This document shows positions 1-64,000 of a stretch of 64,000 nucleotides of DNA, piece by piece; the stretch's first letter is position 1; each line of letters starts with the position of its first letter. The notes beneath the pieces are model-generated. The model was not told the origin of the DNA. It saw nothing but the letters and a program-made list of their open reading frames with translations, and did no database searches. Origin of the DNA: Kutzneria viridogrisea. GTDB taxonomy: Bacteria; Actinomycetota; Actinomycetes; Mycobacteriales; Pseudonocardiaceae. Both the position numbers and the translations under genes were made by a program. The DNA lies in NCBI GenBank assembly GCA_014138725.1, contig JACJID010000004.1:1054001-1118000 (forward strand). The letters are read 5' to 3'.

Positions 1-957
1 GACCTGGCGCATCATCTCGATGTCGTAACTGGTGCGCATGCGCAGCCGCTGGGCCTCCAGCAGCTTGCCCTGCTTCTCCATGCGCTCCAACGTGTCCGAC
101 AGCTCCGCCTCGATGTCGGCGATGGCCCGCTCCATGCGCTCGGGCCCGGCCACGTAGTGGGTGGCCGGGAAGATGCGCAGCTCCTGCACCTCGCGCACGA
201 TCTCCCCGGTGAGCGGGTGCAGGTAGTACAGCCGATCCACCTCGTCGCCGAAGAACTCCACCCGCACCGCGAGCTCCTCGTAGGCGGGGATGATCTCCAC
301 GGTGTCCCCGCGCACCCGGAACGTGCCGCGGGCGAAGGCGATGTCGTTGCGGGTGTACTGCACGTCCACCAGCGCGCGCAGCAGCATGTCGCGCTCGATC
401 TCCCCGCCGACCTTGAGCTCGATCGAGCGGTCCAGGTAGGACTGCGGGGTGCCCAGGCCGTAGATGCAGGACACCGAGGCCACCACGATGGTGTCCCGCC
501 GGGTGAGCAGGCTCATCGTGGCCTTGTGCCGCAGCCGCTCCACGTCCTCGTTGATCGAGGAGTCCTTCTCGATGTAGGTGTCGGTCTGCGGGATGTACGC
601 CTCGGGCTGGTAGTAGTCGTAGTAGCTGACGAAGTACTCCACGGCGTTGTCCGGGAAGAACCCGCGCAGCTCGTTGGCCAACTGGGCGGCCAGGGTCTTG
701 TTCGGCGCCATCACCAGCGTGGGCCGCTGCAACTTCTCCACCAGCCAGGCCGTGGTGGCCGACTTGCCGGTACCGGTGGCACCCAGCAGCACCACGTCCG
801 GTTCGCCCGCGCGCAGCCTGCGTTCCAGCTCGGCGATGGCCGCGGGCTGGTCCCCGGAGGGCTGGTAGTCCGAGACCACGCGGAAGCGGCCGTCGGCGCG
901 GGGGATGTCGCTGACGGGGCGGAACTGGGAGCTCGCGATGACCGGTGTGTCTGCCAC
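1..957 (-). CDS. uvrB: UvrABC excision nuclease subunit B, N-terminal 319 residues (cut by window edge)
   Basis: DNA-damage recognition helicase of nucleotide excision repair; it accepts DNA from UvrA and then recruits UvrC. Translating the minus strand from a GTG at 957 gives an open frame to base 1 containing GATGTGKS (Walker A, about residue 42), [20 protein letters not shown] (the conserved beta-hairpin region) and the typical run SVSCIYGLG. The C-terminal helicase domain, including the later motifs and the UvrC-binding tail, lies outside the window. The gene is divergent from the DUF402 gene that starts about 140 bases away. The position matches the uvrB - coaE - rpsA - polA order of mycobacteria. 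The start is a choice: no ATG is nearby and the GTG follows a G-rich stretch. Identity is very secure. Confidence 0.97.
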
Positions 958-1093
958 GCCCCCCAGAGTAGGACGGGGTACCGACAAATGGCCGCGCTAC
1001 GCCGGTTGCCAGGGCGTCACCGCAGGTCAGGGCCACTCAGAGTCACCTGCGTGCCGCAAGAAATGACTCAGTCGGAGGATCCCGAACGGACCC

Positions 1094-1702
1094 GTGTGCG
1101 CCGAGTATTTCGACATGACCGTTCAGCTGCCCGTGCAGGACCGCGGCCAGCGTGCGGAGGGTGTCGCGACGGCGGCCCACCCGCACCCGCCCAAGGTCGA
1201 GGTGTTCGACCTGGCCGCGCGGACCAACACCGATCCCAAGGGCCACGTGCGCCAGGTCGAGGTCTACCGGCTGCGCGGGGACGCGCTCTACATGTCCCGG
1301 CCGGTGGTGGGCCACCCGCAACTGAGCCACTTCGAGTCCTGGCTGCTGCCCGCGCACGGCCTGCGCGTGACCAGGCAGTCCTGGACCGAGGGCAACGAAC
1401 GGGACTACGAGTTCTACGTGGACGTGGTGGACGTCGAGCCGGGCCAGGACCGCTGGCGCACCACGGACCTGTACCTGGACCTGCTGGTGCGCACCGGCCG
1501 GGGCGTGCAGGTGCTGGACGTGGACGAGCTGCTGGAGGCGGTTGACGCGGGCCTGCTCGGCCGGGACGCCGCCGAACGGGCGCTGGCGATCACCTACCGG
1601 GCGGTCGGCGGTATCGCCGCGCACGGTTACGACATTCAGCGGTGGCTGGCCGAGGAGGGCGTGCCGCTGGACTGGCGAACCGATTCAGGCTCTACGCGAT
1701 GA
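1094..1702 (+). CDS. DUF402 domain protein
   Basis: A protein of about 200 residues. The DUF402 core shows as FYVDVVDVEPGQDRWRTTDL, then LYLDLLV and VLDVDELLEA, with acidic residues spaced as in metal-binding members. DUF402 proteins, such as FomD and YgaC/SA1684 relatives, are metal-dependent hydrolases of nucleotides or nucleotide conjugates, so a small phosphate-ester hydrolase is the likely role; the substrate cannot be read from the sequence. The start is either GTG 1094, with a GGAGG 15 bases upstream, or ATG 1115, eight codons in; I cannot decide. The stop codon overlaps an ATG at 1699 (ATGA), but the real start of the next gene seems to be further on. The neighbour downstream is a degenerate paralogue. 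Confidence 0.8.
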   Translation: MCAEYFDMTVQLPVQDRGQRAEGVATAAHPHPPKVEVFDLAARTNTDPKGHVRQVEVYRLRGDALYMSRPVVGHPQLSHFESWLLPAHGLRVTRQSWTEGNERDYEFYVDVVDVEPGQDRWRTTDLYLDLLVRTGRGVQVLDVDELLEAVDAGLLGRDAAERALAITYRAVGGIAAHGYDIQRWLAEEGVPLDWRTDSGSTR

Positions 1703-1839
1703 GCGCACGGAGCGTCAAGAGCCATCTGGTTGAACTACCCCCTCGCAACCCGATCGGTATCGGAAGAATCACAACACGTGATGTAACGAATCGACCCGGA
1801 CGGTCACCACACGAACACCTACGGCTACCCTCGGGTCGC

Positions 1840-2358
1840 GTGGGAACGGTCATCACTCCGCAGCTGGTAGACGTAGTCGACACCTTCACGGCGGTGCGCA
1901 GCTACTCGTCAGGCGTGACTCGGCACCTGACGACCTGCCAGGTCGAACGCTGGGGCCTGCGCATGGAGTGCCCCACACCCGAAGATCCGTTCGCGGACAG
2001 CGAGGTCACCTGGCTGATCCCGGACCTGGGTCTGCGGCTGACCCACCAGCGGCCGCGCTCCCGGCACGGCAGGGTCGCCCCGTCCACCCTCACGGCGGTC
2101 CACGTGCAGCGTGACACCCGCTCGTGGCGCACCACCGACCTGCTGCTGGGACTGGCGGTTCCCGGCGGCACGACGGCCAGGATCGTGCGCTCCGAGGAGT
2201 TCGCCGCCGCCGTGGCCGGCCGGGTGCTCCGCCCCGGGGACGCCGACCTGGCGCTGCGCACGGTGCACCGCACGCTGGAGGAGATCAGCCACTTCCGGCA
2301 CGACGTCAACGCCTGGCTCAACCACCTGGACATCTACGACGTCTGGCCGCCCCTGTAA
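1840..2358 (+). CDS. Degenerate DUF402 paralogue
   Basis: A protein of about 172 residues that aligns by eye with the upstream gene over its whole length: VEVFDLAARTNTDPKGHVRQ versus VDVVDTFTAVRSYSSGVTRH, WLLPAHGL versus WLIPDLGL, and WRTTDLYLDLLV versus WRTTDLLLGLAV. The acidic positions of the DUF402 core are altered: LYLDLLV has become LLLGLAV and LDVDELLEA has become VRSEEFAAA, so metal binding is probably lost. I chose GTG 1840. The frame is open back to an ATG at 1699 that overlaps the upstream stop, but codons between 1700 and 1839 lack the C/G third-position bias of the rest. It probably arose by tandem duplication; a catalytic role is doubtful. Confidence 0.7.
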   Translation: MGTVITPQLVDVVDTFTAVRSYSSGVTRHLTTCQVERWGLRMECPTPEDPFADSEVTWLIPDLGLRLTHQRPRSRHGRVAPSTLTAVHVQRDTRSWRTTDLLLGLAVPGGTTARIVRSEEFAAAVAGRVLRPGDADLALRTVHRTLEEISHFRHDVNAWLNHLDIYDVWPPL

Positions 2359-2366
2359 GGACTTCC

Positions 2367-2390
2367 TTGCCCGTCGCGCGTCACGGGCAA
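2367..2390. terminator. Hairpin between convergent DUF402-like gene and coaE
   Basis: An 8-bp perfect inverted repeat, TTGCCCGT and ACGGGCAA, with an 8-base loop, lies just after the stop of the plus-strand gene and before the coaE stop on the other strand. The position suits a terminator for the plus-strand gene, although no clear U-run follows. Confidence 0.45.
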
Positions 2391-2428
2391 CGCCGCAGTG
2401 GTCGTCCCCGCCCGGCCACGACCGCGGC

Positions 2429-3607
2429 TCAGCCAGGCGGGGACCAGCTTGCCCCCTCGGCCCACGCCCCAGCCCGGGCGTGGGCCTTGGCGAACCAGGG
2501 GTCCTTCGCGTCCCCGTACTCCGCGATCGACTCGCACCGCGCGGCCAGCTCCCGCTTGACCGACTCGTACTCGGCCCTGGCGGCCGGGTCGGCGCGCAGC
2601 CAGGCCGGGAACAGCAGGGCGAAGCGCCAGCCCGGTGAGCCCGCGACCCGCAGGTGCAGGTTCACCCACCGGCCCGGGTCGGCACCGCAGTGCGTGCGCT
2701 TGAGCCAGTCGCCGGGATCTTCCCCGTCCTTCGGGGTGTCCTGCACCAGCCCGGGCACCACCGGGAAGCCCGCCTGCCCGAGCTGGGCGGCCAGCGCGTC
2801 GGCCTCGGCCAGCGACTCGACCGTCAGCTGGAGGTCCAGCACGTCCTTGGCGGCCAGCCCCGGCACGGAGGTGGAGCCGATGTGGTCCACCCGCTTGCCG
2901 GTGGCCAGCCCGATCCGGGCGGCGACCCGGGCGGCCTGCTCGGGCCAGCTCGGGTCGTAGGGCACCAGCTCGGGCGCGCCACGCGGGCTGTACCGGCCCA
3001 GCCGCACGTTGGCCTCGTAGGGCAGCAGGCGGGCGGCCCACAGCTCGTCCACGGCGGCCAGCACCTGTTCGGGCGTGCCGCTGTTGTCCAGCCACACGTC
3101 GGCGGCGGCCCTGCGCTGCTCGGGCGTGGCCTGGGCGGCGATGCGGGCCCGCGCGTCGGCCTCGGCCATGCCGCGCGCGGTGGTCAGCCGGTGGACCCGC
3201 TGCTCGACCTCGGCGTCGACCACGATCACCAGGTGGAACGCGGGCGCCATGCCGTTCTCCACCAGCAGCGGGATGTCCTGCACCACGATGCCGTCCGCCG
3301 GTGCCTCGGCGCTGAGCTGCACGGCGCGGTCGCGCACCCGGGGGTGGATGATCGCGTTCAGCCGGGCGCGGGCCTGGTCGTCGCCGAAGACCCTGGCGGC
3401 CAGCGCGGGCCGGTCCAGCGCGCCCTCCGCGGTGAGCACCTGCTCGCCGAAGGCCGCGACCACCTCGGCCAGCCCGGAGGTGCCCGGTTCGACCACCTCG
3501 CGGGCGATCTTGTCCGAGTCGACCACCACGGCGCCCAGTTCGGCCAGCCTCGCGGCCACCGTGGACTTGCCCGCGCCGATCCCGCCTGTCAGCCCCACAC
3601 GCAGCAT
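2429..3607 (-). CDS. coaE: Dephospho-CoA kinase fused to a GrpB/UPF0157 domain
   Basis: Catalyses the last step of coenzyme A synthesis, phosphorylation of the 3'-hydroxyl of dephospho-CoA by ATP. The protein has 392 residues. Residues 1 to about 200 are the kinase, with the P-loop LTGGIGAGKST at the N terminus, DSDKIAREV following it, and the family pattern INAIIHPRVR-like LNAIIHPRVR. Residues from about 215 to the end are a GrpB/UPF0157 nucleotidyltransferase-fold domain, visible as DHIGSTSVPGLAAKDVLDLQ. This fusion is usual in actinobacteria (compare Rv1631); coaE alone is about 200 residues. The GTG/ATG choice is straightforward because the P-loop begins five residues in. It lies downstream of the lipoprotein gene with a 12-base gap and is probably co-transcribed with it. 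Confidence 0.95.
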   Translation of the reverse strand: MLRVGLTGGIGAGKSTVAARLAELGAVVVDSDKIAREVVEPGTSGLAEVVAAFGEQVLTAEGALDRPALAARVFGDDQARARLNAIIHPRVRDRAVQLSAEAPADGIVVQDIPLLVENGMAPAFHLVIVVDAEVEQRVHRLTTARGMAEADARARIAAQATPEQRRAAADVWLDNSGTPEQVLAAVDELWAARLLPYEANVRLGRYSPRGAPELVPYDPSWPEQAARVAARIGLATGKRVDHIGSTSVPGLAAKDVLDLQLTVESLAEADALAAQLGQAGFPVVPGLVQDTPKDGEDPGDWLKRTHCGADPGRWVNLHLRVAGSPGWRFALLFPAWLRADPAARAEYESVKRELAARCESIAEYGDAKDPWFAKAHARAGAWAEGASWSPPG

Positions 3608-3619
3608 GATCCGATTCTG

Positions 3620-4225
3620 TCAGCGCGGTGCGGGGCCGGTCGACTCGGTCAGGGCGCGGACCGCCAGCGCGGTCAGCGCGGGCCCCGCCTTGTCCTCCGC
3701 GAGCAGGTCCCTGCGCACGTCCACCACCACTGTGGACTTGCCGTGCGCCACGACCAGCGTGCGCGTGTCCTTCGCGGCCACCAGCGTGGCGTCCTCGGGG
3801 CCGACCTTGGTCGCCGCGGTGGAATCCCCGGCCATCTTGGCCGCGTCCACGGTCGCCGCGACCCGTTCCCTGGCTGAGGCCTCGTCCCCGTAGGTGGCCA
3901 CGCCGATCGACACCGGGGCGGCGGTCACCGGGTCGTTGGTGCCCACCCCGTAGTAGCAGTCCACCCGGCCGGTGCGGTTGATCTTCGGTACCGGCAGGCC
4001 CAGCACCCGGTTGGTGGTGCCTGGCAGTTCGCGGCCCAGTGCCTTCGTGACGTCCTCGGCGGCGGCCACGAGGGCGCAGTCGGTGGGCAGCGGGCGGTCG
4101 GCCAGCCGGGCGGCGGGGGCCGCGGCCTTCGGCGCCGGGGGCTGGGCCGCCGGCGGTGTCGCACCGCCGCACGCGGTCACGGCGAACATCCCGACAAGCA
4201 CCCCACCAGCGACAATCCGGATCAC
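3620..4225 (-). CDS. Secreted lipoprotein of unknown function
   Basis: A 201-residue protein with a clear lipoprotein signal: Met-Ile-Arg, a hydrophobic segment and the lipobox VTAC at about residues 16-19, followed by a Pro/Ala-rich linker. The mature part contains DCALVAAAEDVTKALG and a second cysteine in RVDCYYGVG, giving two cysteines that could form a disulfide outside the cell. The layout resembles DUF3558-type mycobacterial and Pseudonocardiales lipoproteins, but I am not certain of the family. The gene sits between rpsA, from which it is separated by a strong terminator, and coaE, which it may precede in a short operon. Confidence 0.75.
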   Translation of the reverse strand: MIRIVAGGVLVGMFAVTACGGATPPAAQPPAPKAAAPAARLADRPLPTDCALVAAAEDVTKALGRELPGTTNRVLGLPVPKINRTGRVDCYYGVGTNDPVTAAPVSIGVATYGDEASARERVAATVDAAKMAGDSTAATKVGPEDATLVAAKDTRTLVVAHGKSTVVVDVRRDLLAEDKAGPALTALAVRALTESTGPAPR

Positions 4226-4260
4226 GACCGTGAAGGTAGCGCCCGACCCCGGAACACGAC

Positions 4261-4296
4261 GAGGGCCTCACGCCACCTGGGTGGCGTGAGGCCCTC
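4261..4296 (-). terminator. Strong terminator after rpsA
   Basis: A perfect 16-bp stem, GAGGGCCTCACGCCAC and its complement, closes a 4-base loop CTGG. It sits 33 bases past the rpsA stop on the minus strand and before the lipoprotein start. It is flanked on the rpsA side by a short CTAG-repeat tract at about 4308-4320. Confidence 0.85.
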
Positions 4297-4328
4297 GATC
4301 GTGTGAACTAGCTAGCTAGCGGCGACGC

Positions 4329-5795
4329 TCAGGCGCCACCGGACAGCTTCTCGCGGAGCGCGGCCAGCTGCTCGTCGCTGGCCAGCGAGCCGCCGCCCTG
4401 GGCGGGCGCCTCGGTGGAGCCGGAGGAGTAGTTGGTCTCCCCCTGCGCCTCGGCGTCGGCCTCGGCGGCCTTGGCGATCTGCTTCATGTGGGCCTCGTAG
4501 CGCGTGTGGGCCTCGGCGTACTGCCGCTCCCACTCCTCGCGCTGCTTGTCGTAGCCCTCCTGCCAGTCCTGGGTCTCCGGGTCGAAGCCCTCGGGGTAGA
4601 TGTAGTTCCCCTCGGCGTCGTACTCGGCGGCCATGCCGTACTGGGTCGGGTCGAACTCGGTCTCGGTCGTGAAGCCCTCGTTGGCCTGCTTCAGCGACAG
4701 CGAGATCCGGCGACGGTCCAGGTCGATGTCGATGACCTTGACCATGACGTCGTCGTTGACCTGGACGACCTGCTCCGGGATCTCCACGTGGCGCTCGGCC
4801 AGCTCGGAGATGTGGACCAGGCCCTCGATGCCCTCGTCCACGCGGACGAACGCACCGAACGGAACCAGCTTGGTGACCTTGCCCGGCACGATCTGGCCGA
4901 TCGCGTGGGTCCGGGCGAACTGGCGCCACGGGTCCTCCTGCGTCGCCTTCAGCGACAGCGAGACCCGCTCGCGCTCCATGTCCACGTCGAGCACCTCGAC
5001 GGTGACCTCCTGGCCGACCTCGACGACCTCGGAGGGGTGGTCGATGTGCTTCCAGGACAGCTCGGAGACGTGCACCAGGCCGTCGACGCCACCCAGGTCC
5101 ACGAAGGCACCGAAGTTGACGATCGAGGACACGACGCCCTTGCGGACCTGGCCCTTCTGCAGCTGGTTGAGGAACTCGCTGCGGACCTCGGACTGGGTCT
5201 GCTCCAGCCAGGCGCGGCGGGACAGGACCACGTTGTTGCGGTTCTTGTCCAGCTCGATGATCTTCGCCTCGAGCTCGCGGCCCACGTAGGGCAGCAGGTC
5301 GCGCACGCGGCGCATCTCGACCAGGGAGGCCGGCAGGAAGCCGCGCAGCCCGATGTCGAGGATGAGACCACCCTTGACCACCTCGATGACGGTGCCCTTG
5401 ACAGGCTCGTCCTTCTCCTTGAGGGCCTCGATGGTGCCCCACGCACGCTCGTACTGCGCGCGCTTCTTGGACAGGATCAGGCGGCCTTCCTTGTCCTCCT
5501 TCTGGAGGACCAGGGCCTCGACCTCGTCACCGACGCTGACGACCTCGGCGGGGTCAACGTCGTGCTTGATCGACAGCTCGCGCGAGGGGATGACACCCTC
5601 GGTCTTGTAGCCGATGTCGAGCAGGACCTCGTCCCGGTCGACCTTGACGATGGTGCCCTCAACGATGTCGCCGTCGTTGAAGTACTTGATCGTCTTGTCG
5701 ATGGCGGCGAGGAAGTCCTCCTCCGTCCCGATATCGTTGATAGCGATCTGCTTCGGCGAGGTAGCAGCCGGGACAGTGGTGGTGTCGGTGGACAT
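4329..5795 (-). CDS. rpsA: 30S ribosomal protein S1
   Basis: An RNA-binding protein of the small ribosomal subunit that helps mRNA docking. It has 488 residues from ATG 5795 (MSTDTTTVPAA); the frame is open further upstream but has no coding character there. Four S1 (OB-fold) repeats are visible, each with the pattern G-x-V-x(n)-GAFV or equivalent: GDIVEGTIVKVDRDEVLLDIG, then GTVIEVVKGGLILDIG, then VSSIVNFGAFVDLG, and VTKLVPFGAFVRV. Four repeats are usual for actinobacteria, against six in E. coli. The C terminus is acidic and Gln/Glu-rich. A GGAG lies about 10 bases upstream of the ATG on the coding strand. The divergent gene on the other side starts 190 bases away, so this interval must hold the rpsA promoter. 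Confidence 0.97.
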   Translation of the reverse strand: MSTDTTTVPAATSPKQIAINDIGTEEDFLAAIDKTIKYFNDGDIVEGTIVKVDRDEVLLDIGYKTEGVIPSRELSIKHDVDPAEVVSVGDEVEALVLQKEDKEGRLILSKKRAQYERAWGTIEALKEKDEPVKGTVIEVVKGGLILDIGLRGFLPASLVEMRRVRDLLPYVGRELEAKIIELDKNRNNVVLSRRAWLEQTQSEVRSEFLNQLQKGQVRKGVVSSIVNFGAFVDLGGVDGLVHVSELSWKHIDHPSEVVEVGQEVTVEVLDVDMERERVSLSLKATQEDPWRQFARTHAIGQIVPGKVTKLVPFGAFVRVDEGIEGLVHISELAERHVEIPEQVVQVNDDVMVKVIDIDLDRRRISLSLKQANEGFTTETEFDPTQYGMAAEYDAEGNYIYPEGFDPETQDWQEGYDKQREEWERQYAEAHTRYEAHMKQIAKAAEADAEAQGETNYSSGSTEAPAQGGGSLASDEQLAALREKLSGGA

Positions 5796-5984
5796 TAGGT
5801 GGGTTGCTCCGGTACGGATTGGATTGAGTGGCCTGAAGTTGTGTGCTGTGAGCTTTCGTGCGGTGCCCGAACTTCGAGGTGCCAGGCGGTACACCCCGGC
5901 AAGGCAACGCGAAACCTACTACGCGGCCAATATCGTACGCGGACCCGTGATGACCGGGCAAACCCGGTCCCCAGAAGGAGCAGT

Positions 5985-6824
5985 GTGAGCACGGAAGCGC
6001 GCTACGCCGGGGCCGAGGGCGCCCTCGGCACGACCGGCAGTGCCAAGCGCGGAGTGGGCCCCGCCGAGTCCCGGGCGGCGAGTATCGCCTGGTGGGACGC
6101 GGACGCCGACGACTACCAGTCCGAGCACGGGGACTTCCTCGGCCTCGCCGACATGGTGTGGTGCCCGGAGGGCCTGCGCGAGGCCGAGCTGGGGCTGCTC
6201 GGCGAGGTCGCGGGCCGGTCGGTGCTGGAGGTGGGCTGCGGCTCGGCCTCCTGCGGGCGCTGGCTGCGGGCCGCCGGGGCCGCCGCGGTCTCGCTGGACA
6301 TCTCCGCGGGCATGTTGCGGCACGCCAGGGCGGGCAACGCCGAGACCGGCATCGCACTGCCCCTGGTCCAGGCCAGCGCGGACCAGCTGCCCTTCGCCGA
6401 CGGCTCCTTCGACGCGGCCTGCTCGGCCTTCGGCGCCGTGCCCTTCGTCGCCGACGTGGGCACGGTGATGCGCGAGGTGGCCCGGGTGCTGCGGCCGGGC
6501 GGCCCGTGGGTGTTCGCCGTCACCCACCCGATGAGGTGGATCTTCCCGGACGACCCGGGCCCCACCGGGCTGACCGTCGTGCAGTCCTACTTCGACCGCA
6601 CGCCCTACCTGGAGGTGGACGAGCAGGGCCGGGCCACCTACGTGGAGCACCACCGCACGCTGGGCGACTTCGTGCGGGCGATCACCGGGGCCGGGCTGGT
6701 ACTGGAGGACCTGGTCGAGCCGGAGTGGCCGCAGGGGCACACCCGCGAGTGGGGCCAGTGGAGCCCGCTGCGCGGCAGGCTGTTCCCCGGCACGGCGATC
6801 TTCCGCTGCCGCCGCCCGGCATGA
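5985..6824 (+). CDS. Class I SAM-dependent methyltransferase
   Basis: A protein of 279 residues from GTG 5985, chosen because AAGGAG ends 4 bases upstream; the frame is open earlier but lacks coding bias. The SAM-binding motif I is SVLEVGCGSASCGRWL, followed by VSLDISAGML (motif II, acidic ligand) and a post-motif FDAACSAFGAVPFV. It matches the UbiE/ubiquinone-type Methyltransf_11 fold. The substrate is not evident. The same gene next to rpsA and polA is frequent in actinobacteria, so it is probably part of the core genome. Its stop overlaps the start of the GNAT gene by ATGA, pointing to translational coupling. Confidence 0.85.
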   Translation: MSTEARYAGAEGALGTTGSAKRGVGPAESRAASIAWWDADADDYQSEHGDFLGLADMVWCPEGLREAELGLLGEVAGRSVLEVGCGSASCGRWLRAAGAAAVSLDISAGMLRHARAGNAETGIALPLVQASADQLPFADGSFDAACSAFGAVPFVADVGTVMREVARVLRPGGPWVFAVTHPMRWIFPDDPGPTGLTVVQSYFDRTPYLEVDEQGRATYVEHHRTLGDFVRAITGAGLVLEDLVEPEWPQGHTREWGQWSPLRGRLFPGTAIFRCRRPA

Positions 6825-7747
6825 CCGTCACCGACCGACTGCTCTCGGCCCAGGCCGAGTGGTTCGCCTCGGTGGACCCGCAACTGCCCGATCCGGAGCA
6901 CCCCGGCCCCGGCGAGGTGATCACGGCCGCGTTGCCGGACGGGCGCCGGGTGGCCGGGGTGGTCACCGAGTCGGTGGCGGGCCCCGGCACCGCGCACTCG
7001 CTGTGGTCGGCGCGGCGCACCTGGGAGCTGCACCCGCTACTCGGCGACGCGGGGACCGCGGGCATGGACGCGCTGCTGCGGGCCTGGCGGCGCCACCTCG
7101 ACGGGCTGGGCGCGCTCGACGGGGACACCGCCTGCGTGCTCACCTGGCCGAGCCGGGACGTGGCGGCCAGCAGGGCGCTGCTGGACCACGGCCTGCAACC
7201 GCTGACGGTGGTGGCCGTGCGCCCGGCGAACCCGGTGCCGCCGCGCCCGCTGAGCGTGCAGGTGCGCCGGGCGACCCCAGCCGACCTGGAGGTCGCGGTG
7301 CAGCTGGCCATGGCCGAGTTGCGCTACTCGGCCATGGTCGGCGCCGCCGTGCTGCGCCCGGACGCCGAACAGCTCAAGCGAGTCATGCTCGCCGACCGGC
7401 TGATCCGTCCCGACGAGTTGTGGCTGGCCGAGCAGGACGGGGTCGCGCTGGCGCTGGCCGAGTGCGCCGTGGTGCCGGTGACCCCCTCGCTGGGCACCAG
7501 CAGGCACCTGCGGCCGGGTCTTTGGGGCTACGTGGGCTGCCTTTCCGTACTGCCCGGCGCCCGCCGCGGCGGCATCGGCCAGCAGCTGATGGCCGTGGTG
7601 CACGAGGTCGCGCTGCGGCACCGCGCCACGGCCCACTACCTGCACTACAACCCGGCGAACCCGCTCTCCTCGGTGTTCTGGCCCAGGCAGGGCTACCGGC
7701 CGCTGTGGACCCAGTGGGAGGTCCGGCCCGCCGCCGGGTTGCGGTAG
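6821..7747 (+). CDS. GNAT family N-acetyltransferase
   Basis: A 308-residue protein. The C-terminal half carries the GNAT core: VRRATPADLEVAVQLAMAEL at the start of the fold, and the acetyl-CoA loop LSVLPGARRGGIGQQLM (the R/Q-x-x-G-x-G/A motif). The N-terminal 140 residues (ITAALPDGRRVAGVVTE and so on) look like a second, weaker acetyltransferase-like or substrate-binding domain. It is coupled to the upstream methyltransferase by a 4-base ATGA overlap, so the two probably act on related substrates. The acceptor is unknown. Confidence 0.8.
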   Translation: MTVTDRLLSAQAEWFASVDPQLPDPEHPGPGEVITAALPDGRRVAGVVTESVAGPGTAHSLWSARRTWELHPLLGDAGTAGMDALLRAWRRHLDGLGALDGDTACVLTWPSRDVAASRALLDHGLQPLTVVAVRPANPVPPRPLSVQVRRATPADLEVAVQLAMAELRYSAMVGAAVLRPDAEQLKRVMLADRLIRPDELWLAEQDGVALALAECAVVPVTPSLGTSRHLRPGLWGYVGCLSVLPGARRGGIGQQLMAVVHEVALRHRATAHYLHYNPANPLSSVFWPRQGYRPLWTQWEVRPAAGLR

Positions 7748-7818
7748 CCCGTACGGCCTAGAGTTCGGATCACAGTGGTCGGAGTTGCACTGGTCGGTTG
7801 GTGTACGCAACTATTTGT

Positions 7819-7832
7819 ACTGACCAGTCAGT
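7819..7832. promoter_or_regulatory. Candidate TetR operator
   Basis: The palindrome ACTGAC-CA-GTCAGT has perfect 6-bp half sites and a two-base centre. It is placed 14 bases upstream of the start of an operon that ends in a tetR gene. TACTGAC/GTCAGTA-type palindromes are classic TetR-family operators, so autoregulation by the downstream TetR is likely. Confidence 0.65.
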
Positions 7833-7845
7833 TCAAGGAGGCTTG

Positions 7846-8508
7846 GTGGAGATCCACGCCCAGAGCGTCGGCGTCGACGGAGCACACGGCCCGTTGCTGC
7901 ACCCGACCTCGCTGCGCGTGCGGGAGGGCGAGCTCGCACTGGTGGCCGGGGAGCCCGGCACCGGACACACCGCGTTCGCACTGGCCGTGTCCGGCCGGAT
8001 GCGGCCCAGCGTCGGCACCGTGCACCTGGACGGTGCCGCGAACGACCCGGCGCTGCGCAGAGCGGTCGCGCTCGTCGACGCCCCGGAGGTGTCCGCGCCG
8101 GAGGACGCGCTCACGCTGGCCACGGTGGTCGGCGAGGAGCTGGCCATGGCCGGGCAGCCCGCGGGCCGCAAGGCGGTGTCGGACTGGCTGCTCGCCCACG
8201 ACGCGCGCCAGCACCAGCGCACCCGGTTCGAGTCGGTGCCCGCCGAGCTGCGCACGGGGCTGCTCATCGAGTTGGCCGCCCAGCGCCCCGGCGTTCGCGT
8301 GCTGACCCTGGTGCTGCCCGACCGGCACGGGGCCGGTCCGCACACCTGGTGGTCGGCCGCCTGCCGACAGGCCGAGCGCGGGCTCGGCGTGGTGGTGCTG
8401 TGCTCGGAGACCTCGGCCCGGCTGCTGGACGTGCCCGCCGCGCGGCTGGGCGTGCAGGAACAGCCGCCGACCCTCGCTTTCGCTTCGCACCAGGAGGAAG
8501 AGCAGTGA
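7846..8508 (+). CDS. ABC-ATPase-like protein with altered Walker A
   Basis: A 220-residue protein starting at GTG 7846 behind AAGGAGG (4-base spacing). The N-terminal half follows an ABC ATPase: LRVREGELALVAGEPGTGHTAFALAVSG, in the place of a Walker A GxxGxGKS/T. The invariant lysine is histidine here. I see no LSGGQ signature and only a weak Walker B-like stretch (VRVLTLVLPD, no DE pair). It probably cannot hydrolyse ATP in the usual way and may act as a partner or regulator of the YhgE/Pip membrane protein encoded next. It is the first gene of a three-gene unit with yhgE-like and tetR genes, under the palindrome at 7819. Confidence 0.65.
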   Translation: MEIHAQSVGVDGAHGPLLHPTSLRVREGELALVAGEPGTGHTAFALAVSGRMRPSVGTVHLDGAANDPALRRAVALVDAPEVSAPEDALTLATVVGEELAMAGQPAGRKAVSDWLLAHDARQHQRTRFESVPAELRTGLLIELAAQRPGVRVLTLVLPDRHGAGPHTWWSAACRQAERGLGVVVLCSETSARLLDVPAARLGVQEQPPTLAFASHQEEEQ

Positions 8509-8581
8509 ACGAGCTCGCGAGTTCACCATTGAGCGCAGGGCCCGGGCGAAGCGCTGCGCCGAGCGTCAGCGAGGTGCGGCG

Positions 8582-10516
8582 ATGAGTCCGCTACGCCTCG
8601 CGGCAAACGAACTGCGCCGGATCACGGCGGGACGACTGCCCAAGATCGCCGTGCTGGCGCTGGTGCTGGTGCCGCTGCTGTACGGGGCGATGTACCTGTA
8701 CGCGAACTGGGACCCGTACGGCAACCTCACCTCCCTGCCGGTGGCCCTGGTCGTGGACGACAAGGGCGCCGAGGTCAACGGCAAGCAGCTCAACGCGGGC
8801 AACGAGGTGGCCGACGAGCTGCTGCGCGAGCCGAAGTTCGACTGGCACCGGGTCAGTGACGCCGAGGCCGAGGCCGGGGTCCGCGACAACAAGTACACCT
8901 TCGCGCTGACCCTGCCCGAGGACTTCTCCCAGGCGCTGGCCTCCTCCGCGGACTTCAAGCCGCGCCAGGGCGTGCTGAAGCTGACCACCAACGACTCCAA
9001 CAACTACGTGGCGCGGACCATCGCCGACAAGGTGGTGGAGACGGTGCGCGCCGCGGTGGCGACCAAGGTCGGCAGCAAGGCGGCCGACCAACTGCTGCTG
9101 GGCTTCTCCACGATCCGCGAGCAGACCGCGAAGGCCGCCGACGGGGCGAACCAGCTGGCCGACGGCATCGCCAAGGCCAACGACGGCGCGACCCAGCTGG
9201 CCAGTGGCAGCAGCGAGCTGTCCACCGGGCAGCACAAGCTGCTCGACGGGGCGACCCAGTTGGCCTCCGGTCTGGACCAGCTCAAGAGCGGTACCGCCGA
9301 GCTGCCGGCCAAGTCCCAGCAGCTGGCCGACGGGGCGCAGCAGGTCGCCGACGGCAACGCCAAGGTGGCGGCGGGCGGCCAGGTGCTGGCCGGGGCCTCG
9401 CAGCAGTTCGTCAACGGGCTCAACGACCAGCGCAGCGCGATCTCGGCCAAGCTGCACGCGCTGGGCCTGACCGATGACCAGGTCAACCAGGCGCTGAGCG
9501 TGCTGGACCAGGCCCGCAAGCCGATCGACGACGCGAACGGCAAGGTGCAGGGCGTGTCCGGGCAGCTCAACCAGCTCGCCGACGGCTCGCGCAGGGTGGC
9601 CGCCGGTGCGGCGCAGCTGGCCGGGTCCGCACCCCAGCTGGCGGACGGCATCGCCAAGGCCGACGCCGGGGCCGTGCAGTTGCGCGACGGGGAGAAGACC
9701 GCGGTGGACGGCGGGGACAAGCTCGCCAGCGGTGCGGCCCAGCTCTCCACCGGCACCAAGAAGCTCGTGGACGGCAGCGTGCAGCTGCGCGACGGGCTCA
9801 ACGCGGGCATCAACAAGATCCCCGACCCCAACGACCCGACCCGCACCGCCACCGCCAACACCATTGGCGACCCGGTGGCCGTGCAGACCCTGGGCCAGTC
9901 CACCGCTGGCACCTACGGGGCCGGGCTCGCCCCGTTCTTCCTCGGCCTGGCAACGTGGATCGGCGCGTTCGTGCTGTTCCTGCTGCTGCGCCCGCTGTCC
10001 CGCCGCGCGCTGGCCGCCAACCAGCACCCGCTCGTGGTGGCACTGGGCGGGTGGCTGCCCGCCGCGCTGTTGAGCGCGGCCCAGGTGGTGCTGCTGTTCG
10101 CGGTGGTCACCACGCTGGTCGGCGTGCACCCCGCCAACCCGCTGGGCACGCTCGGCTTCCTGGTCCTGACCGGGTTGGCGTTCACCGCCATGCTGCACGG
10201 CCTCAACGCGCTGCTCGGCGCCGTGGGCAAGTTCCTCGGCCTGGTGCTGCTGGTCCTCCAGCTGACCACCGCGGGCGGCACGTTCCCCTGGCAGACGATC
10301 CCGGCCCCGTTGCAGCCGCTGCACCTGGCGCTTCCGCTGGGCTACGTGGTCGACGGGATGCGGCACCTGTTGTACGGCGGCAGCCTGGACGGGATGGGCG
10401 CCGACATCGCTGTCATCGGCGGCTACCTCCTGGTGGGTCTGGCGCTGTCCACGTTGGCCGCGTACAAGCAAAGGGTGTGGACCGTGTCTCGCCTGAAGCC
10501 GGAACTGGTGCTGTGA
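8582..10516 (+). CDS. YhgE/Pip-family membrane protein
   Basis: A 644-residue protein. It has one transmembrane helix near residues 14-38 (KIAVLALVLVPLLYGAMYLY), then a long extracytoplasmic region made of repeats of the type LADGAxQLAxG (residues about 180-410), and five or six helices at the C terminus (from about 445 to 635). This is the layout of YhgE/Pip proteins (phage infection protein and ESX-linked YueB relatives) and of ABC-2-type permeases. The Gly/Asp/Gln repeats are predicted to form a long helical rod outside the membrane. In actinobacteria these genes usually sit with a TetR regulator, as here. The role is probably export of an unknown compound or envelope-related transport. 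Its stop overlaps the tetR start (GTGA). Confidence 0.85.
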   Translation: MSPLRLAANELRRITAGRLPKIAVLALVLVPLLYGAMYLYANWDPYGNLTSLPVALVVDDKGAEVNGKQLNAGNEVADELLREPKFDWHRVSDAEAEAGVRDNKYTFALTLPEDFSQALASSADFKPRQGVLKLTTNDSNNYVARTIADKVVETVRAAVATKVGSKAADQLLLGFSTIREQTAKAADGANQLADGIAKANDGATQLASGSSELSTGQHKLLDGATQLASGLDQLKSGTAELPAKSQQLADGAQQVADGNAKVAAGGQVLAGASQQFVNGLNDQRSAISAKLHALGLTDDQVNQALSVLDQARKPIDDANGKVQGVSGQLNQLADGSRRVAAGAAQLAGSAPQLADGIAKADAGAVQLRDGEKTAVDGGDKLASGAAQLSTGTKKLVDGSVQLRDGLNAGINKIPDPNDPTRTATANTIGDPVAVQTLGQSTAGTYGAGLAPFFLGLATWIGAFVLFLLLRPLSRRALAANQHPLVVALGGWLPAALLSAAQVVLLFAVVTTLVGVHPANPLGTLGFLVLTGLAFTAMLHGLNALLGAVGKFLGLVLLVLQLTTAGGTFPWQTIPAPLQPLHLALPLGYVVDGMRHLLYGGSLDGMGADIAVIGGYLLVGLALSTLAAYKQRVWTVSRLKPELVL

Positions 10517-11130
10517 AACCCCGCCCCGGTCGCACCACCGCGACCAAGCAGAAGCTGTTCGACGCCGCGCTGCGCCTGGTGGGCGAGCGTGGTGCGGCCG
10601 GGGTGACGGTGGACGAGATCGCCGCCGAGGCAGGTGTCGCCAAGGGCACCGTGTACTACAACTTCGGCAGCAAGGACGGCATGGTCGACGCCCTGCTGCG
10701 GCACGGGGTGCAGTTGCTGGCCACCCGGCTGCGCGCCGCCGAGGAGGTCGAGGACACCGCCGCCGCGCTGGAGGCGCTGGTCGACGGCGCGCTGGACTTC
10801 TTCGCCGAGTACCCGGCCTTCGCCCAGTTGCTGGTCAGCGAGATGTGGCGGACGCCCGGCCAGTGGCACGGCACGCTGAGCCTGTTGCGCGACGACATCG
10901 TGGCGATCGTCAAGCAGGTGGTGCAGCGCCGTGCCGACGTGGGCGCGCTGCCGCCCGAGGTCCAGGTCGGCACCGCCTCGGCGGCCCTGTTCGGCACCCT
11001 GCTCGTGGTGGCGCTGGACTGGCAGGTGTTCCAGCCGCAGCGCAGCAAGCAGGAGGTCCGCGAGTCGGTGATCCTGTTAGTCCGAGGGGTCAGCGAGCGC
11101 AACCCCAATGGGCCGGGTCATCAGCCCTGA
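10513..11130 (+). CDS. TetR-family transcriptional repressor
   Basis: A 205-residue protein from GTG 10513, which overlaps the stop of the membrane-protein gene. The N-terminal helix-turn-helix is standard: LFDAALRLVGERGAAGVTVD, then EIAAEAGVAKGTVYYNFGSK. The C-terminal ligand-binding domain is not diagnostic. Location at the end of the operon whose promoter carries the ACTGAC/GTCAGT palindrome points to control of its own operon, with the inducer probably being the exported substrate. Confidence 0.9.
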   Translation: MKPRPGRTTATKQKLFDAALRLVGERGAAGVTVDEIAAEAGVAKGTVYYNFGSKDGMVDALLRHGVQLLATRLRAAEEVEDTAAALEALVDGALDFFAEYPAFAQLLVSEMWRTPGQWHGTLSLLRDDIVAIVKQVVQRRADVGALPPEVQVGTASAALFGTLLVVALDWQVFQPQRSKQEVRESVILLVRGVSERNPNGPGHQP

Positions 11131-11178
11131 GGGGCGCAACCGCCGTTCGGCGCTCGATCCTCGGACACACTGACTCCC

Positions 11179-12027
11179 GTGACTCCGACTTACGTGTTCG
11201 TACACGGATCAGGTGGTGGCGCCCGCTCCTGGTCGCGGATCCAGCAGGAGATGACGTTGCGCGGGCACCGCACGCTCGCGGTGGACCTGCCCGGGCGCGG
11301 TGCGGGGTTCTCCGCCGCGTACCACGTGCAGGACCTGGTGGCGTTCGCCGCCGAGCCCTCGGCCGCGGCTGAAGTCACCGCCGCGCAGATGATCGGGCAC
11401 GTGGTGGACGTGGTGCGCCGGGTTCGTGAGCACGGACCCGTCGTCCTCGTCGGCCACAGCTTCGGCGGGCTCGTCCTCACCGGTGTCGGCAACGCCGTTC
11501 CCGACCTGGTCGACCACCTCGTCTACATCGCCGCGCAGTGCCCCGTGGACCGGGCGCCCGGCGAGTACCTCACCCGCCCCGAGTGGGCGAGCACCGACCT
11601 GATGCCCGCCACGGCGTCGATCATCCTGGGCAACCCGGCAGAGCTCGGCTTCATCCGGTTGAACTGGCGGGGCGCCGACCGGGCGACGATCGCGGCACTG
11701 AAGAACGCGATCGGCGCCGACCTCAGTGATCAGGAGTTCCTCGCGGCCATCGGCAGCTCGCAGCCCGACGAGGTGCTGTGGCAGAACGATCCGGAATGGG
11801 ACCACCGGGCCGAGAAGGACACCTGGGGCCGGATCCCCCGCACGTTCGTCCGGCTGACCCAGGACAGGTCCATGCCGTTGGCGGCACAGAACCTCTACAT
11901 CGCCGAGGCCGACGCGCTCACTCCGGCCAACCCGTTCGAGGTGCACTCCGTGGAGAGCAGCCACAGCGGTTTCCTCCGGCGCCCAGGTGCGGTCGTGGAG
12001 ATCCTCAGCGGGATCGTCACGGGGTGA
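11179..12027 (+). CDS. Alpha/beta hydrolase
   Basis: A 282-residue protein. The alpha/beta-hydrolase fold shows the oxyanion stretch FVHGSGGGARSW near the N terminus, the nucleophile elbow GHSFGG (Ser at about 96), and a C-terminal histidine in VESSHSGFLRRP. Close relatives are esterases of the salicylate-methyl-esterase/AB hydrolase type; the substrate cannot be told. The start is the GTG at 11179, a few bases after a short intergenic stretch with no good ribosome binding site, so a leaderless or weakly translated message is possible. It converges on polA. Confidence 0.85.
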   Translation: MTPTYVFVHGSGGGARSWSRIQQEMTLRGHRTLAVDLPGRGAGFSAAYHVQDLVAFAAEPSAAAEVTAAQMIGHVVDVVRRVREHGPVVLVGHSFGGLVLTGVGNAVPDLVDHLVYIAAQCPVDRAPGEYLTRPEWASTDLMPATASIILGNPAELGFIRLNWRGADRATIAALKNAIGADLSDQEFLAAIGSSQPDEVLWQNDPEWDHRAEKDTWGRIPRTFVRLTQDRSMPLAAQNLYIAEADALTPANPFEVHSVESSHSGFLRRPGAVVEILSGIVTG

Positions 12028-12161
12028 GGGGCGGCGGGTGACTACCCGCACCTGGGCGGCCCTGCGCCTGCCGGTGGGCGGCCTGCGCGCCCGGCCCGTC
12101 AGCGGTCTGAACCGCTGCACAGCGGGATTCGCGTGCCCCAGGGCGGGACTCGGGTGCAGGA

Positions 12162-12199
12162 GAGCGGGACTCGCGAGGGTTGGAGCGCGAGTCCCGCTC
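12162..12199. terminator. Hairpin between hydrolase and polA, in a repeat-rich spacer
   Basis: A perfect 14-bp stem, GAGCGGGACTCGCG and its complement, with a 10-base loop, lies between the converging hydrolase and polA genes. Two imperfect copies of the stem motif, GCGGGATTCGCG at about 12122 and GCGGGACTCGGG at about 12142, precede it at roughly 20-base steps. The spacer therefore looks like decayed copies of one small repeat that now serves as a bidirectional terminator. Confidence 0.7.
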
Positions 12200-12209
12200 A
12201 GCACGGGGG

Positions 12210-14915
12210 TCAGTGGGCGGCTTCATCCCAGGAGCGGCCGACACCGACGGAGACCTCAAGAGGTACGTCCAGAGTGTACGCGTTGCCCATGTGCTCGCGC
12301 ACCAGCGCCTCCACGGCGGCCCGCTCGCCCTCGGCGACCTCCAGCACGAGTTCGTCGTGCACCTGCAACAGCATGCGACTGCGCAGGTCGGAGGCGGCCA
12401 GCGCGTTGTGCACCCCGAGCATCGCGACCTTGATGATGTCGGCGGCACTGCCCTGGATCGGGGCGTTGAGCGCCATGCGCTCGGCCATCTCCCGGCGCTG
12501 GCGGTTGTCGCTGTTCAGGTCGGGCAGGTAGCGCCTGCGCCCGAGCACGGTCTCGGTGTAGCCCTCGTGCCGGGCCTTCTCCACGACCGAGTGCAGGTAG
12601 TCGCGCACCGCCCCGAACCGCGCGAAGTAGGCGTCCATCTGCTCGCGGGCCTCCTCGTTGGAGATCCGCAGCTGCGAGGCGAGGCCGTACGCGGACAGGC
12701 CGTACGCCAGGCCGTAGGACATGGCCTTGACCCGGCGGCGCAGTTCGGCGGTGACCTCCTCGGCGGGCACGGCGAAGGCCTGGGAGGCCACGAAGGTGTG
12801 CAGGTCCTCGCCGGAGTTGAACGCCTCGATCAGGCTCTGGTCCCCGGACAGGTGGGCCATGATCCGCATCTCGATCTGGCTGTAGTCGGCGGTCATCAGC
12901 TCGGCGTAGTCCCCGCCGACCACGAAGGCGTGCCGGATGCGGCGCCCCTCCTCGGTGCGGATCGGGATGTTCTGCAGGTTCGGCTCGGTGGAGGACAGCC
13001 GTCCGGTGGCCGCGATCATCTGGTTGAACGTGGTGTGGATGCGCCCGTCCTCGGCCACCGACTTGAGCAGACCGTCCACAGTGGTCTTGAGCCGGGTCGC
13101 GTCCCGGTGCTCCAGCAGGTGCTGAAGGAACGGGTGCGCGGTCTGCTCGAACAGGTTCTGCAGGGCCTCGGCGTCGGTGGTGTAGCCGGTCTTGGTGCGC
13201 TTGGTCTTGGGCATGTTGAGGTCCTCGAACAGCACGACCTGCAACTGCTTGGGCGAACCGAGGTTGATCTCCTTGCCGATCACCCCGTACGCGTCCTGCG
13301 CCGCCTGCTTGACCCGCGCCCCGAAGTGCACCTCCAGCTCGGTGAGGTGCTCCAGGTCCACGGCGATGCCCGCGCCCTCCAGCTCGGCCAGCACGCCCAG
13401 CAGCGGCAGCTCCAGCTCGGTGAGCAGCCGGGCGGCGTTGATCTTGCCCAGCTCCACGTCCAGGGCGTCGGCCAGCTCGGCCACCGCCCTGGCCCGCACG
13501 ATCAGCGCGGTCGCCGCCTTCTCGGCGTCGGCCTCCTCGTCGCCCAGCAGCGAGAGCTGGCCGTCCCCGTTGTCCTCCTCGGCACGCAGCTCGCGCTTGA
13601 GGTAGCGCAGCGCCAGGTCGTCCAGCTCGAACGAGCGCTGGCCCGGCCGCACCAGGTACGCGGCCAGCGCGGTGTCGGCGGTCCAGCCCTGCGCCTGCCA
13701 GCCGCGGGCCCGCAGCGCGTGCAGCGGCCCCTTCAGGTCGTGCCCGGCCTTCGGCACGGACGCGTCGGCCAGCCACGCGGCCAGCGCCTGCTCGTCGGCC
13801 TCGGTCAGCGCGGTGACGTCCAGGTAGCCGCCCTCGCCCTCGGCGGCCGCCAGGGCGAGGCCCTCCAGGTCCCCGGTGCCGCCGCCCCACTTGCCGCGGA
13901 AGGCCAGGCCCACCCGCTGCCCGGTGCGGGCGTGCTCGGCCAGCCAGTCGGCGAGCTGCCCCGCGGCGATCACGCCGCCGCTGACCTCGAAGCCCTCGTC
14001 GGCCTCCGGCTCCGCACTGGACAGGGTGGCGAACAGCCGGTCGCGCAGGACCCGGAACTCCAGCTCGTCGAACAGGCGGTGCACCTGGTCGCGGTCCCAG
14101 GCGCGCAGCGCGAGGTCGGCGGGGCGCAGCTCCAGTTCCACGTCGCGGACCAGCTCGGTGAGCTGGCGGTTGAGCAGCACGTTGGACAGGTTCGCGCGCA
14201 GCGACTCGCCGACCTTGCCCTTGACCTGGTCCACCCGGTCGACCAGCTCGCCGAGGGAGCCGTACTCGCGGATCCACTTGGCGGCGGTCTTCTCCCCCAC
14301 GCCGGGGATGCCCGGCAGGTTGTCCGAGGGGTCCCCGCGCAGCGCGGCGAAGTCCGGGTACTGGGCGGGGCTCAGGCCGTACTTCTCCTGCACCGCGTCG
14401 GGGGTGAACCGGGTCAGGTCCGACACGCCCTTGCGCGGGTAGAGCACCGTCACCTTGTCGGTGACCAGTTGCAGCGCGTCCCGGTCGCCGGTGCAGATGG
14501 CCACCGAGAAGCCCTCGGCCCCCGCCTGGGTGGTCAGCGTGGCGATGATGTCGTCGGCCTCGTAGTTGTCCTTGGTCAGCACCGGGATGCCCAGCGCGCC
14601 GAGCACGTCCTGGATGATGCTGACCTGGCCGCGGAACTCGTCGGGGGTGGCCGAGCGGGTCGCCTTGTACTCGGCGTAGGCCTCGGTGCGGAAGGTCACC
14701 CGCGAGACGTCGAAGGCCACCGCCAGGTGCGTGGGCTGCTCGTCGCGCAGCAAGTTGATCAACATCGAGGTGAACCCGTAGACCGCGTTCGTGGTCTGCC
14801 CCGTCATCGTGCGGAAGTTCTCCGCGGGCAGCGCGAAGAACGCTCGGTAGGCCAGTGAGTGGCCGTCGAGCAGGAGCAGGCGGGACTGGTCTTGACGTGC
14901 TGCGGGCTCGGTCAC
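12210..14915 (-). CDS. polA: DNA polymerase I
   Basis: A 901-residue gap-filling and primer-removal polymerase. Residues 1 to about 300 form the 5'-3' exonuclease (LLLLDGHSLAYRAFFAL, then the helix-hairpin-helix LPGIPGVGEKTAAKWI). Residues about 320-490 correspond to the 3'-5' exonuclease, but the DxE motif is replaced by VGLAFRGKW, so proofreading is lost, as in mycobacteria. Residues about 520-901 are the polymerase, with motif A DYSQIEMRIMAHLS, the O-helix RRVKAMSYGLAYGLSAYGL and motif C LQVHDELVLEV. Length and motifs are complete. It starts with a GTG and is divergent from the thioesterase gene 39 bases away. Confidence 0.97.
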   Translation of the reverse strand: MTEPAARQDQSRLLLLDGHSLAYRAFFALPAENFRTMTGQTTNAVYGFTSMLINLLRDEQPTHLAVAFDVSRVTFRTEAYAEYKATRSATPDEFRGQVSIIQDVLGALGIPVLTKDNYEADDIIATLTTQAGAEGFSVAICTGDRDALQLVTDKVTVLYPRKGVSDLTRFTPDAVQEKYGLSPAQYPDFAALRGDPSDNLPGIPGVGEKTAAKWIREYGSLGELVDRVDQVKGKVGESLRANLSNVLLNRQLTELVRDVELELRPADLALRAWDRDQVHRLFDELEFRVLRDRLFATLSSAEPEADEGFEVSGGVIAAGQLADWLAEHARTGQRVGLAFRGKWGGGTGDLEGLALAAAEGEGGYLDVTALTEADEQALAAWLADASVPKAGHDLKGPLHALRARGWQAQGWTADTALAAYLVRPGQRSFELDDLALRYLKRELRAEEDNGDGQLSLLGDEEADAEKAATALIVRARAVAELADALDVELGKINAARLLTELELPLLGVLAELEGAGIAVDLEHLTELEVHFGARVKQAAQDAYGVIGKEINLGSPKQLQVVLFEDLNMPKTKRTKTGYTTDAEALQNLFEQTAHPFLQHLLEHRDATRLKTTVDGLLKSVAEDGRIHTTFNQMIAATGRLSSTEPNLQNIPIRTEEGRRIRHAFVVGGDYAELMTADYSQIEMRIMAHLSGDQSLIEAFNSGEDLHTFVASQAFAVPAEEVTAELRRRVKAMSYGLAYGLSAYGLASQLRISNEEAREQMDAYFARFGAVRDYLHSVVEKARHEGYTETVLGRRRYLPDLNSDNRQRREMAERMALNAPIQGSAADIIKVAMLGVHNALAASDLRSRMLLQVHDELVLEVAEGERAAVEALVREHMGNAYTLDVPLEVSVGVGRSWDEAAH

Positions 14916-14953
14916 GCCGCGAGTCTAGGGTGGGGCACTGACAAGGAGCGGAG

Positions 14954-15385
14954 GTGGCGGTGACTGAGACCCGAGCCGACGGGGTGGAGATGGTGCTGCC
15001 CACGGTGGAGCAGCTGGCGGACAAGCTGGGCATCCAGATCACCGACTGGAACCCGGACCGCATGGTGGCAACCATGCCGGTGGCGGGCAACCGCCAGCCC
15101 TTCGGCCTGCTGCACGGCGGGGCGAGCGCGGCGCTGGCCGAGACCCTGGGGTCCATCACGGCTGCCCAGCAGGCGGCCAGGATGGGCCGCATAGCGCTGG
15201 GCCTGGAGCTGTCCTGCACGCACCACCGCTCGGCCAAGGACGGCCTGGTCACGGGCGTGTGCATCCCGCTGAGCGTGGGCCGCACGGTGGCCACCATGGA
15301 GATCGTGATCAGCGACGAGCACGAGCGCCGCGTGTGCACCGCTCGGCTGACCTGCGTCCTGCGGGAGCAGCCGAAGACCACCTGA
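14954..15385 (+). CDS. Hotdog-fold thioesterase, PaaI type
   Basis: A 143-residue protein with the hotdog signature FGLLHGGASAALAETLGS, in which HGG and the following acidic residue form the active site of PaaI/YbdB-like acyl-CoA thioesterases. The next block, ELSCTHHRSAKDGLVTG, is also typical. A homologue sits beside polA in many actinobacteria (compare Rv1627c-Rv1628c surroundings), and hydrolysis of an aromatic or medium acyl-CoA is likely. The start could be GTG 14954 (GGAG 5 bases upstream) or GTG 14960 (GGAGG 5 bases upstream); I give the first. It is divergent from polA and converges on livF. Confidence 0.88.
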   Translation: MAVTETRADGVEMVLPTVEQLADKLGIQITDWNPDRMVATMPVAGNRQPFGLLHGGASAALAETLGSITAAQQAARMGRIALGLELSCTHHRSAKDGLVTGVCIPLSVGRTVATMEIVISDEHERRVCTARLTCVLREQPKTT

Positions 15386-15427
15386 TCGGGCGACCCCGGC
15401 TGCGGTAGACCGGCCCCCGTACGCAGC

Positions 15428-15470
15428 GAAGGTGGCTTTCACTGCGCTGGGCGCAGTGAAAGCCACCTTC
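15428..15470. terminator. 20-bp perfect hairpin of the GAAGGTGGCTTTCACTG type
   Basis: A perfect 20-bp stem closing a 3-base loop stands between the converging thioesterase and livF genes. The stem contains GAAGGTGGCTTTCACTGCG. From memory, very similar hairpins recur between convergent genes of Amycolatopsis and relatives, so this is probably a dispersed repeat used as a bidirectional terminator. Confidence 0.85.
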
Positions 15471-15486
15471 ACGGCACGCTGACAGG

Positions 15487-16221
15487 TCAGTTCTCGCCGA
15501 GGTAGGCGTCGCGCACCCGCTGGTCGGCCAGCAGGTCGTGGCCGGTGCCCTCGATCGTGGTGCGGCCCAGGTCGACCACGTGGGCGTAGTCGGACTGGGC
15601 CAGTGCCGCCAGCGCGTTCTGCTCCACCAGCAGCACGGTGGTGCCCAACCGTTGCAGGTCCCGGATGGTGTCGAAGATGCGCTGGGTCATGATCGGCGAG
15701 AGCCCCATGGACGGCTCGTCGAGCATGAGCAGCCTGGGCCGGGACATCATGGCCCGGCCGATGGCCAGCATCTGCTGCTCACCGCCGGAGAACAGCCCGG
15801 CCTTGTTGCCGCGCCGCTCGCCGAGCACCGGGAACAGGTCGTAGACCCGCTCGACGTCCTCGGCGATGCCCTCGTCCTTGCGGGTGTAGGCCCCCAGCAG
15901 CAGGTTCTCCTCCACCGTCATCTTCGGGAACAGCCGCCTGCCCTCGGGGCAGTGCGCCACCCCCATGCCCAGGATGGCGTGCGCCGGCTGGGTGTGGATG
16001 GGCCTGCCCTCGAACAGGATCTGCCCCGAGCGCGGGCGCAGCAGCCCCGAGATGGTCCGCAGGGTGGTCGTCTTGCCCGCGCCGTTGCTGCCGATCAGGC
16101 TGACGATCTGGCCCGCCTGCACGGTGAACGACACGCTGCGCACCGCCTCGATGGCCCCGTACGCCACGCACAGGTCGCGCACCTCCAGCAGGGGCTTGCC
16201 CGTCTGCACGGTGTCACTCAC
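15487..16221 (-). CDS. livF: Branched-chain amino acid ABC transporter ATP-binding protein LivF
   Basis: A 244-residue cytoplasmic ATPase of the high-affinity branched-chain amino acid importer. Walker A is GSNGAGKTT, the Q-loop follows in the usual place, the signature is LFSGGEQQMLAIGRAM, and Walker B is LLMLDEPSMGLSP. The MGLSP ending is the LivF form (LivG has AGMNP). It is the last gene of a five-gene operon and overlaps livG by 8 bases. The GTG start is fixed by that overlap. Confidence 0.95.
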   Translation of the reverse strand: MSDTVQTGKPLLEVRDLCVAYGAIEAVRSVSFTVQAGQIVSLIGSNGAGKTTTLRTISGLLRPRSGQILFEGRPIHTQPAHAILGMGVAHCPEGRRLFPKMTVEENLLLGAYTRKDEGIAEDVERVYDLFPVLGERRGNKAGLFSGGEQQMLAIGRAMMSRPRLLMLDEPSMGLSPIMTQRIFDTIRDLQRLGTTVLLVEQNALAALAQSDYAHVVDLGRTTIEGTGHDLLADQRVRDAYLGEN

Positions 16222-17044
16222 CGCTGGCTCCTTCCGCGGACCCGTGGGTGATCTCCTCGACCACGGCCTGCACCTCCTCGGGTGGCTTGCCCAGGTACGC
16301 CTCGACCACCCTGGGATCCCCGCGCACCTCCTCGGGCGTGCCCTCCACCAGCAGTTCGCCCTGCACGAGCACGGTCACCCGGTCGCACAGGGTGAAGATG
16401 AACTTGGTGTCGTGCTCGATGACCACCACCGAGATGCCCGTGTCGCGGATCCGGAAGATCAGCTGACGGGCGGCCTCGGTCTCCTGCGGGTTCATGCCCG
16501 CGGTGGGCTCGTCCAGCAGCAGCACCGAGGGGTCGGTGGCCAGCGCCCTGGCGATCTCCAGGCGGCGCTGGTCCCCGTAGGGCAGGTTGCGGGACAGCTC
16601 GTCCTCGACCCGGCTCAGCCCCACGAAGTCCAGCAGCTCACGGGCCCGTTCCCTGGCGGCCCGCTCGCCGCGCTGGAAGGCCGGTCCGTGCAGCAGCGAG
16701 GACAGCGGGCCCTGCTTCATCCGCACGTGCCGCCCGATCAGGACGTTCTCCAGCACGGTCATGCTGGGGAACAGCCGGATGTTCTGGAACGTGCGGGCCA
16801 GGCCCGCGGTGGTGACCTCGGCCGGGTCCCCGGGCAGCTGCGTGCCGCCGAGCAGGACCTGGCCCGAGGTGGGCGTGTAGAGCCCGGTCAGGCAGTTGAA
16901 GAAGGTGGTCTTGCCCGCGCCGTTGGGCCCGATCAGCCCGACGATCTGGCCCTTCGCCAGCTCCAGTGACACGTTGTTGAGCGCGCGCAGGCCGCCGAAG
17001 ACCATCGACACCTCACGCGCCTGCAGCGCCGGTGCGGAACTCAT
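16214..17044 (-). CDS. livG: Branched-chain amino acid ABC transporter ATP-binding protein LivG
   Basis: A 276-residue ATPase paired with LivF. Walker A is GPNGAGKTT, the signature is NLPYGDQRRLEIARAL, and Walker B is LLLDEPTAGMNPQET. The C-terminal extension LVEGTPEEVRGDPRVVEAYL is typical of LivG. It overlaps the livM stop by 4 bases (ATGA) and livF by 8, so the three are translationally coupled. Confidence 0.95.
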   Translation of the reverse strand: MSSAPALQAREVSMVFGGLRALNNVSLELAKGQIVGLIGPNGAGKTTFFNCLTGLYTPTSGQVLLGGTQLPGDPAEVTTAGLARTFQNIRLFPSMTVLENVLIGRHVRMKQGPLSSLLHGPAFQRGERAARERARELLDFVGLSRVEDELSRNLPYGDQRRLEIARALATDPSVLLLDEPTAGMNPQETEAARQLIFRIRDTGISVVVIEHDTKFIFTLCDRVTVLVQGELLVEGTPEEVRGDPRVVEAYLGKPPEEVQAVVEEITHGSAEGASGE

Positions 17045-18738
17045 GCCGTGGCCTCCTTCGGTGCCGCCGGGAGCTCGACGTCCTCGGCGACCAGCTCCGC
17101 CCTGCGGTGTCGGTCGGGCACCAGGCCCTGCGGCCGGAACCGCATGATCAGGACCAGCGCCAGGCCGAACAGCAGCAGCCGGTAGTCGCTGAACTCCCGC
17201 AGCTTCTCGGGCAGCACGAACAGCAGCGCAGCGCCGAGCACCGCACCGGGAATGGTGCCCATGCCGCCGAGGATCACCGCGGCCAGCAGGGTCACCGACT
17301 CCAGGAACTGGAAGCTCTCGTAGGACACGGTCGCGGTCTTGTGCGCGAACACCGCACCGGCCAGACCGGCCAGCGTGGCACCGGTGAGGAAGGCCAGGAT
17401 CTTGGCCTTGCCGGTGCGGATGCCCATCGCGCGGGCCACGTCCTCGTCCTCGCGGATGGCGATCCAGGCCCGGCCGATCCGGCTGTTCTTCAGGTTGCCG
17501 AAGGCCACCATGGTCAGCGCGACCAGCAGCACGATCAGGAAGTAGTACAGCACCCCGCCCGGCAGTTGCAGGCCGCCGATGGTGACCGGGTTGTTGAACT
17601 CCAGCCCGAACAGCTCCACCTGCGGGATGTTCGGGATGGCGTTGGCGCCACCGGTCAGCCCACCGATGTTGTTCTGCGCGGCCCTGCGGAAGATCTCACC
17701 GAAGGCCAGGGTCACGATGGCCAGGTAGTCACCGCGCACCCGCAGGGTCGGCGAACCGACGATCACACCGAAGATGCCCGCGATCACCGCAGCGATCACG
17801 GCCGCGAGCAGGAACGGCACGTGGATGCCCAGCGCGGAGGCCGCGGCACCGGACAGGTTCGCCGCGACGAACGCGCCGATGCCCATGAAGGCCACGTACC
17901 CGAGGTCGAGCAGACCGGCCAGGCCCACCACGATGTTCAGGCCGATGGCGGTGGCCGCGTAGACGCCGATGTTGGCGGCCACGGTCATCCAGTACTCGTT
18001 GCCCGCTGAGGTCAGCGGCAGGCCCAGCGCGCACAACAGCAGCACCAGCACGCTGAACAGCCGGTGCTTCTCGGACAGCTCGCCGATCCAGCTGAGCAGG
18101 CCCGTCCCGTGCAGACCGCCGAGCAGACCGCCCGCCGCGCCGAGGAAGGACAGGAACACCGGTCCCGCGTACGGGTCGGCGGCGCCGCCGAGCCCCCCCG
18201 CGGTGAGCGTGGCGGCCACCAGCAGCAGCACGGCGCCGAAGGACACCAGCAGCACCAACCACGCCGCCCACAGCGGCAGGCTGAACTTCCAGCGCGGCAA
18301 CGGTTCCGCCGAGGCGTGCCAGTTGTCGGCGACCAGCAGCGCGCCACCGGCCAGACCCACGTAGCAGCCGAAGGCGAACGCCCCGTCGGAGGCGCTGACC
18401 GCACCGAAGCCGCCACCGTTGGAGATCAGGAACACGGTGTTGACCGCGGACACGGCCAGCACGCCCCAGCCGAGCGCGCGCAGCACCCGGCCGCGGCCCG
18501 GCAGCCTGGTGAAGCCCACCACCAGCGCGGCGAGGCCGAACAGCATCAGGTGCAGCCGGAACCCGGACAGCGCGAAGGGCGCGTCGAAGAACTGCAACGT
18601 GGCCTTGGCCGGGTACGGGCCCTCGTTGAACACGAACGTCGCCCACGGCAGCAGAGCGCCGAGGACGGTCGCCACGGCGCCCGCGGTGGACAGCGGGCGG
18701 AACAGGCCGGTCCTACCGGCAGTTGAGACCTCACTCAT
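17041..18738 (-). CDS. livM: Branched-chain amino acid ABC transporter permease LivM, with N-terminal membrane extension
   Basis: A 565-residue integral membrane permease; most LivM proteins are about 330-420 residues. The C-terminal 330 residues are the conserved permease (IGLNIVVGLAGLLDLGYVAF, then the EAA-like loop GRAWIAIREDEDVARAMGI that contacts the ATPases). The first 230 residues are extra and contain about six further hydrophobic segments (LSTAGAVATVLGALLPWATF and others). I chose ATG 18738, which overlaps the livH stop by 4 bases; the frame upstream of it is only a shadow over livH. The extension has no obvious function and may be an accessory membrane domain. Confidence 0.92.
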   Translation of the reverse strand: MSEVSTAGRTGLFRPLSTAGAVATVLGALLPWATFVFNEGPYPAKATLQFFDAPFALSGFRLHLMLFGLAALVVGFTRLPGRGRVLRALGWGVLAVSAVNTVFLISNGGGFGAVSASDGAFAFGCYVGLAGGALLVADNWHASAEPLPRWKFSLPLWAAWLVLLVSFGAVLLLVAATLTAGGLGGAADPYAGPVFLSFLGAAGGLLGGLHGTGLLSWIGELSEKHRLFSVLVLLLCALGLPLTSAGNEYWMTVAANIGVYAATAIGLNIVVGLAGLLDLGYVAFMGIGAFVAANLSGAAASALGIHVPFLLAAVIAAVIAGIFGVIVGSPTLRVRGDYLAIVTLAFGEIFRRAAQNNIGGLTGGANAIPNIPQVELFGLEFNNPVTIGGLQLPGGVLYYFLIVLLVALTMVAFGNLKNSRIGRAWIAIREDEDVARAMGIRTGKAKILAFLTGATLAGLAGAVFAHKTATVSYESFQFLESVTLLAAVILGGMGTIPGAVLGAALLFVLPEKLREFSDYRLLLFGLALVLIMRFRPQGLVPDRHRRAELVAEDVELPAAPKEATA

Positions 18739-19655
18739 GCCCGCACCCTCTCGGCCTCGCCGAACAGACCCTGCGGCGCGAAGACCAGCACCACGATCAG
18801 CAGCACGAAGATCCACACGTAGTCGTAGGCCGTGCCACCGGGCAGCAGCACGTCGGCCAGGTTCTTGACCAGGCCGATGACGAACGAGCCGATCACCGCG
18901 CCGCGGATGCTGCCGATGCCGCCCAGCACGGCCGCGGTGAACGCGAACACGCCGTTCTGGAAGCCGATCTGGTTGTCGATGTTGTTGATGTACACCCCGT
19001 AGAGCACCCCGCCCACACCGGCCAGCACAGCGCCGATCGCGAAGGTCACCACGATGACCCGGTCCGGGTTGATGCCCATCAACCGCGCGGTGTCCGGGTC
19101 CTGCGCGGTGGCGCGCATGGCCCGGCCCATCCGGGAGCGGTTGACGTAGGCCTGCAGCAGGATCGCGAGCACGATCGAGACGGCGACGAGCAGGATGCCG
19201 CTGGCCGGGACGGTGACCGGTCCGATCACCAGCGGGGTGGTGATGAACGTGGCCGGGAAGGGCTGCGCCGAGGTGGCGTTCGGGTAGAACAGCCGGACGG
19301 CCTCCTGCAGGAACACCGAGACCCCCAGCGCCGTGATCAACGGAGCGAGCCTGGGGGCGTTGCGCAGCGGCCGGTAGGCGATGCGCTCCATGGCCAGGGA
19401 GATCAGCACCGAGACCACCACACCGCCGAGGACCATCAGCGGCAGGGCCACGTACCAGATCTGCTTGACATCGGCGGGCAGCACCCAGGTGTAGGTGGCC
19501 AGGCCGCCGAAGGCGCCGACCATGAACACCTCGCCGTGGGCGAAGTTGATCAGCTGCACGATGCCGTACACCATCGTGTAGCCCAGCGCGACCAGTGCGA
19601 TCAGCGCGCCGAACACGATGCCGTTGGCTATCTGCTGCATCAGGGTTGCGAACAC
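18735..19655 (-). CDS. livH: Branched-chain amino acid ABC transporter permease LivH
   Basis: A 306-residue membrane permease partner of LivM. It begins VFATLMQQIANGIVFGALIA and includes the typical ALGYTMVYGIVQLINFAHGE and the coupling loop GRAMRATAQDPDTARLMGI. The start GTG 19655 has a GGAGG 5 bases upstream; earlier ATGs lie inside or before this ribosome binding site. Its stop overlaps livM. It is separated from livK by a strong hairpin. Confidence 0.95.
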   Translation of the reverse strand: MFATLMQQIANGIVFGALIALVALGYTMVYGIVQLINFAHGEVFMVGAFGGLATYTWVLPADVKQIWYVALPLMVLGGVVVSVLISLAMERIAYRPLRNAPRLAPLITALGVSVFLQEAVRLFYPNATSAQPFPATFITTPLVIGPVTVPASGILLVAVSIVLAILLQAYVNRSRMGRAMRATAQDPDTARLMGINPDRVIVVTFAIGAVLAGVGGVLYGVYINNIDNQIGFQNGVFAFTAAVLGGIGSIRGAVIGSFVIGLVKNLADVLLPGGTAYDYVWIFVLLIVVLVFAPQGLFGEAERVRA

Positions 19656-19669
19656 GTCTACCTCCATGT

Positions 19670-19703
19670 GCGGCGGGGGCGGGCTCACACCCGCCCCCGC
19701 CGC
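19670..19703 (-). terminator. Attenuator-like hairpin between livK and livH
   Basis: A perfect 14-bp stem, GCGGCGGGGGCGGG and its complement, with loop CTCACA, sits between livK and livH on the transcribed strand. A hairpin here usually lets the binding-protein message accumulate above that of the permeases, by partial termination or 3'-end protection. The stem ends about 14 bases before the livH start and close to its ribosome binding site. Confidence 0.75.
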
Positions 19704-19730
19704 GTGGTCACTCAGGTCAGTAGCTGCCGC

Positions 19731-20957
19731 TCACCCCTCGAAGGCCCCGGACTGGCTGGCCTTCCACTTGCCGCTGGTGACCTGGTAGACCGTCAGCACC
19801 TTGTTGGTGCTGTCGCCGTACTGGTCGAAGGCCACCGAGCCGGTCGCGCCCTGGGCGCTGTAGCTGCCCACGTTCTTGAGCAGGGCGTCACGCTGGGAGT
19901 CGCTCCAGGTGCCGCCGTCGCCCAGGGTCTTGGCCAGGCTGCCGATGATCGCGTTGGCCGCGTCGTAGGAGAACGCGCCGTACGCGCCGTACTCGTCCTT
20001 GTTCTTCTTGGCCTGGTAGGCGGTCACGAAGTCCTTGGCGCTCTGCAGGTCCTCGGTGGGGGCGCCGACCGAGGTGGCCAGGTCACCCTCCTTGCCGCCC
20101 AGGTCGATGAACTTCGGGTCGAAGATGCCGTCGCCGCCCATCACCGGCACGTTCAGGCCCAGCCCGGCGGCCTGCTTGCTCAGCGGGCCCGCGGCCGGGT
20201 ACTCGCCGCCGTAGTAGATCGCGTCCGGGGTGGCCTGCTTGACCTTGGACAGCACACCGGAGAAGTCGGTGTCCTTCTCGCCAACGGTCTCCTGGTCGAC
20301 GATCTGCGCGCCGTCCTTGGTGGCCTGCTTGATGAACTCCTCGGCAAGGCCCTTGCCGTAGGTCTTGCCGTCGGTGATGACGGCGATCTTCTTCTTGCCC
20401 GCCTTCTTGACCAGGTAGTCCGCCGCGTAGGGGCCCTGGTAGTTGTCGGTGGTGCAGACCCGGAAGTAGGTGTCGAACTGGCGCTTGGGGTTGGTCAGGT
20501 CCGCGCCCTTGGACAGGGTCGGGCTGGTGTTGGCCGGGGAGACCTGAACGACCTTCTTCTGCGCCAGGATCGGCTGCACGCTCTGCGACACCGAGGAGTT
20601 CAGGGTGCCGACCACGCCGACCACGTTGGGGTCCGAGGCCAGCTTCGTCGCGGCCTGCGCGCCGATCTGCGGGGTGGCCTGGTCGTCCTCGGGGTCCAGG
20701 ACCAGCTTGTAGCCCTTCACGGCGCACTTGGCGTTGGCCTGGTCAACGGCCAGCTGGGCGGAGTTGCGGATGCCCAGCCCCAGCGCGGAGAGGTTGCCGC
20801 TGAGCGGGGCCACCACGCCGACGGTCAGCGAACCCTTGCTGGTGTCGCAGGTGGCCGAACCGCCGCCGCCACCGCTCTCGGTCTTGTTCGTACCACAGGC
20901 TGCCAGCAGCAAGGCGCCGGCGAGCAGCACGGCACCCTTCAACATCGGGTTACGCAC
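19731..20957 (-). CDS. livK: Branched-chain amino acid ABC transporter substrate-binding lipoprotein
   Basis: A 408-residue extracellular lipoprotein that delivers the amino acid to the LivHM pore. The signal is MRNPMLKGAVLLAGALLLAA followed by the lipobox cysteine at 21, then a Gly/Ser linker. The periplasmic-binding fold I signature is visible (LTVGVVAPLSGNLSALGLGI, GVVGTLNSSVSQSVQPI, YGKGLAEEF). I chose GTG 20957 because AAGGGA lies 6 bases upstream; two ATGs a few codons earlier are possible. It heads the operon livK-livH-livM-livG-livF. The 278 bases between it and the divergent surface-protein gene must hold the operon promoter, but I see no clear operator there. Confidence 0.93.
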   Translation of the reverse strand: MRNPMLKGAVLLAGALLLAACGTNKTESGGGGGSATCDTSKGSLTVGVVAPLSGNLSALGLGIRNSAQLAVDQANAKCAVKGYKLVLDPEDDQATPQIGAQAATKLASDPNVVGVVGTLNSSVSQSVQPILAQKKVVQVSPANTSPTLSKGADLTNPKRQFDTYFRVCTTDNYQGPYAADYLVKKAGKKKIAVITDGKTYGKGLAEEFIKQATKDGAQIVDQETVGEKDTDFSGVLSKVKQATPDAIYYGGEYPAAGPLSKQAAGLGLNVPVMGGDGIFDPKFIDLGGKEGDLATSVGAPTEDLQSAKDFVTAYQAKKNKDEYGAYGAFSYDAANAIIGSLAKTLGDGGTWSDSQRDALLKNVGSYSAQGATGSVAFDQYGDSTNKVLTVYQVTSGKWKASQSGAFEG

Positions 20958-21235
20958 GTGACGTCCCTTCATCTTCAAACGCCCGGTCGCGTGATACGCG
21001 CGGACCGTCTGACCCCGTCCTGGTTTTGGGGTTGCGCGGAAGTTAGGCGATGAACCACGTCACAGTCATCGTGCGGGCCTGTCTCGTGACCAGACCGCAA
21101 CGTGATGAGAACCCTCCGCAATCAGGCCGGTGCACAACGCCACTTGTGTAACAGAACCGCCGCACGGGGAAATGCCGATTTCAAGTTGACAACACCGTCT
21201 GGCGCGGCAGCCCCGGGTGGCCTAGCGTCGCCCCA

Positions 21236-23143
21236 ATGGTGCCCCGAAAACGCGTGGTCGTGGCACTGGGAGCGGTCGCGCTGCTGGTCACGGCCGGTCT
21301 GCTGGTGAGAACGGTGCAGAACGTGGAAAGTGCACCCTCCGCCACCAAAACCATGGACAATTCGACACCGCGTCGAGTTGACAGATTCACCAGCGATGAC
21401 GTTCTCGCCCCGCAACCAAGTGGCCCCCCGCCCGCACCGACTGGACTTGTGGCCACTTCCGCACCCGGCGGTCTACGCCTGAACTGGTCAGAAGTCAACG
21501 CGATCGGGTACGAAGTTCGTTGGAGCCGAACGGGCGAGTCGGAACACTCCGAACTGACCATCCCCCCTGAGTTCATGATCGGCAATCTGGCCGAGGGAAC
21601 CGCATATGTAGTGCGAGTTCGCGCCGTGGACGCCTACGGACGCCGTTCGGAACCGGCCGAGATCACCGCGACCCCGCGCGGGCGGGGCGACACCGGCTGG
21701 CGCTCCGCGCTGACCGGGCTGCTGGACGAGTTCGCCGACGACTCCGGCCTGCGCACCGACGCACCCGGCTCGCGCTGGCACGTGTCGGGCTACCGGGGCT
21801 GCGTGGAGGCGAACCCGGGCACAGGCGACAGGCGCGGACAGCTCGTGTTCGGGCTCCTGTGCGGCACCGACCAGGCCGTGCTGCGGGCGCGCAGCCCGCT
21901 GCTACTGCACGACCCGGTGCCCGGCACCGGCGAACTCGGCCGCGCCACCGTGATCACCGACGCCGCGGGGCCGTCGGGACAACTCGTCGTGGACCTCGTC
22001 CCCGGGCCGGTGGACCGGATCGGTTCGGCGCCCAACGCCCCGCTGCCCTCGGGCACGGTGCGCGTGGTCGTCAACGACAGCGGCGCCCGCGTGCTCGCCT
22101 CCGACACCGTGCCGAAGATCGCCGACGCGGGTGGCGCCAAGCCGGCGCCGCGGCGTGGAGTCGGTGTGCTGCACCGGTTCGAGGTCGTGCTGACCACCTC
22201 CGGCGTGCGCGTGTCGCAGGACGGCCAGCTGATCGCCACCGGCGGTGTGCTGCCCGACTGGAAGTCCGCCTCGGTGCTGTTCGGCTTCAACGGGCCGCCC
22301 GGGGTGAAGTCGCGCGTGCACGTGGACGCCGCCGGGTTCTCCGGGCCCGCGGCGCCCATGCCCGAGCTCTACGAGGTGCCCATCGTGCCCGCGACCCAGC
22401 GCGTGCTCGGCAGCGCGGACCAGGCCCCGGACATCGGCGTGTCCCGTGCCCCGCTGCTGGGCGCCAGGTCCGCGCGCGCCGTGCTCACCGTGTCGGCGGG
22501 CAGCGCGCTCGACCCCGGCAGGCTGGTGCTGCAACTCGGCGACAACCGCCTGCCGTTGACCCGCGCCGTGCCCGGACCCGGTGTGCCCGCCGGCGCCGAG
22601 GTCACCCTGTACGCCGACCTGCCCGCGGCACTGCTCGCACCCGGCGGGCCGGACCCGCTCAGCCCGTACACCGTGCGGTACACCGGCGATCCCGTCACCG
22701 CGACGGTCGTCGAGGGCTACCTGGAGATCCAGCCAGGTGGGCCCGTGCCCGGCACGTCGACACGACCCGGTGCTGCTGAGACCACTGTGGACGGTCTGCC
22801 CACCATCGCCACCACGGTGCACGACGCCGCGGGCGCCACGATCGACCCCGGCGAGCTGTCCCGCGGCCAGCGCGTGGCCATCGACGTGACGCTCACCGGC
22901 ACCGTCGCCCAGTGGGACAGCGGCGGGGTCGCCGGCGTGGCGGGCCTCCAGCTGTGGCTGGACGGCCGACTCGTGCTCGGGCTGCCCACCGACCTCGACG
23001 GGCCCGGACTCGGCGGGCGCTACAGCCTCGTACTCGGCGCCGACGTGCTCGGCCCCGGCCCACACGTGCTCGAAACCCGGGAATACGCCGCCGACCTGGC
23101 CGCACCACCCGTGTCCGAGCTGACCCAGCTCACCGTCAGGTGA
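21236..23143 (+). CDS. Membrane-anchored surface protein with a fibronectin type III domain
   Basis: A 635-residue protein. Residues 8-26 form an uncleaved signal or anchor (VVVALGAVALLVTAGLLV) without a lipobox. A Pro-rich linker is followed by one fibronectin type III domain at about residues 65-140 (PTGLVATSAPGGLRLNWSEV ... YVVRVRAVDAYGRRSEPAEI). The remaining 490 residues are beta-rich with many Val/Gly/Pro and no catalytic motif I recognise; the segment from about 150 to 370 could be a concanavalin-like or laminin-G-like sandwich, and a second sandwich may follow. A surface or secreted carbohydrate- or protein-binding role is plausible. Its stop overlaps the convergent pdtaR by 8 bases. 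Confidence 0.75.
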   Translation: MVPRKRVVVALGAVALLVTAGLLVRTVQNVESAPSATKTMDNSTPRRVDRFTSDDVLAPQPSGPPPAPTGLVATSAPGGLRLNWSEVNAIGYEVRWSRTGESEHSELTIPPEFMIGNLAEGTAYVVRVRAVDAYGRRSEPAEITATPRGRGDTGWRSALTGLLDEFADDSGLRTDAPGSRWHVSGYRGCVEANPGTGDRRGQLVFGLLCGTDQAVLRARSPLLLHDPVPGTGELGRATVITDAAGPSGQLVVDLVPGPVDRIGSAPNAPLPSGTVRVVVNDSGARVLASDTVPKIADAGGAKPAPRRGVGVLHRFEVVLTTSGVRVSQDGQLIATGGVLPDWKSASVLFGFNGPPGVKSRVHVDAAGFSGPAAPMPELYEVPIVPATQRVLGSADQAPDIGVSRAPLLGARSARAVLTVSAGSALDPGRLVLQLGDNRLPLTRAVPGPGVPAGAEVTLYADLPAALLAPGGPDPLSPYTVRYTGDPVTATVVEGYLEIQPGGPVPGTSTRPGAAETTVDGLPTIATTVHDAAGATIDPGELSRGQRVAIDVTLTGTVAQWDSGGVAGVAGLQLWLDGRLVLGLPTDLDGPGLGGRYSLVLGADVLGPGPHVLETREYAADLAAPPVSELTQLTVR

Positions 23144-23747
23144 TGTTGTCCACCACGGCCTCGGCCACCGCCTTCATCGTGGTACGCCGGTCCATCGCCG
23201 TACGCTGGATCCAGCGGAACGCCTCCGGCTCGGTCAGCCCCTGCTTGCTCATCAGTAGGCCCTTCGCGCGCTCGATCACCTTGCGCGTCTCCAGCCGCTC
23301 GTTGAGGCTGGCCACCTCGTTCTCCAGCGCCTGCAACTCCGTGAACCGGCTCATCGCCAGCTCCACCGCGGGCACCAGGTCGCGCTTGGCGAACGGCTTC
23401 ACCAGGTAGGCCATGGCGCCCGCGTCCCTCGCCCGCTCCACCAGCTCGCGCTGGCTGAACGCCGTCAGGATGACCACCGGCGCGATCCGCTGCCCCGCGA
23501 TCGCCGAGGCCGCCTCGATACCGTCCACCTTCGGCATCTTCACGTCCAGGATCACCAGATCCGGCCGCAGCTCACCGGCCAGCCGGATCGCCTCCTCGCC
23601 GTCACCGGCCTCCCCGACGACCTGGTAGCCCTCCTCACGGAGCATCTCCACGAGATCGAGCCGGATCAACGCCTCGTCCTCGGCGACAAGCACGCGACGG
23701 GCAGCGCCCTGGGCCTGAGCCTGGGCCTCGGCAGCCTGCTGGGTCAC
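23136..23747 (-). CDS. pdtaR: Response regulator with ANTAR RNA-binding domain (PdtaR-like)
   Basis: A 203-residue transcription antiterminator. Residues 15-130 form a receiver domain (RVLVAEDEALIRLDLVEML, phosphoacceptor Asp in LVILDVKMPKVDG, conserved Lys in YLVKPF). Residues about 140-200 form an ANTAR domain (VIERAKGLLMSKQGLTEPEA). Phosphorylation by a PdtaS-type sensor allows binding to ANTAR hairpins in target mRNAs. I chose GTG 23747, with AGGAGGAG 5 bases upstream; the frame extends further but lacks coding bias. It is the counterpart of Rv1626 and keeps the same neighbourhood (polA, rpsA). No partner kinase is in the window. Confidence 0.93.
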   Translation of the reverse strand: MTQQAAEAQAQAQGAARRVLVAEDEALIRLDLVEMLREEGYQVVGEAGDGEEAIRLAGELRPDLVILDVKMPKVDGIEAASAIAGQRIAPVVILTAFSQRELVERARDAGAMAYLVKPFAKRDLVPAVELAMSRFTELQALENEVASLNERLETRKVIERAKGLLMSKQGLTEPEAFRWIQRTAMDRRTTMKAVAEAVVDNIT

Positions 23748-23923
23748 CGTGCTCCTCCTGGTCGATCGGGGGCGGAAAACGCATTTTACCGAGCTGGCCG
23801 CCCACACGAGTCACCCCGAGGGCGTGATCAGGCATACACCCCTGACCAGCAGCTGGCCACCCGAACGGACCCCCGGCGCACCCGCACCGCCCCCAGCGGG
23901 TTACGATCAGCACCACGCAGACG

Positions 23924-23997
23924 GCCCCCGTAGCCCAATTGGCAGAGGCAACGGATTCAAAACCCGTCCAGTGTCAGTTCGAATCTGACCGGGGGCA
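23924..23997 (+). tRNA. tRNA-Leu (anticodon CAA) with a short variable region
   Basis: A 74-base cloverleaf. The acceptor GCCCCCG pairs with CGGGGGC (23990-23996), discriminator A at 23997, D-arm GCC/GGC, anticodon stem ACGGA/CCCGT with an A-C mismatch at its last pair, loop TTCAAAA with anticodon CAA (23958-23960), variable region of only 5 bases, T-arm GTCAG/CTGAC with loop TTCGAAT. CCA is not encoded. CAA reads the leucine codon UUG, yet bacterial leucine tRNAs normally have a long variable arm. The gene stands between pdtaR and an accessory region, a common kind of insertion site. Confidence 0.88.
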
Positions 23998-24154
23998 CTC
24001 AACTGATCAAATACTTCTGCAGGTCAAACCAGGTCCAGTACGTGCCCCATGGAGGTGCTGTCAGCGGAGGTTTGGCGATACTGTGAAGGTCTCGGGGTTT
24101 GGTGAGTGCGCGGGTACCGGTGCTGCCGTGGCGGCAGTGGTAAGCGGCTCACCC

Positions 24155-24355
24155 ATGGGCCTAGTGCGTGCCCGTGCGGCGCTCGCAGCGCACCAACTCA
24201 GCCGGGCAGCAGCCCAGGGCCTGCCCATGCCAGCTGTTCTCGAACACACGCATGGTTGGGCGGTGACAAAGTTGTCCCCGGACCGTCCAGGCATGGTGGA
24301 CTGGGATGCGGGGCGGCTGAGCTGGCAGGCGCAACCACCCGGTTGGCCGCGATAG
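24155..24355 (+). CDS. Small ORF, 66 residues, unknown
   Basis: A short frame from ATG 24155 with moderate C/G third positions, encoding an Ala/Arg/Leu-rich N-terminal helix (RARAALAAHQLSRAAAQG) and a Trp-rich tail ending in PPGWPR. I recognise no family. It follows the tRNA and converges on the kinase gene. It might be a remnant of a mobile element or a true small protein; the ribosome binding site is poor. The rest of the 24,000-24,384 stretch holds nothing else I can support. Confidence 0.3.
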   Translation: MGLVRARAALAAHQLSRAAAQGLPMPAVLEHTHGWAVTKLSPDRPGMVDWDAGRLSWQAQPPGWPR

Positions 24356-24384
24356 TCGGGGCATCCGGGCTTCGCGGGCGGCAG

Positions 24385-25581
24385 TCAACGGCCGCCCAGG
24401 AGGTCCAGTGCCGCCTCGATGGGGTCCAGCTTGGGGTTACCGATCCCGAAGCTCTCGATCGCGCGGCGATGGAGGTCGGCCAGGGTTTGGGCGGCGGCAG
24501 CGGTGTCGCCACGACCGTGTTCGGTGGTAGCGCGCTGGATGGTCGCGGTGATGTCGGTATCAGTGAGGAAATCGTGCCGTTGCCGGGCGCGGAACGGCTG
24601 TGTGGCGCGCGTTCGGCTCTTGGCGGGCGCCTCCGGTGGACGGACCTTGTCCGGGGTGCGATAGGGAATCGTCACGTCGGGTTGGAGCACAGGATTGGGC
24701 TCGGGTGCCCCGTTGACGGGCAGGTACGGCTCCAGGGTGGTGAGCACGTCTCCGATCTCCGGCCTGTCCTCTATGTCCTTCTCCAACAAGCCCAGCGTCA
24801 GGCCCTCTAGATCGCTGGGCAGCCGGCTGCCGTGCCGTGACGGTGGTACCGGCGGGTCCTCTAGGTGCTGCTTTTCCAATGACTTCCCGCCTTCTTCGAT
24901 GAACGGCGGCCTAGCGGTGAGCAGGAAGTAGAATACGCAGCCTAGGCTATATAAATCGGATTGCACGACCTGCTCGCGGTTGCGGAACCGCTCCGGCGCC
25001 GCGTAAGCGTCGGTTCCAACGAAATTCCTGGTATACCTCGAGGCGTCCCCGTCCAACGGCAAGGCAATGCCGAAATCAATCACATAAACCACGCCGTTCT
25101 CGCCGACCATGAGGTTGTCAGGCTTCAAGTCACGGTGCAGGACCTTGTCCCTGTGGCAGGCGGCCAACGTCCTCGCGACGGACGTGCCGATCGCGGCGAA
25201 CTCGGTTCGCCTGGGCAGGTTGACCTTCCGATAACAGGTCAGCTTCTTTCCTTCAATGTAGGTCATCGCTATGAAGGGCACCGACCCGTGCTCACCGTCG
25301 CCGACCACTGCTGGGATGTTCGGGTGGTCGAGTTTGCGCAGCAACCGACCCTCTTGGGTGAACCTCTTCATGGTTCGTTCATAGGCACCGGGATCCAGAT
25401 CAACCGTTCCCGGCAACTGCGGGACCTTGACAACCACTTCCTTCCCTGACCGCAGGTCCCGCGCGAGGTAAGCGACCCCCATACCGCCCTCTCCAAGTTC
25501 CTCCCGCACCTGAAACTGGTGGCCGACAACGATGCCGGGAACCAGTCGCCGCCCCCGGGGCCTGTCCGCTCCACTCGCCAT
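24385..25581 (-). CDS. Cytosolic serine/threonine protein kinase
   Basis: A 398-residue Hanks-type kinase from ATG 25581; the frame continues upstream only over non-coding DNA and the divergent gene. Motifs: glycine loop GEGGMGVAYLARD (about 29-41), the ATP lysine in VVVKVPQLPG (about 48), catalytic loop HRDLKPDNLMV (about 149), DFGIALPL (about 167) and APERF. The region after the kinase domain (about 280-398) has no transmembrane segment; it is Pro/Arg-rich and ends in a helical part with TDITATIQRATTEHGRGDTA. There is no PASTA or other sensor domain. It is divergent from a four-gene pPIWI_RE operon with only 72 bases between the starts, so the two units probably share a control region. A part in sensing or toxic response of that defence system is an inference. 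Confidence 0.88.
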   Translation of the reverse strand: MASGADRPRGRRLVPGIVVGHQFQVREELGEGGMGVAYLARDLRSGKEVVVKVPQLPGTVDLDPGAYERTMKRFTQEGRLLRKLDHPNIPAVVGDGEHGSVPFIAMTYIEGKKLTCYRKVNLPRRTEFAAIGTSVARTLAACHRDKVLHRDLKPDNLMVGENGVVYVIDFGIALPLDGDASRYTRNFVGTDAYAAPERFRNREQVVQSDLYSLGCVFYFLLTARPPFIEEGGKSLEKQHLEDPPVPPSRHGSRLPSDLEGLTLGLLEKDIEDRPEIGDVLTTLEPYLPVNGAPEPNPVLQPDVTIPYRTPDKVRPPEAPAKSRTRATQPFRARQRHDFLTDTDITATIQRATTEHGRGDTAAAAQTLADLHRRAIESFGIGNPKLDPIEAALDLLGGR

Positions 25582-25653
25582 GGAAGCGAACTCTAGCCGA
25601 CTGAATCTCGCGATCCACGTAACTTTCCGGCGCTTTCGCCGATAATCACGTCG

Positions 25654-27282
25654 ATGAGGCCGGGAGAGCACAGGGGCACGCACCATCGGGATGGTACGGG
25701 GAGTCGAGGACAGGTGGTCCGCGTCAGCGCGACCGACGCCGGTTCCTCGGGCTGCCCTCAGGCGCTGGCGATCAAGGTGCGCCCAGCGTGGCGGGCCCGC
25801 GCCTATGGTGCTTCCGCGCTGTGCCACTTCACCTTGGGCCCCCTCATGGCCGCTCTCGACCGGGTCGAGTTCGCCGGACACGACGATGAGGCCGTCGTCG
25901 AGGAACTCCTGCAAACGCGAGGAGTATTCAGCTCCCGTGCGGCTCCTGCTCACCCTGGCCTGATTTCCTGGTCGGTCGAGGCTTTCCGCAACTACCGTGC
26001 CGCTTGGCGGACCCACCAGGCGACTGCTACCACTCGGTGCCCACGTCCCGTACGATCCGAGTGGGTGGTTGTGCATCACCGAGATCCCCCGGACCACCGT
26101 GATGTGCGCCGCTACGAACAGACCTGCTGGGGTCGCCGGTACCAGTCCGAGGACGGTTCCGTCCGGGAGATGTGGCTACTGGGTCTCACCACTCCGAAGG
26201 AGCGGCCCTCGGTCGTCTACGCGGCGGCGGCCAATGTCGCCGCGTTCGGCGGGCCGGCGTTACCGGAACGCGTGCGTGTGGTCGTGTTCGGGGCGATGTC
26301 GCCGGTCGCCGAGCAGTTCCCCGAATGGACCGTTGAGCAGGTTCGCCAGCGTGCTCAGAACGAGGTCGCGCCGAGACTCATCGCGGTCGTCGACGGCACT
26401 GAACGGCGAGCGGGTGGGGACTGTGCGCAGTGCATGCTGACGTCTGGGTGTGTCGCACTGCCCTCGGTCGACCTGTTGCCGGACGTCCCCGCCGTCCCCG
26501 GCCCAAAGCGAGCGCTCTCCGTCACTGACCTGCGACACTACCGGTCCTGCCCGGCGCGATACCACCTGCTGATGCAGCTGCACATCCGCGACGTCGAGAC
26601 CGTCGAGAGCCAGCCGATCGTCGTGGGCAGGGCCGTCGACACCGCCTTGCGGGATCGTCACACAGGTGCTTCCCAACACCGTCGGTGCGGGCCCGACCAG
26701 CCGTTGGACGGTGCCGTCACCGCGCTCTCCGAGGAGAGCCGCAGCACAGCGAGCCGGATGCTGGCCCAGCACTCCGCGCTATGCCCACTCCCCGACGTCG
26801 AGGAGCACGACGGCGAGCCGCGGAACCTCGTCGTCGTCCACGACGAGAGGCTGGGCGTGGTGTTCATCGCCGCTCCTGATCTCCTCTACCCGCGGTCGGG
26901 CGGTTGGGTGTGGCGGGAGACCAAGACCTCGATGCACAGGCTGCCCCGCGACCGCCCCCTGCTGCAGCAGGTTCCCCAGTTGGCTCTGGCGGTCCTGATG
27001 CTGGCTTCCGGGGCACTGGGGCGCGACGCCGCACGGTCCCGGGTCGAGCTCGAGCAACTGCGCCCGAACGGATGTGCCTTGGAGGAGTTGGACCCCGGAA
27101 ACCCAGTCGTCGTGGCGGAAGCCCGCGAGGTCATTGGCGGGATGGTGAGCCCGCTGCTGGCCGACACCGCCTACGAGCCGACACCCGGACGGGATTGCGC
27201 GGGCTGCGAGGTCCGCCGTTGGTGCGCGCCGGGTTCACAGTACGTGGCCGGGCAGGCAGGAGGCCCGCCTCGTGACCAGTGA
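25654..27282 (+). CDS. RecB/Cas4-like PD-(D/E)XK nuclease with Fe-S cysteines
   Basis: A 542-residue protein. The C-terminal half has the AddB/RecB/Cas4 nuclease layout: SVTDLRHYRSCPARYHLL (first Fe-S cysteine at about 299), VGRAVDTAL, the catalytic Asp in APDLLYP (about 409) and E-T-K in VWRETKTS (about 423-425), a Gln in QVPQLALAVLML, and the closing C-x2-C-x5-C in CAGCEVRRWC (about 515-524). That is the pattern of a 4Fe-4S nuclease that cuts single-stranded or processed DNA ends. The N-terminal half carries another C-x2-C-x5-C, CAQCMLTSGC (about 256-265), suggesting a degenerate duplicate. The start is ATG 25654 or GTG 25714. It is the first gene of the pPIWI_RE operon and its stop overlaps the next start by 11 bases. 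Confidence 0.75.
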   Translation: MRPGEHRGTHHRDGTGSRGQVVRVSATDAGSSGCPQALAIKVRPAWRARAYGASALCHFTLGPLMAALDRVEFAGHDDEAVVEELLQTRGVFSSRAAPAHPGLISWSVEAFRNYRAAWRTHQATATTRCPRPVRSEWVVVHHRDPPDHRDVRRYEQTCWGRRYQSEDGSVREMWLLGLTTPKERPSVVYAAAANVAAFGGPALPERVRVVVFGAMSPVAEQFPEWTVEQVRQRAQNEVAPRLIAVVDGTERRAGGDCAQCMLTSGCVALPSVDLLPDVPAVPGPKRALSVTDLRHYRSCPARYHLLMQLHIRDVETVESQPIVVGRAVDTALRDRHTGASQHRRCGPDQPLDGAVTALSEESRSTASRMLAQHSALCPLPDVEEHDGEPRNLVVVHDERLGVVFIAAPDLLYPRSGGWVWRETKTSMHRLPRDRPLLQQVPQLALAVLMLASGALGRDAARSRVELEQLRPNGCALEELDPGNPVVVAEAREVIGGMVSPLLADTAYEPTPGRDCAGCEVRRWCAPGSQYVAGQAGGPPRDQ

Positions 27283-28375
27283 CAACCAGGATGAGCACCT
27301 GCTCGGCGCGGTGGCGAGCGCTTTGGTGACGATCGACGAGCTCCGCGACCTGACCGTGTTCCAGATGCCCTATCCGGCGACGGTCCAGCGTGCTCTGGAT
27401 CGGATCGTGCTGCACTGCCTGCGCCGATACGCCCGCCCGCCCAAGTCCGTACCGGGGTTGGTCCGCTGGGGCTACGAGCGACACCTGGGAGGTTGGCCGT
27501 TGACGCTGCCCGACGGCGTCTACCCCGCAGACGGGTTCCTCGTCGACGCGGAGTCAGGTGCGCCGACCGCGCTCTGCCATGAGATCGCGCTCTGCGCGGA
27601 GACCGACAACCCACTACAGGAGGCATCGCGCCGGATGGCGACGATGACCGATCTCGCCAGCGAATACAGCCAGGCTCCGGCGTACGGCACGTTGCGAGGC
27701 GTGCTGGCGACGCACCCGGTGCTCACCAACGATCTGCTCAACAACGTGCGTTTTGCCAACAGGCTGGGTGCGCTGGACGAGCACCTGGGCGACTTCTACC
27801 ACCCGATCGGGCTTGAGTACGAGATTGACGGCGCGGTCTTCCCCTGTGCGAACTGCAGCACCCCGCTGCGTCTGACAGCCGCAGGCTCGTGGTGGTGCGA
27901 GCGGGAGGAGTGCGGGACGGGAGGCGCGGTGTCCCCCGGTGCTCCACTGGACTGGGATGCCAAGGTCTTGATGCAGATGGGCAGAAAACACCGGCAGTTT
28001 GTCTCCGGCCCGGGCAGAACGGTTCTGCGCATAGCGAACAGCCTGAAGCTACCCGGGGTGACGGTCAGGCGTTGGCCGGTGCACGGACCCGGCGACCTGC
28101 GGGTGGAGCTGCCCGGTGTACACGCGTGGACCGCGCTCATCGTCGATTGGCACAGCCCGGTACTGCTCGGCAGGGCAATCGCGGTCGCGATGTCCCGATA
28201 CGGCGCGGACACCGCGATCTGGGTCGTCGCCCAGTACAGGGTCGACGCCGACCCCGACTACCTACGGGTAGTCCGCGAGCACGCCACCGTGGCGACCGGA
28301 ACCCCGCAGGTGTGCTCAGAGGAGGAGTTCACTGACATGGTCCGCCGCCACAGCAAGGAGAGCGGGCATGCGTAG
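27272..28375 (+). CDS. pPIWI_RE-associated REase protein with zinc ribbon
   Basis: A 367-residue protein from GTG 27272 (AGGAGG 8 bases upstream). Residues about 188-215 hold a zinc ribbon, C-x2-C in FPCANCSTP and C-x4-C in WWCEREECG. Residues about 250-330 (KLPGVTVRRWPVHGPGDLRV, then HAWTALIVDWHSP) fit the restriction-endonuclease-like domain described for the pPIWI_RE three-gene island; I cannot assign the full D-(D/E)xK set with certainty. The N-terminal 180 residues are probably one of the island-specific domains. Function by context: a nuclease that acts with the DinG-like helicase and PIWI protein encoded next. It overlaps both neighbours (11 and 8 bases). Confidence 0.7.
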   Translation: MTSDNQDEHLLGAVASALVTIDELRDLTVFQMPYPATVQRALDRIVLHCLRRYARPPKSVPGLVRWGYERHLGGWPLTLPDGVYPADGFLVDAESGAPTALCHEIALCAETDNPLQEASRRMATMTDLASEYSQAPAYGTLRGVLATHPVLTNDLLNNVRFANRLGALDEHLGDFYHPIGLEYEIDGAVFPCANCSTPLRLTAAGSWWCEREECGTGGAVSPGAPLDWDAKVLMQMGRKHRQFVSGPGRTVLRIANSLKLPGVTVRRWPVHGPGDLRVELPGVHAWTALIVDWHSPVLLGRAIAVAMSRYGADTAIWVVAQYRVDADPDYLRVVREHATVATGTPQVCSEEEFTDMVRRHSKESGHA

Positions 28376-31300
28376 CAAGAAGTGGTACTCCGAGATCGCC
28401 GATGAGCTCAGGCAAACTAGGCTGAGCTTGCCGCTGGAGGTGCTGTGCCCGGTCGAGTTGGGCCTCACCCTCTTGCACCGGATCGACAAGGGCCAGCCGC
28501 CGACGTCGGTGTGGGCACTGCTGGGCGGTTACCCGTTCGCCCAGGTCGCAGGCCTGGCGGATAAGCCGGAGCAGCACTGGATGATCACCTGCGTCCGGCA
28601 CCGCCTGTGGCCCCTGCGCAGGCGGGGTGCATGGATCCAGGCGCTTCGGGATTACCAAGAAGTGGACTCCAGTCTCCGCGCCTTCCGGTTCGCCAAGGAC
28701 CGCGACTCGTTCGAGTGGACGGGGACGACCGCGTTGACCAAGCGGTTCGAGGTCTACGACCGGGCACTGGAAACGCTGCCCGACCTAGTCGATCGGCATC
28801 TCGCACCGGCGGGAGCAGGCCGCTACCACTATTTCGACCGCGACGAGCGCGTGGAGGTCGAGATCCCGGACGACATCGCGGACCAGCCGGGAACGTCCCC
28901 GCAGCACGACTTGACGGCCCGTACTGCGACGAACGGCGCACCCCTGGCCATATCCTGGGCCGAACTGGAGGAGACCGCCGCGTGGATGGATGGGTGCGCC
29001 GAGCAAGACGGGCGGGCCAACTGGCACACCAGTATCCAGTCCACCCGGCTGCTTGTCCGCGACTCGCACGGACACGATTTCATCGAAGACACCAAAGACA
29101 AAGTGCTGCGGCTCGACGGGCTCCTGCACGCGGTCGGCATGGTCGGGGTGGGGAAGAGCACGCTGATGAAGGTGCTCGCGGTCTGGGCGGTCCGCCGGAA
29201 CGAGCCGCTGCGGATCACGCTGGTGGTGAGTGATGTCGCCGATCAGCTGCGCACTGTGGAGGAGCTGCGCGGTTTCCTCGGCGAGCGAGCGGTCGTGCCG
29301 ATAATCGGGTACTCGACACGCGAGCAGCACGTCGAGGGTCTGCACCGCAGGTTGGCGGCGAAAGGCCATCTGCTGTTGGCCGGGCACCACGAAGACAACG
29401 GGTTCGGAAACCTGAGCACCGCCTGCCCGCTCGACGCCCTCCGCGTCACGGAAAGGCCGGTGCGGTCGGTCGACGCACCGTGCTCGCGGCTCTACGACGC
29501 GGACGGCCATACCGACGACCGGCGGCGTCCGCGCCCGTCGGGCTGTCCGCTGTGGCACAGGTGCCCGAAGCACAGCGCTGCTCGCGATCAGGTCGGCGCA
29601 GGCGTGTGGATCGCCACGATGGCGTCGCTGGTCATGAGCCCGGTCCCCTCCGAGCTGAGCGGGGTGCGCCTGCGCCAACTCGAACTGGCATGCCTGCGCA
29701 GCGACATCATCGTCGTCGACGAAGCGGACCGGGTGATGATGAACCTGGACATGGTGTTCGCGCCTACCGCCACGCTCGTGTCCCGCGGTCCTCATTCGTG
29801 GCTAGACACCCTGCACACGCACAACATCCGCGAGCTCTCTCAAGCAGGCCGCCTGCAGCTGTCCAACCGCAAGGTGCGGGACTGGGAGGTGGCGCTGTCC
29901 GTGGTCACCAGCGCCACGAACCTGCTCTACTCGATGCTGATCGCGGACAAGGACCTGCGGGAGTGGGTGGGGATCGAGTACTTCAACTCCTGGACACTGC
30001 AGGGGAAGATCCTGCCCGAGCTGTTTCCGGCAGACGACTCAGCGGACGACGGCGAGTCCGCCACCGAGCCGGAGAACCCAGCAGCCCCGGCGGACGACCC
30101 CAGGTCACCGCGCAGCCAGGTTGAAGTGGCGTTCGACCAGTTCCGCGACGACCCGCTGGGCGATGACGGCCCCTACGGCACCGTGGCCGACCGCTTGGCC
30201 GCAGCGACGCAGGACCTGCTGCACACGCTGAACCCGCAGGCCGCCGCAAGACGGTTGGGCGTGGTGCTCAACGAGCTGCGGGCGATCGGCACGGACACCG
30301 AGCCCAGCCCAGCAGCAGAGGACGACTCCCTCGTGCGCAAGCTGGAGTTCACGTTGCTGCTGTCGGCCCTGCACCACCGGCTGGACCGGCTGACCTACCT
30401 GTGGCCGCAGGTCGAGGACGCGATGCGACTGGACTCCACGGACAACGAGCTGGTCCGCAGACCGCCGATGGACTACATGCCGCTCGTGCCGGAGTCCCCC
30501 ATGGGCAACGTCCTGGGCTTTCAGTACGTCGTCGACGAGCAGGACGCCACAGGTGACGGGATGACTGGAACGCTGCGCTTCTTCCGGTGCACCGGGGTCG
30601 GCCGGGAACTGCTGTTCTCGCTTCCCGCACTGGGTGCCGACACCGCTGCGGGCCGCGGGGGCCCGCACGTGCTGCTGCTGTCGGGTACCAGTTGGGCCGG
30701 GACATCCACCCGAGCGCACGTCGTCATCCCGGTTGGCGCAGTCCTCCGGCCGTCACCCGAGGCCGAGCAGCGGTTGCGAGACACCGTTTTCACTACGCGG
30801 TTCTTCTACGACGACGACGGGGAGCCCATCAGCCTCTCCGGGCAGTCCCGCAAGGTCCGGCCGTCGGTTCTGCGGGCCCTGGTGGACAAGCTCGGCAAGG
30901 CAGGGCCGAGCGGGATGTCGCCGCTACAGGAGGAGATCCAGGCGGTCGAAGACCCCAACAGGCACCGCGCCCTGCTTCTCGTCGGCAACTACCAGGACGC
31001 CCAAGCCGCAGCGGACCAGTTGAACGCCATGCCCGAATGGCACGGCCACGTCAAGGCGCTCGTGGCGGACAACGCCGACCTCACCGAAGCAGTCAGCGGC
31101 GGCGCGGATGACCTCGGTCGGGCCGGGGTGATACGCCGCGGGGACGTGGGGCTCTTCGCCACCGACTCCATGGCCCGGGTACTCGTCGCGCCAATGCTCG
31201 CCATCGAACGAGGGCACAACATCCTCAACCACGAGACCAACGAGGCGGCGCTCGGCGTGGCGCTGTTGCTCACCAGGCCGCATCCCGTGCCCACCGACGT

Positions 31301-31877
31301 CGGCCTCTCCGTGCTCGCTGTCAACGACTGGGAGAGCCGCTTCACCCGCGGCCTATACCAGCCGGCGGATTCCGAGCCTGCGTCGCTGACCGAACTAGTG
31401 ACCGCGCACGACTCACTCGACGCCGCCGCCCAGGAGTTTCGGGCCATGGCGCGCAGCAGGTGGGGGCGGCTGCTGACCCGCCGGTACGCGTACTCCGCGC
31501 TGAGCCGGGAAGAGATGCGGTCCTTCGCTTGGGACCAGTTGGTCGTCCTCTGGCAGGTGATCGGCAGACTCGTCCGCGGCGGGGTCGCCGCCCGGGTCGT
31601 GTTCGTCGACGCGCAGTTCGCCCGCAGGCGCGCTGCGGCGGAGGCACCCGTGGCCCGGCGGTCAGCCGTGCGGCGCGACCACGTCCGGACCAGCCTGCTT
31701 TACGGCATTCGGGAGGCCCTGCGCCCGTACTTCGCCCCGAGGCCGGACGACGACGGGGTCGACCTGGCGGACGCGCACCTTGCGGATCTGCTTTACAAGC
31801 CCGTCTACCTGGCCTTGTGCGAGATGCTCGACCAAGTCGACCTGAATAGCGCTGTCACCGACTCCGGGGAGGGGTGA
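28368..31877 (+). CDS. DinG/XPD-like Fe-S helicase of the pPIWI_RE island
   Basis: A 1169-residue protein. Walker A is GVGKSTLMKV (about 260). The Fe-S cluster region follows, with cysteines at about 352 (TACPLD), 371 (APCSRL), 393 and 398 (GCPLWHRC), as in XPD/DinG helicases. Walker B is IIVVDEADRVMM (DEAD, about 450) and motif VI is LWQVIGRLVRGG (about 1062). The first 240 residues look like an island-specific N-terminal domain. DinG-type enzymes unwind 5'-tailed DNA and R-loops, which fits a guide-dependent system acting on RNA/DNA hybrids. The start ATG overlaps the upstream stop by 8 bases and has AAGGAG upstream; the next gene begins 3 bases after the stop. Confidence 0.82.
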   Translation: MRSKKWYSEIADELRQTRLSLPLEVLCPVELGLTLLHRIDKGQPPTSVWALLGGYPFAQVAGLADKPEQHWMITCVRHRLWPLRRRGAWIQALRDYQEVDSSLRAFRFAKDRDSFEWTGTTALTKRFEVYDRALETLPDLVDRHLAPAGAGRYHYFDRDERVEVEIPDDIADQPGTSPQHDLTARTATNGAPLAISWAELEETAAWMDGCAEQDGRANWHTSIQSTRLLVRDSHGHDFIEDTKDKVLRLDGLLHAVGMVGVGKSTLMKVLAVWAVRRNEPLRITLVVSDVADQLRTVEELRGFLGERAVVPIIGYSTREQHVEGLHRRLAAKGHLLLAGHHEDNGFGNLSTACPLDALRVTERPVRSVDAPCSRLYDADGHTDDRRRPRPSGCPLWHRCPKHSAARDQVGAGVWIATMASLVMSPVPSELSGVRLRQLELACLRSDIIVVDEADRVMMNLDMVFAPTATLVSRGPHSWLDTLHTHNIRELSQAGRLQLSNRKVRDWEVALSVVTSATNLLYSMLIADKDLREWVGIEYFNSWTLQGKILPELFPADDSADDGESATEPENPAAPADDPRSPRSQVEVAFDQFRDDPLGDDGPYGTVADRLAAATQDLLHTLNPQAAARRLGVVLNELRAIGTDTEPSPAAEDDSLVRKLEFTLLLSALHHRLDRLTYLWPQVEDAMRLDSTDNELVRRPPMDYMPLVPESPMGNVLGFQYVVDEQDATGDGMTGTLRFFRCTGVGRELLFSLPALGADTAAGRGGPHVLLLSGTSWAGTSTRAHVVIPVGAVLRPSPEAEQRLRDTVFTTRFFYDDDGEPISLSGQSRKVRPSVLRALVDKLGKAGPSGMSPLQEEIQAVEDPNRHRALLLVGNYQDAQAAADQLNAMPEWHGHVKALVADNADLTEAVSGGADDLGRAGVIRRGDVGLFATDSMARVLVAPMLAIERGHNILNHETNEAALGVALLLTRPHPVPTDVGLSVLAVNDWESRFTRGLYQPADSEPASLTELVTAHDSLDAAAQEFRAMARSRWGRLLTRRYAYSALSREEMRSFAWDQLVVLWQVIGRLVRGGVAARVVFVDAQFARRRAAAEAPVARRSAVRRDHVRTSLLYGIREALRPYFAPRPDDDGVDLADAHLADLLYKPVYLALCEMLDQVDLNSAVTDSGEG

Positions 31878-31880
31878 CCC

Positions 31881-34757
31881 ATGGCCCAGCGCTACACGGC
31901 GATCCGCCGGGCGGCATACGAGCCCACCGGGGACCAAGACGGACTCACCGTCGGCTTTCACACGTTGGAGTTCCCCGAACAGGTCGCCGCACGGGTGCTC
32001 GACCTCTACAACCTGACCCGGGAGGGCCGTGCCCGTGCGCTGGTACCGCCGACCCGCCGCTTGGATTCCCTACTCCAGGCACTGGATATGCGCCTCGGGG
32101 TACTGCCGCGCTCGGTCGCGGCCGACGCGGGACCACGGACGTGGCTGTATTGCCCGGTGGACGCGCCCGACGAGCCGCTGCCGGTCCCGGTCCTGTTGCG
32201 GGTCCTGGATTACTGGATCGAGGAGCTGCAGCCCGGACCGAAGCACGCGGAAGCGGTCGCCGAGGTGTGCGAAGCGCTACGCGACCACGCACCTGTCTGG
32301 CAGCGAAAGGAGGTCCCGCTGCTGCGGTGCGAGCTCAGCGGCGGCGGGACCGCACAGCCAGCGGGCGTGCAGTACCTGCTCGCAACGCAGCACTTCGCCC
32401 AGCGTATCCAGGACCTAGAGCCCTACAACTCCGGCGAGCACTTGCTGCGGTTCCGCTCCGTGGCACGCCAAGCCCGTCAGCAGGGTGCGGAGCTGATGTC
32501 CCAGCCTCTCCCCTATGACGACGAGCACAAGCGGCGATGGTGGTTCTCGGTGGTCGCCACCGTCACCCTGCACACGGTGCCGTTCCACCCGCGTCCCCGG
32601 GTGCACCTGCGTTTCGGCGTGCGTCGGTGGGCGACACATCCCGAGCCGAAAACCGGGCTGCTGCGCCTGGGTTTCCGCCGGGGCAGCGCTGTGTACCTGC
32701 GCCCGCTGGCACCATGGCTTCCCGACGTCCCGGTCAGCGACCGGTACAGCGTGGCGCATGTGGTCAAACGCGGAGACGGGCATGTGTGGCGGACCGGGGA
32801 CCCCGCGCTGCTGATGGCGCGGCTCGCACTTCGCACCCGGCCCTTCCCGGAACCTGCGAGCCTGCTCAGCGAACCGCGACGGTGGTTCGAGGGCGAGCGG
32901 GGGGTCGACGCGTTGGTCGTGCACAACACGCACATGGGTGAGCACGGTGTCGGCGCGGGCTTCATGTCCCACGAGCGGTCGCGCTTGGTTGAGTGGGCTG
33001 AGCAGGCACTAGTACCGGACCTGGTCCGCGTCGCCGACCTCACCCGGTCACCGCTACCCGCCAACAAGCCGGCCAATGCCCGCCAAAGCGGGTCCCGCGA
33101 GCGGACCGCGGCGGCCAAGGTCATACTCCAACGCACCCGACGCGCGTCGCTGGCCACACTCTACGCGGAGTGGTCCGGCACACCGGAGTTCACCCCCCGA
33201 CTGCTGTGGCGCTCCGAGCAGACCCGCGACGCGGCCGTAGCCGCCCTCGCCGCAGTACTCGGCCTCAACGGGGATGGCGGCGCGAGCCAGGTGAGCGCGC
33301 AGGCCCACGACCGCAGCGGCCGCGGCCACCCCGTTGTGCTGCGGTGGCAGACACCGGAGCTGGTGGTGACGCTGAGCTGCCTGCGCATGGACAACGGATT
33401 GGCGGACAGCCTGGGGGTGGTCCAGGAGCCTCCCAAAGGCCGGGCGGACCGGGCCGCCCAAGCGGTCCGCAAGCGCCGTGCGGACATGGGTGAGTTCCTG
33501 GCCAAAGACGGCGCGAACGCGGCGGTGCCATCGGTCGCGATCGTGGAGATCCCGGGCAAGACCGTGTTCAGCAGCATGAACGATCCCAAGTTCGCGCTGC
33601 GGCTCGGCGCGGCGGACAGCGGGGTCGTGACCCAGTTCATCGTCTCCCCTATGTCTTCCCGCGCGGTGAAGTCGTTGGCCGCCGCGGCCGAGTCCTCCTG
33701 GGTGGACGCGATCCGGCAGCTGGGTGCCGTGGTCGTTCCGCTCACCGACGTTCCGGCCGGTCTACCCGCCCGGACGCAGTACCTCGCTGTCTGGATGGCG
33801 ACGAAAGCTCGCGGCAGCACCGCGTACTCGGCCAAAGGGAAGTTTCCGGTCGCCGTGCTGGTGCGCCCCGGGGCCGACGGACCGGACGCGGTGCTGGGCT
33901 GGGACGCCGAGGCGGTCGCTGGGATGGGGGCATGGACGGCGTACCCGCGCTACCTGACCCGGCTCCCTGCCCTCGCTGCGGTCTCCGACCACGACCTGGC
34001 CGACGCGGACGACCACGACGCACCGTGGTTCGACTGGTCACGGAACCTGGATGAACAGCGGGCCGCGACGGAGGAGTTCCTGCACCGGGTGCTCTCCTCG
34101 GAACACGTGCGCGGAAGACCCACCGTTCTCCTTGTCGACGCGCAGAACATCAGGTTCCTGTGGACGTGGGTGCAGGACGGCCGGGTGGAGCGGGACCTCA
34201 TCCGCACCGGCCTCGCGCCCGCAGGCCGCCCGAACCCCTGGCTACGGCTGGTGAGACTGCGCACCGGGGACCAGCAGGAGACTCCGCAGTGGTGGGGTCT
34301 CGCCAGTTCCGAAGGGGTGAACGGTCTGCCCGCCAACCTGTGGGAGAGCGGTGGACAGGAGGACGACAGGGTCTTCTACAGCACCACCCCCAAAGCCTCC
34401 ACCGCCCAAAGTTCTGCGGTGGAGGCGCACAAGCTGAACCGCAGGAAGCTCCGCAAGGGCGAACGTGCGGGTCAATGGACTATCGATGTCGACCAACCCG
34501 CATGGAACCCCGACCTCGTGGAGATCGCGGTGCTCAGCTGCCACCTCGGCGACGGCGACGATCCACACGCCTTGGCAATGGCCGTCCACCAGCTGCGGCA
34601 GGCCCCGGACTACCGTGACGCGCTCCGCCGACCGCTGCCGCTGCACCTCGCCCAGAAGGCACAGGAGTACATCCTGCCGATGAGGAAAGCGGACGAGGAG
34701 GACGCACCCGACCCCGAGTCGCCGGACGATTCCACCGCCGGGTACTCCGGGAACTGA
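31881..34757 (+). CDS. Prokaryotic PIWI protein of the pPIWI_RE family
   Basis: A 958-residue Argonaute-like protein. The N-terminal about 400 residues correspond to the pPIWI_RE X module, about 420-560 to a MID-like domain and about 570-930 to the RNase H/PIWI domain. Family marks: VLLVDAQNIRFLW (about 748), the arginine region LRLVRLRTGD (about 792), DRVFYSTTPKAST, and the glutamate region LVEIAVLSCHLGDGDDP (about 881). The family takes its name from conserved R and E residues in the PIWI fold. The classical DEDX nuclease tetrad is not obvious, so it may bind rather than cut its target. Predicted to recognise RNA/DNA hybrids, with the linked helicase and nucleases restricting invading DNA. 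It is the last gene of the operon, 6 bases from the convergent regulator. Confidence 0.82.
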   Translation: MAQRYTAIRRAAYEPTGDQDGLTVGFHTLEFPEQVAARVLDLYNLTREGRARALVPPTRRLDSLLQALDMRLGVLPRSVAADAGPRTWLYCPVDAPDEPLPVPVLLRVLDYWIEELQPGPKHAEAVAEVCEALRDHAPVWQRKEVPLLRCELSGGGTAQPAGVQYLLATQHFAQRIQDLEPYNSGEHLLRFRSVARQARQQGAELMSQPLPYDDEHKRRWWFSVVATVTLHTVPFHPRPRVHLRFGVRRWATHPEPKTGLLRLGFRRGSAVYLRPLAPWLPDVPVSDRYSVAHVVKRGDGHVWRTGDPALLMARLALRTRPFPEPASLLSEPRRWFEGERGVDALVVHNTHMGEHGVGAGFMSHERSRLVEWAEQALVPDLVRVADLTRSPLPANKPANARQSGSRERTAAAKVILQRTRRASLATLYAEWSGTPEFTPRLLWRSEQTRDAAVAALAAVLGLNGDGGASQVSAQAHDRSGRGHPVVLRWQTPELVVTLSCLRMDNGLADSLGVVQEPPKGRADRAAQAVRKRRADMGEFLAKDGANAAVPSVAIVEIPGKTVFSSMNDPKFALRLGAADSGVVTQFIVSPMSSRAVKSLAAAAESSWVDAIRQLGAVVVPLTDVPAGLPARTQYLAVWMATKARGSTAYSAKGKFPVAVLVRPGADGPDAVLGWDAEAVAGMGAWTAYPRYLTRLPALAAVSDHDLADADDHDAPWFDWSRNLDEQRAATEEFLHRVLSSEHVRGRPTVLLVDAQNIRFLWTWVQDGRVERDLIRTGLAPAGRPNPWLRLVRLRTGDQQETPQWWGLASSEGVNGLPANLWESGGQEDDRVFYSTTPKASTAQSSAVEAHKLNRRKLRKGERAGQWTIDVDQPAWNPDLVEIAVLSCHLGDGDDPHALAMAVHQLRQAPDYRDALRRPLPLHLAQKAQEYILPMRKADEEDAPDPESPDDSTAGYSGN

Positions 34758-34763
34758 AGCACC

Positions 34764-37541
34764 TCAGGCACTGCCCTCGGCCGTCTCCTTGATCCGGCTT
34801 CTCGCAGCGTTGAGTATCCGCTTGTCCTCAGGCTCGAGTATCTGCTTGTCCTGGGAGTCCTTGGGCTGGAGTTGCTCGTAGATGGCCACACAGCTCAGCA
34901 GCGCGTCTCGTTCGTCCTCAGCGCGCCCCACTGCCCGGTAGGCCTGGGCCAGCCCGTCGAGCACCCGCGCCTCGTTGATCGGCGCCCTCGAGTCGATATA
35001 GCAGGCACGTGCCGCCTCTCCGTGGGCGATTGCCTCGGTGTAGCGCTTCAACTGCATGTGGCAACTCAGCAGGACACGATGCAGGGCCGCCCGGTTGTAC
35101 GGGGTGCTCGCCCGCACCATCAGCTCGACGGCGAAAGCCTCCCGACTGAGCACGCGCTCTGGTTCCCCCAACTCGAGGTGGCAATGGATCTCGGTGGGAA
35201 GGGCGGCCGCCACGCCGCGCTCGTCCGCCATGTCCGCGTAGAGACGTCCGGCGGTCGTCGCGTGGTGGCGCGCCGCCTCCCACCGGCCCATGTCCTCTTG
35301 GAGGACACCCATCTGCTGGTGCCCGTGGGCCACTTCGAGCGGGTCGCCGATGCGTTCGGCGAGGGTGATCGAGGTCGTCAGATTGCGCTCCGCTGCACCG
35401 GTCTTGTGCAGCTTGCGTTGGATGTTGCCCAGCACCCGGCGGCAGACGGCTTGGTACCGGATGCGTTCCCGCTCGGCCAGCTCGTCTTTGTCGATCTCGC
35501 ACGCCGAAACCAGCAGGCGTTCCGCGGTGAGCCAGGGGCCGTTGCGGGTGTGGTAGCAGCACAACGCGAGTGGCAGACGCCACCGGTAAGCTGTGAACGG
35601 TCGGAAATCCAACGAGTCCAGTACCGCGACCAGTGTGTCGTGCTCGCGGTCGAACCATTGCGTCCCGCCGGCCTCGTCCGCAGGGGCGGGAAGCGGAGCG
35701 CCTTCGTCCGCAACAAGGTCGTCCGGGAGTTCCCGGCCCGAACGTAGTGCGCGGTCGCACTGCCGGGCGGCAGTCAACAACCACCCCAGCAGTCGCTCCC
35801 GTACTTCGGCCACTTCCGATTCCGACCGTTCCTCGGCCGCGCGTTCCAAGGCGAACGCCCGGACCAGGTCGTGGAGACCAAACCGGTCGTCCGCCAACGG
35901 GTCCAGCAGGTTGCCGCGCACGAGTTCATCGACGGCGTCTTCTGCAGTATGCTTCGGAAGTCCGGACAGGAAGACGACGACATCCCGGTGGACGGTGGGA
36001 CCGGGGTAGATCGCGATGACTTGTAGCACCTTGGCCGCTCCACGTGAAAGCGGCGCGTAGGACAAGCTCAGTGAATCACGCAACGCCGTCTCCCCATCGG
36101 GTTTCGCCCCCACCAACGCGGCCGCCGAGCCCAGTCTCGCCAACAACCTCTCCAGGGTGGAGCCCTGGTTCAGGCGGGCCTGCGCAACGACGAGCTTGAC
36201 CGCGAGCGGAATTCCGCCGCACGCTTCCATGAGCTTGCGGGCCGCGAAGGGCTCCGCCGTAACCCGAGCGGTACCGACAGCATCGCGCAACACCTCTAAG
36301 CACGAGTCGAGTGTGATCGGGCGCAAAGGCAGCACCCGCGCGCCCACAACGGCTGGGGCGGTGACGGCCGCCCGCGTCGTGATGACCGTGCGGCTGTGCT
36401 CGCCCGCCGCCACCAGGTCCGCGGCGTGCCGGTGGTCACGGGCGTTGTCGATGACGACCAACACAGCGCGGGTGTTCACCGCTGTCCGGTACGCAGCCAG
36501 CACGTCGCCACCGCCCAGGCCAGTTCCCGGGATACCGAGAGCCTTGGCGAACCCCTTCAGCACGGCCGCAGGCTCCACCGGCCCCGTAGGGGAGAAGCCC
36601 CGCAGGTCGGCGAAGAGGACCCCGTCCGGGAAGTGCTCGACCACACCGTGCGCCCAATTCACCGCCAGCTCCGTCTTGCCCATGCCGCCCAGCCCGTAGA
36701 CGGTGACGACCCGGACCTCGCTGTCCGGGGCGGTCAACTCTCCCAGCACGGCGAGTTCGAAATCGCGATCGCGCAACTCTGCTCGGACGGGCGGCAGCTG
36801 GTGCGGCGATCCCGCCGGCACTGCCTTGGACACCAGCCGCGCCTCGGCGACGAGCGACTTGGCCTCCACACGCAGCGCGGCGTGCAGTGGACCCGACTCT
36901 CTGGGCGCCTCTTCCCGTCTACGCAGATCATCGATGATCGCCTGCGCCTGACCGCACCGGGACCACATGTGCCACAACGCAGACCGGATCTCATCGTCGT
37001 CCACGAACAGCTCGTCGGCACGCTCCGCGTGGGCGGCGGCCTGTTCCTCACCTTCCTGTTCCGCGCAGAGCCGGATCAGCTCCAGGAAAGCCCGACGTCC
37101 CTCGGCACGCAGCTCCACCGTCTCTCGACTCACCCACCGCGGTTCCAAGTTGGCCAGCGGAGGACCTTGCCACAACTCCGCCGCCGCGAAGAGAAGAGGC
37201 AGCTTCTGGTGCGCTAGCAGCCCTTTCACTCCGACGACCTTGTCACGAAAACGCCAGAGATCGACCTCCTCCCGCTTCAACGCCAGTCGTAGAACTGAAC
37301 GCTCATTCTTCTTCACCATCTCGACACCCGCGCAGGCCCGCAGCTTCGCGCCGTAGGAACGCAGGGTGGCTGGGGATTTCGTCCCGAAGCGGCTGGCCAG
37401 TTCGTCGTAACCGACTCTGCCGCCGGAGACCGCTGCGATCGCCAGGACCGTGAGCAGGCGCGGCTCCAACCGCACCGGCATGCCGTCCACCAGCAGTCGC
37501 ACGGCACCAAGGACCTGCAGGTCGATCACGGGCTCGCCCAT
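34764..37541 (-). CDS. AfsR/SARP-type regulator with NB-ARC and TPR domains
   Basis: A 925-residue regulator from ATG 37541; the frame runs further up but only over the divergent gene. Residues 1-95 form an OmpR-like DNA-binding domain (IDLQVLGAVRLLVDGMPVRL), 95-240 a bacterial transcriptional activation domain, 265-560 an NB-ARC ATPase (VYGLGGMGKTELAVNWAH at about 284, then AVLVVIDNARD, the sensor TVITTR and the GxP motif ACGGIPLAVKL). From about 640 to the end are TPR-like helical repeats. This is the AfsR layout, which couples NTP hydrolysis or ligand sensing to promoter activation. It is divergent from the GT-B-like gene with 133 bases between starts, so that unit is its most likely target. 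It ends 6 bases from the PIWI gene. Confidence 0.85.
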   Translation of the reverse strand: MGEPVIDLQVLGAVRLLVDGMPVRLEPRLLTVLAIAAVSGGRVGYDELASRFGTKSPATLRSYGAKLRACAGVEMVKKNERSVLRLALKREEVDLWRFRDKVVGVKGLLAHQKLPLLFAAAELWQGPPLANLEPRWVSRETVELRAEGRRAFLELIRLCAEQEGEEQAAAHAERADELFVDDDEIRSALWHMWSRCGQAQAIIDDLRRREEAPRESGPLHAALRVEAKSLVAEARLVSKAVPAGSPHQLPPVRAELRDRDFELAVLGELTAPDSEVRVVTVYGLGGMGKTELAVNWAHGVVEHFPDGVLFADLRGFSPTGPVEPAAVLKGFAKALGIPGTGLGGGDVLAAYRTAVNTRAVLVVIDNARDHRHAADLVAAGEHSRTVITTRAAVTAPAVVGARVLPLRPITLDSCLEVLRDAVGTARVTAEPFAARKLMEACGGIPLAVKLVVAQARLNQGSTLERLLARLGSAAALVGAKPDGETALRDSLSLSYAPLSRGAAKVLQVIAIYPGPTVHRDVVVFLSGLPKHTAEDAVDELVRGNLLDPLADDRFGLHDLVRAFALERAAEERSESEVAEVRERLLGWLLTAARQCDRALRSGRELPDDLVADEGAPLPAPADEAGGTQWFDREHDTLVAVLDSLDFRPFTAYRWRLPLALCCYHTRNGPWLTAERLLVSACEIDKDELAERERIRYQAVCRRVLGNIQRKLHKTGAAERNLTTSITLAERIGDPLEVAHGHQQMGVLQEDMGRWEAARHHATTAGRLYADMADERGVAAALPTEIHCHLELGEPERVLSREAFAVELMVRASTPYNRAALHRVLLSCHMQLKRYTEAIAHGEAARACYIDSRAPINEARVLDGLAQAYRAVGRAEDERDALLSCVAIYEQLQPKDSQDKQILEPEDKRILNAARSRIKETAEGSA

Positions 37542-37674
37542 CGCGATCAAGTGAACCACACCTCGTCCGCTGCCCGGATTGCCCGTCCCAACTCCCCACG
37601 CTTTCCCCACGGTTCCCCCACGCCCAGCCACCACGCTGTCCTTGTCAGAATCAGCGCCCAGGAGGGAAGGCAAG

Positions 37675-38832
37675 ATGGGATTGCGGAATCCGCACCGCTT
37701 GACGCCGTGGTGGGCAGCCGCGGGCGGTGTGCAGACGTATGGGGTACGACGGGTGGTGCTGGTGGTCGTGCACAGCGTCGCGGCGGGCGAGCGGGTACTT
37801 GCGGCCGCCCGCGCAGTCGAGGGTCTGCCAGGCGTCCAGGTCGTGTTCACCCAGTCCCCCGGACCCGCCGACAACCGGGTGGCGGACTTTCTCATCGGCA
37901 CTGACGCGCTCACCACCCCGTGGGAACGCGCTGCACTCGAGCGGTTTGACCTGGTGATCGCAGCCAGTCCGACCAGCGTCGGCACGCTGCGGGGAGCGTT
38001 GCTGCTGCTGCCCGAGGTATCCACGGATGGTGAAATCGTCGACCACAACGGCAGGCGGTGTGTCCCCGCCCTCAACGGCCTGCTCCGCCAACGGGCGGTC
38101 GACCCCGACACGGTGGTCATCGGCCTGCCGCACGACGCCGCCGTCGCCGCGCTCCAAGCCGCCTCGCCAGGCACCAGGCGACACGCCGTCGTCATCGGCG
38201 ATCCCGCGTACGACTACCTGCTCGACGCCCTCGCCCACCGGGACGCCCATCGCGAGCGCCTGGGGGTCCACCGCGACCAGCGGTTGGGCATCGTGTTGTC
38301 GACCCGGGGACCAGACTCGCTGCTCGGCAGGTCACCGGCCCTGTTCGGGCGGATCGCCGCCGATCTGCCGACATCAGGCGACCGGTTGATCTGCCACCTG
38401 CACCCCGACGTGTGGGTACGGCATGGCAGACGCCAAGTGCTGGCGTGGGCCGGGCCACTGGTGCGGGCCCGAATGCGGTTCCTGCGTCTCGGGCAGGGCT
38501 GGCAGGTCCCTATCGCGGCAGCGGACTACGTCGTGGGCGACCACGGTGCGCTGACCGCCTATGCCGCAGCCACCGGGAAACCGGTGTACTTGGCCAACCC
38601 GGTGCCCTCCACCGCGCCGGACTCGCTGGGTGAGGCCGTCGCCCGGTACGGCAGGTTCCTGGATCCGGCTGTGTCACTAGGGGCTCAATTTGACTGGACG
38701 GCGCGTCCCAGCGCCTCGGTAGTCCGACGCGTCACCTCCGTCCCGGGCAGGTCGGCCGACCTGCTGCGTACGGAGTGCCTCCGTCTGCTGCGGATCACAG
38801 ACTCGGCCCGACAAACGGTCGACGACCTCTAG
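37675..38832 (+). CDS. GT-B-like protein resembling CDP-glycerol glycerophosphotransferases
   Basis: A 385-residue protein from ATG 37675 with GGAGGGAAGG four bases upstream. There is no signal peptide. The C-terminal half has features of TagB/TagF-type GT-B enzymes: CHLHPDVWVRHGR (HP motif), then AADYVVGDHGALTAYAAATG followed by KPVYLANP. The N-terminal part (GVRRVVLVVVHSVAAGERVL) looks like the first Rossmann domain. Database entries for similar actinobacterial proteins are often mislabelled as translation initiation factor 2. The donor and acceptor are unknown. It is followed 16 bases later by a 26-residue peptide ORF and is divergent from an AfsR-like regulator. Confidence 0.6.
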   Translation: MGLRNPHRLTPWWAAAGGVQTYGVRRVVLVVVHSVAAGERVLAAARAVEGLPGVQVVFTQSPGPADNRVADFLIGTDALTTPWERAALERFDLVIAASPTSVGTLRGALLLLPEVSTDGEIVDHNGRRCVPALNGLLRQRAVDPDTVVIGLPHDAAVAALQAASPGTRRHAVVIGDPAYDYLLDALAHRDAHRERLGVHRDQRLGIVLSTRGPDSLLGRSPALFGRIAADLPTSGDRLICHLHPDVWVRHGRRQVLAWAGPLVRARMRFLRLGQGWQVPIAAADYVVGDHGALTAYAAATGKPVYLANPVPSTAPDSLGEAVARYGRFLDPAVSLGAQFDWTARPSASVVRRVTSVPGRSADLLRTECLRLLRITDSARQTVDDL

Positions 38833-38848
38833 GAGAGGAGAAACCAAT

Positions 38849-38929
38849 ATGCCCGTCATCCAGACCTTCCCCCGTTCTGGCGGAGGTGGCGGCACCGGCG
38901 ACCGCGCCCAGTCTAGGGAAAGTGGATGA
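38849..38929 (+). CDS. 26-residue peptide ORF behind the GT-B-like gene
   Basis: An ATG at 38849 with an excellent ribosome binding site, AGGAGAGGAG, 8 bases upstream opens a frame of 26 codons ending in TGA. The product starts MPVIQTFPRSGGGGGTG and ends DRAQSRESG: a hydrophobic head with Thr, Phe and Pro, a run of five glycines and a polar tail. It lies 16 bases downstream of the GT-B-like gene and is too short for automatic callers. The strong initiation signal and the Gly-rich hinge suggest a real peptide, possibly a substrate of the adjacent enzyme or a ribosomally made precursor, but I see no known leader or recognition sequence. Confidence 0.5.
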   Translation: MPVIQTFPRSGGGGGTGDRAQSRESG

Positions 38930-38936
38930 GGTTGTG

Positions 38937-38969
38937 CTGGGCCCGGCCGGTGATTCTAGTCGGGCCCGG
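38937..38969 (+). terminator. Possible terminator after the peptide ORF
   Basis: An inverted repeat with core GGGCCCG (38939-38945) and CGGGCCC (38961-38967), extended by one G-T pair and one C-G pair, with a 15-base loop, starts 8 bases after the peptide stop. No clear U-run follows. Confidence 0.4.
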
Positions 38970-38976
38970 TTCGTCG

Positions 38977-39270
38977 TCAGCCGGGGTTGAAGATGCGGTA
39001 TAGGAAGCGACGGGCCCGCCCTTCTTGAGGGTTGCCGATCACCTGCGAACTGGGGCCACCCTTGACGATAGGGCTGGCGTCGAGGAAGAGGACTTGGTCG
39101 GCTACTTGTTCGGCGAAATGTATTCGTGGGTGACGACGGCGGTGGCGAGGTCTTTGATGACAGACATGACTTCGTCGACGATCGACCTCGCCGCAGGCCA
39201 GGCCGTCGGCCTGCAACGGGCGTCAACCTGAGGATGACGTTCTCGGCGTTCATCGTGCACCACAGGTCGG
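38977..39270 (-). pseudogene. Decayed amino-acid ABC transporter ATP-binding gene (GlnQ-like)
   Basis: The minus strand encodes the end of a polar amino acid ABC ATPase in broken frames. One frame gives FAEQVADQVLFLDASPIVKG, followed by GPSSQVIGNPQEGRARRFLY. The frame just upstream gives VDEVMSVIKDLATAVVTHEY, and near 39,240 a third gives CTMNAENVILRL. Together they match the order of a GlnQ-type C-terminal half (H-loop THE, then ADRV-F-D-G and the GNP-RTRRFL tail), interrupted by at least one frameshift and internal deletions. No P-loop remains. It is a gene fossil at the border between the accessory island and the NRPS cluster. Confidence 0.7.
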
Positions 39271-39390
39271 ACGGCGGCGGCGCAGGAGGACGTCAACCGT
39301 GGCGGAAACCAGCAGTTCACGGCGGGCATGGGTTCGTGTGGATGCTGTACGAGCCGGCCCGGGGGCACTCGCTTGGGGCGATCCGTGTTC

Positions 39391-39447
39391 GCGGAAAGCG
39401 CGAACCTCGGCGCTCGTCGCGCATTGTGGGGGTGCGACCCCGGGCCC
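39391..39447. repeat. 57-bp direct repeat, copy 1
   Basis: Begins GCGGAAAGCGCGAACC and ends GGGTGCGACCCCGGGCCC. It differs from the second copy (39508-39564) at about three positions and is separated from it by 60 bases. It lies in a gene-free stretch (39,271-39,661) next to the pseudogene. Confidence 0.85.
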
Positions 39448-39507
39448 CGCCCGGAGGGCTTCGCCCCCGGACCCCCGGCTACGGGGGTGGCCGCATGAGC
39501 TGCGGTT

Positions 39508-39564
39508 GCGGAAAGCGCGAACCGGGGCGCTCGTCGCGCGTTGTGGGGGTGCGACCCCGGGCCC
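39508..39564. repeat. 57-bp direct repeat, copy 2
   Basis: Second copy of the element at 39391-39447, about 95 percent identical by eye, including the GCGGAAAGCGCGAACC start and the GGGTGCGACCCCGGGCCC end. The interval between copies is GC-rich (GCTTCGCCCCCGGACCCCCG). I see no open reading frame that explains it. Confidence 0.85.
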
Positions 39565-39588
39565 TGAGCGGATACTTTCAGCACAAAC

Positions 39589-39622
39589 AGCCCCTCACCA
39601 GGGGAAACGTGGTGAGGGGGCT
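39589..39622 (-). terminator. Terminator of the NRPS-cluster operon
   Basis: The stem AGCCCCTCACCA (39589-39600) pairs with TGGTGAGGGGGCT (39610-39622) with one bulged base and a 9-base loop. On the minus strand it is followed by GTTTGTGC. It lies 40 bases past the phyH stop, at the 3' end of the whole minus-strand biosynthetic operon. Confidence 0.75.
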
Positions 39623-39661
39623 CTTTGCGCGGCGGCTGCTCGAGTTGGCGAGGTCCGGCGG

Positions 39662-40459
39662 TCAGACGGACAGCGCGGGGGTGACGGGGGTCGTGTCGCG
39701 GTCCACGAGGAATGCGGGGCGGGTGACGTTGCGCGGGGCGTTGCGCACCGAGTTGTAGGTGACGAACAAGACGGTGCGCCGATCGTCGGAGCGGTTGTCC
39801 GAGGACCAGTGCACCAGGTTGGGGTGGAAGGCGGAGATCGTCCCGGCGGGGCCGAGCAGTTGTGCGGGCCGGTGGTTGGCCGCGAGTTCGGCGGCGCGCT
39901 CGGCGGGCACGCTGTGCGTGAGGTCCGCGGAAACGTGCTCGTGCCAGTCGCCACCGGCGGCCCGCTCGGGCTGGTCGGCGGCCCGGATGATGCCCAGCCG
40001 GTGCGAGCCGGTCAGCACGGTCAGCGGGCCGTTGAGCTCGTGCACCTCGTCCAGGTTGATGGCGATGTTGACCGCGTGCGGCTCGGGCATACCGTCCTCA
40101 ATGGACCAGAACGCGAAGTCCTGGTGCCACGGCCAGCGCTGACCGACCTGCGGGTTCTTGACGTTGACCTTGAACTGGTACACGTACACGCGGTCGCCGA
40201 TGAGCTGCTCGGCGAGGCCGACCAGCCGCGGGTGCCGGACCAGAGCCGCGCAGACCTGGTCGAAGCGGTGGCAACCGTGCAGCGCGCGCACGACGTCACT
40301 GTCCTTTTCGCACACCACCTCCTCGCGCTCCATCGCGCTGATCCGGCGCACCGAGGCACGGAGGTCGCGCAGGACCTGCTCGCCGATCCCCTCCTCGAGG
40401 ACAACCCACCCGTTCTCGTGGTAGGCGGCGGCGATCCCGTCCAGTGCGGTGTCAGTCAT
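39662..40459 (-). CDS. Phytanoyl-CoA dioxygenase (PhyH) family Fe(II)/2-oxoglutarate oxygenase
   Basis: A 265-residue oxygenase. The iron ligands appear as H-x-D in PWHQDFAFW (about 118-120) and a distal His in FHPNLVHWSSDN (about 220), followed by the 2-oxoglutarate arginine in DDRRTVLFVTYNS. PhyH members in peptide clusters hydroxylate or chlorinate amino acids; the iron-ligand Asp is present, so this is a hydroxylase rather than a halogenase. Its substrate is open: a free or PCP-bound residue of the peptide, or a lipid tail. It overlaps the FAD gene by 8 bases and is the last gene of the cluster operon. Confidence 0.85.
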   Translation of the reverse strand: MTDTALDGIAAAYHENGWVVLEEGIGEQVLRDLRASVRRISAMEREEVVCEKDSDVVRALHGCHRFDQVCAALVRHPRLVGLAEQLIGDRVYVYQFKVNVKNPQVGQRWPWHQDFAFWSIEDGMPEPHAVNIAINLDEVHELNGPLTVLTGSHRLGIIRAADQPERAAGGDWHEHVSADLTHSVPAERAAELAANHRPAQLLGPAGTISAFHPNLVHWSSDNRSDDRRTVLFVTYNSVRNAPRNVTRPAFLVDRDTTPVTPALSV

Positions 40460-41669
40460 CAGTAACCATCCCCCTGCCCCGTGCGGCGCCGGACAACAGC
40501 TCGGGCGAGTAGACCTCGTCCACGGAGAGCGTTCCGGACACGACCGAGAAATACCTGTCCACCAGCTGCGGGTCGCGTTCGATGAACTTCAGCAGCTGGA
40601 TGCGTTCTTGCTGGATGTCGAGCCTGGCAACGGAAAGGGTGTTGCGGTAGGACTCGGTCAGTTTCTCCTTGCGCATCGCCTCGTAGTCCGCGAGTGCGCC
40701 GGCCAGCGCGACCGGATCCGCCACGTGCGGGACGACCTGCCTGCCGAACATGTCCGCCTGCAGGAAGGCGTCGGAAATGCCGCGCGCGGTGATCGAATCC
40801 TTGTGGTGCCAGGCATCGCCGAGCAGCAGCCAGCCGGGACCGGTCCCCTGCCGGAAGAAGTTGCGCTGGTCGCCGACGGCGTGCAGCTTGCCGAACCGGT
40901 CGTCGGTCACCGTGGCGTCGCGCAGCCCTGGCACCATGCGCGCGACGTTGTCCACGTAGATGCGGCGGGCGTCCCTGCGGACCGCTTCGAACTCCGGCTG
41001 CGGGAAGTAGATCGACACCACGGACAGTTCGTCGTTGGTCGGCACTGTCCCGGCAAACCGGTCAGTGTCCTCGAACAACTCGAACCTGGGCGGCAGCCCA
41101 CTCCAGTAGGAGTAGTAGACGCAGGTCAGCGTGGGGTCTTCGACGACGGTCGGTGCCCCGGCGAAGCGGGCCACGGCCGAGCGCATCCCGTCCGCGCCGA
41201 CGACGAGCCGACCGCGCTCCTCGTGCACCTGCCCACTCTGCGTCCGGTAGCGGACCCCGCACACCCCGTGCTCATCGAGGAGCAGCCCGGTGACCGTTGC
41301 CTGGGAACGGAATTCCACCCCCGCCGCCACCGCCGCGGAGAGCAGCACCTCATCGAGCAGGTAGCGCCGCGGGGCGTACGCGGCGTGCTGTCCCCCGCTG
41401 GCCATCGACGACCCGTGCAGGTGCACGTCGGCCACGTGGTAGGCGCTCTGCGTGATGGCTGGGCACCCGGTGGCCACGACCGCGTCCAGCACGCCCCACT
41501 CGGCGAGCAGCGCCACGCCCGGCTGGTGCACCAAGTGCGTGGACACGGTGTCGCTGGGCATGCGGGCACGGTCGAGCAGCAGCACCCGGTGGCCCGCCCG
41601 CGCGGCGAGCATGGCGGCCGAGGCGCCAGCGCACCGGCCGCCGACCACGATGATGTCGTACAAGGTCAC
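40452..41669 (-). CDS. FAD-dependent oxidoreductase (PHBH/geranylgeranyl-reductase fold)
   Basis: A 405-residue flavoprotein from GTG 41669 (GGAGAAG upstream). The N-terminal dinucleotide fold is DIIVVGGRCAGASAAMLAA, then the DG motif LVVGADGMRSAVARFAG (about 155-170) and the second FAD motif LLLGDAWHHKDSITARGISD (about 275-295). The tryptophan-halogenase motif WxWxIP is absent, so this is a monooxygenase or desaturase rather than a halogenase. A tailoring oxidation of the NRPS product or of a building block is the likely role. It lies 12 bases downstream of the TauD gene and overlaps phyH. Confidence 0.85.
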   Translation of the reverse strand: MTLYDIIVVGGRCAGASAAMLAARAGHRVLLLDRARMPSDTVSTHLVHQPGVALLAEWGVLDAVVATGCPAITQSAYHVADVHLHGSSMASGGQHAAYAPRRYLLDEVLLSAAVAAGVEFRSQATVTGLLLDEHGVCGVRYRTQSGQVHEERGRLVVGADGMRSAVARFAGAPTVVEDPTLTCVYYSYWSGLPPRFELFEDTDRFAGTVPTNDELSVVSIYFPQPEFEAVRRDARRIYVDNVARMVPGLRDATVTDDRFGKLHAVGDQRNFFRQGTGPGWLLLGDAWHHKDSITARGISDAFLQADMFGRQVVPHVADPVALAGALADYEAMRKEKLTESYRNTLSVARLDIQQERIQLLKFIERDPQLVDRYFSVVSGTLSVDEVYSPELLSGAARGRGMVTDD

Positions 41670-41681
41670 CTTCTCCGATCG

Positions 41682-42656
41682 CTAGGCGGACAACACGTAT
41701 CCGTCGAGCCGGCGCAACGCTCGCGAGCGCCGCAGGTCAGCGACCGCGAAGGTGCGCTGCAACCACCGGTCGCGGCCGTCGTAGCGCGGCCGGAACGAGG
41801 TGCGCCCGTGCACCGCGACCCGGTTGTCCACAATGGCCAGGTCCCCGGCCGCCAGGCGTACGTCGCTGGCCACCGATTCCAGCGCGGCCTCCAGTTCGCG
41901 CAGCGCGCTGGCCGCGTCGGCGGTCAGCCCCGTGGTCGCCGTGAAGTCCACGCGCAGGTCCGGATCGGCGGGATCGCCGTGCAGCACGGCGTGCCGTTCC
42001 GGGGTGCCGCCATCGCCGAAGGACGGCGGCGGATCGGTGCGGAAATCCGGCTGAGCGAGCACATCCCTGGTGCGCGGGGACAGCTTGGGCAGTGCGCCGC
42101 GGACCGAGGACACGCGCAGGCCCGCGACCCGCTCGTGATCGGGCCGCAGGCACAGCAGCATCACGTAGTCCGGTCGATGCGCGTGGAAGGCGTTCTCGTT
42201 GTGCATGGTCAACCGCACCGATCCCGCGTTGCCCTGGAAATCCTCCTTGCCGGGGACCGGAACCACGTCCTGGACCAGCGCGCCGTGCTTCTCCGCCGCG
42301 TAGGCGACCGGATCGCCGAGACCACACGCCACCATCACCAGGACAGCCGCGGGGATGCTGGTCTGTCGCTGCACCGAATCCCCGGCAGACGGGGTTCCCG
42401 GCACGTCCCCGATCGGCAGGCCGCGCAGCACCAGTGCCGCGGCGCTGCCGGAGTCCCTGCGGAAGTCCCGGAACCGTTGCCGCACAGCGCCGGGCAGTTC
42501 CTCCCAGGCGGCCCTGGCCGCGGCCACCCACGCCCAGTGGTCGACCTCCCCGTGCTGGGCACTGAGCCAATCCGCGACCTGCCGCACGTGGGCGGCGGCG
42601 TCGGCGCGGAGCTGGAAGACCCAGTCCGCGCCTGCCGCGTAGAGCCGCTCACCCAC
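41682..42656 (-). CDS. TauD/TfdA-family amino-acid hydroxylase, AsnO/VioC-like
   Basis: A 324-residue Fe(II)/2-oxoglutarate oxygenase from GTG 42656, which overlaps the mbtH stop by one base (TAGTG). The ligand motif is H-x-E in LTMHNENAFHAH rather than H-x-D, the hallmark of clavaminate-synthase-like amino-acid beta-hydroxylases (AsnO, VioC, OrfP). The C-terminal block VDNRVAVHGRTSFRPRYDGR followed by DRWLQR is also that of VioC/AsnO. Such enzymes make (2S,3S)-3-hydroxy amino acids from free Asn or Arg. The first A domain of the upstream NRPS reads as Asn, so 3-hydroxy-Asn is the best guess. Confidence 0.85.
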   Translation of the reverse strand: MGERLYAAGADWVFQLRADAAAHVRQVADWLSAQHGEVDHWAWVAAARAAWEELPGAVRQRFRDFRRDSGSAAALVLRGLPIGDVPGTPSAGDSVQRQTSIPAAVLVMVACGLGDPVAYAAEKHGALVQDVVPVPGKEDFQGNAGSVRLTMHNENAFHAHRPDYVMLLCLRPDHERVAGLRVSSVRGALPKLSPRTRDVLAQPDFRTDPPPSFGDGGTPERHAVLHGDPADPDLRVDFTATTGLTADAASALRELEAALESVASDVRLAAGDLAIVDNRVAVHGRTSFRPRYDGRDRWLQRTFAVADLRRSRALRRLDGYVLSA

Positions 42657-42865
42657 TACTTGTCCATCGCTTCGATCAAGCTCTTCGGCCGCATGTCCGT
42701 CCAGTTCGTCTCCACGTAGTCGACGCAGGCCTGCTTGTCCGCCTCGCCGAAGACGGTCGTCCACCCGGCGGGGACCTCGGCGAAGGCGGGCCACAGCGAG
42801 TGCTGCCCCTCGTCGTTGACCAGCACGAAGAAGGAGCCGTCCTCGCTGTCAAAGGGGTTCGTCAT
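42656..42865 (-). CDS. MbtH-like protein
   Basis: A 69-residue chaperone/activator of NRPS adenylation domains. Family marks: NPFD near the start, the [12 protein letters not shown] block, PAGW and the C-terminal TDMRPKSL. It binds A domains and is needed for their solubility and activity. GAGAGGAAG lies upstream of the ATG. It sits 14 bases after the second NRPS gene and is co-transcribed with it. Confidence 0.95.
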
Positions 42866-42879
42866 GGTTCTGCTTCCTC

Positions 42880-45800
42880 TCAGTTGTGTTTGCGCAATTC
42901 ACCAGCGAGGATCGTGCCGATCTCCGCGAGTGGTTCTGGGTTCATCATCTCGTCGTGCGAGCACGCGATGTCGTGGTTCACCACGGTTCCATCGACGTAG
43001 TCCCGCCACGCGTGGTGCGTCGGCAGGTCAGCGGGCCGACCACGCACGGCCGTGAAGAACAACAGGTCCCCGCGGAACACCCCGCGCGTGACCTCCTGGG
43101 CCAATGCCCAGTTGTTCAGGTAGATGTCGACGAACGCGGAAATCCGGCCCTTGTCGACCCCGGCCACGTGCTGCCCCGCCTGGTAGACCAGTTCCTCGAC
43201 CTCCGCGCGTTGCAACGGGCCGGAACCGGTTTGCTCAGCTGGCTGGCCAAGGCTTTCCAGGATGGCGCGCAGCACGTCCTGCTCGGCAGGCTTGGGTTCC
43301 TCCGGCGCCGTCTGGTGCGGGTAGTTGTCCAGCACCGCCAGGAGGTCCACCCGCGCGCCCTGCCGCTGCAACTCGACCGCGATCAGGTGCGCGAGCTTCC
43401 CGCCGAAGGACCAGCCCGCGATCCGGTACGGCCCATCCGGCTGCACCTGGCGCAGCCGTGCCACGTACTCGGCCACCATGTCCGCGATGCTCTCCGGCAG
43501 CGTGCTCTCGCCGTCCAGCCCGCGAGCCTGGACGCCGTAGAGCCGGGCGTCCTGGCCGAGCCAGCTGACCAGACCGGCGTAGCACCAGCTGAGCCCGCCA
43601 CCGGGGTGCACGAAGAAGACGATCGGGGCCGTACCAGCGGTCTGCAACGGCAGGATCACCTGCAGTCCGTCGTCTCCCCCGGCCTGGTTGCCGAACCGCC
43701 GCACCAGATCGGCCACCGTGGGGCTGGCGAACAGGTCCCGGACGGACAGCTCCTCGCCCAGCGTCGAACGGATCTTCGCGACCAGGCGGGTGCCCAGCAG
43801 TGAGTACCCGCCGAGGTCGAAGAACGACTCGTCGATGAGCACCTCCGGCAGGCCGAGCACCTCCGCGAACAGGTCGCACAGCACTCGTTCCCGCGGGGTC
43901 CAGGGGTGGCGGCGCACTCCGCTGTCCTGCGCGGCCGGGACGGGCAGCGCCGCGCGATCGAGCCGCCCGCCCGGGGTCACCGGGAATTCGGTGAGGGTCA
44001 CCAGGGCGGTCGGGATCAACGCCTCCGGGACGATGCTCGCGATGTACTGCCGCAGCTCGGTGAGGTTGGGCTGGCCACCATCGGCGGGAACCACGTACGC
44101 CACGAGGCGTTGTTCCCCGGGCGCGCTCTCCCGCACCGCAACCGCGGCGCTGGCCACCGAGGGGTGGCGTGCGAGCGCGGATTCCACGGCGGCCGGTTCG
44201 ATGCGGTACCCGCGGAGCTCCACCTGGTCGTCAACCCGGCCGAACACGGCAAGTGCACCGTCCTCGGTCCACCGCGCCAGTTCCCCGGTCCGGTACATGC
44301 GCCCACCGGGCGGGCCGAACGGGTCGGCGAGGAACCGCTGGGCCGTCAGCCCGGACCGGCCGAAGTACCCGCGCGGCAACTGCTCGCCGGCCGCGTACAC
44401 CTCGCCGACGACCCCCTGCGGCACTGGCGCCAAGTTGGCGTCCAGCACGTACACGAGGCTGCCCGGCCCGGCGACCCCGGCAGCGGGTGCCTCGACGCAC
44501 GCGCGCTCCCCCGACGCCAAGGAGCCGAACAGGCCTGCGAGCAGGGGGTCCAGACCACTGCACTGCGGCAGAGCGCCCAGGGGCACGACCAAGCAGTCCG
44601 GGGCATTAGTCGAATCCGTCGAGTACGCCAGGCAAGCGGTGTTCAGCGGCGACCTGTGCTCCTCGTCCGCCGGGGCCTCGTCGGGGTAGCTAGCCAGCTC
44701 GCCGACGAATCCCTCCTCGTCCAGTTCCAGCACCTGCTCGACAGCGCCGGGCACGGAGATCGAACTGTCCACTGTGGCCAGTGCGAGGAGTGGCTGCGCG
44801 TCGTCGAACACCTCGGTGATCCAGTCGGCTGGGCGCTGCGGGTCGACCGGGACGAACGCACCGCCGGCCTTCAGCACCGCGAGGACCGCCACCACCAGTT
44901 CGGCAGAGCGCGGCAACACCACGGCAACCACCTGCTCGGGTCCCACTCCCTGCTCGACCAGGTATCCGGCGAGCTGGTTGGCCCTGCTGTCCAACTCGGC
45001 GTAGGTCAGCGTCCCGGACTCGCACTCCACCGCGAGCGCCGTCGGGTTACGCCGCGCCTGGTCCTCGACCAGCTCCGGCAGGGTTGCCGCCGGTGTGGCC
45101 GCACCGGTCCGACTCCACTGTCCCAGCACCAGTTCGCGCTCGGCCGGGCTGAGCACGTCCACCTGGCCGATCGGGGTGTTCGGATCGGCGGCCATCGTCG
45201 CCAGCACGCGCACCAGCCGCTCGATCACCTGCTGCGCCTGCTGTTCGTCGAACAGGTCCGGGCGATAGCCGAGGCGCAGGCGCAGTTCCTCGTGCGGGAT
45301 CACCAGCAGGCTCATCGGGTAGTGCGTGGCGTCGAGCATCCGCACATCGGTGAACCGCAGGTCGTGGCCGACGTCCCAGCCGGTGTCCTGGCCCAGCGGG
45401 TAGTTCTCGAACACCAGGTCGGTGTCGAACAGCTCGCCCAGGCCCGTCGCCTGCTGGATCTCGGTCAGTCCGAGGTACTGGTAGGCGGCGAGCTCGGCCT
45501 GCTGCCGCTGTAGGCCGTCCAGCAGCTCTCCCAGCGAGCAGGCCGGATCCAGGCGCACCCGAGCGGGCAGGGTGTTGATGAACAGCCCGATCATCGACTC
45601 GACACCGGCCAGTTCCGCGGGCCGACCGGACACGGTGATACCGAGCACCACGTCCGACCGCCCGGTCATCCGTCCGAGCACGATGGCCCACGCGGCCTGC
45701 ACCAGGGTGTTCATGGTGAGCTCGCGGCCGCGGGCGAGCTCGGTCAGCCGGTCGGCGAGGCCGCCGGGCAGCACCAGGGTGACCTCCTCCGGGACGATGG

Positions 45801-48800
45801 GCTCCCGCGCCGGATCCGGTACCGCGATCAACGTCGGTCCGGCCAGCCCGTCGAGGGCCGCCCGCCAGCTCTCCCGCGCCTGTTCCCGGTCCTGCCCGGC
45901 GACCCAGGCCAGGTAGTCCCGGTACGGGGTCACCCGGGGCAGCGCGCCGTCGTCGCCGCCGGTGAGGTAGAGCGCGAACAGTTCCTGTGCCACCAACGGG
46001 CTCGACCAGCCGTCCAGCACGAGGTGGTGGTTGGTCACCACGAACCGGTACCGGTCGCCGAGGCGGATCAGCGTGAACCGGATCAACGGTGCGGCGCCGA
46101 TGTCGAACCGCCGCACCCGGTCCGCGTTGGTAATCTGGTCGAGCTCAGCCTGCTGCTCACGTTCGTCCATTGCGGACAGATCGTGTTCGGTCCACGACAG
46201 GGGCACCTCGCGCAGCACCACCTGGACCGGCCGGTCGAGGCCGTCGTAGGTGAAGCTCGCCCGCAGATTGGCGTGGCGGCGCAACAGGGCCTGCGCAGCC
46301 GCCTGCAACGCGGTGACGTCCAGGTTTCCCTGGAGGTCCACGTACAGCTGCACCAGGTACACGTCCAGGCCCTGCTCGTCGTACAGGGCGTGGAACAGCA
46401 AGCCCTCCTGCAGCGGGGACAGCGGCAGGACGTCCTCGATCCCCTGCCACCGCTCCTCGATCGCGAGAAGTTGAGCTTGACTCACTTCAACCAGCGGCAG
46501 GTCGGATGGCGTGAAACCGCCGGCCCCTGGTTTCCCCGTGTGCACAACGAGACCAGTCAGCGCGTCGCACCAGTGTTGTGCGAGCTCACCAACTTCCCGC
46601 TCGTCGAACAGTTCCTCCGGCCAGGACCACGTGGCACGCAGCACGCCGTCGTGCACCGCGGCGTTGACGGCCAGGGCATGCGTGGCGGGCAAGTCCGGTG
46701 CGGCTGGCCGGACCGCGCCCGCCTCCGGAGCAAGCGACCAGTCACCGGTGTCCAGTGCCCCAGCCCGGCCGAGGTAGTTGAAGACGACCTCTGGGGTGCC
46801 GAGTTCCGCAAGCACCTCAGAGGTTTCCGGGTTGAGGTAGCGCAACAGCCCGAAGCCGATGCCGTTGCCGGGGATCGCCCGCAGTTGCTCCTTGACCCGC
46901 TTCAGCACCTCACCCACGGCGGGCCCGCCTGCGCACACCTCGGCGAACTGCCGGGCACCCGGCTGCAACCGCACCGGGTACAGACTGGTGAACCAGCCCG
47001 CCGTCCGCGAGACGTCCAGCCCGGCACCGATGTCCTCCCGGCCGTGACCCTCAACGTCGATCAGTACCGGCTCGTCGCCGACGGTGCCGCGCCACTCGGC
47101 GATGGCCACGGCCAGGCCGGTGAGCAACACGTCGTTGATCCCGGCGTGGAAGGCCGCAGGCACCTCACCCAACAGGCGAGTGGTGGTCTCAGCGGGCAAC
47201 TCCACGGTGCACGAACGAACCCGGTCGGCACGGTCCCGTGCCGGGTCGAGCGCGCGGGAACCCAGTACAGGGCCGGGATCGGCCAGGACACGCTGCCACA
47301 GCGGCAACTGCGCAACGACCTGCGGCGAACTGGCCTGAGTGGCAAGCGACTCCGCCCATCGGCGCAGCGAGGTCCGCACCGGCTCCAATGCCGACGCGGT
47401 ACCGGTCTGCCAGGCTTTTGCCAGGTCTGGCAGGAGAATCCGCCACGAAACGCCGTCGATCGCGAGGTGGTGCACGACCAGCAGCACGCGCCCCGACTGG
47501 TTCGGCCCCGCGTCGAACCACACCGCTTCGAGCAAGGCTCCCGCGGCCGGGGACAACCGGTCCTGCGCGGCGTGCAACTCCGCCTGCACCGCAGCGGCCA
47601 CGTCCTCGGCGGCCGAGATGTCCACCCGGCGCACCAGCTCGTGGGCGGCAACCGCGCCCGGTGGCCGCACTCGCAGCAGCGAACCGGGCAGTGCCACCAT
47701 CCGCAGGGCGTCGTGGTGGTCGATGACCGCCTGCACGGTCCCGGTGATCCGGTCCAGACCGAGGCCAGCGGGAACCTGCAACAGGACCCACTGGCTGAAG
47801 CGGTCCGCCACACCGTCCTGTTCGGACAGCCAGCGCATGATCGGGGTGGCGGGCAGTTCGCCCGAACCGATGTCCGGTTCCGGCTCGGCCTGCTCGTCGA
47901 GGCGGACCGCGACCGCCGCGAGGGCCTCGACCGTCTTGTGCTCGAAGACGGTGCGCGGGGTGATGCCCCAGCCCGCCGCGCGCGCCCGGCTGACCAGCTG
48001 GATGGACATGATGCTGTCGCCACCCAGCGCGAAGAAGTTGTCCGCGACGCCAACCCCGTCCAGGCCGAGCACTTCGGCGTACAGGCGGCAGAGCAGTTCC
48101 TCCTGCGGCGTGCGCGGTGCGCGCCCGGACACCGCGCGGCGGAATTCGGGCGCGGGCAGTGCTTTTCGGTCGATCTTGCCGTTGGCGGTGACCGGCAGCG
48201 CGCCGAGTACGACGAAGGCCACCGGAACCATGTGGTCGGGCAGGGATTCCGCCGCGAACGCACGCAGCGAATCCACCTCGACGGCCCTGTCCTCGCCAGG
48301 CACGACGTAGGCGAGCAGCTGCTTGCCCGCCACACCGTGCTCGCGTGCGACCACCGCGACCTGGGCGACCGAGTCGTGGCCAGCGAGCACGTTCTCGACC
48401 TCGCCGGGTTCGATCCGGAAACCTCGGATCTTGACCTGGTCGTCGGCCCTGCCCAGGTATTCCAGGTCGCCGTCACGGTCCCAACGGACCAGGTCCCCGG
48501 TCCGGTACATCCGCGTGCCCGCCGGACCGAACGGGTCCGCGACGAACCGCTGCGCGGTCAGCTCCGGCCGGCCCAGGTATCCCCGCGTGAGTTGCGGCCC
48601 CGCCACGTAGAGCTCACCAGGCGTTCCTGGCGGCACCGGAGCGAGGCCCGCGTCCAGCACATACGTGCGCAGGTTCGGCAGCCCGCGCCCGATCATGCTG
48701 CGCCCGGCGCCGGACCGGTGCACCGCGCGGTGGGTGGTGTGCACCGTGGCCTCGGTGAGCCCGTACATGTTGACCAGCTCCGGACCGGTACCGGGATGGC

Positions 48801-51800
48801 GGTCGAACCAGCCGGTCAACCGGTCGAAGCGCAGTGCCTCGCCGCCGAACACCACGTAGCGCAAGCGGGAGCCGTCCGCAGTGCCCGCCGCCCGCTCGAC
48901 CTCGATCAGCCCGGAGAACGAGGACGGGGTCTGGCTCAGCACCGTCACGCCCTCGGCCACCAGCAGCGCCCAGAACTCAGCTGGCGACCGGCTGACCTCG
49001 AACGGCACCACGACCAGCCGCCCACCGTGCAGCAGCGGACCCCACAGCTCCCACACCGAGAAGTCGAAGGAGAACGAGTGGAACAACGTCCACACGTCCT
49101 CCGCGCCGAAGTCGAACAGCCCGGACACCGCGCCGAACAAAGCGGTCACATTCGCGTGCGACACCACAACGCCCTTGGGCGTTCCGGTCGAACCGGAGGT
49201 GTAGATCACGTACGCCGTGTTGCCGGGCCGCAGCTCGCCGCCCCGCTCGTGGTCTGCGAGGTCCTCGGCGGAACGCGTTGCCGTTGCCGGATCATCCAGT
49301 GCCAGCACGGGAACGCCATCGGGTGCTCCGGCGAACCCAGCCGTGGCCACGATGGCCGAAGGCCGCGCATCGGCGAGCATGAAGCCGATCCGGTCGACGG
49401 GGTAGGCGGGATCGACGGGCACGTACCCGCCACCGGCCTTCACCACGCCCAACGCGGCGACCACCAGGTCCAGCGAGCGCGGCAACACCACTGCGACCAG
49501 GCTCTCCGGTCGTACGCCGCACTCGATCAGCCTCCGGGCCAGCCGATTGGCCCGTGCGTTCAGCTCCGCGTAGGTCAGCGCCTCGCCCTCGCACACCACT
49601 GCCATCGCATCGGGTGCCCGCCGAACCTGTGCCTGGAACAACTCCGCCAGCGTGGCCACCGGCACGTCCCGCGCGGCACCGTGCCACTCCTGCAAGACCT
49701 GGCGCCGTTCGACCACGTCGAGCGTGTCCACCTGGCCGAGGGCGGTGCGCGGGTTCTCGGCGATCGCCGCCAGCACCCGCAGCAGCCGCTGCAAGATCGC
49801 CTGGGCGGCGGGCTCGTCGAACAGGTCCGGCCGGTAACCGAGGCGCAGCCGCAGTTCGCGGTGTGGCAGCACCACCAGGCTCAGCGGGAAGTGCGCGGCG
49901 TCCTGCCCGTGCACCCCGGTGATCCGCAGGTCGGGGCCGAGGTCCCAGCCGCTGCCCGGCCCGATGGGGTAGTTCTCGAACACGAAGCCGGTGTCGAACA
50001 GCTCACCGGCACTGGCCAACTGCTGGATCTCGGCCAGCCCCAGGTACTGGTAGGCGGTCAGCGCCGCATGTTGCTGCTGCACCTCGTCCAGCAACTCGGC
50101 CAGCGGGCGAGCGGGGTCCAGCCGCAACCGCATCGGCAGGGTGCTGATGAACAGCCCCACCATCGATTCCACCCCGGCGAGTTCGGCGGGACGGCCGGAC
50201 ACGGTGACGCCAAGCACCACGTCCGACCGCCCGGTCTGGCGCCCGAGCACCACACCCCAGGCCGCCTGGAGCACGGTGTTCAGGGTGATCTCGCGCTGCC
50301 GGGCCAAAGCAGTCAGCCTCGTGCTGAGCTCCTCGGGAACGGTCACCGCGATCTGCTCGGGGATGACCGACACCCGCGCGGACTCCGCGGGCGCGACCAG
50401 GGTCGGTTCGTCAACCTGGTCGAGCAATTCGCGCCAGTACCGCCTGGCCTCCGCCGGATCCTGTTGAGCCAGCCAGGCCATGTAGTCCCGGTACGGGGTC
50501 ACGGCCGGCAGCGCGCTGTCGTCACCGCGGGTCGCGTAGAGCGCGAACAACTCGCGCGCGACCAGCGGCCCCGACCAGCCGTCCAGCACGAGGTGGTGGT
50601 TGGTCATGAGGAACCGGTACCGCCCGTTCCCCAACCGCGCCAAGGTGAATCGGATCAGCGGAGCGCTGCCCACGTCGAACCGCCGCAGCCGGTCGTCCGC
50701 GGTCAACCGGTCGACGGCCGATTCGTCCGAATTGGACAGATCGACTTCGGTCCACGGCAGCTCGGCCTCGCGCAGCACCACTTGTACTGGCTTGCGCACA
50801 CCTTCGTGCACGAACGCGGCGCGCAGGCTGGTGTGCCGCCGCAACAACGTCGCGGCAGCAGCGCGCAGGGCGTCGACGTCCACCTCGCCCTGCAAGTCGA
50901 CCGCCAGCTGCACCACGTAGACGTCCGGCCCCTGCTCGTCGTACAGGGCGTGGAAGAGCAACCCCTCCTGTAGGGGCGACAGCGGCAGGACCTCCTCGAC
51001 CTCCGGCCAGCGCGCCTCGATCCTGGTGATCTCGTCCTGGCTCAGGTCTGCCAGCGGCATGTCCGAAGGCGTGTACCCGCCGGTGCCCGGCTGTTGGGCG
51101 TGCACCGCGATGCCGGTCAGCGCACGGGTCCAGCTCTGCGCCAGGTCGTGCACCTCGTCCTCGGTGAACAGCTCCTCGGGCCAGGTCCAGGTCGCGGTCA
51201 GCACCCCGCCGTGCACGCCCGCGTTGATCGTCAACGCGTGCGCGGCGGGCAGGTCCGGAGCATCCGGTGCCAGGGCGGCGGCTTCCGGGGCGAGGGACCA
51301 CTCACCCGTCGCCAGCGTGCCGGTCTGGCCGAGGTAGTTGAACAGCACCTCCGGAGTACCGAGTTCCGCAAGCGCCTCAGCGGTTTCCGGGTTGAGGTAG
51401 CGCAACATCCCGAAGCCGATGCCGTTGCCGGGGATCGCCCGCAGTTGCTCCTTGACCCGCTTCACCACCCCACCCGCGGCCGAGCCACCGGCGCACACCT
51501 CGTCGAACCCTGCGAAGCCGGTGTCCAGGCGCACCGGGTAGGCACTGGTGAACCAGCCCATCGTGCGGGATACGTCCACATCGGACCCCAGGTCTTCGCG
51601 GCCGTGCCCTTCCACCTCGACCACGACGGCTGTGCCCGTACCGCGGTGGCTCGCCCGCCACGCCGTGATCGCCATCGCCAGCCCGGCCAGCAGCACGTCG
51701 TTGACCCCGGCGTGGAAGGCAGCCGGAACCGTGCTCAGCAACGGCGTAGTGATCTCCGCAGGCAGCCGCACGGACAGCGCGCGCACCCGGTCGGCCCGGT

Positions 51801-54800
51801 CACGACCGGGGTCAAGCGCCCGCGCGGCGAGCACGGGTCCGGTGTCGGCCAGCACGTCCTTCCACAGCGGCAATTCGGAAACCCGCTGTGCGCTGGAGGC
51901 CTGCCCGGCGAGCAGACCAGCCCAACGACGGAAAGAGGTGCCGACCGCGGTGAGCCGCGTCCGCTCCCCAGCCTGCCAGGCTTCCACCAGGTCCGGCAAC
52001 AGGATGCGCCACGACACCCCGTCGACCACCAAGTGGTGCAGGGTCAGCAGCAACCGGCCCGGCTGATCCGGACCAGCGTCGAACCACACCACGTCGGCCA
52101 TGATCCCGTCAGCCGGGGACAGCCGCCGCACTGCGGCATTGGCTTGTTCCCGCAGCACGTCGAGCAGGTCCTCGCGGCCGGTGATGTCCACTCGGTGCAC
52201 CAGCGACCTGGCATCGACGGCCCCGGGTGCCCGCACGGTCAACGACCAGGCCAGGTCCCGGCCGGGGCGCGCGATCATCCTGAGCACGTCGTGGTGATCG
52301 AGAACAGCTTGCAGCGCTGCGGCAATCCGGTCCTGCCCCAGATCAGCCGGTACTTGCGCCAGTACCCACTGGCTGAACCGGTCTGCCGACCCGCCCCGTT
52401 GCCACAGCCAGTGCATGACCGGCGTGGCGAACACCTCGCCGGTCGCGGAGTCCGGGACCGGCGGCAGTGCCTGGCCGGTTGGCACTGCGATCACGGCGAG
52501 ACGCTCCGCCGTCTTGTGCTCGAACACGTTGCGGGGCGTGATGGTCAGGCCAGCTTGCCGGGCCTTGCTGACCAGCTGGATGGACAGGATGCTGTCGCCG
52601 CCGAGGGCGAAGAAGCTGTCGTCCACGCCGACCCGGTCCAGGCCAAGCACTTCGGCGAACAACCGGCACAGGGTTTCCTCCTGCGCCGTACGGGGTCCCC
52701 GGCCTGACACCTCGGCGCCGAAATCAGGGGCCGGCAGGGCGCGGCGGTCCAGTTTCCCGCTCGGTGTCAGGGGAAGGTCCGCCAGTACCACGAATCCGGC
52801 AGGCACCATGTAGTTCGGCAGGGATTCGGCGACATGCGCGCGCAGCTCGGCCACGGTGTCGCGGATATCGTCCGGCATCGCCGGTTCGTTGGCGTACGCG
52901 GAGGGCTGGAGGGCCAGGTCGCTGGATCGACGGCAGGTGTGCGCCAGATCCGCGCCTTGGCCTGGCGCGACCAGGACGGCGTCGAAGCTGCCTTCCGCGC
53001 CCGCGCCCGGGGACCAGGTGGTCACCACGGTGTACCCGACACGCTGGCTCAGCTCGTGGAAGGACTCCGGGTCCTGGCCGTCCTCGATGCGCCGGGCCGC
53101 AACGCCCTGGATAGCGGCCATGGCGTGGTATTCATCGGCGAGCCGGAGATTGGGGATGCCCGTCACCCGCAGCGTGTCCGGCCGCTTGTTCGTCACGTAG
53201 TTGACCAGGCCGCTGATATCGGTGACATCGGTCCCCCAGCGCAGCGCGGAGATGTCCGCTACCGGCAGCACCGAGTTCTTTTCCTTGTGCAGCACCACGT
53301 CGTACCGGTGACGGGTGAGCTCGTTCTGGTGCGTGCCGCGCTTGAGCCGGATGTCAGCACCCGTGATCGCGCCGACCGATTCCGCCCACGCGGCGAAGAA
53401 GTCGGGGTCGAGCAGGAGTTCCCGCTCGCGGAGCACGGCTTGCGCGACCAATTCGCGTCGCGCCGAGCGTGCGCCGTGCCCCTCGTTCTTGTGGTACTCG
53501 ACCGCGGCGTGGAAGCAGCGGACCAGCCGCAGGTTGCGCACGTCACCGATGAACACCGAACCACCAGGCGCGAGGAGTTCCACGGCCTTGCCGAGGACAT
53601 CGGTGAGGTAGTCCACGCTCGGGAAGTACTGCACCACCGAGTTCAGCACGATCGTGTCGAAGATCCCGCTTGGCAGGCCGTCGAAGTCGTGCGCGGGTTG
53701 CGCCCGCAGCTCGACATGCCCGGCCAGCCGCGGGTCAGCGGACACGTGTGAGCGCAGTGCGTCGATCGCCTCGCGCGACAGGTCGGTTCCCCAGTACTCC
53801 TCGCACTTGGGGGCCAGTTGCGACAGCAGCAGGCCGCTCCCGGCGCCGATCTCCAGTACCCGGCGGGGATTGAGCTCCCGAATTCGCTGCACCGCGTTGG
53901 CACGCCATTCCCGCATCTGCTCCAGCGGAATGGGTTTCCCGTCGTAGCTGCTGGACCAGCCGGAGAAGTCCTCGCCGAAGGGGATGCGCCCGGTTTCCTC
54001 GTAGATGGAGCGGTAAACCGAGGCCCAGTTGCTGACGGATCGCTGCTCGCGCGACGCGTCCCTGGCTGCGCTGCGCCGGACAATGTAAGCAACCAGCTGC
54101 TGGCCACCGGCACCGTCCTCGCGTGCCGTGACCGCCGCCTGCCGAACAGCCGGGTGCCCAGCCAGAACCGCTTCGATCTCGCCCAGTTCGACGCGGTAGC
54201 CCCTGATCTTGACCTGATCATCCGCCCGGCCCACGAACTCCAGCTCACCGTCCACAGTCCACCGGACCAGGTCCCCGGTCCGGTACAACCGCCCACCCGC
54301 ACCACCAAACGGGCTTGCCACAAACCGCTCCGCCGTCAGAGCAGAACGACCGAGATAACCCTGAGCCAACTGTGCGCCCGCGATGTACAACTCACCAGCC
54401 ACACCCGGCGGTACCGGGAGCAAGCCCGAGTCCAGCACGTACACCTGGGTGTTCCACACCGGGCGACCAATCGGCACCACACCCACACCCGGCGTGCATT
54501 CGGCAGCGGTCACGTCGATCGCGGCCTCGGTCGGACCATACAGATTCCACAATGCCGCGTCCGACACTGCCGCCCACTGGTTGACCAGATCGGTCGGCAG
54601 TGCCTCGCCGCTGCACACCACCACCCGCAACTCCGCACACCCACCACCACCGACCTGCGCGAGGAACGCCCGCAACATCGACGGCACGAAATGGACGACC
54701 GACACCCGCTCCGCCCGCATCAACCCCGCCAGGTACTCCGGATCACGATGACCACCCGGCCGCGCCAACACCACCACACCACCCACCAACAACGGCCACA

Positions 54801-56757
54801 ACAACTCCCACACCGACACATCAAACCCACACGACGTCTTCTGCAACACCCGCTCACCTGGTGCCAGAGCGAACCGGTCCTGCATCCACAACAACCGATT
54901 CACCACCGCACCATGCCCCACCACAACACCCTTAGGCACACCAGTCGACCCAGACGTATACAACACATACGCCGGATGACCCGACCCAACCACCACACCG
55001 GGATCTTCATCGCGACACCCCGCGACGAGATCATCGTCGAGCAGCACACACTCCACATCCTCGGGCACCAAACCCACAGTGTCCGCCGTGGCCAGCACCA
55101 ACCGAGGTCCGGCATCGGCGAGCATGAACCCCGCACGCCCAACCGGATACTCCGCATCCACCGGCAAATACGCCCCACCGGCCTTGAGCACCGCGAGAAC
55201 GGCCACGACCAGCTCGACCGACCGAGGCAGCACAACACCAACTACACACCCCGGTCCCACACCGCGCTCGGCCAACCACCACGCCCACCGATTCGCCCGC
55301 GCATTCAACTCCGCAAACGAAACCTCCACACCCTCGAACACCACCGCCGTCGCATCCGGCGACCGCCGAACCTGCGACTCCACCAACTCCGGCAACGACG
55401 CAGGCGCAACCTCATGCGCCGTCGCATTCCAGCCCGACACCACCAGCTCCCGCTCGGCAGCATCCAGGACGTCGACCTGGCCAACCCGTACACTCGGATC
55501 AGCAACCATGGCCTGCAGCACACTCGTGAACCGTTGCAACAGAGCCTTGATCGCGTCCGCCGCGAACAAGTCCGGTCGGTAGCTGAGGCGAATCCGGACC
55601 TCATCGCCGGGAAGCACGAGCAGGCTGATCGGGAAGTGTGCCGCGTCCTCACCACGAACACCGGTGATGCGCAAGCTGGGGCCGAGGTCCCAGCCACTGG
55701 CTGGGCCGACCGGGTAGTTCTCGAACACGAAGTCGGTGTCGAACAACTCGCCGCCACCGGCCTGCTGCAACACATCAGTCAGCCCGAGGTACTGATAGTT
55801 GGTGAGTTCAGCCTGCCGCTGCTGCAAATCGGTCAGCAGATCGGACAACGGCCGCGCGGGGTCCAGACTCATGCGCACCGGCAGGGTGTTGATGAACATG
55901 CCCACCATGGACTCCACGCCGGTGAGTTCGGCGGGACGGCCGGACACGGTGACGCCGAGCACCACGTCCGTGCTTCCGGTTTGGCGCCCGAGCACAATGC
56001 CCCAGGCCGCCTGCATCAGGATGTTCATCGTCACGCCGCGCTGCCGGGACAATTCCGTCAACCGCGCGGTGAGCCCGTCCGGCAACGGGATGACGACCTC
56101 GTCCGGAACCACCGGTACCCGCGCCGGATCAGCTGGCGCAACCAACGTCGGGCCAGTCACGTCTGCAAGCAGCTCGTGCCAGCGACGGCGCGCCAATTCC
56201 TTGTCCTGCTTGGCAACCCAGGCCAGGTAGTTGCGATAGGGAGTCACCCTGGGCAGGCCGCTGTCGTCGCCGCCGGTCGCGTAGAGCGCGAACAACTCCC
56301 GTGCCACGATCGAGCTCGACCAGCCGTCCAGCACGATGTGGTGGTTGGTCACCACGAACCGGTAGTGGTCCTCGGCCAGCCGCAGCAACATGAACCGGAT
56401 CAGCGGCGGCTTGTCCATCTCGAACCGCCGCACCCGGTCAGCCGCCATCAGCCGATCCAGCTCCGCCGAATCCGCCTCCGACAGATCGTGCTCCTGCCAA
56501 GGCAAATCCACCTCACGCAACACCACCTGGACAGGCTTGGTGACCCCTTCGTAGGCAAAACCAGCGCGGAGGTTCACGTGACGGCGCAACAGGGTGGCCG
56601 CGGCGGCCCGCAATGCCCCAACGTCCAAGGAGCCTTGCAGCTCAACGGAAAGCTGGACCACGTAGACGTCGGGCCCCTGCTCGTCGTAAAGGGCGTGGAA
56701 CAGCAAGCCCTCCTGCAATGGGGACAGCGGCAGGACTTCTTCGATTCGCGAGTTCAC
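42880..56757 (-). CDS. Nonribosomal peptide synthetase, C-A(nMT)-PCP-E / C-A-PCP-E / C-A*-PCP-TE
   Basis: A 4625-residue terminal synthetase from GTG 56757. Module 1: C about 1-440 ([10 protein letters not shown]), A from 452, a SAM N-methyltransferase inserted at about 900-1290 ([19 protein letters not shown]), PCP at 1386 (LGGDSIL), E about 1442-1917. Module 2: C 1918-2360, A 2362-2865, PCP 2912, E 2969-3438. Module 3: C 3440-3880, truncated A about 3890-4270, PCP 4316 (LGGYSLL), TE from about 4360 (nucleophile in GWSFGG at 4448). Ten-residue codes read by eye: A1 DVWHVSLIDK (Ser), A2 DFWSVGMVHK (Thr-like). With methylation and epimerisation these give N-methyl-D-Ser then D-Thr (allo). Each C domain follows an E domain and starts with [18 protein letters not shown], the type that takes a D-configured donor. 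The TE releases or cyclises the product. Confidence 0.95.
43940..45090 (-). other. Gutted adenylation domain of the last NRPS module
   Basis: The A domain lacks about 130 residues, including the A4 to A6 core that forms the substrate pocket: it jumps from the A3 region to the stretch that begins [16 protein letters not shown]. What remains of A3 reads [15 protein letters not shown] instead of the usual SGSTGxPKG. A7 is YRTGEL instead of YRTGDL, the Lys of A8 is Glu ([10 protein letters not shown]), and the catalytic A10 Lys is Arg (TPGGRLDR). The frame stays open, with no stop codons. Activity is excluded by the missing residues. Confidence 0.9.
52880..54070 (-). other. N-methyltransferase domain inserted in an A domain
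   Basis: A SAM methyltransferase of about 400 residues is inserted between A8 and A10 of the Ser A domain of the terminal synthetase. Motif I is [15 protein letters not shown], followed by [20 protein letters not shown], both typical of NRPS nMT domains. It methylates the alpha-amine of the tethered Ser before epimerisation. Confidence 0.9.
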
Positions 56758-56760
56758 CGG

Positions 56761-59700
56761 TCAGCGCCTTCCCCATTGTTGCTCAAGCAGATTGAGACTG
56801 TCCTGGCTCAGGTCCACCAGTGGCATGTCTGAAGGCGTGTGGCCGCCAGCACCGGGATCTTGGGCGTGGGCGACCAGTCCGGTCAGCGCGTGCAGCCAGT
56901 CCTGCGCCAGCCGACGGATCTCTTCTTCAGTGAACTGCTTCGCTGGCCATGACCACGTTGCGTTCAGCACTCCTTCGTGCACCGACGCGTTGATCGTCAG
57001 CGCGTGGGCGGCTGGCACGTCCGGCGCGGCCGGTGTCACTGCTGTCATTTCGGGTGCCGGCGCCCAGTCACCGGTGTCCAGCGCGCCGACCTGCCCGAAG
57101 TAGTTGAAGAGGATTTCTGGCTGCGGCAGACCAGCCAGCACCGCACCGGTCTCCGGATTGAGATACCGCAACAACCCGAAACCGAGCCCGTCACCGGGAA
57201 CAGCACGGACCTGCTCCTTCACCCGCTTGAGAACCTCACCCGCCGCAGGACCACCAGCACACACCTCGGTGAAGTCCACGACACCAGCATCCAGGCGCAC
57301 CGGGTAGATGCTGGTAAACCAACCCACCGTCCGCGACAAATCAACCCCGTCACCAGCATCGGCACGGCCATGGCCCTCAACATCAACCACCAACGGACCA
57401 GACCGCCCACGCCACGAACCCACCGCCACCGCCAACGCCGCCAACAACACATCATCGACACCAGCATGAAACGCCGCCGGAACCGAACCCAACAACGGAC
57501 CCGTCACCGACGACGGCAACTCCACCACCACCGACCGGACCTCACCAGCCCGATCCCCTGCCCCCAGCGACGTACCCGACTCGCCGAGAATCCTCGTCCA
57601 CGCCGGCAACTCCGCCACCCGCGCCTGACTCCGAGCCTGCTCAACAAGCAACCCCGCCCAACGCCGCACCGACGTCCCCACCGGGGCCAACACATCGCCC
57701 GACACCGCAGCGGCAAGGTCAGGCAGCAGCACCCGCCAGGACACCCCATCCACCGCCAGGTGATGCACCACCACCAGCAACCGACCCGACACCTGCGGCC
57801 CAGCATCCAGCCACACCACCTCCACCAGCACACCGCGCTCGGGCGACAACCGACCCTGCGCCGCGTGCAACTCACGCTCCGCAACCGCAGTCGCATCATC
57901 GCCTGCGGCGAGCCGCACACGCCGGACCTGGCTTGTCACATCCCCCGAACCCGCCTCGGGAATCCGCAGAACCCAGCCCGCCCGCTCGTCCCGGCGGGCG
58001 GTCATGCGCAACGCGTCATGGTGATCAACCACAGCCCGCACACCCGCGACCAGGTTCTGCTCGGTCAAGTCAGTGGGAACCTGCAACAACACCCACTGAC
58101 AGAACCGATCCGCAGAACCCTCCGCCCCCGCAAGCTCCGCCAGCCAGTGCATCACCGGTAGTGCCAGCACATCACCAGTACCGATATCGGCCACCGGCTC
58201 GGCGTCCGCGTCCAGCATCCGGGCAACCGCCGCCAGACCAGCCACAGTCTTGTGCTCGAACACCTCCCGCGGACTGAACCCCAACCCCACCTGCCGGGCC
58301 CGACTCACCAGCTGGATCGACAAGATGCTGTCCCCACCCAGCGCGAAGAAACTGTCCTCAACCCCAACCAGCTCAAGCCCCAGGACTTCGGCGAACAGCC
58401 CACACAGGACCTCCTCACGCACATCACGCGGACCCCGCGACGACACCACACCAGCACCGAAATCCGGTGCTGGCAGTGCCGCACGGTCCAGCTTCCCGTT
58501 CGCAGTCACCGGCAACTCGCCCAGCACAACAAACGCCGCGGGCACCATGTACTCCGGCAACACAGCAGCCACATGCGACCGCACCACGGCCACGTCGACC
58601 TGTTCTCCAGCACCGGGCACCAGATAAGCCACCAACTGCTGGTCAGCCGCCCCATCCCGCCGGACCACCACCACGACCTGCCCGACACCGGCACACCCAG
58701 CCAAAACCGCCTCGATCTCACCCAGCTCAATGCGGAACCCGCGCACCTTCACCTGGTCATCCGCACGACCCAGGAACTCCAGCTCACCGTCCGCAGTCCA
58801 CCGAGCCAGATCCCCGGTCCGGTACATCCGCCCACCCGCAGCACCAAACGGATCAGCAACAAACCGCTCCGCCGTCAAACCCGGGCGCTTGAGATAACCG
58901 CGAGCCAGCTGCGCACCAGCGATGTGCAACTCGCCGACCACACCCGGCGGCACTGGGGCCAGCCCTCGATCGAGCACGTACAGCTGGGTGTTCCACACCG
59001 GCTTGCCGATAGTCACCTGGGGCGAATCCGGCGCAGGCGAATACGTCACCGCCGACACCTCGACCGCCGCCTCCGTCGGGCCATAGAGGTTGTGCAGCGG
59101 GCCATCGAACACTGCGTGGAACTGATCGCGCAGCTCCGCCGTCAACGCCTCACCGCTACAGAAAACCTGCCGCAGGCCAACACAATCCCGCACTGGCGGC
59201 TCCTGTAGGAACAGGTGCAGCATGGACGGCACGAAGTGAGCAATCGTCACTTGTTCCTGGCGGATGATCTCCGCAAGGTAGCCCGGGTCCCGGTGCCCTT
59301 CCGGCTTGGCCACCACCAGCGTCGCGCCGTCGACCAGGGGCCAGAACAGCTCCCACACCGAGATGTCGAAGGTGAACGGAGTCTTCTGCAACACGCGGTC
59401 CTCGGCGCGCAGCCCGTACCTGGCGCGCATCCATGCCAACCGGTTCACAATGGCCCGGTGTTCGATGGTGACGCCCTTCGGCGTTCCCGTCGACCCAGAC
59501 GTGTACATCACATACGCCGGATTACCCGGAACCGCCCGCACACCAACAGGATCATCATCGGGATACCCTGCCAACCCGTTCGCATCGTCGAGCGCGAACA
59601 CCGGCACGACGCTACTGGGCAAAGCATCCACGGCATCCACAGTGGACAGAACAACCAGCGGACGCGCATCGGCGAGCATGAACTCGATCCGCCCGGCCGG

Positions 59701-62700
59701 ATATCCCGGATCGATCGGCAAGTAGGCGGCACCGGCCTTGAGCACGGCGAGGATGGCGACGACCAGGTCGATCGACCGTGGTAGCGCCAGGCCGACGACG
59801 CGTTCTGGGCCGACTCCGCGTTCGATCAGGTGACGGGCGAGCCGGTTCGCGCGCGCATTGAGCTGCGCGTAAGTCAACCGCTGCCCCTCCGACACCACCG
59901 CCACCGCATCCGGCGTACGCCGCACCTGCGCCTCAACCAACTCCGGCAACGTGGCCGCCGTGACCTCATGCGCGGTCGCGTTCCAGCCCGACACCACCAG
60001 CTCCCGCTCGGCAGCACCCAGCACATCGACCTGGCCAACCCGCACACCCGGATCAGCAACCACCGCACCCAACACACGAGCCAGACGCGCCACCATCAAC
60101 TCAGCACTGCCACGATCAAAGATGTCGGTGTCGAACTCCAACACCAGATCAATCCCACCGACATCCGGCCGCTCGGTCACGAAGAACGTCAAATCGAACT
60201 TCGCCGCACCCAACTGCACCGGCTCCGCCACAACCACCAACCCCGGCAGATCCACCTCCACCCGCTCCGGCCCAGTAAACGCCACCATCACCTGGAACAA
60301 CGGATGATGCGACAACGACCGCACCGGGTTGAGAACCTCAACCAACCGCTCAAACGGCACATCCTGATGTGCGTACGCGGCCAGATCGGTTTCCCGCACC
60401 CGACCCAGCAACTCACGGAACCCGGGATCACCCGAGGTATCAGTCCGCAGCACGAGCGTATTGGCGAAAAACCCGACCAGGTCGTCAACAGCCTGATCAG
60501 TTCGGCCAGCGACCGGACTACCGATCGGGATATCGGTACCCGCACCCAGGCGGGTCAGCAGCACCGCGACCGCGGCCTGCACCACCATGAACACCGTCGC
60601 ATGCTGACCCCGCGCCAACCCGACCACACCAGCATGCAGCTCAGCGCCCAACGACAACGACACGGTGTCACCGCGATAACTCCGCACCACCGGACGCGGC
60701 CGATCCACCGGCAAATCCAGGCGCTCCGGCAACCCCGCCAACGCTCCACGCCAGAACTCCAACTGCACCGACGCCACGCTGCCCGGATCATCCTCGCTAC
60801 CCAGCAACTCCCGCTGCCACACCGCGAAATCCGCGTACTGCACCGGCAACGGCACCCACCCCGGCACCTGACCCGCAAGCCGAGCTCGATACGCCCGACT
60901 GACATCAGCCGCCAACGGCGTCAACGACCACCCATCACCCGCAACGTGATGCACCACCAACACCAACACGAACTGATCAGGCCCCACCTGGAACAACCGC
61001 ACTCGTACCGGCAGCTCAGCAGACAGATCAAACCCAGCCCGCACCACGGATCCCACCAACACCGGCAATTCGGTCTCAGTCACCCGAGTCACCGGCAATT
61101 CCAGCCGGGCCAGGTCCGGGCTGACCACCCACTGCCGCGGAGTGCCGTCGGTTTCCTGGATCACCGTGCGCAAGGCCTCGTGCCGCGCGAGCAGGTCACC
61201 CAGTGCCGCTTCCAGCGCCGCCACGTCCAACCGACCAGTCAGCCTCAAGACCAGCGGCACGTTGTAGCGCGCCCCCAGTCCCTCCAGCCGATCCAGGAAC
61301 CACAACCGCTGCTGCGCGAACGACAACGGCACCAACTCAGGACGCACCCCCGCCACCAACGCCGCACGCACCCCACCCGCACGACCCACCACACCCATCA
61401 ACCCCGCCACAGTCGGCGACTCGAACAAATCCCGAATCGACAACTCCACACCCAACACCACCCGCACCCGCGACACCAACCGCGTCGCCAACAACGAATG
61501 CCCACCCAAATCAAAGAAATCATCATCAACACCCACCACAGACAGCCCCAGCACATCAGCGAAGAGCCGACACAAAATCTCCTCACGCGCATCACGCGGA
61601 CCCCGCGACGACACCACACCAACGCCAACACCGAAATCCGGAGCAGGCAACGCCTTCCGATCCAACTTCCCGTTGGCGGTCAGGGGCAGTGCATCGAGTA
61701 CGACCAGTGCCGAGGGCACCATGTACTCCGGAAGCCGTTGCGCCGCCAGGTCCTGGATGTCGGCGGTCAACTGCTGCGGCGTGAACCACCGCTGGACGGG
61801 AACAGACTGCTGCACACCACTGGCGACCTGGCCGGGGCGGGTGGCATACACCTGGAACATGCCCGTGCCCTCCAGCCCCTCGGGCAACTCCACCACCACA
61901 CTGAACCCGCGCTCCTCCAACATGCCAGTCACCACGGCCAACCGGCCGTCCTCGTCATGCACCTCCGCCACCACCTGCCGGATCAACGGCCAGTGCTCCT
62001 CCTCGATGCCCCGCAGCACCGCGAGCTCGCTCTTCTCCGCATCCACCTTCAACAGGTCAACAACCTCAAGCCCGAAGTCCCGAATCACCTGCGAGACCGT
62101 CCGCAACTCCACCTCCACCGGCTCACCCCGCAGCCGCTGAGCCAGCAACTCCCCCAACACACCCTCATCCCCACCACCCCCACCAGCGGTGTTGCCGATC
62201 ACCCGCCGCAACATCGCCTCCTCCACACCCTCATCAGCAAACCGCCCCGACAACAACGACATCTCCGGGTAATACGTGAACACCGCCCGACCCGGCGCGT
62301 CAGCGATACCGCACGTGGTCACCACCGCATCCACACCATGCAAATACGCGTTGAACCGATAAAACTCCGCCGACTCCGGCATCGGCTCACACGCAAACAC
62401 CCGCACACCCCGCACCCGCCCCACAAACAACCCGAACATCCCCACATGCCCACCCACATCCAGCACACACGCGCCCTCCTCCACCACTACCCCACCACGC
62501 GCGTACTCCCCCCGCACAAAAATCTCATCAAACAAATACTCCACATTCGACCGATTCCGCCCCGCCACCACCAACCCACCCGACAACTCATGCACCGGCA
62601 CACCCACAACCCGACCCGCACGCTCCAACTCACCCCACCGCACCACCCCACCCGCCACCACCACATCCGGCACCACATACCCCACCAACACACCATCACG

Positions 62701-64000
62701 CACCGCAACCGCAACTTGCCGAACAGCCAGGTGCTCCGAAAGAACCGACTCAACCTCACCCAGCTCAATGCGGAACCCGCGCACCTTCACCTGATCATCC
62801 GCACGCCCCACGAACTCCAGCTCACCGTCCGCGGTCCACCGCGCCAGGTCCCCGGTCCGATACATCCGCCCACCCGCAACACCAAACGGATCAGCAACGA
62901 ACCGCTCCGCCGTCAGAGCGGAACGACCCAGGTAACCCCGGGCGAGTTGCGCGCCCGCGATGTACAACTCACCGGCCACTCCCGGCGGCACCGGCAACAA
63001 CCCTGAATCCAGCACGTACCACTTGGTGTTCCAAATCGGTCGGCCGAGTGCGATGTCGCCGTCTCGCACGGGACTGCCCGGTTCGATGCGGTACTCCGCG
63101 CAACCGACCGTCGTTTCCGTTGGCCCGTACTCGTTGAGCACAGTCGCGCCCGGGTTCTGCTGCCGCCACTCGCGCAGGGCCTCGCCGAGTAGGAGGTCCC
63201 CGCCGAGCACCAGTTGCTCCGTCGGCGAGAACTCCCCGGGCAGGTTCGCCAGCATCGGTGCGAGCGAAGGCGTTCCCTTGACGAACGTCGGCCGCCGCAG
63301 CCAATCGGGGAGGCGCTCCAGCGGCGCGAACTGCGCGCATCCACCGGAGATGAGCGGGCCGTAGAGCCCCGTCACAGTCAGGTCGAACGCAACGGAAGAA
63401 TGCACCAACGACGCACCGGCCAGCCCCGGGTAGCGATCCTGGGCCCACAACAGGTAATGGCACAGCGCGCTGTGCTCGATGGCAGCGCCCTTGGGTGTCC
63501 CGGTCGAACCGGACGTGTAGATGATGTAGGCGAGGTTCCCCGGCGACAACGGGGCAATGCGATCGGCATCAGCCAGATCGTTGGTGGTGCACGCGGCGAG
63601 TTCGGTGACGACATCGGGATCGTCGAGCAGCAGTACCGGCGCGGTTGCGCCCGCTGGAACGGCGGCGACGGCTTCGGCCGAGGACAGGATTGCCAGCGGC
63701 TGGACGTCGTTGAGCATGAACGCGATGCGCTCGGCGGGATACGTGTGGTCGACGGGCAGGTAGGCGGCACCGGTCTTCAGCACTGCCAGCACGGCGACGA
63801 CGAAGTCGATCGACGGCGTCAGTACCACCGCGACCAGTCGTTCCGGCCCCGCTCCCCGGCCGATCAGGTATCGCGCCAACTGGTTGGCCCGCGCATTCAG
63901 CTCCGCGTACGTGAGCGTGTGCCCGGCACAGGCGACCGCGGGAGACGACCCGTTGCTGCGCACCTGGGCCTGGAACAGTTCCGGCAGCGTGGTGAACGGC
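56761..64000 (-). CDS. Nonribosomal peptide synthetase, A(FkbM-MT)-PCP-C-A-PCP-E, 5' end outside window
   Basis: At least 2413 residues; the reading frame runs off the window at the start of an A domain, so its C domain and any earlier modules are unknown. First A: code DLTKVGEVGK, a close match to Asn codes. An FkbM-type methyltransferase ([16 protein letters not shown]) is inserted before A10, then [14 protein letters not shown]. Next: an LCL-type C domain (HHVAGDGWS), an A domain with code DIWHFSLVEK (Ser-like), [14 protein letters not shown], and an E domain ([26 protein letters not shown]). Predicted segment: L-Asn (modified) - D-Ser. It ends 3 bases before the next NRPS gene, whose start domain (C after E) fits direct hand-over. 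The mixed codon usage along the gene is described in the findings. Confidence 0.92.
61800..62570 (-). other. FkbM-type methyltransferase domain inserted in an A domain
   Basis: About 250 residues between A8 and A10 of the Asn A domain. It begins [19 protein letters not shown], motif I is [17 protein letters not shown], and it continues with [17 protein letters not shown] and [18 protein letters not shown], all standard for FkbM methyltransferases. FkbM domains are mostly O-methyltransferases (compare the O-MT inserted in the Ser A domain of KtzH, kutzneride). In an Asn module a natural target is a beta-hydroxyl group, if the Asn is hydroxylated first. Confidence 0.85.

Follow-up and report, generated by a model that had tools for sequence, protein, structure and literature searches.

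A close described relative of the locus analyzed here is the pPIWI-RE three-gene island, whose genes are described as following a strict order with overlapping or closely spaced ends (Burroughs, Iyer, Aravind 2013, PMC3702460). In the window, i.e., the whole 64,000-nucleotide stretch of Kutzneria viridogrisea DNA that was analyzed, the same REase (Y), DinG-like helicase (Z) and PIWI (X, MID, RNaseH) genes occur in the same strict order, tightly packed on one strand, and the PIWI protein carries the X, MID and RNaseH_pPIWI_RE domains. The locus differs from the three-gene island in that an Fe-S nuclease is added in front and the REase active site is lost, while a kinase, an AfsR-like regulator, a protein of unknown family (F8) and a small peptide travel along with the core. 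The nuclease-bearing four-gene form is already known, as the Ppr system of PADLOC-DB 2.0.0 (2023; PprPDDEXK, PprRE, PprDinG and PprPIWI), and all four core proteins match its models strongly; the source publication of these models was not found in the literature searched. The kinase, in contrast, matches the kinases of other systems, e.g., PD-T4-6 and mad6 (among the matches listed, 25 of 36), and the regulator matched no PADLOC model at 1e-5.

The kinase and the regulator recall the AfsK/AfsR/AfsS system of Streptomyces, in which AfsK is described as phosphorylating AfsR, a transcription activator, and the SARPs are described as binding direct repeats with a spacing of 11 or 22 bp (PMC10936776). 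The likeness comprises a Ser/Thr kinase, an NB-ARC-TPR protein that matches the AfsR profile, direct repeats with an 11-base period and a nearby small peptide gene. Here, however, these elements are tied to a defence operon, F8 sits between the repeats and the peptide gene, the window-type kinase lies across the core from the regulator rather than beside it, and the AfsR equivalog cut-off is not reached. A kinase-methylase pairing similar to MAD6 and MAD2 of the methylation-associated defence system (MADS), although below the cut-off, is found in 16 other loci, whereas the window has an AfsR-like partner and no methylase, and its kinase scores 138.5 bits against the MAD6 equivalog (cut-off 460). 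Finally, fusions described from other bacteria (PMC11981726) join one DinG-like protein to a kinase-like domain and another to an RNase H domain of the Argonaute-like type, so that in them, too, DinG-like helicases are associated with kinase and PIWI-type folds; yet they are single fused proteins, likened to this locus by description. The available part of that source presents the DinG-kinase fusion without naming PIWI-RE, and no PIWI-RE-kinase link was found in the literature searched, preprints and most subscription papers lying outside it.

Layout, ends and distribution of the island

An ORF check of the window sequence confirmed the gene positions (Table 1), together with overlaps of 11 bases (nuclease/REase genes) and 8 bases (REase/helicase genes) and a 3-base gap between the helicase and PIWI genes, all of which the earlier note had given correctly. 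Since the kinase ATG lies at 25581, the divergent kinase is separated by 72 bases from the nuclease start at 25654, also as previously claimed. A longer kinase ORF (24385-26097) overlaps the nuclease gene and is not a likely gene. The nuclease may instead start at 25714, a position chosen by our own gene caller, which uses a home-made codon score; its PADLOC match begins at residue 34. Pfam searches matched the X, Y, Z, MID, RNaseH and REase profiles, bearing out the proposed three-gene core, with values for the PIWI protein of 3.9e-119 (pPIWI_RE_X), 2.6e-78 (RNaseH_pPIWI_RE) and 3e-30 (MID_pPIWI_RE); the proposal of an Fe-S RecB-like nuclease in front is likewise supported.

Table 1. Positions of the island features in the window and the evidence for each
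Feature	Position	Strand	Evidence
tRNA-Leu (CAA)	23924..23998	+	ARAGORN
Mobile unit extent	24372..38904	.	blastn vs Frankia sp. QA3, single uninterrupted DNA homology, 80.2%
Ser/Thr protein kinase	24385..25581	-	Pfam Pkinase 1.3e-40
PprPDDEXK nuclease	25654..27282	+	PADLOC PDLC02423 6e-121; Pfam PDDEXK_1 4.5e-23
pPIWI_RE Y + zinc ribbon + REase-fold protein	27272..28375	+	Pfam pPIWI_RE_Y 6.2e-49, pPIWI_RE_REase 1.2e-31
DinG-like helicase with pPIWI_RE Z	28368..31877	+	Pfam pPIWI_RE_Z 6.2e-54; PADLOC PprDinG 1.5e-240
pPIWI_RE protein (X, MID, RNaseH)	31881..34757	+	Pfam; PADLOC PprPIWI 1.5e-243
AfsR-like regulator	34764..37541	-	Pfam NB-ARC, TPR_12; NCBIfam AfsR profile; recurrence in survey
Direct repeats x3, 11-base period, SARP-operator-like	37592..37622	.	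Between regulator and F8 gene
F8, 385-aa protein of unknown family	37675..38832	+	Divergent from regulator; in 13 surveyed loci
26-residue peptide gene, ..GGGGGTGDR..	38849..38929	+	Gly-rich; follows F8

An unbroken blastn alignment of 14.6 kb to Frankia sp. QA3 takes in the kinase, the four core genes, the AfsR-like regulator, F8 and most of the peptide gene, and a block of nearly the same extent is present in two further loci, L103 (24376-38945, 80.7%) and L104 (24390-38967, 78.1%). The conserved unit is thus composed of seven genes plus the peptide gene, and the five-gene island that had been drawn to 34757 ends too early. The arrangement is more than chance, since other genomes repeat both the gene order and the divergent placement of the kinase.

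Synteny within the genus stops exactly at the 3' end of the tRNA-Leu, and left-flank DNA matches stop at query position 1499 (window 23998) in five of six other genomes of the genus; when the end of the tRNA-Leu was searched for a second copy that could mark an attachment site, just a 12-base, chance-level match at 39359 came up. Judging from these alignments, the island site at the tRNA is variable and the block has moved between orders, Frankia belonging to an order other than that of the host. PIWI-RE is patchily distributed, being present in 26/397 genomes of the order, 67/346 of the family and 0/6 of the other genomes of the genus examined, in an uneven sample that draws too heavily on the order, on the family and on a single genus from another family. 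A plasmid search returned two records for the nuclease (22-30% identity) and five partial records for the PIWI protein, and a 22-row nuclease alignment gave six pattern matches in viral contigs, with no relative among them.

Kept and lost active sites of the core proteins

The nuclease possesses two C..CxxCx5C (Fe-S type) sets in addition to H336/C345/H373/C377, with ten invariant cysteines in an 86-row alignment, and its active site is conserved (D409 in 85/86, E422 and K424 each in 86/86 rows). An AlphaFold2 model derived from two sequences (window and Frankia) reached a pLDDT of 31.6, for which reason nothing was read from it; the fold reading thus received no structural support from this model, and the nuclease profile returned no matches to PDB sequences up to E 1. 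The nuclease had previously been presented as an extra; novelty of the four-gene form is not supported, given the PADLOC entry of the nuclease and its presence in 82 of the 129 core loci surveyed.

The REase protein retains D275, while L289 and V291 replace the usual D and K (alignment columns). Of the 33 loci with both kinase and regulator, 32, the window included, have lost this active site, as against 2/49 other four-gene loci and 0/45 three-gene rows, so that the idea of two live nucleases, raised in the earlier note, is unsupported and was dropped. The presumed zinc ribbon of the REase protein is conserved (C192 in 127/127, C195 in 126/127 and C214 in 125/127 rows). The active-site residues are no requirement of the family definition, and the fold match stands. 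In the DinG-like helicase the Fe-S type cysteines C353, C372, C393 and C399 are invariant (126/126 rows). In the PIWI protein, the alignment columns predicted to form the first strand of the RNase H fold hold no Asp; it therefore seems to lack the first catalytic Asp and is probably not catalytic. R789 (90/94), E881 (91/94) and other R/E columns of its alignment are conserved and are candidates for the Arg and Glu of the RE name.

The kinase, its partners and the AfsR-like regulator

The kinase holds the HRDLKPDN and DFG motifs and a D[P/V]Txx(Y/F/L)R-like signature in its C-terminal tail, which was tested in 44 of 50 slot kinases plus that of the window, five not being gene-called, and which occurs by chance in 40/390 unrelated proteins. 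Of the 82 four-gene loci, 49 have a divergent kinase gene immediately upstream, an arrangement seen in none of the 47 loci without the nuclease. The association of the kinase with the four-gene core is real: the condition under which the earlier note would have been refuted, nuclease and kinase adjoining the core in this genome alone, clearly fails, and the notion of an accident of one genome was discarded. Among the 47 nuclease-less loci, three have a regulator label and four a kinase within 6 kb; in L084, L140 and L193 a contig end lies within ~1.1 kb, so an upstream gene is possibly out of sight. Thirty-two of the 82 four-gene loci are without a kinase, and an NB-ARC/TPR match falls within 6 kb in four of these, with the REase site kept in three of the four. 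Loci that are apparently broken (L118, L187) or cut (L140, L162 and others) were all counted as found.

The 50 kinase loci comprise 33 with an AfsR-like regulator, 16 with an N6-methyltransferase, none with both, and one cut by a contig end; here the regulator label denotes an NB-ARC/TPR profile match, and at least one protein so labelled has a different N-terminus (L074, HTH_31), and the methyltransferase assignment (N6_Mtase) is Pfam-confirmed for three proteins and based on our own profile for the others. This swap of partner had been overlooked in the earlier note. Gene distances of kinase and DinG correlate at 0.94 (n=50, in which the kinase of L167 may be a second, downstream one) and those of regulator and DinG at 0.86 (n=33), with 0/499 shuffles as high; the nuclease-DinG value is 0.92. 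Compared with its Frankia counterpart, the kinase of the window shows 74% identity and the regulator 77%; their best-scoring same-genome paralogues reach 38% and 32%, respectively, with lower-scoring regulator matches attaining 38-39% over short stretches. Mapping onto the DinG tree takes just two changes for the kinase, and the kinase-plus-regulator loci form two clades, so the survey counts represent few independent events. As the regulators of the window and of L064 are only 30% identical, the two kinase-plus-regulator groups may be separate recruitments.

The regulator combines NB-ARC (STAND ATPase) and TPR domains (Pfam) and matches the NCBIfam AfsR profile at 1.8e-51 over residues 57-874, with 175 bits against a cut-off of 1430; by this score it is a relative of AfsR and not AfsR itself. 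Its N-terminus would be SARP-type, given that the profile match begins at residue 57, so that the architecture reads SARP + NB-ARC + TPR, the SARP part via the AfsR profile only, and a Ser/Thr kinase gene is in the neighbourhood. Upstream of the regulator lie the repeat units CTCCCCACG, TTCCCCACG and TCCCCCACG. A period of 11 or 12 scored best in all 11 F8 loci examined (of 13) and in 26.5/33 regulator upstreams, and strong repeats occur in 20/33 regulator upstreams versus 37/642 control upstreams, the tested loci being related. The signal is weak at some single loci, where 13/200 (L104) and 15/200 (L124) shuffles score as high as the real sequence when any period is allowed. The kinase-nuclease gap, which is the promoter gap of the core operon, contains no 11-base repeats and hence gives no sign of the regulator switching the core operon; this speaks against the simple version, in which the regulator drives that operon.

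F8 matched neither Pfam nor NCBIfam. Gly-rich peptides follow it in 10 of 13 F8 loci (six with TGDR-like and four with TADSR-like ends), and the window's peptide had no NCBIfam match. Since five genomes of the genus without a pPIWI_RE_X match encode F8-like proteins, as the host genome also does elsewhere, and 56 stretches of the host genome match the regulator, the regulator and F8 may be hitchhikers. Overall, the enlarged system envisaged earlier is supported as regards core, nuclease and kinase, and unsupported as regards novelty of the four-gene form, two nucleases and five genes; the AfsR-like partner had been missed.

Possible roles of the island

We give about an even chance to the locus being a horizontally moving four-gene PIWI-RE defence island in which a single nuclease is live and to which an AfsK/AfsR-like branch of kinase and STAND regulator is attached. 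The sequence directly shows which genes are present, where the unit ends, that it recurs, which active-site residues persist or are gone, and the repeats; guide use, cutting, phosphorylation, activation and defence are the steps that we infer. A guided PIWI protein and the DinG-like helicase would recognize and open RNA/DNA hybrids of invading DNA. With catalysis probably lost in this lineage, the PIWI and REase proteins would act as recognition and scaffold parts, and for that reason the Fe-S PD-(D/E)XK nuclease would be the cutter. The divergent kinase would phosphorylate the AfsR-like STAND protein, as AfsK does AfsR, and the latter would act at the 11-base-period repeats before its own gene and the divergent F8 and peptide genes, in which case the output would be partly transcriptional (F8 and peptide) rather than a second nuclease. 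A bolder form of this reading, which we regard as possible though rather unlikely, is that a PIWI-RE restriction system was turned twice into signal-relay immunity, the REase dying in the loci whose kinase has an AfsR-like STAND partner, and core recognition passing through kinase and STAND activator to an F8 plus Gly-rich peptide effector pair in the window type.

It is conceivable, if somewhat doubtful, that the locus is an ordinary four-gene PIWI-RE defence operon for which the kinase and AfsR-like gene provide expression control, keeping it silent until needed, without a role in sensing or effect. The description of AfsR as an activator (PMC10936776) fits this, as do the 32 kinase-less four-gene loci, on account of which the core presumably can work alone; yet the core promoter gap lacks SARP-type repeats, the methyltransferase serves as an alternative kinase partner, and expression control would not predict that REase inactivation tracks the kinase-plus-regulator form. 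We think it unlikely that the kinase and its partner (STAND protein or methylase) are a second, independent defence module merely sharing the island. The same slot is indeed filled elsewhere by other defence-like modules, namely a caspase-helicase fusion (13 loci, 10 with SEFIR) or C12-C15 genes (nine loci), and the kinase is similar to MAD6 and the methylase to MAD2 of MADS, but kinase position and orientation are constant in 49 loci from three families and Frankia, and kinase-DinG distances correlate like those of nuclease and DinG. Loss of PIWI-RE in P. stutzeri is described as increasing ciprofloxacin sensitivity and affecting cell division (PMC10991935), and if the island served replication or repair as a housekeeping system, as has been proposed there, it would be no defence system at all; its patchy presence, block transfer between orders and variable site at the tRNA render this very improbable.

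PIWI-RE systems are widespread and have been little tested experimentally, PMC10991935 being an experimental account. The island with a kinase/STAND-regulator branch offers a 14.5-kb unit that is compact, has clear ends and lends itself to transfer and to gene-by-gene dissection, and a testable rule, by which the kinase pairs either with an AfsR-like STAND protein, in the company of a dead REase, or with a DNA methyltransferase. If the signal relay were true, a prokaryotic Argonaute-type sensor would be wired to a kinase-STAND cascade, and a part of the kinase-STAND branch in immunity, if there is one, would connect an Argonaute-like sensor with the kind of regulator known from antibiotic production. 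These data suggest that PIWI-RE systems may run via a signalling circuit, and not solely by DNA cutting.

Composition and extent of the island

The gene layout described in the earlier note, i.e., four plus-strand genes preceded by a divergent kinase gene, matches the open reading frames found in the window, and the pPIWI_RE core that it recognized was identified in all its parts by Pfam and PADLOC searches: the PIWI protein carries the X, MID and RNaseH domains, the REase protein the Y domain and the DinG-like helicase the Z domain. The PD-(D/E)XK nuclease matches the PADLOC PprPDDEXK model (6e-121, residues 34-525) and therefore represents an already catalogued partner of PIWI-RE, although the available text of Burroughs et al. 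2013 (PMC3702460) describes only standalone and three-gene forms.

The five genes of the proposed island were retrieved, yet its extent had been drawn too short. Frankia sp. QA3, the sole relative found through the PIWI protein, aligns with the window in a single unbroken DNA alignment from 24372 to 38904 (14.6 kb, 80.2% identity), and DNA comparison revealed nearly the same block in two further genomes (24376-38945, 80.7%; 24390-38967, 78.1%). Homology ends on the left at the stop end of the kinase gene and on the right close to the end of a gene for a 26-residue peptide, so that the conserved block also includes an AfsR-like regulator, a 385-residue protein (F8) and the peptide gene (see table). 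The gene identities and unit ends are considered solid, as are the recurrence, partner rule and REase loss presented below.

The island adjoins a tRNA-Leu gene. In five of six other genomes of the genus the left-flank match stops exactly at the tRNA-Leu 3' end, while right-flank matches are not adjacent to this gene, a pattern consistent with insertion at a variable site; a search for an attachment-site copy of the tRNA-Leu end found none. The island is bracketed by a direct repeat in L103, a surveyed region of another genome, and sequence related to this repeat follows closely on the right side of the window's island, possibly a trace of mobility. Further right, two very long open reading frames perhaps encode megasynthases.

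Features of the window and of surveyed regions (L numbers) in other genomes
Feature	Location	Remark
AfsR-like NB-ARC/TPR protein	window 34764-37541	part of conserved block
F8	window 37675-38832 (+)	no Pfam/NCBIfam match
Tiny Gly-rich peptide gene after F8	window 38849-38929; L032, L103, L104, L105, L107, L123-L126	part of conserved block
Stretch related to L103 repeat	window 39192-39368	
Two long ORFs	window 42880-63963 (-)	4625 and 2400 aa
Direct repeat flanking island	L103:3012-3148 and 19100-19236	137 bases, 96% identical
Caspase-helicase fusion	L075:14161-17241, L087:15006-18047, relatives	Pfam seen for two
C12-C15 cluster	L180:54-5013 and eight more loci	
N6-adenine methyltransferase adjoining kinase	L155:791-2788 and 15 more kinase loci	

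Recurrence of the locus and partners of the kinase

The pPIWI_RE_X domain was present in 26/397 genomes of the order, 67/346 of the family, 62/246 of one genus of another family and 6/396 of the phylum. Of the 135 regions surveyed (133 fetched, plus Frankia and the window), nuclease and core occur together in 82, and the core (or its visible part) occurs without the nuclease in 47; one region has only a PIWI gene, and in five a nuclease is present but PIWI is not. Strong nuclease matches (E < 1e-40) numbered 20 in the 397 order genomes, 15 of them beside a PIWI. In L077-L081, fetched from five genomes (L077 being a short contig), the region contains a PprPDDEXK-family nuclease but no PIWI, RE or DinG; the nuclease possibly serves another role or another system there.

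Recurrence of nuclease and kinase beside the core was borne out, since a kinase lies divergently and directly upstream (≤400 bases) in 49 of the 82 four-gene loci versus none of the 47 core loci without nuclease. A fiftieth kinase locus, L177, has a methyltransferase between kinase and core. The kinase profile used in the survey matches 53 of 1233 flanking genes, and a short signature behind the kinase domain is present in the window kinase and all 44 gene-called slot kinases, but in only two of eight other kinases, both second kinases also touching a core (chance rate 40/390). L166 and L167 carry a second kinase of 320-321 aa with this signature right behind the PIWI gene.

The kinase is partnered by an AfsR-like protein in 33 loci and by an N6-methyltransferase in 16, never by both; at L063 the contig ends before a partner could be seen. 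The methyltransferase contrasts with the 2013 pPIWI-RE description, which emphasizes that a methylase gene is missing. Gene distances correlate with those of DinG (kinase 0.94, nuclease 0.92), and the DinG tree (126/129 loci) requires two changes for each, indicating that both were mostly inherited vertically rather than gained many separate times. A review of DinG-like proteins (PMC11981726) reports that one of them is fused to a kinase-like domain and another to an Argonaute-like RNase H domain, pointing in the same direction as the kinase/PIWI-RE association.

In 13 loci the kinase's slot is occupied by an alternative module, a caspase (Peptidase_C14)-DEAD/DEAH helicase fusion of ~1013-1053 aa encoded divergently upstream of the PIWI-RE core, accompanied in ten by a SEFIR-domain protein. 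A divergent four-gene cluster, C12-C15, also lies beside PIWI-RE cores; C15 alone has a Pfam match (SF1-like helicase/AAA), the other three being of unknown family.

Catalytic state of the nucleases and PIWI

Alignment of the nuclease shows D409 in 85/86 rows, E422 and K424 in 86/86, and ten invariant cysteines, namely two full C..CxxCx5C sets and C345/C377, the latter with H336/H373. Compared as profiles, its halves match with 72% probability (E 3e-5, single comparison) over 81 columns with both CxxCx5C sets in register, versus at most 1.4% in 20 column-shuffled controls; the nuclease is thus likely a doubled domain whose N-terminal half is dead. The REase Asp, Asp/Glu and Lys are kept in 45/45 three-gene rows and 47/49 other four-gene loci, but in only one of 33 kinase-plus-regulator loci (L106, whose preceding Glu is lost). 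Four further four-gene loci have an NB-ARC/TPR match and no slot kinase, three of them retaining the site. Because loci with a lost site group into two clades of the DinG tree, and regaining an active site once it has gone is difficult, two losses would be the simplest account. A single live nuclease is proposed with moderate confidence. In the window and most relatives, the predicted first RNase H strand of PIWI contains no Asp, while the window protein does have D753; catalytic residues are kept in only a subset of PIWI-RE proteins, according to the available text of Burroughs et al. (PMC3702460).

The regulator and its candidate operator

F8-like proteins occur in 25/60 genomes, the own genome included; five of these 25 are genomes of the genus without pPIWI_RE_X. 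At 11 such places (1.5-kb upstream flank) a divergent regulator of the same type was found in two and the Gly-rich peptide in none; the F8/AfsR-like pairing is thus not confined to the island. Matches of the regulator to NCBIfam TPR proteins from RiPP-type systems (HaaT 2.6e-42, FxSxx 3.6e-11) were also obtained, both below cut-off. Roles for F8 and the peptide, like a relay leading from the core through the kinase to the regulator, can be put forward only tentatively. AfsR itself is phosphorylated by several kinases, AfsK among them, as stated in the available part of PMC10936776, which gives SARP sites as direct repeats spaced 11 or 22 bp.

The best direct repeat in the regulator-F8 intergenic region has a period of 11 or 12 in all 11 loci examined (in L104 and L124, 13 and 15 of 200 shuffles match the observed score at some period). 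Across 33 regulator upstreams, with ties shared, the best period was 11 in 22.5 loci and 12 in 4, compared with 9% and 17% of the 642 upstreams that served as controls, and strong repeats at either period occur in 20/33 versus 37/642. The kinase-nuclease gap gave no repeat signal in 31 AfsR-type loci (period 11 best in 3.7, period 12 in 2.4) or in 16 loci that are of methyltransferase type or cut (0.6 and 2.5). With moderate confidence, a putative SARP-type operator is recognized. Given repeats at the regulator/F8 region and none in the core promoter gap, the probable targets of the regulator are its own promoter and that of F8/peptide, which counts against its being a mere switch of the core operon.
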